The translations under genes were made by a program, and so were the position numbers. The notes under the pieces were generated by a model. It made no database searches, had not been told where the DNA came from, and worked only from the letters and a program-made list of their open reading frames with translations. DNA of 64,000 bases from Phytohabitans suffuscus (GTDB taxonomy: Bacteria; Actinomycetota; Actinomycetes; Mycobacteriales; Micromonosporaceae). The stretch lies in contig NZ_AP022871.1 of NCBI RefSeq assembly GCF_011764565.1, positions 1-64,000 of the forward strand, read 5' to 3'. Below, piece by piece: positions 1 through 64,000 of the stretch (positions are counted from its first letter, which is position 1; each line of letters opens with the position of its first letter).

Positions 1-236
1 CGTGACCGCCTCCACGATCGGGCCGGGCGCGAGCGGGTCGAAGCCCAGGTCGGCGCCGCCGGCCGCGACCTCGACCGCGCCGCCGGAGCGCACGGTCACC
101 ACGGCGCGGTCGCAGCCGGGCATGGTGCGTACGATCCGGGCGACGAAACGGTCCAGCGTGGCGCCGAAGTCGTCCGCCTCGACCAGGCGGGTGACCTCGG
201 CCAGCTCCCCGCCACCGTGATCAGGTCTTCAGTCAC
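1..236 (-). CDS. Partial GAF-domain (sensor-like) protein, N-terminal part, frame break near 207-210
   Basis: Only the N-terminal part is present; the gene runs off the left edge. On the minus strand the frame reads GELAEVTRLVEADDFGAT, then MPGCDRAVVTVRSGGAVEV, which resembles the start of GAF sensor domains found in actinobacterial ANTAR or phosphatase-type regulators. The frame has an in-frame stop just upstream of GELAEV. One base added to the C run at 207-210 joins it to a GTG start at 236 (VTEDLITVAGELAEV). No clear ribosome binding site is visible. The family call rests on a short stretch, so the specific function is unknown. Confidence 0.45.
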
Positions 237-425
237 CCGCACAGTGTGCCGGTTCGCGGCCGCCGGGCGGGGTACGGCCCCACAGCGTGCGCGCGGTGGC
301 TAGACTGCGATCCGCTCACGGTTACGAAGTCAGCTGTGTGCCCCTTGTCGAATCCGCCGGATCGACCGCCTTCCGTTGCCGCCTGGGCACCGGCTGTGGT
401 CACGGCGCGACCGTGGAGGCGGCTG

Positions 426-833
426 ATGACCGAGCACACGCCCACCTATCCGCGCCCGCGTGGCAGCCCGGAGCGCGCCGAGCTCGCCATCCACCGCCGC
501 GAGCCGGCCGCCGGGGTGAGCGTGGTCAGCGTCGCCGGTGAGGTCGACCTGGCGACCGAGGACGCGTTCCGGCAGGCGCTCGTGGCGGCCGCCGCCGACC
601 CGGGCACGGCGCTGCTGGTGTGCGACCTGACCAAGGTCACCTACCTGGCCTGCGGCGGAATGTCCGTGCTGGTCGAGGTCCGCAACCTGCTGGACCGGCG
701 GCGGGCGGCGCTCCGGGTGGTGGCGACCCGGTCGCTGCCACGGCGGTTGCTCACCGTGACCGGCCTGGCGGAACATCTGGGGTTATGCGCCGATTTGACC
801 GAAGCCTTCTCCGCGAGGGACACCTACCCGTGA
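426..833 (+). CDS. STAS-domain protein (anti-sigma factor antagonist-like)
   Basis: A 135-residue protein with one STAS domain. It has the typical beta-strand SVVSVAGEVDLATEDAF near residues 31-47 and the LLVCDLTKVTYLACGGMSVL strand-turn-helix near residues 61-80. In the SpoIIAA/RsbV family this turn normally reads D-S-S-G and the serine is phosphorylated by a partner anti-sigma kinase. Here it reads A-C-G-G, so no phosphorylatable serine is present at that point. The protein may bind a partner without the usual phospho-switch. ATG 426 is chosen because the domain begins soon after; the open frame extends further upstream without homology. No cognate kinase or sigma factor gene is seen nearby. 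Confidence 0.75.
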   Translation: MTEHTPTYPRPRGSPERAELAIHRREPAAGVSVVSVAGEVDLATEDAFRQALVAAAADPGTALLVCDLTKVTYLACGGMSVLVEVRNLLDRRRAALRVVATRSLPRRLLTVTGLAEHLGLCADLTEAFSARDTYP

Positions 834-961
834 GCGGCGACCGGAAGCCGGGCGCAGACCAGGCGGCCGGCGTCCACGGCGCACCCCGAGCGCACGGCCA
901 CCCGCATCGCCGCAGGCGCCCGGATCATCTCGATGGTCGCCGCACTGCCGGCGTTCCTCGT

Positions 962-981
962 CGACGTCCCCGCGGACGTCG
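962..981. terminator. Inverted repeat between convergent genes
   Basis: CGACGTCC and GGACGTCG form an 8-bp perfect stem with a CCGC loop. It lies between the STAS gene ending at 833 and the convergent ADP-ribosylglycohydrolase gene ending at 1043. There is no clear T-tract. It could serve as a terminator for either gene. I see nothing else in 834-1042. Confidence 0.4.
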
Positions 982-1042
982 CGGTAGCCCAAATCTCTAG
1001 ATCATGACGAGTACGAACCGGCGGGTCCCGGCGCGACCGCCC

Positions 1043-1978
1043 TCACTCGATCGGTGGCCTTACCGCGACCTGAGCTGCCGTGGCTCCCGGTGCGCGCAGC
1101 CCGTCGGGCAGCGGTTCCCGCCGTTCCAGCCATGCCGCCGGGATCCCGTCCGTGCCGGTGTGGGCGGCGACGATGCCGCCCACGATGGCCGCGGTGGTGT
1201 CCACGTCGCCGCCGGCCTCGACGCAGGCGTGAATCGCCGCCGGATAGTCGTCCAGCCAGGTGGCGGCCGTCCACAGGGCAAACGGCACCGTGTCGAAGGC
1301 CAGTACCTGCGAGCCGTTGCCAAGCTCGTAGGCGGCCTCGGCCACGCTCACGCCCAGCAGGCGCCTGGCCCGGACGACCCCGCTCATGACCTGCCCGTCG
1401 ACGAGGTGGGCCAGCACGATGTCGAGCAGCTCCACCGGATCGGGCCGGTTGCCGGTCAGCCGGGCCCACCCCGCCTCGGCCGCGGCGACCGCTACCGCGA
1501 CCGCCCCCAGAACGGCTTCGCGATGGGTGTGGGTGACCTCCGCCGAGCGGAAGGCCTGCAGCGCGGCGGTGCGGCTGTCGCCGGCGTGGAAGGCACCCAG
1601 CGGGGCCACCCGCATCGCCGCGCCGTTGCCCATCGACCCCTGACCGCCGAACGCCGCCGCGGCGGCCTCCCGCCACGCCGCGCCGCGGCGGATCTGCCCG
1701 AGCAGGACCACCGCGCCACCGCCATACCCGCGGTAGGGCTCGAAGTTCTCGGCGAACCGTGCGGCCAGCCGGTCCTGGTCGATGCCGCCCCGGCCCCGCA
1801 ACTCATCGACGATCGAGCACGCCATCTCGGTATCGTCGGTCCACTGCCACGGCGCGTCCGGCAGGCGCCCTTCGCGCAGAGCGGAATGGTCCGATCCGGG
1901 AACGAAGAACTGGGCGCCCAGAGCGTCGCCCACCGACAGTCCATCAAGGCTTTCGAAACACAGATCCAACATGGTCAT
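1043..1978 (-). CDS. ADP-ribosylglycohydrolase family protein (DraG-like)
   Basis: A 311-residue protein of the ADP-ribosyl-glycohydrolase fold, which removes ADP-ribose from proteins or small molecules using two metal ions. The motifs are in the expected order: GDALGA near residue 17, the metal-binding WTDDTEM near 46, GNGAAMRVAPLG near 117, and GGDVDTTAAIVGG near 253 with the second set of metal ligands. Length is usual for the family. The protein is probably cytoplasmic, as no signal peptide is seen. ATG 1978 and ATG 1972 both lack a strong ribosome binding site. The substrate cannot be read from sequence. Confidence 0.88.
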   Translation of the reverse strand: MTMLDLCFESLDGLSVGDALGAQFFVPGSDHSALREGRLPDAPWQWTDDTEMACSIVDELRGRGGIDQDRLAARFAENFEPYRGYGGGAVVLLGQIRRGAAWREAAAAAFGGQGSMGNGAAMRVAPLGAFHAGDSRTAALQAFRSAEVTHTHREAVLGAVAVAVAAAEAGWARLTGNRPDPVELLDIVLAHLVDGQVMSGVVRARRLLGVSVAEAAYELGNGSQVLAFDTVPFALWTAATWLDDYPAAIHACVEAGGDVDTTAAIVGGIVAAHTGTDGIPAAWLERREPLPDGLRAPGATAAQVAVRPPIE

Positions 1979-2068
1979 GTTGTGTTGGATCCTGCCAGAC
2001 GCGCCGGGCGCTGGGAAGGGGCCGGCCGGTGCGCGCTATGGCCGCACGGCAGGTTGTCGTTCACGATC

Positions 2069-2097
2069 GGCGGGCTCGGTTTGGTGTCGAGCCCGCC
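2069..2097 (-). terminator. Strong hairpin after the GH62 gene
   Basis: GGCGGGCTCG (2069-2078) and CGAGCCCGCC (2088-2097) form a perfect 10-bp stem with a 9-nt loop. It starts 14 nt after the stop of the minus-strand CBM2-GH62 gene, where a terminator of the GH30-GH62 unit is expected. No U-tract follows, as is common in high-GC actinomycetes. Confidence 0.6.
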
Positions 2098-2110
2098 GTT
2101 TGGTGTGTGT

Positions 2111-3517
2111 TTAGCGTTGGTGGGTGAGGAGGGCGGGTCGGTAGGGCAGGAGGCCGTAGTCGCCGTTGGTGTTGGGGTTGCGTCCTTGGTAGAGCAGTTG
2201 GAGGTTGCAGGGGTTGATGGTCATGGTTTGGTCGGGGTTGGTGCGGATGAGTTCGCCGTGGCTGATGTCGTTGGTCCAGGTGGCGCCGCTGTTGGTTTTG
2301 CCGGCGAAGGGGTTGGTTTCGGTGGCGGCTTGTGGTGTCCAGGTGCCGCCGAGGTTGGTGGTGGTGAAGGAGCGGAAGTAGCGGCCTTGGGTGCCGATGG
2401 CTTCGACGAGCATGAGGTATCGGTTTTGGTTTTGGAGTTTGTAGACCTGGACGGCTTCGAAGAGGTTGTTGGTGGTGTCGGTCATGATGATGGTGGATGA
2501 GGTGCCGAAGCTGGCGGGGAAGTTGCCGATGGGCATGCTGGCGCGGTAGATGCGGCCGTTGTCGCCGGCGAAGAACAGGTACATGGTGGTGTTGTCGCCG
2601 ATGAGTGCCTGGTCGATGGGTCCGGTGTTGGAGCCGGTGATGGTGCCGGAGAAGAGGGTTTGGTGTGGCGACCAGGAGTTGACGTTGGTGGGGTCGGTGG
2701 AGGTGCGGTAGGAGAAGGCGGGGCCGCCCCATTGGTAGGCCAGGATCCAGATGTTGCGTGGGGCGAAGTAGAACAGGGTGGGTGCGACGGCGGAGAAGGG
2801 CATCTGGTTCTGGCTGGTGGAGGCCATGTCGGTCCAGTTGGTGAACAGGCCGAAGCTCATCGAGCCCCAGGATGTTCCGGTGTCGTGGGTGGTGGCGTAG
2901 ACCAGTTGCCCGCCGTTGTAGGGGGCGTGCGTGAAGTCCTTGAGCGAGACCCATCCCGACCTCGGGTTCGCCAGCGAACCCGTCGACGTCCACCGGTAGC
3001 TCGACGGAAGGTCACACGTACCCGTCGGCGGCGGCGGCGTCGTCGGACTCGTCGTGGGGCTCGTCGTGGGCGCGGTGGTCGGTGCGGTGGTCGGCGAGAC
3101 GCCACCGGTGCACGCGACTCCGTTCAGGGCGAAACTGGTCGGCGCCGGGTTGCTGCCGGTCCACGAACCGTTGAAACCGAACGACATCGTGCCGTTGGTC
3201 GCGACCGAACCGTTGTAGCTCACGTTCCTCGCGGTCACCGCCGAACCGCTCTGCGTCAACGACGTGTTCCACGCCTGCGTCACCGTCTGCCCGGCGCCGA
3301 ACGACCACGTCAACGTCCAGCTGGTCAACGGATCGCCCAGGTTAGTGAACGTCACGTTGGCGCCGAACCCGCCCGGCCACTGCGACGACACGGCATAGTT
3401 GACCGAACAGCCGGCGGCCGCGGCACCGGCCGGCAACGCCACGACAACGGCCGCCGACGCCAGCAACGCGACGCCGGCCGACGCCAGGCCGGCATCGATC
3501 GCTCTGGATCTAGTCAT
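2111..3517 (-). CDS. Secreted CBM2-GH62 alpha-L-arabinofuranosidase
   Basis: A 468-residue secreted enzyme expected to remove arabinose side chains from arabinoxylan. Layout: signal peptide (about 1-36, ending GAAAA), family 2 carbohydrate-binding module (about 37-135, [11 protein letters not shown] to LNGVACTGG), a Thr/Pro linker, then a GH62 domain from about residue 165 to the end. GH62 signatures include the strand with [20 protein letters not shown] and the glutamate in [12 protein letters not shown] 3517 is preferred over the upstream ATG 3568 because AGGAG lies 8 nt before it. The stop of the upstream GH30 gene is 51 nt away, so the two probably form one transcript. The catalytic part has a G-poor coding strand (heavy use of ACC, CAC, AAC, CAA), unlike the CBM part. 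Confidence 0.9.
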
Positions 3518-3568
3518 GAACCATACTCCTAATGGGAACGACGGTCGGAACATTCGCGAAATGGTCAT

Positions 3569-5290
3569 TCAGAGGGTGAACACGACCGTGGAGATGCTGC
3601 GCGGGCCCACGTTGACGGTGACCTGCCCTCCGTTCACGGTGGTCGGCTGGCTGGCCGCATTGGCGTTCTGCGAGGTGAGGTAGTGCTCCGCTCCGGTGAC
3701 GTTCTGCGGCGCCTGGATCACGGCGTCGTTAACCGCGCTGGTCGACCGGTTGAGGATCACCAGCGTGATCTTTCCGCCGCCCTGGTAGGCGGTCACCTCC
3801 AGCGGCGACGCCTTGGAGCTCTTCGTCAGGGCGACCCGCTGGTAGCCCGGGCGGACGTACTTGGCGTACTGCGAGAACGCGTAGCCACGCTTCAGCGGAG
3901 CCCCGGCGGTGGTGCCGTAGGCCGCCTCGCCGTCCCCGATGAAGGAGTAGAAGCGCTTGCCGTACCACCAGATGTAGGCGCTCCAGTTGGATTCCATCGA
4001 CCGGTGCACCGTGCGCATGATGTCGTCGAGTGTCTCGTTCCAGACCGCCTGGTTGCTGGGATTGCCCCAGATGTTGGAGCCGCTGCCGTCGGCCTCGTGG
4101 TAGTTCCATTCGGTCATCCACACCGGCTTGTTGTACTGCTCGGCCAACGGGTACGACCTCAGGCGGCCCGAGGCCTCGGTGCCGTACAGGTGGCCGCCGA
4201 TGTAGCCGATGTTGTTCCGGGCGGTCGCGTCGTTCAGCGTCGGATCGGTGTAGGTGTAGTTCAGGTTCACCGCCTCGGCGACCATCAGCCTGGTGTTCTG
4301 CACCCTCGCACCCTGGTCGCGTACGAAGTTTCGAAGCTCGGTGCCGTTCCAGTCCATCGAGTCGTAGTCCGGGTGCCAGTCCGGCTCGTTCTGCACCGAG
4401 GTGACGTCGATGGTCACGCCCTGGTTGCGCATGTACTGGACGTAGCTGTTCAGGTGGTTCGCGTAGTCGTCGTAGTACTCGGTCCGCAGCTTGCCGCCGT
4501 TGATCCGGCTGTTGTTCGTCTTCCAGGCCGCCGGCGCCGTCCACGGCGACGCGAGGACCTTCACGCCCGACCCGTACGACTTGGCCGTCCGCAAGGCGTT
4601 CACCTGAGTCGACCACTCACTGGAGACCGGCGAGATGCCGGTACGGACGATCGACAGGCCGAACTGGTTGGCGCCGAGCCCGACCAGCGTCTGCGTCTCC
4701 GCCGTCGACCAGGCGCTGCCCCAGATCGACACCGCGGCCCCGAAACCGTCGATCGTCTGGTACCTGGTGGCGGCGTTCACCGTGATGTCCGCCGTGGCGG
4801 GCGGTGTGGTCGGTCCCGTGGTGGGCGGCGTGGTGGGCGGGGTGGTCGGCGACGTGGGTGGAGTGGTCGGCGCCGTGCCACCGGTGCACGCCACCCCGTT
4901 CAGCGCGAAGCTGGTCGGGGCGGGGTTGCTGCCGGTCCACGAGCCGTTGAAGCCGAACGAGACCGTGCCGTTGGTCGCGATGGGCCCGTTGTAGCTGACG
5001 TTCCTGGCGGTTACCGCGGCACCGCTCTGGGTGAGCGTGGTGTTCCATGCCTGCGTGACGGTCTGGCCGGCACTGTAGGACCAGGTCAGCGTCCAGCCCG
5101 TGAGCGGGTCACCGAGGTTGGTGATGGCGACGTTGGCACCGAAGCCACCCTGCCATTGCGACGACACGGTGTAGCTCACCGAGCAACCGGCGGCCGCAGC
5201 CCCGGCCGGCGCCACAGCGGCCGCGGCCGATGCCAGCACGACCGCACCGGCCGACACCAAGGCGGCACTGAACACTCTGAGTTTCCTCAT
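3569..5290 (-). CDS. Secreted CBM2-GH30 xylanase (glucuronoxylanase type)
   Basis: A 573-residue secreted glycoside hydrolase. Layout: signal peptide (about 1-34), CBM2 (about 35-135), Thr/Pro linker (about 140-165), then a GH30 barrel plus C-terminal beta-sandwich. The barrel starts at ITVNAATRYQTIDGFG. It carries the acid/base glutamate in SVQNEPDW and the nucleophile glutamate in WMTEWNYH. Features such as YIWWYGKRFYSFIGDG fit the bacterial glucuronoxylanase-like subfamily 8, though subfamily was not tested. The start is supported by GGAGA six nt before ATG 5290. First gene of a likely GH30-GH62 transcript that attacks the arabinoglucuronoxylan backbone and its side chains. Its CBM2 is almost the same protein sequence as that of the GH62 neighbour. 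Confidence 0.9.
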   Translation of the reverse strand: MRKLRVFSAALVSAGAVVLASAAAAVAPAGAAAAGCSVSYTVSSQWQGGFGANVAITNLGDPLTGWTLTWSYSAGQTVTQAWNTTLTQSGAAVTARNVSYNGPIATNGTVSFGFNGSWTGSNPAPTSFALNGVACTGGTAPTTPPTSPTTPPTTPPTTGPTTPPATADITVNAATRYQTIDGFGAAVSIWGSAWSTAETQTLVGLGANQFGLSIVRTGISPVSSEWSTQVNALRTAKSYGSGVKVLASPWTAPAAWKTNNSRINGGKLRTEYYDDYANHLNSYVQYMRNQGVTIDVTSVQNEPDWHPDYDSMDWNGTELRNFVRDQGARVQNTRLMVAEAVNLNYTYTDPTLNDATARNNIGYIGGHLYGTEASGRLRSYPLAEQYNKPVWMTEWNYHEADGSGSNIWGNPSNQAVWNETLDDIMRTVHRSMESNWSAYIWWYGKRFYSFIGDGEAAYGTTAGAPLKRGYAFSQYAKYVRPGYQRVALTKSSKASPLEVTAYQGGGKITLVILNRSTSAVNDAVIQAPQNVTGAEHYLTSQNANAASQPTTVNGGQVTVNVGPRSISTVVFTL

Positions 5291-5559
5291 AAAACGTCTC
5301 CTGAAATGGGGATGCCGGATTACGGCCCCGATCTGACACGCGCATCGGGTGGAGGACAGCTGCTCTCAACGGCCGTGGGTGCCCGTTTCCCCGACCGCGC
5401 CCGACTCCAAGACACTTAACATTGTCGATCTAAGCGACCGGCCTAACAAGGCATGGAAAAAAGACGGCATGGAGCCGCACCACGAAAGACGCCTGGAGCC
5501 AGAATCTTCAGGTGCGTCCGGCTCCATGCCCGGCACCCGGCACATGCACACGCCGCGAA

Positions 5560-5594
5560 GCCCGTGCCCTCCCGGTCACCGGAAGGGCACGGGC
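5560..5594 (-). terminator. Hairpin downstream of the GH43 unit
   Basis: GCCCGTGCCCT (5560-5570) pairs perfectly with AGGGCACGGGC (5584-5594), and the inner CCGGT/ACCGG extends the pairing. It sits just beyond the end of the minus-strand GH43 remnant at 5601, so it probably ends transcription from the GH43-CBM42 promoter. The remaining 5291-5559 is the upstream region of the GH30 gene; I see no confident operator there. Confidence 0.65.
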
Positions 5595-5600
5595 GGAAAG

Positions 5601-5842
5601 TCACCACCGGGTGTCGAAAGCCACCTGCGACGTCACGCTCTGGATCGGCCCGTTCGACGACGCCGCGCGTCCGGTGACGGCGAGCGATCGGCTACCGCTG
5701 GCGGCGCCGTTGAGCTGCCACCAGTTGAGACCGAACGCGGCGCCCTTGACCTTGATGTAATGGTCGGGATCGTGCCGTTGGCGTTGCAGGTGAACCGCTC
5801 CACCGCCACCGAACGGGTGAAACCACCACCACCGGGCCGGGC
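5601..5842 (-). pseudogene. Remnant of a GH43-type (CBM6-like?) glycoside hydrolase gene
   Basis: Directly after the GH43-CBM42 stop the minus strand encodes RSVAVERFTCNANGTIPT, which resembles the C-terminal end of GH43 catalytic domains. In another frame it continues as DHYIKVKGAAFGLNWWQL and ends at SQVAFDTRW and a stop at 5601. The YIKVKG stretch resembles the C-terminal half of CBM6-type modules. No start, signal peptide or catalytic region is present. It looks like the scar of a deleted hydrolase gene whose end fused to its neighbour. A short fragment supports the assignment, so it is tentative. Confidence 0.45.
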
Positions 5843-7227
5843 TCAGGGGGTGATGCGGAAGGTGGCGTCCTGCCGGTCGCTCGCACTGGACGAGGCGCTG
5901 AGCGGGTCGATGCGCAGCAGGTAGTTGGCGTGGCGCAGGTACCGGTCGGGGAAGTTGTACGAGCGCAACGAGGTCCACGCGGCGTCGGCCAGCCCGGCGG
6001 TGCGGTAGAAGGTGGCGTCGGCGCGGAAGGTGGCGGTGCCGTTGTTGGCCTCGAGCCGGATCGCGTAGTTGAAGTGCCGCAGGAAGTTGCCGGGCCGGTT
6101 CACCGACTCGAACGAGACACCGGCCGAGTCGGCCAGGCCCGGCACCATGCGCCACAGCTGGTCCTGGTACGGGTCGAACGGGTACGGGTCGATCCGGCCG
6201 ACGCTGTTCGCGTGGCGCACGAAGTAGTCGGGCAGGTTGGAGGACTTGAGGCGTACCCAGTTCGGGTTGCCCCAACGCGAGACGAGTCCGTTGTACTCCG
6301 CGTCGGTGATCCCGACGATGGAGCCGTGCTTGGCGTTCAGCGGCGGGGTGTAGTCGCGCTGGTTGAGCGGCGTCCACGAGTTGCCGCCGATGTTGGGCGT
6401 GCTCCAGATGTAGTAGTCGGCGTTGACCGGGCTGAACGAGTCGCCCCACAGCCGCCAGCCACTGCCCTCGTTGTTCTTGACCAGCAGCGGAGCCTCGATG
6501 GCGTTGCCCATCCGCAGTCCGCCGGTGTAGGTGGTGAAGCTGTTCGGCGCGCCGGTGCTGGAACGCGCGCCGTACAGCAGCCCGTTGGCCAGGTTCTTGT
6601 AGTACAGGTGGGTGGTTCCGCCGTCCACCACGATGTCGCCGTCGAGCACCCCGAAGCCAGGGCTGAAGAACACCTGCTGGGCGGTGACGTTCACGAAGTC
6701 GGTGGTGTAGTTGACCATCAGCACGTCTCCCCCGCTGTTGCACGAGTAGACGATGCCGTACTGGCCACGGGAGGCGTCCCAGAAGGCCGTCGGCGCCCAG
6801 GTGTGGGCGTTGAGGGTGTGCATCCGGATCCGGCGGTACCCGGTGAAGCTGGTCAGGTTCGTCGAGTCCCACACGTGCAGGTACTGGCTGTTCTGGCCGA
6901 AGTTGGTGCCCCTCAGGTCGGTGGCCAGTACCACGTAGGTGCCGTCCTGCTTGCGGAACAGGAACGGGTCCCGCAGCCCTGCTGGCCGGCGGTCGGCGTC
7001 ACGACGGGGTTGTTCTGGTTGAGTGGTGTCCAGTTCAGACCGTCCCGGCTCACCGCCAGGTGCAGGCCGTAGTCCGCTCCCTGGAAGTCCGGTGTCTCGG
7101 TGAAGTAGGACATCACGTAGGCGGTGTTCGCCGCCCACGCCACGCCGGGTAGTCCGGCCACGGAGGCGGCCGAGAGCGCACCGGACGCGGCCGCGGCCTT
7201 GATGAGGGCTCGGCGAGCGAGAACCAT
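5843..7227 (-). CDS. Secreted GH43-family arabinanase/arabinosidase with C-terminal CBM42 (frame break near 6978)
   Basis: A 461-residue protein once one base is restored in the C run at 6977-6979. The N-terminal part reads ...VTPTAGQQG and continues in the other frame as LRDPFLFRKQDGTYVV. The N-terminus ARRALIKAAAASG...GVAWA looks like a twin-arginine (Tat) signal. The catalytic part (about 35-300) is a GH43-like five-bladed propeller with AYVMSYF, RDPFLFR, the HTWAPTAFWD segment and the glutamate in MGNAIEAPLLVK. From about residue 320, RLKSSNLPDYFVRHAN starts an AbfB/CBM42 arabinose-binding trefoil. Exact substrate is uncertain. The operator-like palindrome at 7301-7314 lies 74 nt upstream of the start. 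Confidence 0.82.
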
Positions 7228-7300
7228 TGCTCCGACCTTTCTCGACAGTTCACTGTGGATGGTGACCGAATCGGTGTCCCTGACAGGGGCGTCTGGCGGA

Positions 7301-7314
7301 TGTTAGCGTTAACA
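7301..7314. promoter_or_regulatory. Palindromic operator-like site TGTTAGCGTTAACA upstream of GH43-CBM42
   Basis: A 14-bp near-perfect palindrome (TGTTA-GCGT-TAACA) in the 331-bp divergent region between the GH43 gene (start 7227, minus) and the GH27 gene (plus). Similar sites occur at 7538, 13575 and 13609, all upstream of glycoside hydrolase genes. The CG-centred half-site pattern is typical of LacI-family sugar regulators. The regulator itself is not in the window. Confidence 0.6.
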
Positions 7315-7537
7315 GGACCTTGCGGGCGCGATGCATGGAGGTGTGCGCTTGCGAGTCCGCCCGCCGGATGGACCCGGGGCCCGCTCACATGGACTCTGGT
7401 CGATGACCGCGACGCCCGTCAAGATGTGTCGGCCATGTTTCGCGAAAGTAGGGTCAGGCCACCGACCCCTCCACCCCGCAGTGCGAATTGAGGCACTTGA
7501 ATGTGACGGCGAAGTTTCGTAGCATCGGGTCCGAAAA

Positions 7538-7551
7538 TGTTGTCGCTAACA
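7538..7551. promoter_or_regulatory. Operator-like site TGTTGTCGCTAACA just upstream of GH27
   Basis: Same motif family as 7301-7314 (matches TGTTNNCGNTAACA), ending 7 nt before the first possible GH27 start. A repressor here would block translation-proximal transcription. Apart from these two sites, 7228-7558 contains a stretch at 7387-7450 that resembles 13601-13660, upstream of the CBM13-GH43 gene. Confidence 0.55.
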
Positions 7552-7558
7552 TTCGTGG

Positions 7559-9218
7559 GTGGAGGAGGCGACCGCGCGGCACGTCAGTGGAGCCAGGCGG
7601 TGGATGGCGGCCGTCGCGGCGGTGTCGCTGCTCACCTGCGCCGCCGTCGCCCTGCGGTCGGGCACCGCCCAGGCGCTGAACAACGGCGTCGCCCGCACCC
7701 CACCGATGGGGTGGAACTCGTGGAACACGTTCGGCTGCGATATCAACGAGGCGCTGATCCGGCAGCAGGCCGACGCGCTCGTCTCCAGCGGCATGCGTGA
7801 CCTCGGCTACCAGTACGTGGTCGTCGACGACTGCTGGTTCAACCCCAACCGCGACTCGGCCGGCAACCTGCAGGGCGACCCGTCCCGCTTCCCGTCCGGG
7901 ATGAAGGCGCTCGGCGACTACCTGCACGCCCGCGGGCTGAAGTTCGGCATCTACCAGGTCCCGGTCGACCGGACCTGCGCGCAGTACTTCGGCGCCTACC
8001 CGGGCGCCACCGGCAGCCAGGGACACGAAGCGCAGGACGCGCGGCAGTTCGCGGCGTGGGGTGTCGACTACCTCAAGTACGACTGGTGCTCGCCGAGCGG
8101 CACCATCGACGAGCAGGTCGCCACGTTCGCCAGGATGCGCGACGCCCTCGCCGCCACCGGCCGGCCGATCGTCTACAGCATCAACCCCAACAGCATCCAC
8201 GCCAAGACCGGCCCGCTGCGCAACTGGGGCGACGTGGCCAACATGTGGCGTACCACAGAGGACATCACCAACGCGTGGAACACCGGGCAGACCAACGGCT
8301 ACCCGATGGGCGTGCAGAACATCGTCGACGTCAACGCGCCTCTTTCCGGCTACGCCGGGCCGGCCAGTTCAACGACCCCGACATGATGGAGGTCGGCAAC
8401 GGCGGCATGACCGACACCGAGACGCGCAGCCACTTCGCCCTCTGGGCCATCATGGCCGCGCCGCTGATCGCCGGCAACGACCTGCGCTCCATGTCCACCC
8501 AGACGCTTACCATCCTGCGCAACCAGAACCTCGTCGCGATCAACCAGGACAGCCTCGCCCTGCAAGCCACCCAGGTCGCCGGCGACAGTACCCGCCGCGT
8601 CCTGGCCAAGCGACTGGCCGACGGCGACGTCGCGGTCGCGCTGTTCAACCAGAGCGGGTCCACCACCACGGTCTCCACCACCGCCGCGGCGATCGGCAAG
8701 AGCGGCAGCTCGTTCACCCTGCGCGACGCCTGGACGGACGCCACCACCAGCACCTCCGGCAGCATCTCCGCCAGCGTCCCCGCGCACGGCACCGTCGTCT
8801 ACCGGGTCAGCGGCGGCGGCACGACCACCCCGCCCCCAGCACCACCAGCACGCTGGTCAGCACGGCGTCCGGCCGCTGCCTGGACGTGCCGCAGAGCAAC
8901 ACCGCCAACGGCACCCAACCGATCATCTGGGACTGCAACGGTGCCGCCAACCAACGCTGGACGGTCAGCGGCCAGAGTATCCAGGCCCTCGGCAAGTGCC
9001 TCGACGCACCGATCAACGCCGCCGCCGGTGCCCGGACGCAGCTGTGGGACTGCAACGGCGGCGCCAACCAGCAGTGGACGTTCAACGCCAACGGGACCAT
9101 CAGCGGCAACCAGTCCGGCCTGTGCCTCGACGTGAACGGTGCGGCGACCGCCAACGGCGCCACCGTCATCCTCTGGACCTGCACCGCCGCCACCAACCAG
9201 CGCTGGACCCAGCGGTAG
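7559..9218 (+). CDS. Secreted GH27 alpha-galactosidase with C-terminal CBM13 (two frame breaks)
   Basis: A 553-residue protein after one base is restored near 8356-8365 (YAGP|GQFNDPDMM) and one in the C run at 8833-8837 (TTPPP|STTSTLVS). The hydrophobic N-terminus AAVAAVSLLTCAAVALRSG...AQA is a signal peptide. The GH27 domain starts at NNGVARTPPMGWNSWNTFGC. It holds the nucleophile aspartate in YLKYDWC and the acid/base aspartate in FNDPDMMEVGN. After a beta-sandwich and a short linker, a ricin-type CBM13 follows with QxW repeats (NQRWTV, NQQWTF, NQRWTQ). Expected to release terminal alpha-galactose from galactomannan or oligosaccharides. The start is uncertain: GTG 7559 lacks a ribosome binding site, and ATG 7604 is an alternative. 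Confidence 0.85.
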
Positions 9219-9354
9219 CGGGCGCCAGGGCCACCTCACGGCATCTGGAGCCATGCGCTCCGGTTATGCGTGGCCTGACGAACCCGCAGTGGTGCTGATG
9301 GATCTGTTCCTCCAGGATCGACTCGGGAAGACCAATACCTGAGGTGGGGTACGG

Positions 9355-10197
9355 ATGCGTGTGGTGAATACCGATCAGGCCGAGGCGTGGAACGGACCGG
9401 AGGGCGCTCACTGGGCTGACCATCACGATCGGGCCGGCGGCGTCAACAGCGTGCTGCTCGAAGAGCTCTTCCGGGTGGCCGCCATCGGCCGGCGGGACGT
9501 GGTGCTCGACATCGGATGCGGCACGGGCGACAGCACCCGGCTGGCGGCCCGGCGAGCGGTGCAGGGGCGGGCCGTGGGCATCGACCTGTCGTCGCCGATG
9601 CTTGAGCGGGCGCGGGCCGCCGCGGCGCGGGAGGGTGTGCCGAACGCGCGGTTCGACCAGGGCGACGCCCAGGTGTACGCGTTCCCGCAAGGCGGCTACG
9701 ACGTGGCGATCAGCATGTTCGGCGTCATGTTCTTCGGCGACCCGGTCGCGGCGTTCGCCAACATCGGTCGCGCGCTGCGTCCTGGCGGTCGCCTCGTCTT
9801 CGCGTGTCCCGGCGAGATGAGCCTCTGCGATTGGTACACGGTGCCGATGGCCGCGCTGGGTGGACTCGTGTCGCGGGACGGCACGGGCGCACCGCAGCCG
9901 TCCGGGATGTTCTCGCTCGCCGACCGCGCTCGCACAGCCGCTGTGCTCACGGACGCCGGCTTCGGTGGCGTGTCGCTGGAGCGGGTCGACGCCGAGCTGG
10001 AGTTCGGCGCGAACGTCGCCGAGGCGGTCGAGTTCTTCTTCGACAGCGGGCCGGTTCGCGCTTTCGCTCAGGACCATCCGGAGATCGCACCGTCGCGGGT
10101 GCGGGAGACGCTGGTGGCCGCCCTGCGGCCGTACGAGCACGGCACCGGCGTCCGCCTGAACGGTGCACATTGGATCGCCGCGGCGACGCGGGGGTGA
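9355..10197 (+). CDS. Class I SAM-dependent methyltransferase
   Basis: A 280-residue protein with a Rossmann-type methyltransferase domain. Motif I is VLDIGCGTGDSTRLA near residues 56-70. The acidic residue of motif II is in AVGIDLSSPMLERAR, followed by DQGDAQVY and the LRPGGRLVFACPGE strand. The C-terminal part (about 160-280) fits ubiquinone/menaquinone-type or small-molecule methyltransferases, but the acceptor cannot be read from sequence. GAGGTGG lies about 8 nt before ATG 9355. The gene stands alone between the GH27 gene and a convergent LysR gene, with no evident link to the PKS cluster. In 9219-9354 I see only a weak GGAGC/GCTCC inverted repeat. Confidence 0.82.
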   Translation: MRVVNTDQAEAWNGPEGAHWADHHDRAGGVNSVLLEELFRVAAIGRRDVVLDIGCGTGDSTRLAARRAVQGRAVGIDLSSPMLERARAAAAREGVPNARFDQGDAQVYAFPQGGYDVAISMFGVMFFGDPVAAFANIGRALRPGGRLVFACPGEMSLCDWYTVPMAALGGLVSRDGTGAPQPSGMFSLADRARTAAVLTDAGFGGVSLERVDAELEFGANVAEAVEFFFDSGPVRAFAQDHPEIAPSRVRETLVAALRPYEHGTGVRLNGAHWIAAATRG

Positions 10198-10341
10198 CGG
10201 GCATGCCGCCGGTGCGGCCGCGGGCGCCGCCCGCCGGTCGCGGGTCCGCTGTGGTCGCCGGCGGGTATGGCGCCGCCGGTCGGGTCGTCGCGACGACGCC
10301 GGCGGGTGGACCTGGAGAGCTCGTCGCTGGACGGCGAGCCG

Positions 10342-11295
10342 TCAGGAGTCCACGGGCTGGCGGCAGACGGCGGACAGGATCGCGATCATCGCCGTCGCCG
10401 CCGGGGCCCGGAACGGCGGTGCCGCGGCGGCGGCGTACAGGCGGCGGGGCGGCAGGGCGGGCGTCGTCGGCCGCGACACCAGATCGGGTCGTAGAACCGC
10501 CTGGGTCAACGTCGGCACGAGCATCACTCCGGCCCGCGCGGCGACCAGCGCCTGCTTGCCGTTCCAGTCGTCGCAGAAGAAGCCGATCCGCGGTGGACCG
10601 CCCAGCGCGTCGGCGATGGGCGGGATCGGCCCGAGGCAGTCCGGGAAGTCGCCCTCGATCCAGCGCTCGTCCCTCAGCTGCCGTAGCGGCACCCGTTTGC
10701 GCCGCGCCAGCGGGTGGTCGGCCGGTAGCACGACGTGCAGCCGCTCGTCGCCAAGCGGCACCAGGTCGATCCCGTCCAGCATCTCCTCGTTCAGCGAAGG
10801 CACCGAGGGGTCGTGCTTGGCCCTGCTCGGATCGGCGTACAGCTCCCACGAGGTGACGAGGGCGACGTCGATCCGGCCGTCCCGGACGGCGGGCAGCGAA
10901 CCCGCCGCGTCCGGCCGGACCAGGCTGACCGCGACGCCCGGGTGGGCCGCCGCGAAGCGCCTGATGGCCTCCGGGGTGAGCCGGGCGTTGGCGCTGGGGA
11001 ACGCCGAGACGTTCAGCTGCCCGGCCGTCAGGCTCGTGAAGGCGTACAACCGAGCCTCAAGCGCGTGCATCCGGGTCAGGATGTCGCGGGCCAGCTCGAC
11101 GGCGGCCCCGCCGGCGTGGGTGAGTCGCACGCCCCGCGGGAGCCGGCGAAACAGCGGCACACCGAGACGGCGCTCCAACCCGCCGATCTGCCGGGAGACG
11201 GCCGGCTGTGTCATGGACAGCGCCTCGCCCGCGGCCGAGAAGGAACCACGGTCGGCGACCTCGACGAGGACGCGCAACGTCCAAGTGTCGATCAT
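10342..11295 (-). CDS. LysR-family transcriptional regulator
   Basis: A 317-residue LysR-type regulator. The N-terminal winged helix-turn-helix (about 1-60) contains RGSFSAAGEALSMTQPAVSRQIGGLERRLGVPLFRR, in line with the family. Residues 90-300 form the periplasmic-binding-protein-like effector domain (QLNVSAFPSANARLTPEAIRRF...). These regulators normally act on a divergent neighbour, but here the gene follows the CBM13-GH43 gene in the same direction, 71 nt downstream, so its target is unclear. The ligand is unknown. Confidence 0.85.
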   Translation of the reverse strand: MIDTWTLRVLVEVADRGSFSAAGEALSMTQPAVSRQIGGLERRLGVPLFRRLPRGVRLTHAGGAAVELARDILTRMHALEARLYAFTSLTAGQLNVSAFPSANARLTPEAIRRFAAAHPGVAVSLVRPDAAGSLPAVRDGRIDVALVTSWELYADPSRAKHDPSVPSLNEEMLDGIDLVPLGDERLHVVLPADHPLARRKRVPLRQLRDERWIEGDFPDCLGPIPPIADALGGPPRIGFFCDDWNGKQALVAARAGVMLVPTLTQAVLRPDLVSRPTTPALPPRRLYAAAAAPPFRAPAATAMIAILSAVCRQPVDS

Positions 11296-11366
11296 GCATG
11301 CAGTTTATAGGTGTTGCTCCCGCGGGCCGGCAGCGAAGGGCAGCGGCACGGCGTTCCGGTAGGTGG

Positions 11367-13457
11367 TCAGGGTGTGGTGATGTCGAGGCGGCGGACGGTG
11401 GCGGCGCCGCCGAGGGCGGAGGTGGCGTAGTTGAAGACACCGAACCGGTAGCCCATGAAGAACTGCCAGGCGTTGTTGAGCGTGAAAGCCGGGCCGAGGC
11501 TGGTGAACGTGCTGCCGTTGGTGCTGTACGAGAACGTCGCCTGGCGCCCGGAGCCGGGTCTGATGTCCGCGCTGACGCGCAGCCAGATCCGCCCGCCGGA
11601 GATGCTCGCGGAGCCCTGTTCGCTGCCGGTCCCGGTGGTGGCCCAGCTGCTGTTCATGGTGAGACCGTTGGTCATGGAGACGCGGTAGGCGCCGTTGTCC
11701 CGGCGTACGCCGATCCAGGCCGAGGAGTCCCGCAGCATCGCCAGGCCGGCGCGGTCACCGTTGGCCATAGTGGAGTAGTCCAGCTCGACGGTGGCGGTGG
11801 AGGTGGGTCCCTGGATCCGGTGGGTGAGCGTGTTCCGGGCCGCGTACAGGTCGTTGGTCACGGTGGCGGTCCGCAGCCGCAGGCCGTTGCCGACGCTGAA
11901 CCGGGTGGTGTCCGGGTTGTGGTTCCACTCGTACTGCGGTCCCAGCGCGCTGCCGGTGAAGGTGTCCGAGCCGATCATCGGCTTGACCGGGCGGGGTGGG
12001 GCGGGGACGTCCGGGTACGGGTAGGTGGCACCCCAGCGGCCGTTGACGGTCTGCAGCACCGGCCAGTCCGACGTCCACGACACCGGCGCGAGCGCCGGGA
12101 CGCGGCCGCCCGGAAAGGCGTCCACAAAGGACATGTAGTACCACTGGCCGTTCTGCGTCTGCACGAGGCAGCCCTGGTGCGGCACTCCCCCGCCGGAGAT
12201 CGGGCCGGGTAGGTCGAGCAGCACCTGCCGCATCTCGTACGGCCCCCACGGGCTGGTCGACCGCAGCACGTACTGGCCGTTGGCCGGGCGGGTGAGCCAG
12301 ATGTAGTAGTAGCCGTTTCGCTTGTAGAAACGCGCGCCCTCGAGCGTGCCCACACTGGACGGTGTGGTGAACACCTGCTGGGTGCGGACCTGGGAGAGGC
12401 CGTCGCCGGAGAGCTGCGCGACGCTGATGTTCGAGTTGCCGTACGCCACGTACATGGTGTCGTTGCTGTCGACCAGCAGGCCGGCGTCGTAGTAGCAGTT
12501 GTTGATCCGCGACCGCTTCGTCCACGGCCCCTCCACGGTGGACGCCGTGTAGACGTAGGTGCGGTTGAACTCGGTGCAGCCGATCCAGTAGAACGTGCCG
12601 TTGCTCGGCCGGTAGTTGAACGCCGACGCCCAGATCCCCTTCACGTAGGCCCGGCCGCCGGACATGTCGTACGCGGCGTTGTCGAAGTCGAGGCTCGGCA
12701 CGGAGTGGCCGGCGAACTCCCAGTTGACCAGGTCGTACGAGCGCAGGATCGGCGCGCCCGGCGAGTAGTGCATGGTGGACGCCGAGTAGTAGTACGCGTC
12801 GCCGACGCGGATGATGTCGATGTCGGCGAAGTCCTGCCAGAGCACCGGGTTGCTGAATGCCGACGGCGAGGGCGGCGGAGTCGTCGGATCGGTGCCCCCG
12901 CCGATCGGGACCAGCTGCCACTGCTGGTTGGCGCCGCCCCAGTCGTCGTACTGCACGATGTTGCCGCCGTCGTTGGTGGCGGCGTTCTGCACCTCGACCG
13001 CCTTGCCGCTGTTGCGGTTGACCAGGCGGACGTAGCCGCCGGACGAGTCGGCGAGGCGGAACTGCTGGTTGCCGCCGTTGCCGTCGGCCCACTGCACGAT
13101 CGCGGCCCCGTTCGCCGTGGACCAGTTGTAGACGTCGAGCACCTTGCCCGAGTGCCGTGACTTCAGCCGGTAGTAGCCACCACCGGAGTCGACGAACTGC
13201 CACTGCTGCCACGCGCCGTCGTTGCGCGCCCACTGCGTGATCCGCGCTCCGTCGGTCGTGGCCTGGTTGTAGACGTCCAGCGCCTTGCCGCTGTTGCGGT
13301 TCACCAGTACGTACCACGCGCTGGTGTCCACGGTCGCGGCCGACGCCGCCGACGCGGCGACGGTCACCAGCGTGCCGCCGACGACTGTCGACGCCACCGC
13401 GGCGGCCAGGACCGTTCGCCAACTACGACGGCGCCGCCATGAGGTCCCAACCGGCAT
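11367..13457 (-). CDS. Secreted CBM13-GH43 arabinofuranosidase/xylosidase
   Basis: A 696-residue secreted enzyme. ATG 13457 is chosen over the upstream in-frame ATG 13703 because GGAGGAG lies 8 nt before it and an arginine-rich signal peptide (SWRRRRSWRTVLAAAVAST...ASAA) follows at once. Residues about 40-170 form a ricin-type CBM13 with repeated NRNSGKALDVYN-like units and QQWQF/NQQF/NQQWQL ends. The GH43 propeller starts at FSNPVLWQDFADIDII, carrying the base aspartate, with GIWASAF and the glutamate in GTLEGARFYKRNGYYYI. The C-terminal 200 residues form a concanavalin-like sandwich typical of larger GH43 enzymes. Likely acts on arabinoxylan. Two operator-like sites lie 118 and 152 nt upstream. 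Confidence 0.88.
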   Translation of the reverse strand: MPVGTSWRRRRSWRTVLAAAVASTVVGGTLVTVAASAASAATVDTSAWYVLVNRNSGKALDVYNQATTDGARITQWARNDGAWQQWQFVDSGGGYYRLKSRHSGKVLDVYNWSTANGAAIVQWADGNGGNQQFRLADSSGGYVRLVNRNSGKAVEVQNAATNDGGNIVQYDDWGGANQQWQLVPIGGGTDPTTPPPSPSAFSNPVLWQDFADIDIIRVGDAYYYSASTMHYSPGAPILRSYDLVNWEFAGHSVPSLDFDNAAYDMSGGRAYVKGIWASAFNYRPSNGTFYWIGCTEFNRTYVYTASTVEGPWTKRSRINNCYYDAGLLVDSNDTMYVAYGNSNISVAQLSGDGLSQVRTQQVFTTPSSVGTLEGARFYKRNGYYYIWLTRPANGQYVLRSTSPWGPYEMRQVLLDLPGPISGGGVPHQGCLVQTQNGQWYYMSFVDAFPGGRVPALAPVSWTSDWPVLQTVNGRWGATYPYPDVPAPPRPVKPMIGSDTFTGSALGPQYEWNHNPDTTRFSVGNGLRLRTATVTNDLYAARNTLTHRIQGPTSTATVELDYSTMANGDRAGLAMLRDSSAWIGVRRDNGAYRVSMTNGLTMNSSWATTGTGSEQGSASISGGRIWLRVSADIRPGSGRQATFSYSTNGSTFTSLGPAFTLNNAWQFFMGYRFGVFNYATSALGGAATVRRLDITTP

Positions 13458-13574
13458 CTGCGCTCCTCCTCGAACGACGCGGGACGGCGAGCCCCGCTCC
13501 TCGGGCCTGCCGTACCGCCGCGGAGCTGGTCGGCCCTGCGCGTTGAGCGGCGCCACCGCATCTGGAAGACCTGG

Positions 13575-13588
13575 TGTTAGCGTGAACA
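13575..13588. promoter_or_regulatory. Operator-like site TGTTAGCGTGAACA upstream of CBM13-GH43
   Basis: Matches the palindromic motif at 7301-7314 with one mismatch in the right half. Located 118 nt upstream of the start at 13457. Paired with a second site 21 bp further upstream. Confidence 0.55.
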
Positions 13589-13608
13589 GCGCGGCCCCGC
13601 ACATGGAC

Positions 13609-13622
13609 TGTGAACGATAACA
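13609..13622. promoter_or_regulatory. Second operator-like site TGTGAACGATAACA
   Basis: On the complementary strand this reads TGTTATCGTTCACA, the same motif in reverse. Its surroundings (cacatggact ... cgtcaagatgtg) are also found at 7387-7430, in the GH43/GH27 promoter region, suggesting a copied promoter segment. Confidence 0.5.
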
Positions 13623-13756
13623 GTGACCCTCGTCAAGATGTGCCGCGAAGGTTTCGGAACCGATCCGAGGAAGCATCCGCCAGACCCCGCGAGATGGCTC
13701 CACGCCTCGGAAAACCGTGGCGCTACGGCCTCATGCGGGTCGAAGCCAATGTGGAG

Positions 13757-14358
13757 CTAACCTCGGGGAAGCACGGTGACGGCGACGACGACACTGCCGA
13801 CGACCGTCGCCGTCATGGTGCGGGTCACGGCCTCCGCGGCGGCTCCGGCGCCCCAGTTGCCCTGCTCCAGTTCCTTGGCACGGGTGATCACGGGAGACGT
13901 CCACGGGATCTCACGGTGGAACTGTGGAAGCGTCCCGCTCCCCGAGAGCAGTGCGGCGAGCGCGGCGACACGTGCCCGCGGTGGCGCGCCGTCCACGAGG
14001 ACCTCACGGACCCCGCCGAGGAGGCGGGCGCGGCGCCCGTTCCCGCCGTCGCTCAGGGTGGTCGCGCTGAACAGTCCGAGCACCTTGCGACTGCCCCGAT
14101 GGATGTCGCCGCGCTCGACGAGCCGTTCCAGTACCGGCTCGCGCAATGGAGGGCCGATCGCCGCGAGTGCCGTCTGGACGCCCCGGGGCTTCTTGGAAAG
14201 GTAGTCCCACGCGGAGCGGAGGATGGCATCCGACGGGGCATGCCCCTCGACGGTCTCCACCTTTCCACCCCGGGCCGTCACGGTCACGTGGTCGGGGAGT
14301 CGACCTCCTTCCCCTCGGCCTGGCCGTCGACGAAGGCATCGCCGGGTCGCTGGGTCAT
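13757..14358 (-). CDS. GPP34-family protein, N-terminally shortened (frame break near 14294-14297)
   Basis: A protein of about 200 residues after one base is added to the G run at 14294-14297, which joins MTQRPGDAFVDGQAEGKEVDSP to DHVTVTARGGKVET. The C-terminal two thirds match the GPP34 (GOLPH3/Vps74-like) family common in actinobacteria. Recognisable parts are REPVLERLVERGDIHRG, RVAALAALLSGSGTL, the segment ITRAKELEQGNW and a hydrophobic Ala/Val-rich tail. The usual N-terminal part with the LAEELLLL and LGGA-type helices is missing, so the gene may be truncated or decayed. In eukaryotes the family binds phosphoinositides; the bacterial role is unknown. A perfect 20-bp tandem repeat lies immediately upstream. 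Confidence 0.6.
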
Positions 14359-14360
14359 CG

Positions 14361-14400
14361 TTCGCACCTTCCTCGCCGGCTTCGCACCTTCCTCGCCGGC
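14361..14400. repeat. Perfect 20-bp tandem duplication
   Basis: The 20-bp unit beginning TTCGCACCTT and ending CCTCGCCGGC occurs twice in direct succession (14361-14380 and 14381-14400). It lies just upstream of the shortened GPP34 gene and is probably a replication-slippage product. Confidence 0.9.
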
Positions 14401-14498
14401 ACCGATCGGGGCCCGAAGACGACCGTACCACTTAAGTACCGACTGGTACCGAAGGAGCGCGTACCACCGCGTTCCCCGGGTGCGGCGGTGTCCGGTTC

Positions 14499-16082
14499 TC
14501 AGGCGCCGAAGATGGAGTCCCAGAAGGCGCAGCGGTGCTCCACCTCGAAGGTGGTGATGGGCGTCAGGCCCGGCTGGTCCAGGCGGAGCACGACGTCGCG
14601 GGCCGGCGTGAACCGGGGCCAGGGTGCCGAGCCGGCGATGAAGCGGGACCAGAGACCCGTCATCGCGGTCGCCAGGCGCCGCTGGCCGGCCGTGCTGAGC
14701 CCTTCACCGAAACCCGGGAACAGGTACGGCAGCTCGCTGCCGTGGAACGCGGCCAGCGGCATGACGGGGTCGGTCAGGAAGGAGGGCGCGTCCGGGTCGG
14801 CGAACTCGTAGGTGTAGACGGGGACGTGACCGGAGTACAGCGTGCTGTCGTCGTACGCCGGGCAGGCGGAGAACAGGTCGGTGAGCGCCGTGGAGTACGC
14901 GACGCTGGCGTTCGGGAAGGCGGAGGCCGGGTACTCGGCCAGGATCGCGTCGGCCGCGCCGGGGATCGGGATCTGCTGGCGCAGGATGGCCGCGTAGCTG
15001 TCCGGCGTCAGCGGGGCACCGGGGATGTCGAAGAAGAGCGCGGTGAACAACCGGTACTCGTCCTGTGTGGACCCGGTGAGGATCGGCACCTGGTTGACCG
15101 CCCCGGTGCTCCACGCCCGCGCCGGATCGGTCGGCAGCACCGCCGTGCCCGTGTTCCCGGTGATCGGCAGCGCGGCGCCGGCCGGCAGGAGGGTGGTCAC
15201 CGGCAGCTGGCGCAGGCACTGTGCGGCGGTGGCCGGGTCGGCGCAGCCGACGCTGGCGGCGATGTTCGCGCCGGCGGCCTCGGCCTGGGCCAGCGGGATC
15301 GGTGCCAGCAGGCCGGTCTGCAGGCAGGTGGCGCTCTGCATGATGGCCCGCTGGAAGAGCCCGGCCGCGCTGGGCGAGGCCAGGTGCAGGCAGATGTCCT
15401 GGGAGCCGGCCGACTGCCCGGCCACCGTCACGCGGGTCGGGTCGCCGCCGAAGGCCAGGATGTTGCTCCGTACCCAGCGCAGGGCGGCCTGCTGGTCGAG
15501 CAGGCCGTAGTCGCCGCTCGCGCCGTCCGCGCTCTGCGCGGACAGCGCCGGGTGGGCGAGCCAGCCGAGCAGCCCGAGGCGGTAGTTGACGCTCACCACG
15601 ACGATGCCGCGCTCGACGAAAGCGGCCGGGTCGTAGTCGCTGCCGGCGCCGGAGAGGTTGGTGCCGCCGTGGATCCACACCAGCACCGGTCGCGGGACGG
15701 CCGACCGGGTGGCCGGGGTGGCGACGTTCAGGTACAGGCAGTCCTCGTCGGTGCTGGTGCCGCCGTTGGACTCGCCGGGCAGGAACTGGCTGGGCAGCTG
15801 CGCGCAGGGGCTGGCGGGAGCCGTCGCGTCGCGCACGCCCGTCCACGGCGTCACCGCGGCCGGCGGGCGCCAGCGCAGCGCGCCGACCGGGGGCGCGGCG
15901 TACGGTACCCCGTCGAAGTGCCGCAAGCCGCCACTGACCGACCCGCGAAGCAGGCCGCTCGCGGTGGCGACGACGGTCGGCTCGCCGGCCCGCGGCGCGG
16001 CGGCGGCCGGTGCGGCGGTCAGGGTGAGCAGGACGGCCACGGTGGCGGCGACCACGGACAGCGGCGAGCGGACAGCACCCAT
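14499..16082 (-). CDS. Secreted type-B carboxylesterase
   Basis: A 527-residue alpha/beta hydrolase of the carboxylesterase/cholinesterase (type B) family with a signal peptide (about 1-30, ending PAAAAP). The oxyanion-hole segment PVLVWIHGGTNLSG and the EDCLYLNV family signature are present. The nucleophile serine sits in VTVAGQSAGSQDI, where the usual GESAG has become GQSAG. The acidic residue is probably in STQDEYRL and the histidine in AFHGSELPYLFPG. Expected to hydrolyse carboxylic esters outside the cell. It could serve the hydrolase island (for example acetylated or feruloylated xylan) or be unrelated. It diverges from the extender-unit operon across 16083-16272. Confidence 0.85.
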   Translation of the reverse strand: MGAVRSPLSVVAATVAVLLTLTAAPAAAAPRAGEPTVVATASGLLRGSVSGGLRHFDGVPYAAPPVGALRWRPPAAVTPWTGVRDATAPASPCAQLPSQFLPGESNGGTSTDEDCLYLNVATPATRSAVPRPVLVWIHGGTNLSGAGSDYDPAAFVERGIVVVSVNYRLGLLGWLAHPALSAQSADGASGDYGLLDQQAALRWVRSNILAFGGDPTRVTVAGQSAGSQDICLHLASPSAAGLFQRAIMQSATCLQTGLLAPIPLAQAEAAGANIAASVGCADPATAAQCLRQLPVTTLLPAGAALPITGNTGTAVLPTDPARAWSTGAVNQVPILTGSTQDEYRLFTALFFDIPGAPLTPDSYAAILRQQIPIPGAADAILAEYPASAFPNASVAYSTALTDLFSACPAYDDSTLYSGHVPVYTYEFADPDAPSFLTDPVMPLAAFHGSELPYLFPGFGEGLSTAGQRRLATAMTGLWSRFIAGSAPWPRFTPARDVVLRLDQPGLTPITTFEVEHRCAFWDSIFGA

Positions 16083-16105
16083 GGCCCGGCATCATCCGCG
16101 ATCGC

Positions 16106-16175
16106 GCTAAAGCCTCGGCAAAGCCGGGCCCCGGCCCCTCGACGTTTGGTCGAGCCTTAGCGGGCCTTAAGCCTA
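16106..16175. promoter_or_regulatory. Cluster of GCTAAAGCC/GCCTTA direct repeats upstream of the extender-unit operon
   Basis: GCTAAAGCC (16106-16114) and CAAAGCC (16119-16125) place AAAGCC twice with an 11-bp period. GCCTTA recurs at 16154 and 16164, followed by GCCTA at 16171. Direct repeats at about one helical turn are the usual form of SARP operators, and a SARP gene is present at 43043. Related boxes lie at 40384, 43979 and 48621. Binding is inferred only. Confidence 0.5.
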
Positions 16176-16272
16176 TACGGCGAGATTGGCCACGCTCCGC
16201 GCCACGGTCATCGGCAGTGTCCGGACCAGGGTGGCCGCGCTATTCGGGATCGTCCTCAAGCGAGGAGGCGAC

Positions 16273-16539
16273 GTGCCGGACGACCAGACCCTACGCAAGC
16301 TCGTCACGTTCATCGACGAGACGCTCTGCCCCCAGGAGATGGAGGAGCCGATCCGGCCGGACACGCCCCTGTTGGAGCTCGGCATCCTCGACTCGCTGAA
16401 GACCGCGATCCTGCTCAACTTCATCCGCGACGCCCTCGGGGTCGTGGTGCCGCCCAAGGACCTCAGCGCCCGCAACTTCAAGAACCCCGCGGCCATCGCC
16501 GCGATGGTCGACCAGCTCAGCGCAGCGCCCAGCCGCTAG
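16273..16539 (+). CDS. Free-standing acyl/peptidyl carrier protein
   Basis: An 88-residue carrier protein. The phosphopantetheine serine is in LLELGILDSLKTAILLNF, and a helix-rich C-terminus (DALGVVVPPKDLSARNFKN) completes the four-helix fold. GTG 16273 is preferred because GAGGAGG lies 4-10 nt before it; an upstream ATG (16186) would add 29 residues with no homology. It is the first gene of an operon and lies 26 nt ahead of a flavin-dependent halogenase. Several halogenases of this class act on acyl groups tethered to carrier proteins, so this protein is probably the substrate carrier for that enzyme. No adenylation enzyme that would load it is seen in the window. Confidence 0.85.
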   Translation: MPDDQTLRKLVTFIDETLCPQEMEEPIRPDTPLLELGILDSLKTAILLNFIRDALGVVVPPKDLSARNFKNPAAIAAMVDQLSAAPSR

Positions 16540-16565
16540 ACCGCGACCTGGCTACGGAGGAATCG

Positions 16566-17918
16566 ATGGAAGCTGACTACGATGTCGCCGTCGTGGGCGG
16601 TGGCCCGGCGGGCGCGGTGACCGCCTCCTATCTCGCGCGGGCCGGGTTGTCGGTCGTGGTGCTGGAGTCGGAGATGTTCCCCCGGCCGCACGTGGGCGAG
16701 TCACTCATCCCGGCCACCACGCCGGTGCTGCTGGAGATCGGCGCGATGCCGGCGATCGAGGAGGCCGGCTTCCCGAAGAAGTTCGGCGCCGCCTGGACCT
16801 CGGCCGAGTCGCGGACCGTACCGCACAACGGCTTCACCGGGCTCTACTACGGCTTCTCGGCCGCCGAGATCAACTTCGTCGAGCGGGACCAGCCGGACGT
16901 CGACCGCGACCACACGTTCCATGTGGACCGTGGCCAGTTCGACCTCATCCTGCTCAAGCACGCGCAGGAGTGCGGCGCCACGGTCTTCACCGGTGCCCGG
17001 GTGCTCAAAGTGGACCTCGACGACCCGGCCGGCGCGCGGCTGACCGCCCGGTTCGGCCCGCGCGAGGTGGACCTCACCGCCGGCATGGTGGTGGACGCGT
17101 CGGGCCGGCAGACGCTGCTCGGGCGGCAGCTGCGGACGAAGGTGATGGACCCGGTGTTCGGGCAGTACGCCCTCCACACCTGGTTCGAGGGGCTGGACCG
17201 CGGGGCCGCGGCGCCGTACCCGACCAAGAAGGACGACTACATCTTCGTCCACTTCCTGCCCATCCAGGACACCTGGGTCTGGCAGATCCCGATCACGGAC
17301 ACGATCACCAGCATCGGCGTCGTCACGCAGAAGGACCGGTTCGCCGAGGCCAATGTGGACCGTGAGGCGTTCTTCTGGGACTTCGTGTCGAGCCGGCCGG
17401 AGCTGCACGACGCGCTCAGGAAGGCCAAGCGGATCCGGCCGTTCAAGCCCGAGGGCGACTACAGCTACCTGATGAAGGAGATCTGCGGCGACCGGTACGT
17501 CCTGGTCGGCGACGCGGCCCGGTTCGTGGATCCGATCTTCTCCAGCGGCGTGAGCATCGCGATGAACAGCGGCCGCATCGCCGCCAAGGCCATCATCGCC
17601 GCCCGCGAGCAGGGCAAGCCGTTCACCAAGGACGTGTTCGCCGAGTTCGAGCGGAAGATGCGCCGCGCGACGAAGTACTGGTACGAGTTCATCTCGGTGT
17701 ACTACCGGTTGAACATCCTGTTCACCGCGTTCGTCCAGGACCCGCGGTACCGGATCGGCGTGCTCAAGCTGCTCCAGGGCGACGTGTACGACGAGGACGA
17801 GCCGACCACCCTGAACGCGATGAAGGAGATGGTCAAGGCGGTCGAGGACGACCCGGAACACCTGTGGCACAGGTACCTGGGCACGCTGCGGGCCCCGATG
17901 GTCGCGCCGTCGAGCTGA
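16566..17918 (+). CDS. Flavin-dependent halogenase (carrier-protein-substrate type)
   Basis: A 450-residue FAD protein. The FAD motif GGGPAGA is at residues 11-17. GESLIPATTPVL follows at about 45, and a lysine pair in FPKKFGAAW sits where halogenases hold the catalytic lysine that handles hypohalous acid. The halogenase hallmark W-x-W-x-I-P is present as WVWQIP near residue 239. GDAARFVDPIFSSGVS is the second FAD-binding motif. The C-terminal segment (KYWYEFISVYYRLN ... DPEHLWHRYLG) fits the CmlS/CndH-like branch rather than tryptophan halogenases. GGAGGA precedes ATG 16566. The stop is one base before the CCR start. A non-halogenating oxidase role remains possible, since some relatives with this motif do not halogenate. 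A flavin reductase is not encoded nearby. Confidence 0.82.
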   Translation: MEADYDVAVVGGGPAGAVTASYLARAGLSVVVLESEMFPRPHVGESLIPATTPVLLEIGAMPAIEEAGFPKKFGAAWTSAESRTVPHNGFTGLYYGFSAAEINFVERDQPDVDRDHTFHVDRGQFDLILLKHAQECGATVFTGARVLKVDLDDPAGARLTARFGPREVDLTAGMVVDASGRQTLLGRQLRTKVMDPVFGQYALHTWFEGLDRGAAAPYPTKKDDYIFVHFLPIQDTWVWQIPITDTITSIGVVTQKDRFAEANVDREAFFWDFVSSRPELHDALRKAKRIRPFKPEGDYSYLMKEICGDRYVLVGDAARFVDPIFSSGVSIAMNSGRIAAKAIIAAREQGKPFTKDVFAEFERKMRRATKYWYEFISVYYRLNILFTAFVQDPRYRIGVLKLLQGDVYDEDEPTTLNAMKEMVKAVEDDPEHLWHRYLGTLRAPMVAPSS

Positions 17919-17919
17919 C

Positions 17920-19263
17920 ATGGACCCGATAGCGGAGGCGTTGCTCGGCGACGCGACACCCGACCAGCTGGCCCGGATCGACGTGCCCGGCGACTACCTG
18001 GCCGCGTACCTGCGGGCGGAGGACGTCGGGATGTTCGCCGGCGGCGCGGACAAGGACGTGCGGCGGTCGATGAAGGTCGGCCGGGTGCCGATGCCGCAGC
18101 TCGCGCCGGACGAGGCGCTCGTCGCGGTGATGGCCAGCTCCATCAACTACAACACCGTGTGGTCGGCGATGTTCGAGCCGCTGCCGACGTTCGCGTTCCT
18201 GCGGCGGTTCGCCGCCACCGGCGGCTTCGCCCAGCGGCACGACCTCCCGCACCACGTGGTGGGCTCGGACGCGGCCGGCGTCGTCGTGCGGGTGGGCGCC
18301 GGCGTGCGGCACTGGCGCGTCGGCGACCACGTCATGGTCAGTCCGGCCTATGTGGACGACCAGGAGCCGGGCACGCACGCCGACGGCATGATGGGTGACG
18401 AGCAGCGGGCGTGGGGGTTCGAGACGAACTTCGGCGGGCTGGCGCACTACGCGGTGGTCCGGGTCAGCCAGCTCGTCCCCAAGCCGCCGCACCTCACGTG
18501 GGAGGAAGCCGCCAGCATCACGCTCTGCGCCGGCACCGCGTACCGGATGCTGGTGAGCCCGCTCGGCGCGGACCTGAAGCAGGGCGACACCGTGCTGGTG
18601 TGGGGCGCGACCGGCGGGCTCGGCGCCTACGCCGTGCAGATGGTGCGGGCCGGCGGCGGCATCGCCGTCGGCGTGGTCGGCACCGAGGAGAAGGCCGCGG
18701 CGTTGCGGCGCCTCGGCTGCGACGTCGTCGTCAACCGCCACGACATCGGGCTCGCCGGCACCGCCGGGGACGCCGACCACGCGATCGAGATCGGCAAGCG
18801 GTTGGGGCGCATCATCCGGGCCGAGACCGGCGGCGACCCGCGGATCGTCTTCGACTACGTCGGACGGTCCACGTTCGGCGTCTCGGTGTTCGTGGCGGCC
18901 CGCGGCGGCATCGTCGTCACCTGCGGGTCGAGCTCCGGCTACCGGCACGAGTACGACAACCGGTACCTGTGGATGAACCTCAAGCGCGTCATCGGCAGCC
19001 ACGTCGCCAACCTCCGCGAGCAGTGGGAGTGCGCCCGCCTGTTCAGCCTCGGCCGGCTCGCGCCGACGCTGTCGCGGGTGTACCCGCTGAGCGAGGCCGC
19101 CGACGCCACCCGGCTGGTGCAGACCAACAGCCACCTCGGGAAGGTGGGTGTGCTGTGCATGGCGCCGGTGACCGGGCTCGGCGTCACCGACCCCGAGCTG
19201 CGCGAGCGGATCGGGGTGGCGCGCATCAACCCGCTGCGCGACCTTGTCGGAACCCACACCTAG
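17920..19263 (+). CDS. Crotonyl-CoA carboxylase/reductase (CCR)
   Basis: A 447-residue medium-chain reductase that reduces 2-enoyl-CoA with NADPH and fixes CO2 to give an alkylmalonyl-CoA. CCR marks are the Asn in SSINYNTVW (about residue 74), the Phe-Glu in WGFETNFGGLAHY, the nucleotide motif VWGATGGLGAYAVQ, and the His in LKRVIGSHVANL. These are the residues known to orient CO2 in characterised CCRs. The substrate-lining segment reads AASITLCAGTAYRML, where many CCRs have AAAPGLVNSTAYR, so the pocket may be altered. Translation is probably coupled to the halogenase (one-base gap). Together with the KASIII and dehydrogenase genes it should supply a branched extender unit to the PKS. Confidence 0.9.
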   Translation: MDPIAEALLGDATPDQLARIDVPGDYLAAYLRAEDVGMFAGGADKDVRRSMKVGRVPMPQLAPDEALVAVMASSINYNTVWSAMFEPLPTFAFLRRFAATGGFAQRHDLPHHVVGSDAAGVVVRVGAGVRHWRVGDHVMVSPAYVDDQEPGTHADGMMGDEQRAWGFETNFGGLAHYAVVRVSQLVPKPPHLTWEEAASITLCAGTAYRMLVSPLGADLKQGDTVLVWGATGGLGAYAVQMVRAGGGIAVGVVGTEEKAAALRRLGCDVVVNRHDIGLAGTAGDADHAIEIGKRLGRIIRAETGGDPRIVFDYVGRSTFGVSVFVAARGGIVVTCGSSSGYRHEYDNRYLWMNLKRVIGSHVANLREQWECARLFSLGRLAPTLSRVYPLSEAADATRLVQTNSHLGKVGVLCMAPVTGLGVTDPELRERIGVARINPLRDLVGTHT

Positions 19264-19327
19264 CCTCGTCGGAACCCACACCAAGCCTCGTCGGAACCCA
19301 CCTAGCAGAGTCGGAATCCCCACCACC
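19242..19327 (+). repeat. Four imperfect 20-22-bp tandem repeats across the CCR stop codon
   Basis: Units of the form CCTYGTCGGAACCCACACC plus a 3-bp tail (TAG or AAG) occur at 19242-19263, 19264-19285 and 19286-19305, with a degenerate fourth at 19306-19327. The first unit encodes the last CCR residues and its TAG is the CCR stop codon. The array fills the gap before the KASIII gene and may affect transcript stability or be slippage-derived. Confidence 0.85.
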
Positions 19328-19343
19328 GGAGAGGTGCAGCCAC

Positions 19344-20357
19344 GTGGCGACGCTCGCAACCGGAATCGTCTCGACCGGGTCCTACCTGCCCGAGCGGGAG
19401 GTGGGAAACGAGGAGGTGGCGGGCCTGGTCGGGATCGACCCGGAGTGGATCGACCGCAAGACGCAGATAGCCCGCCGCCGGTACGCCGCGCGCGACGAGG
19501 CCACATCGGACCTGGCCGTCCACGCGGCGACCCGGGCACTCGCGGGGGCCGGTCTCGGCGCCGACCGGATCGACTACCTCATCCTCTCGACGTCAACCGG
19601 CGACTCCCCCCAGCCGCCGACCTCCGCCCTGGTCCAGCACGCGCTGGGGGCGTACCGCGCGGCGTGCGTCGACATCAACGTCGTGTGCAGCGGCTTCGTC
19701 TACGGCCTGGCGCTCGCCAACGCCCTGGTCGCCCGGGATCCGGCGGCGCACGCCCTGGTCATCGCCGCGGACGTCTACTCGCGCATCCTGGACTTCTCCG
19801 ACCGGCGGACCGCCGTGCTGCTCGGCGACGGCGCGGGCGCGGCCGTCGTGGGCCGGGTCCGCGAGCCGTACGGCTTCGTCGGCTTCGAACTGTCCACGCA
19901 CGGCTACGCCCAGAACCTCATCCGGGTCGACGCGGGCGGCAGCCGGCGGCCGGCGACGCACGAGACGGTGGAGGCCGGCGAGCACTACTTCCGGATGGAC
20001 GGGCGCGGGGTCCGGGACTTCGTCATGGAGCACGTGCCGCCCGCGCTGAGGTCCCTTGTGGACCGCGCCGGTGTGGGCCTCGACGGCATCGACCACTTCG
20101 TGCCGCACCAGGCCAACGGCGTCCTCCTCACCGAGCTCGTCAAGCGCGCCGGGCTCGCCGGCGCGCAGACCCACCGCACGCTGGAGCGGTACGGCAACAT
20201 CGGCAGCGCCTCCGTGCCGGTCGCCCTCGACGACGCCGCCCAGTCCGGACGGCTCCGGGCGGGCGACACGATGCTGCTGGCCGGTTTCGGCGGCGGGATG
20301 TCGATCGGCGCCTGCCTGCTGCGGTGGTCCGCCTCTCCGCCGCAGCCGGCGTCGTGA
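19344..20357 (+). CDS. Beta-ketoacyl-ACP synthase III (FabH-like)
   Basis: A 337-residue KASIII. The catalytic cysteine is in DINVVCSGFVYGLAL (about residue 112). The histidine is in FVPHQANGVLL and the asparagine in RYGNIGSASVPVAL, giving the intact C-H-N triad needed for decarboxylative condensation. GTG 19344 is chosen because GGAGAGG lies 9 nt before it and the fold begins at once (GIVSTGSYLPEREV). In extender pathways such as those for branched alkylmalonyl-CoA, a KASIII condenses a short acyl-CoA with malonyl-ACP to give a 3-ketoacyl intermediate, which the following dehydrogenase and the CCR then process. The acyl primer is not predictable here. Its stop overlaps the next start (GTGA). 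Confidence 0.9.
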   Translation: MATLATGIVSTGSYLPEREVGNEEVAGLVGIDPEWIDRKTQIARRRYAARDEATSDLAVHAATRALAGAGLGADRIDYLILSTSTGDSPQPPTSALVQHALGAYRAACVDINVVCSGFVYGLALANALVARDPAAHALVIAADVYSRILDFSDRRTAVLLGDGAGAAVVGRVREPYGFVGFELSTHGYAQNLIRVDAGGSRRPATHETVEAGEHYFRMDGRGVRDFVMEHVPPALRSLVDRAGVGLDGIDHFVPHQANGVLLTELVKRAGLAGAQTHRTLERYGNIGSASVPVALDDAAQSGRLRAGDTMLLAGFGGGMSIGACLLRWSASPPQPAS

Positions 20358-21232
20358 GCGGCGTCCCCGCCGAGATCTCCCGGGTCGGCATCGTCGGCTG
20401 CGGCGTGATGGGCTCGGGCATCGCCGAGGCGTGCGCGCGGCGTGACCTCGACGTGGTCGTGGTGGGACCGGGGGCGGAGTCGGTGGAGCGCGGCCGGCGG
20501 CGCCTGGTCGACTCGCTCGACCGTGCGCTGCGCAAGTCACGCATCAGCGAGGCGGAGCGCGACGCGGTGCTGGGGCGGGCGCGGTTCACCGCCGACCTCC
20601 AGGAGCTCGCCGACCGCGAGCTGGTGCTGGAGGCGATACCCGAGGACGAGCCCGCCAAGCTGGCGATGTTCGGCGACATCGACAAGATCGTCGCGGCGCC
20701 GGAGGCGGTCCTCGGGTCGAACACGTCGTCCATACCCATCGTCCGGCTCGCCCGCGCCACGCAGCGGCCGGAACAGGTCATCGGCATCCACTTCTTCAGC
20801 CCGGCGGCGATCCAGCCGCTCGTCGAGGTGGTGCCGTCGCTGCTCACCTCGACGCGGGCCGGCGAGCGGGTCGAGTCGTTCCTGGTGGACCGCCTCGGCA
20901 AGCAGCCGATCCGGTCGCCGGACCGGGCCGGCTTCGTGGTTAACGCGCTGCTGATCCCCTACCTGCTCGCGGCGATCCGCATGGTGGAGTCCGGGTTCGC
21001 GCCGGCCGAGACCGTCGACCGCGGCATGGTACTGGGCTGCTCGCACCCGGTCGGCCCGCTCAAGCTCGTCGACCTGATCGGACTGGACACGATCGCGGCG
21101 GTTGCGCAGTCGCTGTACCAGGAGTTCAGGGAGCCGCAGTACGCACCGCCGCCCCTGCTGCGGCGCATGGTCGAGGGCGGGCTGTACGGCAAGAAGTCCG
21201 GGCAGGGCTTCTACACCTACCCGCTCGCCTGA
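20354..21232 (+). CDS. 3-hydroxyacyl-CoA (3-hydroxybutyryl-CoA) dehydrogenase
   Basis: A 292-residue NAD(P)-dependent dehydrogenase. The Rossmann motif VGIVGCGVMGSGIAEA is near residue 12. The catalytic histidine is in GIHFFSPAAIQPLVEVV with the partner glutamate, and the asparagine is in VVNALLIPYL. The C-terminal domain ends in GLYGKKSGQGFYTYP, as usual. GTG 20354 overlaps the KASIII stop by four bases, so translation is coupled. It should reduce the KASIII product to a 3-hydroxyacyl thioester. A dehydratase (crotonase) to give the CCR substrate is not encoded in this operon and would have to come from elsewhere. Confidence 0.88.
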   Translation: MSGVPAEISRVGIVGCGVMGSGIAEACARRDLDVVVVGPGAESVERGRRRLVDSLDRALRKSRISEAERDAVLGRARFTADLQELADRELVLEAIPEDEPAKLAMFGDIDKIVAAPEAVLGSNTSSIPIVRLARATQRPEQVIGIHFFSPAAIQPLVEVVPSLLTSTRAGERVESFLVDRLGKQPIRSPDRAGFVVNALLIPYLLAAIRMVESGFAPAETVDRGMVLGCSHPVGPLKLVDLIGLDTIAAVAQSLYQEFREPQYAPPPLLRRMVEGGLYGKKSGQGFYTYPLA

Positions 21233-21487
21233 TCAGCTGGCGGACCGGCGCCTGGACCACCGCGGGCGCCGGCGCGTGTCCAGCTGTGCCCACAAGCGAC
21301 GCTCCACTCGCGACGGTGGCCGGCCGGTGACCCGCTCCGGGTGTCCCTCCTGCGGCGCGGGCTCGGTGGGCGCAGACAGCATCAGCATCATCGTCTCGTA
21401 CGGCACGAACGGCGACGCCATCAGGCACGCGATGGCCATGTGGCGCCGGATCTCCTTGAACGCCGCACGCAGCGAATGTCCGTCCAT
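21233..21487 (-). CDS. Possible small protein of 84 residues, unknown
   Basis: An ORF starting MDGHSLRAAFKEIRRHMAIACLMASPFVPYE and ending in an Arg-rich tail (RRRPRWSRRRSAS). It lies 65 nt downstream of PKS-A in the same direction, and its stop abuts the stop of the convergent dehydrogenase gene. A short hydrophobic stretch around residues 18-36 could be membrane-associated. There is no good ribosome binding site and no recognisable family. It may simply be a chance frame in the 320-bp gap between convergent genes. Confidence 0.25.
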   Translation of the reverse strand: MDGHSLRAAFKEIRRHMAIACLMASPFVPYETMMLMLSAPTEPAPQEGHPERVTGRPPSRVERRLWAQLDTRRRPRWSRRRSAS

Positions 21488-21552
21488 CGTGCAACGATTG
21501 CCGCCGGTCCTTAAGCGACGCTTGCCCCCGCCTGTCGCGCACGGGCTCCGGG

Positions 21553-40266
<18,714 letters not shown>

Positions 40267-40383
40267 AATTGCCATCCTCGCCGCGAGCTCATGGATTCAC
40301 GTGCCACGTCGATGCCGACGGAAAGTGGGCGAGACGCGCCCATCGTTTGGCGCGAACGTACGGCCGCCTGAGCACCGTCGCAA

Positions 40384-40440
40384 CCCCTAAGCTCGGCCGC
40401 CCAATAAAGGCTAAAGCGGATCCAACCGCGCTTTTAGGGG
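40384..40440. promoter_or_regulatory. CCCCTAA/TTAGGGG boxes in the PKS-A / DUF5988 divergent promoter
   Basis: CCCCTAAGC (40384-40392), GGCTAAAGCGG (40409-40419) and CGCTTTTAGGGG (40429-40440) lie in the 234-bp region between PKS-A (start 40266, minus) and the DUF5988-like gene (start 40501, plus). The outer two form an inverted pair. They resemble the boxes at 16106, 43979 and 48621, so they are candidate sites for the cluster's SARP activator. Confidence 0.5.
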
Positions 40441-40500
40441 TTCCCAACCAGAGCCGGCGGTACCAGTATTTGAGCGACCTCAATTTGCGGAGGTGCCTCG

Positions 40501-40731
40501 ATGAGCGAGACGGACTTCATCTCCGACGACCGGATCGACGCGGTCCTGGAGGGTGGCCCCGCGGACATCCCCTCGGCCTCCCGCCGGCACCGGGTGCGCC
40601 CCGACCACGACCGGATCAAGGTCCCGCACCGCGGCGGGTACGAGCACTTCGAGCGGGCCGTCGACACCGGCTCCGGCACCGCGGCTCCGGTCGTCTACCG
40701 CTGGGTGACCCGTACCCGGATCGCCGAGTAG
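40501..40731 (+). CDS. DUF5988-like small protein
   Basis: A 76-residue soluble protein with the short conserved pattern I recall for DUF5988 proteins: an acidic N-terminus, VLEGGPADIP near residue 16, KVPHRGGYEHFE near 40, and a closing VYRWVTRTRIAE. Such small proteins recur in actinomycete biosynthetic clusters, often near carboxylases or PKS genes, with no known function. GGAGG lies 9-14 nt before ATG 40501. It is the first gene of a likely operon with the carboxyltransferase (33-nt gap) and thioesterase. By position it could be an accessory or epsilon-like subunit of the carboxylase, but that is only inference. Confidence 0.7.
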   Translation: MSETDFISDDRIDAVLEGGPADIPSASRRHRVRPDHDRIKVPHRGGYEHFERAVDTGSGTAAPVVYRWVTRTRIAE

Positions 40732-40764
40732 AAGCCCCCGGCCGCACGACACCTTCGAGGACTG

Positions 40765-42213
40765 ATGAGCGCACCGACGATCCGGCCGCCCGCCACCGTC
40801 ACGGGCACCGGCGAGCCGGCGGACCGGCGGCACCCCGCGGTGCGGTTCGCGGCTCTGCTCGACCCTGACACGGTGGAGCCCCTGCACGCTCCGGACAGCA
40901 GCGGCGTGCACGCGGTCGCCGGCCGGATCGCCGGCCATCGGGTCCTCGCCTACTGCACGGACGCCACGGTGATGGGCGGCGCCATGGGCGCGGCCGGCTG
41001 CCGGCACATCGTCGCCACGATCGCGCGGGCGGTGCGGGAGCGGGTTCCCGTCGTCGGTCTGTGGCACTCGGGCGGCGCGCGCCTGGCCGACGGCGTGGAG
41101 TCGATGGACGCGGTGGGGCAGGTGTTCGCCGCGATGACCCAGGCGTCCGGGCGGGTACCGCAGCTCTCGGTCGTGCTCGGCCCGGCCGCCGGCGCCGCCG
41201 CCTACGGGCCGGCGCTGACCGACCTGGTGATCATGTCCGACCAGGGCCGGATGTTCGTCACCGGCCCGGACGTGGTGCGCGCGGTGACCGGCGAACGCGT
41301 CGACATGGAGTCGCTGGGCGGCGCCGGCGCGCACGGCCCGAGGTCCGGCGTCGCGCACGTCGTCGTCGACACCGAGGAGCGGGCGTACCGGCGCGCCCGC
41401 CGGGTGGCCGAGCTGTTCGCCCATCCGGGCCTGCTCGACCCGCACGCGTTCGGCGCCGACCGCGACCTGCGCGCCCTGCTGCCCGACCGCCCGCAGCGCG
41501 CGTACGACGTGCGCCCGCTGGTCCGCGCGATCCTCGACGAGCACCCCGGCACCGAGCCGGCGTTCGTGGAGCTGCAGCCCGCCTGGGCGCCGAACATCGT
41601 GGTGGGGCTCGGCCGGCTGGCCGGGCGGACCGTAGGCGTGATCGCCAACAACCCGCTGCGCAAAGGCGGCTGCCTCGACTCGCTGAGCGCCGAGAAGGCG
41701 TCGCGCTTCGTGCGGATGTGCGACTCGCTGGGGGTACCGCTGCTCGTCCTCGTCGACGTGCCCGGCTACCTGCCCGGCGTCGACCAGGAGTGGGGTGGCG
41801 TGATCCGGCGCGGCGCCAAGCTGCTGCACGCGTTCGCCGAGGCCACCGTCCCCCGCGTCACGCTGATCACGCGCAAGTCGTACGGCGGCGCGTACATCGC
41901 GATGAACTCCCGGGCCCTGGGCGCGACGGCCGTGTTCGCCTGGCCGGGCGCGGAGGTCGCGGTGATGAGCGCGGAGGCGGCGGTGGACGTCCTGCACCGC
42001 AGGACGCTGGCCGCCACCGCGCCGGAGGAGCACGCGTCGGTCCGGCGGCGGCTGGTCGACGACCACGTGCGTGCCGCGGGCGGCGTCGACCGCGCGCTGG
42101 CGCTCGGCGTGGTCGACGAGGTGATCGACCCGGCGCACACGCGCCGCCGCCTGGCGCGGGCGCTGGCGACGGCCCCCGCCGGCCGCGGCCACCACGGCAA
42201 CATCCCTCTGTAG
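40765..42213 (+). CDS. Acyl-CoA carboxylase carboxyltransferase (beta) subunit
   Basis: A 482-residue biotin-dependent carboxyltransferase related to PccB/AccB. It transfers CO2 from carboxybiotin to an acyl-CoA to make (alkyl)malonyl-CoA. The N-half crotonase-like domain has LWHSGGARLADGVESM and LGPAAGAAAYGPALTD; the C-half has DVPGYLPGVDQEWGGVIRRGAKLL and SYGGAYIAMNSR. In Streptomyces coelicolor PccB the residue after GGAY is Asp422 and sets propionyl preference. Here it is Ile, as in the AccB-type enzyme, which suggests acetyl- or longer acyl-CoA use. The biotin carboxylase (alpha) subunit is not in the window and must be shared. Probably supplies building blocks to the PKS. Confidence 0.88.
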   Translation: MSAPTIRPPATVTGTGEPADRRHPAVRFAALLDPDTVEPLHAPDSSGVHAVAGRIAGHRVLAYCTDATVMGGAMGAAGCRHIVATIARAVRERVPVVGLWHSGGARLADGVESMDAVGQVFAAMTQASGRVPQLSVVLGPAAGAAAYGPALTDLVIMSDQGRMFVTGPDVVRAVTGERVDMESLGGAGAHGPRSGVAHVVVDTEERAYRRARRVAELFAHPGLLDPHAFGADRDLRALLPDRPQRAYDVRPLVRAILDEHPGTEPAFVELQPAWAPNIVVGLGRLAGRTVGVIANNPLRKGGCLDSLSAEKASRFVRMCDSLGVPLLVLVDVPGYLPGVDQEWGGVIRRGAKLLHAFAEATVPRVTLITRKSYGGAYIAMNSRALGATAVFAWPGAEVAVMSAEAAVDVLHRRTLAATAPEEHASVRRRLVDDHVRAAGGVDRALALGVVDEVIDPAHTRRRLARALATAPAGRGHHGNIPL

Positions 42214-42251
42214 GACGGCGCCTCCCACCCCCGTGTACACGAAGGACGGTC

Positions 42252-43010
42252 ATGACCTCAGTCACCGCGGACCGGGACGCCTGGATCCGGCAGTACCACC
42301 CGGCGCCCGGCAGCGACGTCCGGCTCGTGTGCTTCCCGCACGCCGGCGGCTCGGCGAGCTTCTTCTTCCCGGTCTCCGAGCGGCTGGCGCCCGGCGTCGA
42401 ACTGCTCGCGGTGCAGTACCCGGGCCGCCAGGACCGCCGGACCGAGCCCAACATCGACAGCATCCACCGGCTGGCGGACCGGATCGCCGAGGTGCTGCTG
42501 CCGCTGGCCGGCGAGGGCAAGCGGCTGGCCTTCTTCGGCCACAGCATGGGCGCGACGGTGGCGTACGAGGTGGCGCTGCGGCTGGAGGAGGCCGGCGCGC
42601 CGCCGCTCACCCTGCTGTTCGCCTCGGGCCGCCGGTCGCCGTCGAGCTACCGCCCGGAGTCCGTGCACCTGCGCGACGACCGGGGCATCGTCACCGAGCT
42701 CCAGCTGCTCGGCGGCACCGAGGCGCGACTCGTCAACGACCCTGAGGTGCTGGCGATGGCCCTGCCCGCGCTGCGGGCCGACTACCGGGCCATCGAGACG
42801 TACTCGCACGTCCCGGAGCGCTCGCTGCGCTGCCCGGTGCTGGTGCTGATCGGAGACAGCGACCCGCGGGTCACGCTCGACGAGGCGAAGCGGTGGGCCG
42901 GGCACAGCACCGGCCCGTGGGAGCTGCGCGTGTTTCCCGGCGGCCACTTCTACCTGGTCCCGCGCAGCGCCGAGGTGATCGCGGTGATCGCGGAGAAGCT
43001 CGGACGCTAG
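42252..43010 (+). CDS. Type II (editing) thioesterase
   Basis: A 252-residue alpha/beta hydrolase of the PKS/NRPS-associated type II thioesterase family, which removes stalled or mis-primed acyl groups from carrier domains. Motifs: LVCFPHAGGSASFFFP near residue 25, nucleophile serine in FFGHSMGATVAYE near 99, aspartate in LIGDSDPRV near 200, and histidine in FPGGHFYLV near 230. Length and order are typical. AAGGA lies 8 nt before ATG 42252. It is the last gene of the DUF5988-carboxyltransferase-thioesterase unit and ends at the strong hairpin at 43012. Confidence 0.92.
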   Translation: MTSVTADRDAWIRQYHPAPGSDVRLVCFPHAGGSASFFFPVSERLAPGVELLAVQYPGRQDRRTEPNIDSIHRLADRIAEVLLPLAGEGKRLAFFGHSMGATVAYEVALRLEEAGAPPLTLLFASGRRSPSSYRPESVHLRDDRGIVTELQLLGGTEARLVNDPEVLAMALPALRADYRAIETYSHVPERSLRCPVLVLIGDSDPRVTLDEAKRWAGHSTGPWELRVFPGGHFYLVPRSAEVIAVIAEKLGR

Positions 43011-43011
43011 C

Positions 43012-43038
43012 GGCGAGGGCGCCGGTGGCGCCCTCGCC
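43012..43038. terminator. Bidirectional terminator hairpin
   Basis: GGCGAGGGCGCC (43012-43023) and GGCGCCCTCGCC (43027-43038) form a perfect 12-bp stem with a GGT loop. It fills the 32-bp gap between the convergent thioesterase (ends 43010) and SARP (ends 43043) genes, so it can stop transcription from both sides. Confidence 0.75.
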
Positions 43039-43042
43039 CCCG

Positions 43043-43825
43043 TCAGCGCGACGGGGTGGCGGCGCCGGCCAGCTCCAGCCGGGGGTCGTCCAGCAGGATC
43101 GCCCGCTGCAGCTCCCGCAGGTTGCGGCAGGGCTCGAGGCCGAGCTCGGTCCGCAGGATGTTGCGCGCCGACTGGTACACCTTCAGCGCGTCCGCCTGGC
43201 AGCCCGAGCGGGCCAGGGCCAGCATGAGCTGCCGGTAGAACGCCTCCCGCAGCGGGTACTCGGTGGTCAGCACGTACAGGTAGCTGACGTACTCCCGGTG
43301 GCGCCCCAGCATCAGTGCCGCGTCGACCAGCTCTTCCACGCACTCCAGGCGGGCCTGCTCCGCCCACCCGACGAAGCCGTTGATCACCGGGCCGTCCCGC
43401 AGGTCGCCGACGGGCGCGCCGTGCCAGAGGGCCAGCGCCGACTCGAACGCGGCGCAGGCCTCCTCCCACCGCCCGGCCCGCTGGAAGGTCCGCCCCTCGC
43501 TCATCCGCTGCTGGAAAACGTCGACGTCGAGCTCGTCGCCGTCGAGCCGGAGCAGGTAGCCGGGCGGCGTCGTGACGATCGGGCTCTGCGGGCAGTGCTC
43601 CCGGCTGAGGAACTTGCGCAGCTGCGAGACGTACACGTGCAGGCCGGCGCTGGCCCGGCGAGGGGGGTTGTCGCCCCAGATCTCCGTCATCAGCTGGCTG
43701 GCCGGCACGACCTGGTTGGCGCGTATGAGCAGCGCGCCCAGGAGCACCTCCACTTTCCGCGCGGACAGTGACGAGACGATACCGTTGTCGACGACGCGAA
43801 TTGGTCCAAGGATTTCGTATCTCAT
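43043..43825 (-). CDS. SARP-family transcriptional activator (AfsR/BTAD type)
   Basis: A 260-residue small SARP. The OmpR-like DNA-binding domain (about 1-95) has MRYEILGPIRVV, LSARKVEVLLGALLIRANQVV and a recognition-helix segment RRASAGLHVYVSQLRKFL. The bacterial transcriptional activation domain (about 100-245) runs from ELDVDVFQQRMSEG to RTELGLEP. ATG 43825 is preferred because GAGG lies 12 nt before it and the family's usual first strand follows; the upstream ATG 43849 has no ribosome binding site. Such proteins switch on their own biosynthetic cluster by binding direct repeats near the -35 region. The CTTTAGG-type boxes found at four promoters here are candidate targets. Confidence 0.88.
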   Translation of the reverse strand: MRYEILGPIRVVDNGIVSSLSARKVEVLLGALLIRANQVVPASQLMTEIWGDNPPRRASAGLHVYVSQLRKFLSREHCPQSPIVTTPPGYLLRLDGDELDVDVFQQRMSEGRTFQRAGRWEEACAAFESALALWHGAPVGDLRDGPVINGFVGWAEQARLECVEELVDAALMLGRHREYVSYLYVLTTEYPLREAFYRQLMLALARSGCQADALKVYQSARNILRTELGLEPCRNLRELQRAILLDDPRLELAGAATPSR

Positions 43826-43978
43826 TGCACGCCGAACCTCATTTCGCATCGACGGGTGGGTTTTGCGAAACGCATTCTTAACACTCGTGTGACAGCCAGG
43901 AAGGATTCCCTTTCCTAATTCGGCTGTGTCAATCCTATGAGCGATGCCTGGTCGCGATAACCCCAGAAAAACCGAACA

Positions 43979-44043
43979 CCCCTAACGCCGCCGGTACCCC
44001 TAAGGCGCGCGCGACGACCGCGCGTGTTAGTCCAGCTTTAGGC
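43979..44043. promoter_or_regulatory. CCCCTAA and GCTTTAGG boxes between SARP and antiporter genes
   Basis: CCCCTAACG (43979-43987) and CCCCTAAGG (43997-44005) are direct repeats 18 bp apart; GTTAGTCC (44026-44033) and GCTTTAGGC (44035-44043) follow. The last pair closely resembles the element at 48621-48640. They lie in the 326-bp divergent region between the SARP gene (43825) and the antiporter gene (44152), so autoregulation and control of the antiporter are both possible. I see nothing else in 43826-44151. Confidence 0.5.
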
Positions 44044-44151
44044 GCCACCACGACGATGGCGGGAGTCGCCGGGCAGCCACGCGACGCCCCGTCTTGTACC
44101 TCTGGCGTCTGGACCGGCTCGTCCCGTACCTCTGCCTACCGGGAGCTCCCC

Positions 44152-45480
44152 GTGCCGGACACGCCACCGCCTCCTGTCGCCGCCCATCCGCTGCTCATCC
44201 TGTTGCTGGACGTCGGGCTGCTGCTCGGCCTCGCCTTTCTGCTCGGGCGCGCGGCCACCCGGATCGGCATGCCGGCCGTGGTCGGCGAGCTGTCCGTCGG
44301 CATCGTGCTCGGTCCGTCGCTGCTGCAGAACGTGCTGCCCGACCTGTCGAACTGGCTGTTTCCCCCGAACCCCGAGCAGATGCACCTGCTCGACGCGACC
44401 GGGCAGTTCGGCGCGCTGATGCTGGTCGCCCTGACCGGCGTCTCCATCGACACGGCGCTGCTGCGCCGCCGGATGGGCACCGCCGCCGGGGTCAGTACCG
44501 CCGGCCTGGTCATCCCGCTCGCCCTGGGCATCGCCGCCGGCACCCAGCTGCCCACCTCCTACTTCGGTGAAGGCGTCGACCGGCCGGTCTTCGCGCTGTT
44601 CCTCGGCGTCGCGATGTGCGTCAGCGCCCTGCCGGTGATCGCGAAGACCCTGCACGACCTGCGCATGATGCACCGCAACGTGGGCCAGCTGACGCTCATC
44701 GCCGGCACCGCGGACGACGCCTTCGGCTGGCTGATGCTCTCCGTGGTCGCCGCCATGGCCACCGTCGGCGTCAAGCTCAGCAACGTCGGGCTCTCCGTCC
44801 TCTACCTCGTCCTGATCGCCGCGTTCGCCGCGACCGTGGGCCGCCCGCTGACCCGGTTCCTGTACCGCTTCACCGAACGCTCGCAGGACACGGGCGGCAC
44901 CTCGGCGCTCACCGTGATCCTGATCTTCCTCGCCGCGGCCGGTACCCAGGCCATGGGCTTCGAGGCGGTCCTCGGCGCCTTCGTCGCCGGCATCCTGATC
45001 GGCTCCGCCAGCGGCGTGACACCGAGCCGGCTGGCCCCGCTGCGGCTGCTCGTGATGTCGGTGTTCGCGCCGCTGTTCTTCGCGATCGCCGGGCTCCGCA
45101 TGGACCTCACCCTCCTCGGCGAGCCCGAGGTGCTGCTGGTCGCCGTCCTCGTGCTGGCGCTGGCGATCGTCGGCAAGTTCGCCGGCGCCTACATCGGCGC
45201 CCGGCTGTGCCGCCTCAACAGGTGGGAGGCCATCGCGCTCGGTGCCGGCATGAACGCCCGCGGCGTCATCGAGGTGATCGTGGCCATGGTCGGCCTGCGG
45301 CTCGGCGTGCTCAACACCCGGACGTACACCATCATCGTGCTGGTCGCGATCGTCACGTCGCTGATGGCCCCGCCGATCCTCAAGTGGGCGGTCCGGCACA
45401 TCGAGTACACCGCCGAGGAGGAGGCCCGCCGGAACGCGCAGGCCGCCTACGACGCTGTCCCCACAGGACAGTCTACTTAG
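44152..45480 (+). CDS. CPA2-type monovalent cation/proton antiporter
   Basis: A 442-residue integral membrane protein of the Na+/H+ (K+/H+) exchanger superfamily, with about 12 hydrophobic segments starting at HPLLILLLDVGLLLGLAFLL. Family marks include GMPAVVGELSVGIVLGPSLL, the antiporter core with paired acidic residues in LIAGTADDAFGWLML, and FEAVLGAFVAGILIG. GTG 44152 is preferred because GGGAG lies 7-11 nt upstream and the first membrane helix follows; an ATG at 44056 would add 32 residues. Located inside the PKS cluster under shared-looking regulatory boxes. Antiporters of this class occur in clusters of ionophore polyketides, so it may protect the producer or restore ion balance, but transport of the product is not implied. 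Confidence 0.85.
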   Translation: MPDTPPPPVAAHPLLILLLDVGLLLGLAFLLGRAATRIGMPAVVGELSVGIVLGPSLLQNVLPDLSNWLFPPNPEQMHLLDATGQFGALMLVALTGVSIDTALLRRRMGTAAGVSTAGLVIPLALGIAAGTQLPTSYFGEGVDRPVFALFLGVAMCVSALPVIAKTLHDLRMMHRNVGQLTLIAGTADDAFGWLMLSVVAAMATVGVKLSNVGLSVLYLVLIAAFAATVGRPLTRFLYRFTERSQDTGGTSALTVILIFLAAAGTQAMGFEAVLGAFVAGILIGSASGVTPSRLAPLRLLVMSVFAPLFFAIAGLRMDLTLLGEPEVLLVAVLVLALAIVGKFAGAYIGARLCRLNRWEAIALGAGMNARGVIEVIVAMVGLRLGVLNTRTYTIIVLVAIVTSLMAPPILKWAVRHIEYTAEEEARRNAQAAYDAVPTGQST

Positions 45481-45525
45481 GATCGGCGGCACCGCTCGGT
45501 GGCATCGCTCGGCGGCGCCGCGCCT

Positions 45526-48288
45526 TCAGGCCGAGTCGCGCAGCTCCGCGCGCAGCTGGCGTGCCAGGTCGGCACGCCGGCCGACCCTCAGCTTGCGGTA
45601 CACGCGGGTCAGATGCTGCTCCACAGTGGACACCGTGACGTACAGCGTGAGGGCGATCTGGCGGTTGGTGTATCCGCACGCGGCCAGCGAGGCGACCCGC
45701 CGCTCGGCGCCGCTCAGCGTGCGGCTCCACTCGTGACTGGAGCCGGGATCCGGGGGGAAGCCCGGCTTCCGGTCACCGGGGTCCGGACGGCGCGGGCGCC
45801 CCCTCAGCCGGGACGCCTTGCGCTTGGCCTTGCGGGCATCGGCGTCGCGGCGCGCGTTGGACAGGTCGGCGCTCGCCGCCGCCAGACCGACCTGGTCGCC
45901 GCTGGCACGCAGCGCCTCGATGGCCTCGGTGAGCAGGGCGTCGCGCTCGGGTGGGTCGGAAGCGGCGGCCAGGATACGCAGCGACAGGCCGCGATCCCGG
46001 ACGTGCCGCGGGCCGAGCCGGGCCAGCTGCTCGTGGATGAGCTGCCGGGCGCGTTCCCGGTCGCCCAGCCCGATGGCCACCTCGGCCATGTCGCCGCGCC
46101 ACGGCACCAGCGCCGGCAGGTCGATCTCCCACCGCAGCATGAGGTCCCGGCACGTGTCGAACGCCCGCTGCGCGCTCTGCCAGTGGCCCTTGGACAGGTA
46201 GTGGCGGCCCCGGGCACGCATGCAGTGCAGGCCGAAGCGGGTCTGGTACATCGCCTGCGGCACCGGCATGTCCAGGCACGCCCCCACGTTCGCGCCGGCA
46301 CCGCTGCGGACGGAGGACGCGATCAGCACCGACAGCGGAATCCCGAGCAGCACGCCCCAGTTGCGCGGGGAGAGCTGGCTCATCGCGGAGTGTGCGTGCC
46401 GCTCCGCGGCGGCCAGGTCGCCCTGCCGGAAGCTGATCGCGCCACGCACGGCGGCGTACATCGCCTGCCACACCGGGAAACGCCGGCGCCGGGCGGTCTC
46501 GAGGAGCGAGTCGCAGAGGGCGGCCGCCTGGACCAGGCGGTTGGCGGACGCCAGCGCCTCCAGGCAGATCATGTTGAGCTCGAGCGGGGCGCTGTCGGGC
46601 GAGACCTGCTGGAGGATCTGCTCCGCGTCGGCCACCGCGGCGTCGTCGATCGAGCCGTTGATCAGCGCTTGCAGGACCCGGGCGACGCGCAGCTGCGTGG
46701 TGTGCGGGGTGATGGCGCCATAGGTGCCGAGCTCGGCCGGCAGGTACGCGATGTCCATCCGCTCCAGGAGCCCCGGGTACGCGTAGCAGGCGGCCAGCCG
46801 CGCGACGTGCAGGGTGATCACGAGATCCGCGTCTTCCGGGTCGACGGTCTCGCTGAAGAGCTCCAGCAGCTCGACGGCCTCGTCCGGGCGGCCCTGCCAC
46901 AGCAGGTAGTGGACGAGGCAGACGCCGTTCTCCACGGAGAGGTGGCCGGCTCGCGCGGCGGCCTTGAGCTCCGGGACGACGCGCTCGGCCAAGGAGGGGT
47001 CGAGCAGGCACTGGATCCGGAACAGCACCGCCTTGGCCGCGGCCCGCTCCATCTCGTCGCCGCCGGCCCGCTCGGCCCGCCGGCACGACTCCAGGGCGAG
47101 CACGATGTCGCCTTCCTCCAGCGCCTTCTCCGCCGCCTCGCGCAGCATCGACACCGACCACGACGCGTCCGGCCGGTTAGCGGCGATCACGTGCCGGGCC
47201 ACCGATACGACGTCGGCGCCGTTCTCGTGGAGCACCTTGGCGGTGAACTCGCGCAGCTCGGCCCGCTCCTCGGCGGACATCCAGTTGAGCACCGTCCGGC
47301 GGACCGCCTCGTGACGGAACTGCCCCTCGCGCAGCAGGCCCATGTCGGTGGCGACGCCGATGGCCCGCGTGGTCGCCTCGGCGTCCAGCCCGAGCAGCTG
47401 CCCCACCAGCGCGGGCGACGCCGGCTCGCCGAGCACCGCGAGCACGCGGGCGAGCCGGAGCACGATGCCGTCGCCGCTGCGGTAGAGGCAGTTGAGCACG
47501 GCGCTGCTGTATCCGTCGCCCACCAGCACCGGGTCGTCCGGGTCCTCGCCCGGCCCGGCGTCGTTGATCAACGCGTTGAGCAGCAACGGGTTGCCGCCGG
47601 TGATCTCGTAGTACGCCTTCGCCCGCTGCTGGGGCACGGGCGCGTTGAGCCGCTGGTCGAGCAGCCGGGCCGCAGCGCCCTGGGACAGCGGGCGCAGCGT
47701 CAGGTGGCGGCACTGCGGCTGGTTGAGCAGCTCGGCCCGGAGCATCGCGTACGCCTCGTCGAGGAACGTCGTCTCGTTGAGCACCACGAGGACGCCGGCG
47801 TTGCCGATCCGGCGGACCAGGTAGAGCAGGTGCTGAAGCGAAGGCAGGTCGGCGAAGTGGGCGTCGTCGACGCCGATCAGCAGCGGTCCGGACCTGGCCT
47901 GCTCAAGCAGGATCTCGGTCAGGCCGTTGAGGACCTGGAACGGAACCTGCGCGCTCTCCTCCCGCTCGGTGGCCCTCAGCGGCGCGGCCAGTGCACCGTA
48001 CTCGAGCAGTCGCGTCGCCTGCTCGGCGCGCTCCGCCGGCAGCTTGGTGCCGGCCATCAGCTGGCCCATCACGCCCAGCGGGAGGGCACTCTCGACGCGC
48101 GACGCGGTCGCGCTCAGAAACGTGGCACCCCCGTCCTTTACCGCACGCTGCGCGAACGTCCTCAGTAGCTTCGTCTTTCCGGAGCCGACGGGTCCGCTGA
48201 CCAGTACTACTCGGCCGCTACCCGTCCGGGCTTCAGCGAATGACTCCGCGAGGACACCAAGATCATTTCTGCGGCCGACGAGCACCAT
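45526..48288 (-). CDS. Large LuxR-family (LAL) ATP-binding regulator
   Basis: A 920-residue regulator. The N-terminal AAA/NTPase has Walker A GPVGSGKTKLL near residue 31 and a Walker B-like LLIGVDDAHFADL near 120. A long alpha-helical (TPR-like) middle follows. The C-terminal LuxR helix-turn-helix is RTLSGAERRVASLAACGYTNRQIALTLYVTVSTVEQHL... at about 855-915. ATG 48288 is preferred because GGGGAGG lies 8 nt before it; the upstream ATG 48318 is not so placed. LAL regulators are typical pathway activators of macrolide and polyene clusters. It diverges from PKS-B across 48289-48775. Confidence 0.9.
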   Translation of the reverse strand: MVLVGRRNDLGVLAESFAEARTGSGRVVLVSGPVGSGKTKLLRTFAQRAVKDGGATFLSATASRVESALPLGVMGQLMAGTKLPAERAEQATRLLEYGALAAPLRATEREESAQVPFQVLNGLTEILLEQARSGPLLIGVDDAHFADLPSLQHLLYLVRRIGNAGVLVVLNETTFLDEAYAMLRAELLNQPQCRHLTLRPLSQGAAARLLDQRLNAPVPQQRAKAYYEITGGNPLLLNALINDAGPGEDPDDPVLVGDGYSSAVLNCLYRSGDGIVLRLARVLAVLGEPASPALVGQLLGLDAEATTRAIGVATDMGLLREGQFRHEAVRRTVLNWMSAEERAELREFTAKVLHENGADVVSVARHVIAANRPDASWSVSMLREAAEKALEEGDIVLALESCRRAERAGGDEMERAAAKAVLFRIQCLLDPSLAERVVPELKAAARAGHLSVENGVCLVHYLLWQGRPDEAVELLELFSETVDPEDADLVITLHVARLAACYAYPGLLERMDIAYLPAELGTYGAITPHTTQLRVARVLQALINGSIDDAAVADAEQILQQVSPDSAPLELNMICLEALASANRLVQAAALCDSLLETARRRRFPVWQAMYAAVRGAISFRQGDLAAAERHAHSAMSQLSPRNWGVLLGIPLSVLIASSVRSGAGANVGACLDMPVPQAMYQTRFGLHCMRARGRHYLSKGHWQSAQRAFDTCRDLMLRWEIDLPALVPWRGDMAEVAIGLGDRERARQLIHEQLARLGPRHVRDRGLSLRILAAASDPPERDALLTEAIEALRASGDQVGLAAASADLSNARRDADARKAKRKASRLRGRPRRPDPGDRKPGFPPDPGSSHEWSRTLSGAERRVASLAACGYTNRQIALTLYVTVSTVEQHLTRVYRKLRVGRRADLARQLRAELRDSA

Positions 48289-48620
48289 AAGTCGCGCCTC
48301 CCCGTAACTGCGAAACAAGCACTCAATCCTCGATGCCGTTACCCACTTTGCCGATCGCGCGCATACACAGCCTCACTGCCGCCGAACGCCGTTGATCACG
48401 CAGCGGCAGGTGCACGCCGCACCTGATGTGAAATAACACTTAGTGACGAGGCAACTGCTCCCCGCGTCACTCTACTCTCGCCGACAGACGCGCGCGACCA
48501 TCGATGTGGCGGCAGACCGATATGGATCTTCGTCACGGTCTCCGCCCGCGACCCGCCCGACGCACCCCGGGCAGGGGATCCACGCCCGTCCGGCGCAGCG
48601 CGGGCAACACCTGACCCGCC

Positions 48621-48640
48621 GCTTAGGCCAGCTTTAGGCC
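48621..48640. promoter_or_regulatory. GCTTAGGCC / GCTTTAGGCC repeat upstream of PKS-B
   Basis: GCTTAGGCC (48621-48629) and GCTTTAGGCC (48631-48640) form a direct repeat with a 10-bp period in the 487-bp divergent region between the LAL gene (48288, minus) and PKS-B (48776, plus). It matches the boxes at 44026-44043 and 16106-16175. I see no other convincing feature in 48289-48775. Confidence 0.5.
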
Positions 48641-48775
48641 ACCCGACAACCATGGTTACCCGGTGGCCTCCGACCCATGTGGAGTCGTTGTTCGAGCGGC
48701 GACACCCAACCGCCATTCCCGTCGTCTCGAACACGAGGTCGCCCCTTCTCAAGGCGAGGGGAGCAGGTCGCGCCG

Positions 48776-51700
48776 ATGACGACCAACAACGAAGAGAAGC
48801 TGCTGGAGTACCTCAAGCGGGTCACGACCGACCTCCGGCGCACCCAGCGCCGGCTGAAGGACGTCGAGGCCGCGAGCCAGGAGCCCATCGCCATCGTGGG
48901 TATGGCCTGCCGCTTCCCCGGCGGCGCGAACTCACCGGACGACTGGTGGGAGCTGGTGCGGGACGGGCGGGACGCGGTGGGACCGCTGCCCACCGACCGC
49001 GGGTGGGACCTGGCCGCGATGTACCACCCCGACCCCGACCACCCCGGTACCAGCTACGCCCGCGAGGGCGGCTTCCTCTACGACGCGACCGAGTTCGACG
49101 CGGCCTTCTTCGGCATCAGTCCGCGGGAGGCGCAGGGCATGGCGCCGCAGCAGCGGCTCGCGCTGGAGATCTCCTGGGAGAGCATCGAGCACGCCGGCAT
49201 CGACGCGCGGTCGCTGCGCGGCAGCGCGACCGGCACGTTCATCGGCTGCGACCACCTGGACTACGTGACCGACGTGTCGCTGGTGCCGCAGGGGTCGGCG
49301 GGCTACTTCACCATCGGCAACTCGGCCAGCGTGGTCTCCGGCCGCGTGGCGTACACGCTGGGGTTTGAAGGTCCGGCGGTGACCGTGGACACCGCCTGCT
49401 CGTCGTCGCTGGTGGCGATCCACCTGGCCGCCCAGGCCCTGCGCTCGGGCGAGTGCACGCTCGCGCTCGCCGGCGGGGTCGCGGTGATGTCCTCGTCGGC
49501 GCCGTTCATCGGGTTCAGCGAGCTGGGCGGCCTGGCGGCCGACGGGCGTTCCAAGGCGTTCGCGGCGGGCAGCGACGGGATGACCCTCTCCGAGGGCGCG
49601 GGCGTGGTACTGCTCGAACGGCTCTCCGACGCGGAGCGCAACGGCCACCGCGTGTACGCCGTGGTGCGTGGAAGCGCGCTCAACCAGGACGGCGCGTCGA
49701 ACGGCTTGACCGCGCCGAACGGCCCCGCCCAGCAGCGCGTGATCCGCCAGGCCCTGGCCAACGCCGGCCTCACCGCGGCGGAGGTGGACGCGGTCGAGGC
49801 GCACGGGACGGGTACGACGTTGGGTGACCCCATCGAGGCGCAGGCGCTGCTGGCCACCTACGGGCAGGACCGTCCGGACGATCGGCCGCTGTGGCTGGGA
49901 TCGGCGAAGTCGAACATCGGCCACACCCAGATGGCGGCCGGTGTCGCGGGCGTCATCAAGATGGTCCAGGCGATGCGGCACGGTGTGCTGCCCCGCACCC
50001 TGCACATCGACGAGCCATCCTCCCATGTGGACTGGGACAGCGGCGCGGTGCGGCTGCTGACCTCCGCGATGGAGTGGCCGGCGACCGGTCGACCGCGCCG
50101 GGCGGGTGTGTCGTCGTTCGGCATGTCGGGCACCAACGCCCACGTCGTCCTGGAGCAGGCCCCCCAGCTTTGGCCCGAGCCCGAGCCCGCCGACGAGCCC
50201 GTTGTCGAGCCGGACGGCGTGTGGTTGCTGTCGGGCAAGGGCATGCCGGCACTGCGCGCGCAGGCGGCCCGGCTGGCTGGGTGGGTGGAGGACCGGCCGG
50301 ACTCGTCGGTGGCGCGGGTGGGCCGGTCGCTGTGGTCCACCCGCACCCAGCTGCCCGACCGGGCGGTGGTGGTCGGCCAGGATCGGCGGCAGCTGGTGGA
50401 CGGGTTGGCGGCGCTGGCGGAGGGGCGGCCGCACCCGCAGGTGGTCACCGGCGCCGGCGACGGGCGGCCCGCTGGCGCGATGGTGTGGGCGTTCACGGGT
50501 CAGGGTTCGCAGCATGTGGGCATGGGAGCTGGCCTGTACCAACGGTTCCCGGTGTTCGCCGAGGCGCTCGACCGTGTCTGTGCTCTGCTGGACCCGAGGC
50601 TGCGCGCGGTGATGTTCGACGGCCCGGCCGAAGTGTTGGACCACACCTCTTTCACGCAGCCGGCGATCTTCGCCCACCAGGTGGCGCTGGCTGCTTTGTT
50701 GGAGAGCTTCGGTGTGAGACCGGACGTGGTGGTAGGCCACTCGATCGGCGAGATATCCGCCGCGCACATCGCCGGCGTCCTCAACCTGCCCGACGCCTGC
50801 GCTCTGGTCACCGCGCGTGCCACGCTGATGGGCGCACTGCCGGCGGGCGGCGCGATGGCCACCGTCCACACCAGCTCAGAGGCACTGGCACCCCTGCTGA
50901 CCGACGAGATCAGCATCGCCGGACTGAACACCCCCACCGACACCGTGATCTCCGGCCCGACCGAGCACGTCGACGCACTCATCACCCGGCTGCGCGCACA
51001 GGGCATCAAGTGCACCCGGCTGCGGACCAGCCACGCCTTCCACTCAGCCGCGATGGACCCCATCCTCGACGACTTCGCCAACGCCATCGCCAACCTCGAC
51101 TACCACGCTCCCGCTATCCCGCTGGTCAGCGGCCCGGACGGTCAAGCCGCCATCACCACCCCGGACTACTGGGTCCAGCAGCTGCGGGAGCCGGTCCGGT
51201 TCCACCCGGCCATCAGTCATATCGACGGTCAGCATCCCGGATCCTTCTACCTGGAAATAGGACCCCACCCGACACTCAGCACCGCCATCCAGCACACCCT
51301 GCCGCAACCACTCACCGCTCACACCCAGTACCGCGAACAACCCGCCGCCACCACCTTCCACACCGCACTCGCACACGCACACGTCGCAGGCATCCCCGTC
51401 GACTGGACACCGGCGTTCCCACCCGCGGCACCGATCGAGCTGCCGACCTACGCCTTCCAGCGCCAGCGTTTCTGGTTGGAGGCGCCGGCCCGGACGGGGT
51501 CGGGGTTGCCGGCGACGACGGTTGCCGAGGCGGAGTTCTGGGACGCGGTGGACCGGGAGGACGTCACTACCCTTTCCACGACTTTGGGCACCAGCCCGGA
51601 CCAGCTCGAACAGGTCCTCCCCGCGCTGGCGAGCTGGCGTCGTGACCAGGCCGACGCCGCGGTGGTCGAGGGTTGGCGTTACGAGGTCGTGTGGGAGCCC

Positions 51701-54700
51701 GTTCCCGGTGCGGCTGCCGGTGCGGCTCCCGGTGCGGTGACCCTTGCCGGGGACTGGCTGCTCGTCCTCCCGCCAGAGCACACCGACCACCCGGCTGTCG
51801 CCCTGGTCCAGGATGTCCTGGCCGATCACGGCGCGACCGTGCACATCTTCACTCCGGCCCCGGGTGTGCTGGGCGATCTGCCCGACACCGATTTCGCCGG
51901 CGTGGTCAGCCTGCTCGCCTTGGACGAACAGCCGACTCCCGACTATCCGGCCACCCCGCGGGGCCTGGCCGGGAACGTGGCTCTGCTGCAGGCCATCACC
52001 AGCCGCGACACCCGACTGTGGTGTGTCACCCAGGGTGCGATCGCCGTCAACACCACCGAACCACTACCCCACCCGACCCAGGCAATGACCTGGGGTATGG
52101 GACGGGTCGCCGCCCTCGAACACCCCCGTCACTGGGCCGGCCTCATCGACCTCCCGACCGCCACCGACCCCCACACCGGCCGACTCCTCGCGGCCCTGCT
52201 CGCCACCGACCCCAGCCAGCCACCACCCGAAGACCAGGTCGCCATCCGCGCCTCCGGCCTGCATGCCCGCCGCCTCCGCCACGCCCCCAGCCCCAGCCCC
52301 AGCCCCAGCCCCAGCCCCAGCCCCAGCCCCAGCCCCAGCCCCAGCCCCAGCCCCAGCCCCAGCCCCAGCGATGGTGACCAGCCGTGGAAGCCGACCGGGA
52401 CGACCCTCATCACCGGCGGCACCGGAGCACTCGCCACCCACATCGCCACCTGGCTCACGGAACTGGGCGCCCCGCACCTCCTGCTCGCGTCGCGGAGCGG
52501 GTCGAACGCGCCGACCGCCGAGCACCTCGCCGCCCTCGCCAACGACACGACGCAGATCACCATCACCAGCTGCGACGTCACCGACCGGCAACAGCTCACC
52601 CGTCTGCTGCAAGCGATCCCGCCGGACCAACCGCTCACCACGGTCATCCACACCGCGGGGGCGGCCGACGACTTCCTGATCGAGGAGCTTCACCCCCACA
52701 ACCTCGAACCCACACTCCGGCCCAAGGCTCACGGTGCCGCACTGCTCCACCAGCTGACGCTGGATCGGCCCGATGTGACTTTGGTGTTGTTTTCGTCGGC
52801 CGCCGCCACCTGGGGCAGCGGGCACCAAGCCGCCTACGCCGCAGCCAACACCTACCTCGACGCCCTCGCCCAACACCGCACCACCCACAACCTCCCCACC
52901 ACCAGCATCGCCTGGGGCCCCTGGAACAACATCGGCATGGCCGCCAACCCCCAAACACTCCAATACCTCACCCAACGAGGCCTCCACCCACTCAACCCCC
53001 ACCACGCCACCAAAGCCCTCCACCACACCCTCACCCACCCCACCCCCACCACCACCATCACCAACACCAACTGGCACACCTTCACCACCACCTTCACCAC
53101 CCACCGACCCAGCCCACTCCTCACCCACCTCACCCCCCAACCCACCACCCCCCACCAACACACCAACCAAACCAACCCACTCACCACACACCTCAACACC
53201 CTCAACCCACAACAACAACACCAACACCTCCTCACCCTCATCCAAACCCACACCGCCACCACCCTCGGACACCCCACCACCCACCACATCCCACCCCACC
53301 AACCCTTCCAACAACACGGCCTCGACAGCCTCACCGCCATCCAACTCCGCAACACCCTCACCACCCACACCACACTCCCCCTCCCCACCACCCTCATCTA
53401 CGACCACCCCACACCACACCAACTCGCCACCCACCTCCAACAACAACTCACCAACACCACAACCACCCCAACCCCAACCACCACCACCCACACCACCAAC
53501 CAACCCATCGCCATCATCGGCATCGCCTGCCACTACCCCGGCAACACCCACAACCCCCACGACCTCTGGACCCTCACCCACACCGAACAAGACGCCATCA
53601 CCCCACCCCCCACCAACCGAGGCTGGAACACCACCCCACAAACCCACACCACCCACGGCGGCTACCTCCACCACGCCACCCAATTCGACCCCACCCCCTT
53701 CAACATCAACCCCGCGAAGCACTCGCCATGGACCCCCAACAACGACTCCTCCTCGAAACCGCCTGGGAAACCATCGAAAACGCCAACATCCCCACCACAC
53801 CCTCCAACACACCAACACCGGCATCTATGTGGGTGGGACCTTCCAGGGGTACGGCGCGGGCGGTACCGCTTCGGCGCCCGAGGTCGAGGGGTACCTCCTC
53901 ATCGGCAGCACAGCCAGTGTCATGTCGGGCCGGGTGGCGTACACGCTGGGGCTTGAGGGTCCGGCGGTGACCGTGGACACGGCGTGCTCGTCGTCGCTGG
54001 TGGCGATCCACCTGGCCGCCCAGGCACTGCGCTCGGGCGAATGCTCGCTCGCGTTCGCCGGCGGGGTCGCGGTGATGGCGACGCCCGACGTGTTCGCCGA
54101 GTTCTCGCGGCAGCAGGGACTGGCCAGCGACGGGCGCTGCAAGTCGTTCTCGGAGGCGGCCGACGGCACCGGCTGGAGTGAGGGCGTTGGTCTGCTTCTG
54201 CTGGAGCGGCTCTCCGACGCCCAGAAGAACGGCCACCACATCCACGCCATCATCCGCGGAACGGCCACCAACCAGGACGGCGCGTCGAACGGCCTGACCG
54301 CCCCCAACGGCCCGTCGCAGCAGCGGGTCATCCGCCAGGCCCTCGCCAACGCCGGCCTCACCCCGTCCGAAGTGGACGCCGTCGAAGCACACGGCACCGG
54401 AACGAAACTGGGCGACCCGATCGAGGCCCAAGCGCTGCTGGCCACCTACGGCCAGGACCGCCCCACCGACCAACCACTATGGCTCGGCTCCATCAAATCC
54501 AACATCGGCCACACCCAAGCCGCCGCAGGCGTCGCCGGCATCATCAAAATGGTCCAAGCCATCCACCACGGCATCCTGCCCCGCACCCTCCACATCGACC
54601 AACCCACCACCCACGTCGACTGGAACAGCGGCGCCGTCCGCCTCTTGACCTCCACCATCAACTGGCCCGAAACCGGCCGACCCCGCAGAGCCGGCATCTC

Positions 54701-57700
54701 ATCCTTCGGCATCTCCGGCACCAACGCCCACATCATCATCGAACAAGCCCCCGAACCCGACCCCGACACCCCACCCCAGATCGACAACAACGACGACGGC
54801 GTGTGGCTACTCTCCGCCAAGGGCATGCCGGCGTTGCGCGCACAGGCCGCCCGCCTCACCGACTGGCTCCAAGACCGGCCGGAGCTGACAGCAACCCAGG
54901 TCGGCTGGTCACTATGGAACACCCGCACCCAGCTACCCGACCGAGCAGTAATCACCGGCGAACAAAAACTCGACGCCCTGACCGCCCTAGCCAAAGGACA
55001 ACCACACCCGCAGGTAATCACCGCAGCCGGCGACGGACGCCCCGCTAGCGCGATGGTATGGGCCTTCACCGGCCAAGGCGCCCAGCACGTAGGCATGGGA
55101 ACCGGCCTCTACCAACGCTTCCCCATCTTCGCCGAAACACTCGACCACATCTGCGCCCTACTGAACCCGCGACTACGTGACGTGATGTTCAACGGCCCAG
55201 CCGAGGTGCTGGACCACACCTCTTTCACCCAGCCGGCGATCTTCGCCCACCAGGTGGCGCTGGCCGCTTTGCTGGAGAGCTTCGGCGTGAAACCGGACAT
55301 AGTGGTCGGCCACTCCATCGGCGAAATCACTGCCGCGCACATCGCCGGCATCCTCAACCTGCCCGACGCCTGCGCCCTGGTCACCGCGCGTGCCACCCTG
55401 ATGGGCGCACTGCCGGCAGGCGGCGCGATGGCCACCGTTCACACCAGCGCCGAGCACCTGGCACCGTTGCTGACCGACGGGGTCAGCATCGCCGCACTGA
55501 ACACCCCCACCGACACCGTGGTCTCCGGCCCTACCGAGCACGTCGACGCACTCATCACCCGGCTACGCGACCAAGGCATCAAATGCAGCCGGCTACGGAC
55601 CAGCCACGCCTTCCACTCGGCCGCGATGGACCCCATCCTCGACGACTTCGCCCACGCCATCGCCGACCTCGACTACCACGCTCCGACCATCCCGCTGATC
55701 AGCGGCCCGGACGGTCAAGCCGCCATCACCACCCCGGACTACTGGGTCCAGCAGCTGCGGGAGCCGGTCCGGTTCCACCCAGCCATCAGCCACATAGACC
55801 GCCAGCACCCCGGAGCGTTCTACCTCGAAATAGGACCCCACCCGACACTCACCACCGCCATCCAACACACCCTCCCGCAACCACACACCACCCACACCCA
55901 ACACCGCAGCGAGCCAGCCACCACCACCCTCCACACCACACTCGCACACGCACACGTCACCGGCATCCCCATCGACTGGACACCGGCGTTCCCAGCCGCA
56001 GCACCGATCGAACTACCCACCTACGCCTTCCAACGCCAGCGCTTCTGGTTGGAGGCGCCGGCGCCGATCGAGTTGCCGGCCGCCACGGCGGCGGAGATTC
56101 AGTTCTGGGACGCGGTGGACCGGGAGGACGTCGACGCGCTGTCCACCACTCTCGGCGCCGAGCCCGACCCGTTGGGGCGGGTCCTACCGGCCTTGACCGC
56201 CTGGCGTCGTGACCAGGCCGACGCCGCGGTGGTCGAGGGTTGGCGTTACGAGGTCGTGTGGGAGCCCGTTCCCGGTGCGGCTGCCGGTGTGGCTCCCGGT
56301 GCGGTGACCCTTGCCGGGGACTGGCTGCTCGTCCTCGCGCCAGAGCACGCCGACCACCCGGCTGTCGCCCTGGTCCAGGATGCCCTGGCGGAGCACGGCG
56401 CGACGGTGGACACCCTCACGGCTTTCCCCGGCGCCCCGATCGATCTGCCCGACACCGATTTCGCCGGTGTGGTCAGCCTGCTCGCCTTGGACGAGGGGCC
56501 AACCCCGGACTATCCGGCCACCCCGCGGGGCCTGGCCGGGAACGTGGCTCTACTGCAGGCCATCACCAGCCGCGACACCCGACTATGGTGTGTCACCCAG
56601 GGTGCGATCGCCGTCAACACCACCGAACCACTACCCCACCCCACCCAGGCCATGACCTGGGGTATGGGCCGCGTCGCCGCCCTCGAACACCCCCAGCACT
56701 GGGCCGGCCTCATCGACCTCCCGACCACCACCGACCCCCACACCAGCCAACTCCTCGCGGCCCTGCTCGCCACCGACCCCAGCCAGCCACCGCCCGAAGA
56801 CCAGGTCGCCATCCGCCCCTCCGGCCTACATGCCCGCCGCCTCCGCCACGCCCCCAGCCCCAGCCCCAGCCCCAGCCCCAGCCCCAGCCCCAGCCCCAGC
56901 CCCAGCCCCAGCCCCAGCGATGGTGACCAGCCGTGGAAGCCGACCGGGACGACCCTCATCACCGGCGGCACCGGAGCACTCGCCACCCACATCGCCACCT
57001 GGCTCACCGAACAAGGCGCCCCACACATCCTGCTCGCCTCACGCAGCGGAACCAACGCGCCGACCGCCCAACAACTCACCGCCCTCGCCAACGACACCAC
57101 ACAGATCACCATCACCAGCTGCGACATCACCGACCCACAACAGATCGAACAACTCCTCCACTCGATCCCCGCGCAGCACCCCCTGACCACGGTCATCCAC
57201 ACGGCCGGCGTGGCAGAGGACATCCCCTTCGCGGAGGTCACGGCCGAACATGCCAACGATGTCCTTGCTCCCAAGTCCCACGCCGCCTACCACCTTCACC
57301 GGCTCACGCAGGACCAGCCCGGCGTCACTTTGGTGTTGTTTTCGTCGGCCGCCGCCACCTGGGGCAGCGGGCACCAAGCCGCCTACGCCGCAGCCAACAC
57401 CTACCTCGACGCCCTCGCCCAACACCGCACCACCCACAACCTCCCCACCACCAGCATCGCCTGGGGCCCCTGGAACAACATCGGCATGGCCGCCAACCCC
57501 CAAACACTCCAATACCTCACCCAACGAGGCCTCCACCCACTCAACCCCCACCACGCCACCAAAGCCCTCCACCACACCCTCACCCACCCCACCCCCACCA
57601 CCACCATCACCAACACCAACTGGCACACCTTCACCACCACCTTCACCACCCACCGACCCAGCCCACTCCTCACCCACCTCACCCCCAACCCACCACCCCC

Positions 57701-60700
57701 ACCAACACACCAACCAAACCAACCCACTCACCACACACCTCAACACCCTCAACCCACAACAACAACACCAACACCTCCTCACCCTCATCCAAACCCACAC
57801 CGCCACCACCCTCGGACACCCCACCACCCACCACATCCCACCCCACCAACCCTTCCAACAACACGGCCTCGACAGCCTCACCGCCATCCAACTCCGCAAC
57901 ACCCTCACCACCCACACCACACTCCCCCTCCCCACCACCCTCATCTACGACCACCCCACACCACACCAACTCGCCACCCACCTCCAACAACAACTCACCA
58001 ACACCACAACCACCCCAACCCCAACCACCACCACCCACACCACCAACCAACCCATCGCCATCATCGGCATCGCCTGCCACTACCCCGGCAACACCCACAA
58101 CCCCCACGACCTCTGGACCCTCACCCACACCGAACAAGACGCCATCACCCCACCCCCCACCAACCGAGGCTGGAACACCACCCCACAAACCCACACCACC
58201 CACGGCGGCTACCTCCACCACGCCACCCAATTCGACCCCACCCCTTCAACATCAACCCCCGCGAAGCACTCGCCATGGACCCCCAACAACGACTCCTCCT
58301 CGAAACCGCCTGGGAAACCATCGAAAACGCCAACATCCCCCACCACACCCTCCAACACACCAACACCGGCATCTACACCGGACTGTCCTCACAGGACTAT
58401 GGAACGCGTCTCGCGGACGCGGGCGAAGAGGTGGAAGGTTATGTCGCCACTGGCAACCTGGGGAGCGTGGTGTCTGGGCGGGTGGCCTACACCCTCGGCC
58501 TCGAAGGCCCAGCGGTCACCATCGACACCGCCTGCTCCTCATCACTGGTCGCCATCCACCTGGCCGCACAGGCACTCCGCACCGGCGAATGCGACCTCGC
58601 CCTCGCCGGCGGCATCACCATCATGGCCACCCCGGGCGCCTTCATCGAGTTCTCCCGCCAGCAGGCACTGGCATCCGACGGGCGCTGCAAGTCCTTCGCG
58701 GACGCCGCCGATGGCACGGGCTGGGGTGAGGGTGTCGGCCTGCTCCTACTGGAGCGGCTCTCCGACGCCCAGAAGAACGGCCACCACATCCACGCCATCA
58801 TCCGCGGAACAGCCACCAACCAGGACGGCGCCAGCAACGGCCTAACCGCCCCCAACGGCCCATCACAGCAGCGGGTCATCCGCCAAGCCCTCGCCAACGC
58901 CGGCCTCACCCCAGCCGACGTCGACGCCGTCGAAGCACACGGCACCGGCACCACCCTCGGCGACCCGATCGAAGCCCAAGCCCTACTCGCCACCTACGGC
59001 CAAGACCGACCCGCCGACCAACCACTATGGCTCGGCTCCATCAAATCCAACATCGGCCACACCCAAGCCGCCGCAGGCGTAGCCGGCATCATCAAAATGG
59101 TCCAAGCCATGCACCACAGGGTCCTACCCCGCACCCTGCACGTCGACCAGCCCACCACCCACGTCGACTGGAACAGCGGCGCCGTCCGCCTCCTCACCAC
59201 CACCATCAACTGGCCCGAAACCGGCCGACCCCGCAGAGCCGGCATCTCATCCTTCGGCATCTCCGGCACCAACGCCCACATCATCATCGAACAAGCCCCC
59301 GAACCCACACCCACCAACACACCCAAACCGGAACCGAACACCGAAACAGACAGCGTCTGGCTACTCTCCGCCAAAGGCATACCCGCACTACACGCACAAG
59401 CAGCCCGCCTCACCCAATGGCTCCAAGACCGGCCAGAGCTAACAGCAACCCAGGTCGGCTGGTCACTATGGAACACCCGCACCCAGCTACCCGACCGGGC
59501 GGTGGTGGTCGGCCAGGATCGGCGGCAACTGGTGGACGGGTTGGCGGCGCTGGCGGAGGGGCAACCGCACCCGCAGGTGATCAGCGGGGCCGGCGACGGG
59601 CGGCCCGCTGGCGCGATGGTGTGGGCGTTCACGGGTCAGGGTTCGCAGCATGTGGGCATGGGAGCCGGCCTGTACCAACGGTTCCCGGTGTTCGCCGAGG
59701 CACTCGACCGCGTCTGCGCTCTGCTGGACCCGAGGCTGCGCGCGGTGATGTTCGACGGCCCAGCCGAAATGTTGGACCACACCTCTTTCACACAGCCGGC
59801 GATCTTCGCCCACCAGGTGGCGCTGGCTGCTTTGTTGGAGAGCTTCGGTGTGAGACCGGACATAGTGGTAGGCCACTCGATCGGCGAGATAACGGCCGCG
59901 CACATCGCCGGCGTCCTCAACCTCGCGGACGCCTGCGCCCTGGTCACCGCGCGTGCCACGCTGATGGGCGCACTACCCGCGGGCGGCGCGATGGCCACCG
60001 TCCACACCAGCTCAGAGGCACTGGCACCCCTGCTGCCCGACGAGATCAGCATCGCCGCACTGAACACCCCCACCGACACCGTGGTCTCCGGCCCGACCGA
60101 GCACGTCGACGCACTCATCACCCGGCTACGCGACCAAGGCATCAAATGCAGCCGGCTACGGACCAGCCACGCCTTCCACTCCCCCGCAATGGACCCCATC
60201 CTCGACGACTTCACCCACGCCATCACCGACCTCGACTACCAAACTCCCGCCATCCCGCTGATCAGCGGCCCGCACGGTCAAGCCGCCGCCATCACCACTC
60301 CTGGCTACTGGGTCCAGCAACTACGGGAACCGGTCCAGTTCCACCCGGCCATCAGCCACATAGACCGCCAGCACTCCGGAGCGTTCTACCTGGAAATAGG
60401 ACCCCACCCGACGCTCACCACCGCGATCCAGCACACCCTCCCGCAACCACACACCACCCACACCCAACACCGCAGCGAGCCGGCCGCCACCACCTTCCAC
60501 ACCGCACTCGCACACGCACACGTCACCGGCATCCCCATCAACTGGACACCAGCACTCCCGGCCGTGGCGCCGATCGAACTACCCACCTACGCCTTCCAAC
60601 GGCAACACTTCTGGGTCGACCCGCCGGCGCGGAAGGGGGCCGCGGGCACGACTGTCGCCGAAACTCAGTTCTGGGACGCGGTGGACCGGGAGGACGTCGC

Positions 60701-62746
60701 CGCGCTGTCCGCGACCCTGGGCACTGCCCCGGACCAGCTCGGACAGGTCCTACCCGCGCTGGCCAGCTGGCGTCGTGACCACGCCGATGCCGCCGCGGTC
60801 GATGCCTGGCGCTACAGCGTCGTGTGGGAGCTCCGGTCCACCCCCACAAGTTCCGGTGCGGTGACGCTTGCCGGGGACTGGCTGCTGGTCTTCCCGTCGC
60901 AGGACGCCGAGCACCCGGCTGTCGCCCTGGTCAGGGACGCCCTGGCGGAGCACGGCGCGACGGTGTACACCCTCGGCCCGGACCCGGGTGGTCAGATCCA
61001 TCTGCCCGAACAGGACTTCGCCGGCGTGGTCAGCCTGCTTGCCCTGGACGAGCGGGCCACCCCCGACCACCCGGCCACCCCGCAGGGCCTGGTTGGAAAC
61101 GTGGCGCTGCTTCAAGCCCTCACCACCGGCCGGCCGCAGACCCGGCTCTGGTGTCTGACCCAGGGCGCGGTCGCCACGAGCCGGACCGAGCCGCTGCCCT
61201 ACCCGACCCAGGCCCTCACCTGGGGTATGGGGCGGGTCGCCGCCCTCGAACATCCCCGCCAATGGGCCGGGCTGGTCGACCTACCGGTCACCGTCGACTC
61301 CCACACCGGCAGTCTCCTCGCCAGCGTGCTGGCCGCCGACCCCAGCCAGCCACCGCCCGAGGACCAGGTCGCCATCCGCCCCTCCGGCCTCCACGCCCGC
61401 CGCCTCCAGCACGCCCCCAGCCCCAGCAACGGCGGCAAGCCGTGGAAACCGACGGGCACCACTCTTATCACCGGCGGCACCGGAGCCCTCGCCACCCACA
61501 TCGCCACCTGGCTCACCGAACAAGGCGCCCCACACATCCTGCTCGCATCCCGCAGCGGAACCAACGCACCAACCGCCCAACACCTCACCGCCCTCGCCAA
61601 CGACACCACACAGATCACCATCACCAGCTGCGACATCACCGACCCACAACAGACCGAGCAACTCCTCCACTCGATCCCCGCGCAGCACCCCCTGACCACC
61701 GTCATCCACACCGCGGGGGTAGCGGAGAACGCTCCTCTCGACGAGTTCACCACCGAGCACGCGAACGGCATCCTCGGTCCCAAGTCCCACGCCGCCTACC
61801 ACCTCCACCAGCTCACCAAGGACCGGCCCGACCTCACGCTCGTCCTCTTCTCCTCCGGCTCCGCCACGTGGGGCAGCAGCCGCCAGGCCACCTATGCCGC
61901 GGCCAACGCCTACCTCGACGCGCTCGCGGAACACCGCACCGCCAACAGCCTGCCCACCACCAGCATCGCCTGGGCGCCCTGGAACGACATCGGCATGGCG
62001 GCCGACCCGGCGATCCTCAGCTACTACACGAAGCGAGGGCTGCGCCCGCTCGACCCCGACCTGGCCGTCAAAGCCCTCCACCACGCCCTGACCCACCCCG
62101 CCGCCACCATCACCGTCGCTGACATCGACTGGCGGACCTTCCCCGCGCCGTTCACCACCCACCGCCCCAGCCCACTGCTCACCCACCTCACCCCCCAACC
62201 CACCTCCCACGGCGACACCACCGACGGAACCAACCCACTCACCACACACCTCAACACCCTCAACCCACAACAACAACACCAACACCTCCTCACCCTCATC
62301 CAAACCCACACCGCCACCACCCTCGGACACCCCACCACCCACCACATCCCACCCCACCAACCCTTCCAACAACACGGCCTCGACAGCCTCACCGCCATCC
62401 AACTCCGCAACACCCTCACCACCCACACCACACTCCCCCTCCCACCACCCTCATCTACGACCACCCCACACCACACCAACTCGCCACCCACCTCCAACAA
62501 CAACTGACCGGAGGAGACGGGTTCGCCGAGGAGGGCATCCTGTCGCAGCTGGAGAGGTGGGACCCGAGTGACGACCTCGTGGACGAGGCGGCGCGCAGGC
62601 GGGTCGCCGTACGGCTGCGGCTGCTGCTGGAGAGATGGAGCGGGACGGAGCAGGAGGAAGAACGCACCGCCGCGCACCGGGAGCTGGAAACGGCGTCGGC
62701 AGACGCCCTTTTCGACCTGATCTCCACCGAGTTCGGAAAGTCCTGA
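48776..62746 (+). CDS. Modular type I PKS (PKS-B): three KS-AT-KR-ACP modules; six frame breaks
   Basis: About 4,658 residues after six single C bases are restored at 53710, 53790, 57682, 57696, 58241 and 62441. ATG 48776 follows a GGGGAG-type site and starts the N-terminal docking coiled coil ([19 protein letters not shown]). Module 4: KS (VDTACSS) 48882-50160, AT (GHSIGE, HAFH, malonyl), KR, ACP ([11 protein letters not shown]). Modules 5 and 6 have the same layout, with KS cores at about 53500 and 58045. All ATs carry HAFH. All KRs keep the second Ser of FSS and the Tyr. KR6 is A-type (AEN plus W). KR4 and KR5 combine an Asp at the B-type position with the A-type Trp. No DH or ER is present, so three hydroxyls in 1,3 spacing are predicted. 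A C-terminal docking helix ends [13 protein letters not shown]. Confidence 0.92.
52286..52369 (+). repeat. CCCAGC hexanucleotide array, 14 copies, in PKS-B module 4
   Basis: Fourteen uninterrupted CCCAGC units encode (Pro-Ser)14 just ahead of the catalytic half of KR4 (before [17 protein letters not shown]). It lengthens an inter-domain linker and is in frame. Confidence 0.95.
52777..53827 (+). repeat. About 1.05-kb near-identical repeat, copy 1 (copy 2 at 57326-58374)
   Basis: Covers the KR active-site part, the ACP and the N-terminal third of the next KS. It matches 57326-58374 almost base for base, and its ACP part recurs at about 62230-62500. The coding strand is very G-poor (ACC, CAC, CCC, AAC, CAA codons), giving Thr/His/Gln/Asn-rich protein. 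Differences between copies are mainly the length of C runs. Confidence 0.9.
54500..55361 (+). repeat. KS/AT segment nearly identical to PKS-A module 3 (inverted copy at 25780-26640)
   Basis: Partner of the minus-strand copy in PKS-A. It lies in module 5 from [14 protein letters not shown] in the KS to the AT segment [11 protein letters not shown]. Confidence 0.85.
56853..56918 (+). repeat. CCCAGC hexanucleotide array, 11 copies, in PKS-B module 5
   Basis: Eleven in-frame CCCAGC units encode (Pro-Ser)11 at the same KR-linker position as the array at 52286-52369. Confidence 0.95.
57326..58374 (+). repeat. About 1.05-kb near-identical repeat, copy 2
   Basis: Second copy of the KR-ACP-KS segment described at 52777-53827. 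Its C runs at 57682, 57696 and 58241 are each one base shorter than in copy 1. Conversely, copy 1 is shorter at two other runs. Confidence 0.9.
61416..61427 (+). repeat. CCCAGC unit, 2 copies, in PKS-B module 6
   Basis: Two CCCAGC units (Pro-Ser-Pro-Ser) at the same linker position as the longer arrays in modules 4 and 5, probably close to the unexpanded state. Confidence 0.85.
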
Positions 62747-62794
62747 GCTCGATGACGTCCGTGTCTGTCCGCTGAGGCGAGGAGCTTGGGCTAG

Positions 62795-64000
62795 ATGCCG
62801 AACGAAGAGAAGCTACTGGAGCACCTCCGCTGGGTGACGGCGGAGCTCCGCGACACGCGGCGGCGGCTGCACGAGGTCGAGTCGGCCATACCCGAGCCGA
62901 TCGCCGTCACCGGCATGGCCTGCCGCTACCCCGGCGGTGCCCGCTCGGCCGAAGACCTGTGGACGTTGGTGGCCGGCGACGGCGACGCCCTCTCGACGTT
63001 TCCGACCGACCGGGGCTGGGACGTCGAGCGGCTGTACGACCCGGATCCCGACCAGCCCGGAAAGTGCTATGTGGACAGTGGATTCTTCGTCGACGCGACC
63101 CGGTTCGACGCCGCGTTCTTCGGCATCTCGCCGCGCGAAGCGTTGGCCATGGACCCGCAGCAGCGGCTGCTCCTCGAGACGGCCTGGGAGGCGTTCGAGC
63201 GCGGTGGTCTCACCCGCGAGGCGCTGAGCGGGAGCAACACCGGCGTGTTCGTCGGGGTGAGCTCGCACGACCACCTGTCGCTGATGGGCCACGTCCCGGC
63301 CGAGCTTGAGGGGTACGTAGGTATGGGGAACGTGGGGAGTGTGGTGTCCGGGCGGGTGGCCTACACTCTCGGCCTCGAAGGCCCAGCCGTCACCATCGAC
63401 ACCGCCTGCTCCTCATCCCTCGTCGCCATCCACCTGGCCGCACAGGCACTCCGCACCGGCGAATGCGACCTCGCCCTCGCCGGCGGCATCACCATCATGG
63501 CCACCCCAGGCGCCTTCATCGAGTTCTCCCGGCAGCGCGCGCTATCCCTCGACGGGCGCTGCAAGTCCTTCGCCGAAGCAGCTGACGGCACAGGCTGGGG
63601 TGAAGGTGCCGGCCTGCTCGTGCTGGAGCGGCTCTCCGACGCCCAGAGGAACGGCCACCACATCCACGCCGTCATCCGCGGAACAGCCACCAACCAGGAC
63701 GGCGCCAGCAACGGCCTCAGCGCACCCAACGGCCCCTCGCAGCAACGCGTCATCCGCCAAGCCTTGACGAATGCCGGCCTCACCCCGGCCGACGTCGACG
63801 CGGTGGAGGCACATGGCACCGGCACCACGCTCGGTGACCCGATCGAGGCCCAGGCGCTGCTGGCCACCTACGGCCAGGACCGCCCCACCGACCAACCACT
63901 GTGGCTGGGCTCCATCAAGTCGAACATCGGCCACACCCAAGCCGCCGCAGGCGTAGCCGGCATCATCAAAATGGTCCAAGCCATCCAACACGGCATCCTG
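62795..64000 (+). CDS. Modular type I PKS (PKS-C), N-terminal part, cut by window end
   Basis: The frame stays open to the window end (402 codons visible). The N-terminal docking helix reads [31 protein letters not shown] follows from [16 protein letters not shown], with the active-site Cys in [10 protein letters not shown], the first His in [13 protein letters not shown] and the second in [11 protein letters not shown], so it is a condensing KS. AGGAG lies 10 nt before ATG 62795, and the PKS-B stop is 48 nt upstream. Downstream domains lie outside the window. The segment from about 63340 is nearly the same DNA as the KS of PKS-B module 6. Confidence 0.92.

Follow-up and report, generated by a model that had tools for sequence, protein, structure and literature searches.

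A five-gene operon of Phytohabitans suffuscus probably combines two independent supply units, for chlorinated 6-methylsalicylate and for alkylmalonyl-CoA, of a probable polyether cluster

In the actinobacterial chromosome of Phytohabitans suffuscus, genes for a carrier protein, a halogenase, a 2-enoyl-CoA carboxylase/reductase (CCR), a KASIII and a 3-hydroxyacyl-CoA dehydrogenase (HBD) lie adjacent in that order, and their arrangement poses a question: do the five enzymes jointly build a halogenated extender unit, as a preliminary description of this DNA had proposed, or do they supply separate building blocks? The window, i.e., the whole stretch analysed, covers the first 64,000 nucleotides of contig NZ_AP022871.1. 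All five genes of the compact operon described there were found on the + strand in one tightly packed run (16273-21232), and each matches the family stated for it. The start proposed for the operon, 16106, lies upstream of the GTG start codon of the carrier gene at 16273, which is preceded by a GAGGAGG stretch. The features of the operon are as follows:

16273..16539, + strand: discrete acyl carrier protein (ACP), probable ChlB2-like halogenase partner (PF00550)
16566..17918, + strand: FDH1, FADH2-dependent halogenase of the ChlB4/PltA kind (bit scores, tree)
17920..19263, + strand: CCR, closest to CinF (TIGR01751, 4a0s)
19242..19325, + strand: 22-bp tandem repeat covering the 3' end of the CCR gene and part of the gap to KASIII
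19344..20357, + strand: FabH-type KASIII, Cys-His-Asn, condensing type (PRK09352)
20354..21232, + strand: HBD, 3-hydroxybutyryl-CoA dehydrogenase (PRK07819)

The gap between the ACP and FDH1 genes is 26 bp. FDH1 and CCR are separated by 1 bp, and KASIII and HBD overlap by 4 bp, but coupling is not uniform along the operon, because 80 bp and part of the tandem repeat separate CCR from KASIII. A sigma-70-type scan of 16000-21600 gave no match.

The first question is what FDH1 acts on. The protein carries the motifs GGGPAG, FPKKFGAAWTSAES and WVWQIP, the last of which had been recognised in the preliminary description as the mark of a flavin-dependent halogenase, and its flavin motif and lysine are intact. 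Its identity to ChlB4, the halogenase of the chlorothricin pathway, is 71%, with bit scores of 728 for ChlB4, 618 for Mpy16 and 593 for PltA, and of only 157 for CndH and 154 for CmlS; the NCBIfam CmlS model gave 188 bits against a cutoff of 900. Thus, neither the bit scores nor the CmlS model revealed close kinship with the aliphatic flavin halogenases. Pyrrole halogenation was considered first because many FDH relatives adjoin adenylation and acyl-CoA dehydrogenase genes. In the tree, for which pyrrole labels were assigned by us and branch support is rough according to a warning of the tool, PltA, Mpy16 and 13 of the 14 pyrrole-labelled rows (all except L017) form an 18-row group (91/99) that leaves out FDH1 and all four rows with a 6-methylsalicylate synthase nearby, while FDH1 is sister (97/92) to a halogenase of Phytohabitans houttuyneae that sits with a carrier, a 6-methylsalicylate synthase and ChlB3-like genes. 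On this placement, the pyrrole candidate was rejected. By sequence, FDH1 is a carrier-dependent halogenase of the aromatic-acyl-carrier kind, closest to the characterised members in both bit scores and tree. The motif VPHNGFTGL is common to FDH1, ChlB4, the halogenases of three related loci (L042, L044 and L046) and a second halogenase of the cluster, FDH2. A comparison of substrate-specific columns between the two halogenase groups yielded only two, one of them the start codon, and is not used as evidence here.

Other members of a ChlB-type set lie 94-109 kb further along the chromosome: a ChlB1-like 6-methylsalicylate synthase (C1, 115555-120825; 56% identical to ChlB1 across the 1481 aa included in the search), two ChlB3-like acyltransferases (547 and 340 bits; Cys-His-Asp) and FDH2, which directly adjoins the synthase and is frame-broken in this assembly. 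In chlorothricin biosynthesis, ChlB1-ChlB4 are the 6-methylsalicylate synthase, the carrier, the acyltransferase and the halogenase, respectively, and the locus resembles this set in all these matches and in the carrier gene beside the halogenase. It differs in that the carrier and one halogenase lie within an extender operon, ~98 kb from the synthase, and in the presence of a second halogenase and of polyether markers.

The carrier itself (PF00550, 31 bits; attachment motif GILDSLK) shares ELGILDSLKTAILLN almost unchanged with the carriers of L042 and L044, both beside 6-methylsalicylate synthases; the comparison was made with carriers of such loci rather than with ChlB2 itself, and ChlB2-like is meant in this sense. 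It was the best of four matches in a genome-wide carrier search, and neither these matches nor the carrier comparison indicated a second discrete carrier of its kind in the cluster. It adjoins FDH1; in 18 of the 26 halogenase loci compared, a carrier gene likewise neighbours that of the halogenase. The ACP is thus the probable partner of FDH1, and the earlier suggestion that the acyl chain of the extender is halogenated on this carrier is not supported by its relatives or by the ChlB-type set in the cluster.

The cluster also contains genes for a MonCI-type epoxidase (546 bits) and a MonB-type epoxide hydrolase (217 bits), and for this reason its product is probably a polyether antibiotic. FkbH (335 bits) and a methoxymalonyl-ACP gene set lie on the same stretch of chromosome, and genes for an A-PCP protein, a B12 radical-SAM enzyme and an acyl-CoA dehydrogenase are found at 124-129 kb. 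No SAM-dependent chlorinase was found in the cluster. The polyketide synthase (PKS) features of the window are:

21553..37281, - strand: three PKS extension modules, with a change of reading frame near each of 28.0, 29.6 and 31.3 kb
34735..35694, - strand: acyltransferase (AT) domain in the module that follows the loading module, motif GVDFTAH
37354..40218, - strand: loading module KSQ-AT-ACP, Gln replacing the KS active-site Cys
48677..64000, + strand: modular PKS, running past the window to ~80 kb

Another important question is what the remaining three operon enzymes make. The CCR scored 530 bits with TIGR01751 (cutoff 379) and 633 bits with the octenoyl-CoA reductase/carboxylase 4a0s, against 482 for the best crotonyl-CoA enzyme. 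The KASIII reached 317 bits with PRK09352 (cutoff 249) and the HBD 436 bits with PRK07819 (cutoff 319) and 344 bits with 6hrd. A role of the KASIII as a ChlB3-type loader was rejected because its active-site residues, Cys-His-Asn, are those of a condensing enzyme; likewise, the HBD is not the FkbK of the methoxymalonyl set, since a distinct FkbK-like protein, to which it is 35% identical, is encoded at 84.3 kb. A CCR also takes part in the chloroethylmalonyl-CoA route of salinosporamide, where the enzyme is SalG, which we take to be kin of CinF; unlike in that route, the SAM-hydrolase/chlorinase family (PF01887) has a single match in this genome, located at 5.44 Mb and remote from the cluster. 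The three enzymes had been called a known alkylmalonyl toolkit, and this agrees with the akaeolide cluster, in which, in the available text of PMC4306953, they are encoded by the consecutive ORFs 532-534 and one module is predicted to take propylmalonyl-CoA. Among 12 full-length modular ATs, the GVDFTAH domain is the sole one without HAFH, YASH or FASH and is perhaps the user of the alkylmalonyl unit. When it was compared with the ATs of other loci with this gene set, a second domain (AT_30182, YASH) matched those about equally, and the accessible part of PMC13351777, which treats AT motifs, has nothing on GVDFTAH.

To what extent do the two gene sets belong together in other genomes? We compared 46 related loci, 26 collected by the halogenase and 20 by the KASIII; L016 and L017 were kept from four loci of a contig scan, the other two matching over 34 residues only. 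CCR, KASIII and HBD genes in the same order as here and in akaeolide were found in seven of the 20 KASIII loci (L064-L068, L071 and L078), always beside modular PKS genes and with 50-72% identity to the window enzymes. Unlike the operon studied here, none of the 20 KASIII loci contained the halogenase or its carrier (searched with the window carrier alone). Conversely, full-length CCR and HBD were each absent from all 26 halogenase loci, in which a KASIII relative (L048, 47%) and partial CCR matches (L050 and L055, 29-31%) were detected. The five-gene order did not recur in any of the 46 loci. The carrier-halogenase pair and the CCR-KASIII-HBD set therefore occur apart in the related loci examined, which speaks against the idea that five enzymes jointly build one halogenated extender. 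Among the matches listed, 18 of 119 other FDH relatives apparently share a genome with a relative of the 6-methylsalicylate synthase, judged by identical lengths of the longest contig; a phylum-wide search at 1e-150 matched four of 396 genomes, including the one studied here, the other three at 55-58%.

Gene order, enzyme families, the tree, the gene content of the cluster and the finding that both sets occur apart in the loci examined make it probable, in our assessment, that the operon combines two independent supply units of one probable polyether cluster. FDH1 and its carrier likely chlorinate carrier-bound 6-methylsalicylate for a side chain, while CCR, KASIII and HBD likely make an alkylmalonyl-CoA extender. 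In the first unit, the synthase at 115.6-120.8 kb would make the salicylate-type ring, a ChlB3-like enzyme would move it onto the window carrier, FDH1, with or without FDH2, would chlorinate it there or after transfer, and the other ChlB3-like enzyme would join it to the polyether through an ester bond, the linkage known from cationomycin and alpha-770. For ChlB4, chlorination has been placed after transfer to the glycoside (PMC9573744) and, in the available part of PMC8407142, on the tethered ring. In the second unit, the KASIII would condense an acyl-CoA with malonyl-ACP, HBD would reduce the product, a dehydratase from elsewhere would give the enoyl thioester, and the CCR would carboxylate it for loading by the GVDFTAH acyltransferase. 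Thus, the fallback given in the earlier description, with a separate acyl group as substrate of the halogenase, is favoured over halogenation of the extender chain.

Several observations count against the two-unit reading. The mere 1 bp between FDH1 and CCR suggests that the two are used together, or at least expressed together, and it is FDH2, not the distant FDH1, that adjoins the synthase. The position of L017, the KASIII relative of L048 and the partial CCR matches of L050 and L055 were counted in the same way, as were the lack of VPHNGFTGL in two of the four 6-methylsalicylate loci (L016 and L048) and the two differing placements of ChlB4 chlorination cited above. Furthermore, in the accessible text of PMC6023020, a type III PKS is named as the source of 6-methylsalicylate in polyethers of this type, whereas the enzyme here is an iterative type I.

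It is possible, albeit unlikely, that FDH1 and its carrier chlorinate another aromatic unit, e.g., one from the 124-129 kb genes, and that FDH2 serves 6-methylsalicylate. The location of FDH2 is in line with this, and with its two halogenases and two ChlB3-like enzymes the cluster could provide for two acyl groups. However, the closest relative of FDH1 adjoins a 6-methylsalicylate synthase and ChlB3-like genes, no discrete carrier gene of the window's kind lies near FDH2, and the 124-kb dehydrogenase scored 213 bits against a prolyl-PCP dehydrogenase cutoff of 650.

Quite improbable is a chloroaryl extender, in which a chlorinated aroyl-carrier would pass through KASIII, HBD, dehydration and CCR to a chloro-hydroxybenzyl-type malonyl thioester loaded by the GVDFTAH domain; if true, a halogenated aromatic side branch would be built into the polyether backbone. 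The single run of five genes and the one AT with a non-standard motif would suit such a route, but the CCR is closest to the alkyl enzyme CinF, the seven sets 50-72% identical lack such a halogenase within the 15-17 kb examined, and no halogenase locus has a full-length CCR. Work on chlorizidine was reportedly published by Mantovani and Moore in 2013, to judge from its title as cited in PMC11375781. The precedent is the dichloropyrrolyl-propylmalonyl-ACP of chlorizidine, listed among CCR products in the available text of PMC5187497; there, too, a CCR pathway ends in a halogenated extender, although the chemistry is that of pyrrole and FDH1 falls outside the pyrrole group.

A non-halogenating FDH1, either a monooxygenase or silent, is very improbable: some database names of relatives say only oxidoreductase or hydroxylase, but the diagnostic motifs and lysine are intact and identity to ChlB4 is high. 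Finally, halogenation of a carrier-bound aliphatic acyl or beta-ketoacyl chain before the CCR, giving a haloalkylmalonyl unit, has only the operon layout in its favour and is extremely improbable, given the distance of FDH1 from CmlS and CndH and our reasoning that an alpha-carbon chlorine would sit on the carbon that the CCR carboxylates. Moreover, in the accessible part of PMC8407142, the examples of carrier-bound aliphatic halogenation involve, for the most part, non-heme iron enzymes, and CndH is listed as an exception.

The polyether predicted here from genes would resemble known compounds, as described in the available texts: cationomycin and alpha-770 are 6-methylsalicylate ester polyethers (PMC6023020), and CP-54,883 (PMC9144361) and 6-chloronoboritomycin (PMC3613094) are chlorinated aromatic polyethers. 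The literature titles searched, a set with most subscription papers outside its scope, included no gene-cluster paper for these four. Another halogenated polyether, nonthmicin, has a halogenase 56% identical to HalB that is presumed, in the accessible text of PMC7256010, to act on a tetronate.

The chemistry of both enzyme sets is known in kind, and their joining in one operon is unusual. One operon can thus join enzymes that likely share no substrate, which corrects a tempting reading of such loci. The operon also points to the genes behind what is probably a chlorinated aromatic polyether and offers a clear carrier-halogenase pair for assay.

The genome consists of a single 10.15-Mb contig, the first 64,000 bases of which form the window. 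The five genes read from the window in the preliminary description are real and lie in a single run on the plus strand:

16273-16539, plus strand: acyl carrier protein (ACP)
16566-17918, plus strand: halogenase FDH1
17920-19263, plus strand: 2-enoyl-CoA carboxylase/reductase (CCR)
19344-20357, plus strand: KASIII
20354-21232, plus strand: 3-hydroxyacyl-CoA dehydrogenase (HBD)

A tandem repeat with a 22-bp unit (2.7 copies, 94% matches; window 19242-19325) extends from the 3' end of the CCR gene into the gap before the KASIII gene. Plant-polysaccharide hydrolase genes (GH62, GH30, AbfB domain, GH43) are situated beside the cluster at window 2111-13703.

It had been proposed that these genes jointly build a halogenated alkylmalonyl extender, but in the loci examined the halogenase and extender halves occur as separate units. 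In the 26 halogenase loci compared, most of which span 20 kb, HBD was found in none and full-length CCR in none (L050 and L055 have partial matches, at 29-31%), while a KASIII relative was present in one (L048, 47%; weak matches of 27-31% in L042 and L044). In 18 of the 26, the halogenase has a carrier gene next to it. KASIII relatives at 1e-75 comprised 99 matches in 81 of 300 family genomes, and 20 loci were fetched, namely, the top 18 apart from the window's own locus, plus one from elsewhere in the P. suffuscus genome and one from its congener Phytohabitans houttuyneae (G103). The CCR-KASIII-HBD order is kept, together with PKS genes, in seven of the 20 (L064-L068, L071, L078); two have the order CCR-HBD-KASIII (L082, L083), 11 have KASIII without CCR and HBD, and none contains a window-type halogenase or its carrier. 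Production of a chloroaryl extender by the five-gene run, for which chlorizidine offers a precedent (PMC5187497), is unlikely. The CCR-HBD-KASIII loci represent a second set beside PKS genes, common to the P. suffuscus genome (at position 1.87 Mb) and G103.

The CCR scored 633 bits against the octenoyl-CoA reductase/carboxylase CinF versus 482 bits or less against crotonyl-CoA enzymes. ORFs 532-534 of the akaeolide cluster are the same three genes in the same order, and one akaeolide module is predicted to accept propylmalonyl-CoA, according to PMC4306953. The 12 full-length modular ATs carry the motifs HAFH (four), YASH (six), FASH (one, loading) and GVDFTAH (one), the last being a candidate user of the alkylmalonyl unit. 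Four malonyl-type ATs are ~90% alike (window 25171-26082, 50483-51394, 55056-55967 and 59619-60533), pointing to a duplication or gene conversion event in the recent past.

Among solved relatives, FDH1 is closest to the chlorothricin halogenase ChlB4 (728 bits), followed by the pyrrole halogenases Mpy16 (618) and PltA (593) and the aliphatic-substrate enzymes CndH (157) and CmlS (154). The halogenase tree comprised 42 rows: FDH1, the 5' piece of the second halogenase (FDH2), 25 of the 26 halogenase loci (all but L050, whose halogenase has an internal stop), ChlB4, Mpy16, PltA, CndH and 11 database relatives taken from 120 listed, three of which duplicate loci already included. In this tree, whose branch support is rough, an 18-row group (91/99) unites PltA, Mpy16, three other rows and 13 of the 14 rows labelled as pyrrole type from adjoining adenylation and dehydrogenase genes, the matches behind these labels being weak (mostly 31-36%); the exception is L017. 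FDH1 falls outside this group, as do ChlB4, FDH2 and all four rows with a 6-methylsalicylate (6-MSA) synthase in the fetched locus. Its sister (97/92) is a G103 halogenase whose locus also has carrier, 6-MSA synthase and ChlB3-like genes. The motif VPHNGFTGL is present in FDH1, FDH2, ChlB4, L042, L044 and L046 and absent from all 14 aligned pyrrole-group rows and from the 6-MSA loci L016 and L048. Among 120 listed FDH relatives, FDH1 itself counted, at least 19 have a longest contig equal in length to that of a listed 6-MSA synthase relative, equal length being taken to mean the same contig; each list holds 120 entries, which makes the figure a lower bound.

The window ACP carries ELGILDSLKTAILLN, and a near-identical stretch occurs in the L042 and L044 carriers (60 and 54% identity), both of which lie beside 6-MSA synthases. 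Among 11 relatives' carriers aligned, all six from pyrrole-labelled loci have WG.LNS at this place. Apart from an FkbJ-like carrier, no second discrete carrier like the window ACP was found in the 140 kb examined; genome-wide, its other matches are at 2.14 Mb, at 0.575 Mb and the FkbJ-like gene.

Further along the chromosome (C1, whose coordinates continue those of the window), the following genes were identified:

C1 74.6-77 kb: MonBI/MonBII-like and MonCI-like proteins
C1 84.3-88.3 kb: methoxymalonyl-ACP set (putative FkbK-like protein, carrier, acyl-CoA dehydrogenase, FkbH, O-methyltransferase)
Within C1 115.6-130 kb, minus strand: iterative PKS, KS-AT-DH-KR-ACP, 56% to the chlorothricin 6-MSA synthase ChlB1
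Within C1 115.6-130 kb, minus strand: FDH2, frame broken
Within C1 115.6-130 kb, minus strand: enzyme like the chlorothricin acyltransferase ChlB3, 547 bits
Within C1 115.6-130 kb, minus strand: thioesterase
Within C1 115.6-130 kb, minus strand: acyl-CoA dehydrogenase
Within C1 115.6-130 kb, minus strand: B12 radical-SAM protein
Within C1 115.6-130 kb, minus strand: A-PCP protein
Within C1 115.6-130 kb, minus strand: second ChlB3-like enzyme, 340 bits

The putative FkbK-like protein is so named from its sequence and its 35% identity to the window HBD; FkbH scored 335 bits. The modular PKS comprises 12 extension modules besides a single loading module; in the plus block, the final module has a truncated AT. 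Adjacency suggests that the operon, the PKS and the outlying gene sets form one cluster. Within it or at its edge (C1 108344-110364, L011), a gene of the IF-2B/methylthioribose-phosphate-isomerase type is found together with one for a class II aldolase. In window 52001-64000, within the plus-strand PKS, GC skew is strongly negative (to -0.35) and AT skew positive (to 0.32). Many frame changes affect PKS domains and the second halogenase (e.g. window 28.0, 29.6, 31.3, 53.8, 58.2 and 62.4 kb; C1 70.4, 89.1, 98.1 and 121.17 kb) and look like assembly error or decay; given their number in this assembly, FDH2 could be either intact or broken. The two related halogenases are ~103 kb apart, versus ~15 kb for the pairs in G169 (L046 and L047, contig C23) and G103 (L042 and L043, contig C2).

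Both ChlB3-like proteins have the residues Cys-His-Asp, those given for ChlB3 in PMC9573744, versus Cys-His-Asn in KASIII. By analogy with chlorothricin (PMC9573744, PMC8407142), cationomycin and alpha-770 (PMC6023020), the iterative PKS would make a ring, one ChlB3-like enzyme would move it onto the window carrier, FDH1 would chlorinate it there or after transfer, and the second ChlB3-like enzyme would ester-link it to the polyether. For chlorothricin, the two papers place chlorination after transfer to the glycoside (PMC9573744) and on the tethered ring (PMC8407142). In cationomycin and alpha-770, 6-MSA is ester-linked at C-3; its source as assumed in PMC6023020 is a type III PKS, whereas here it would be an iterative PKS. 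The proposed chemistry is not new, since the polyether CP-54,883, as described in PMC9144361, already has a side chain ending in an aromatic ring that bears two chlorines.
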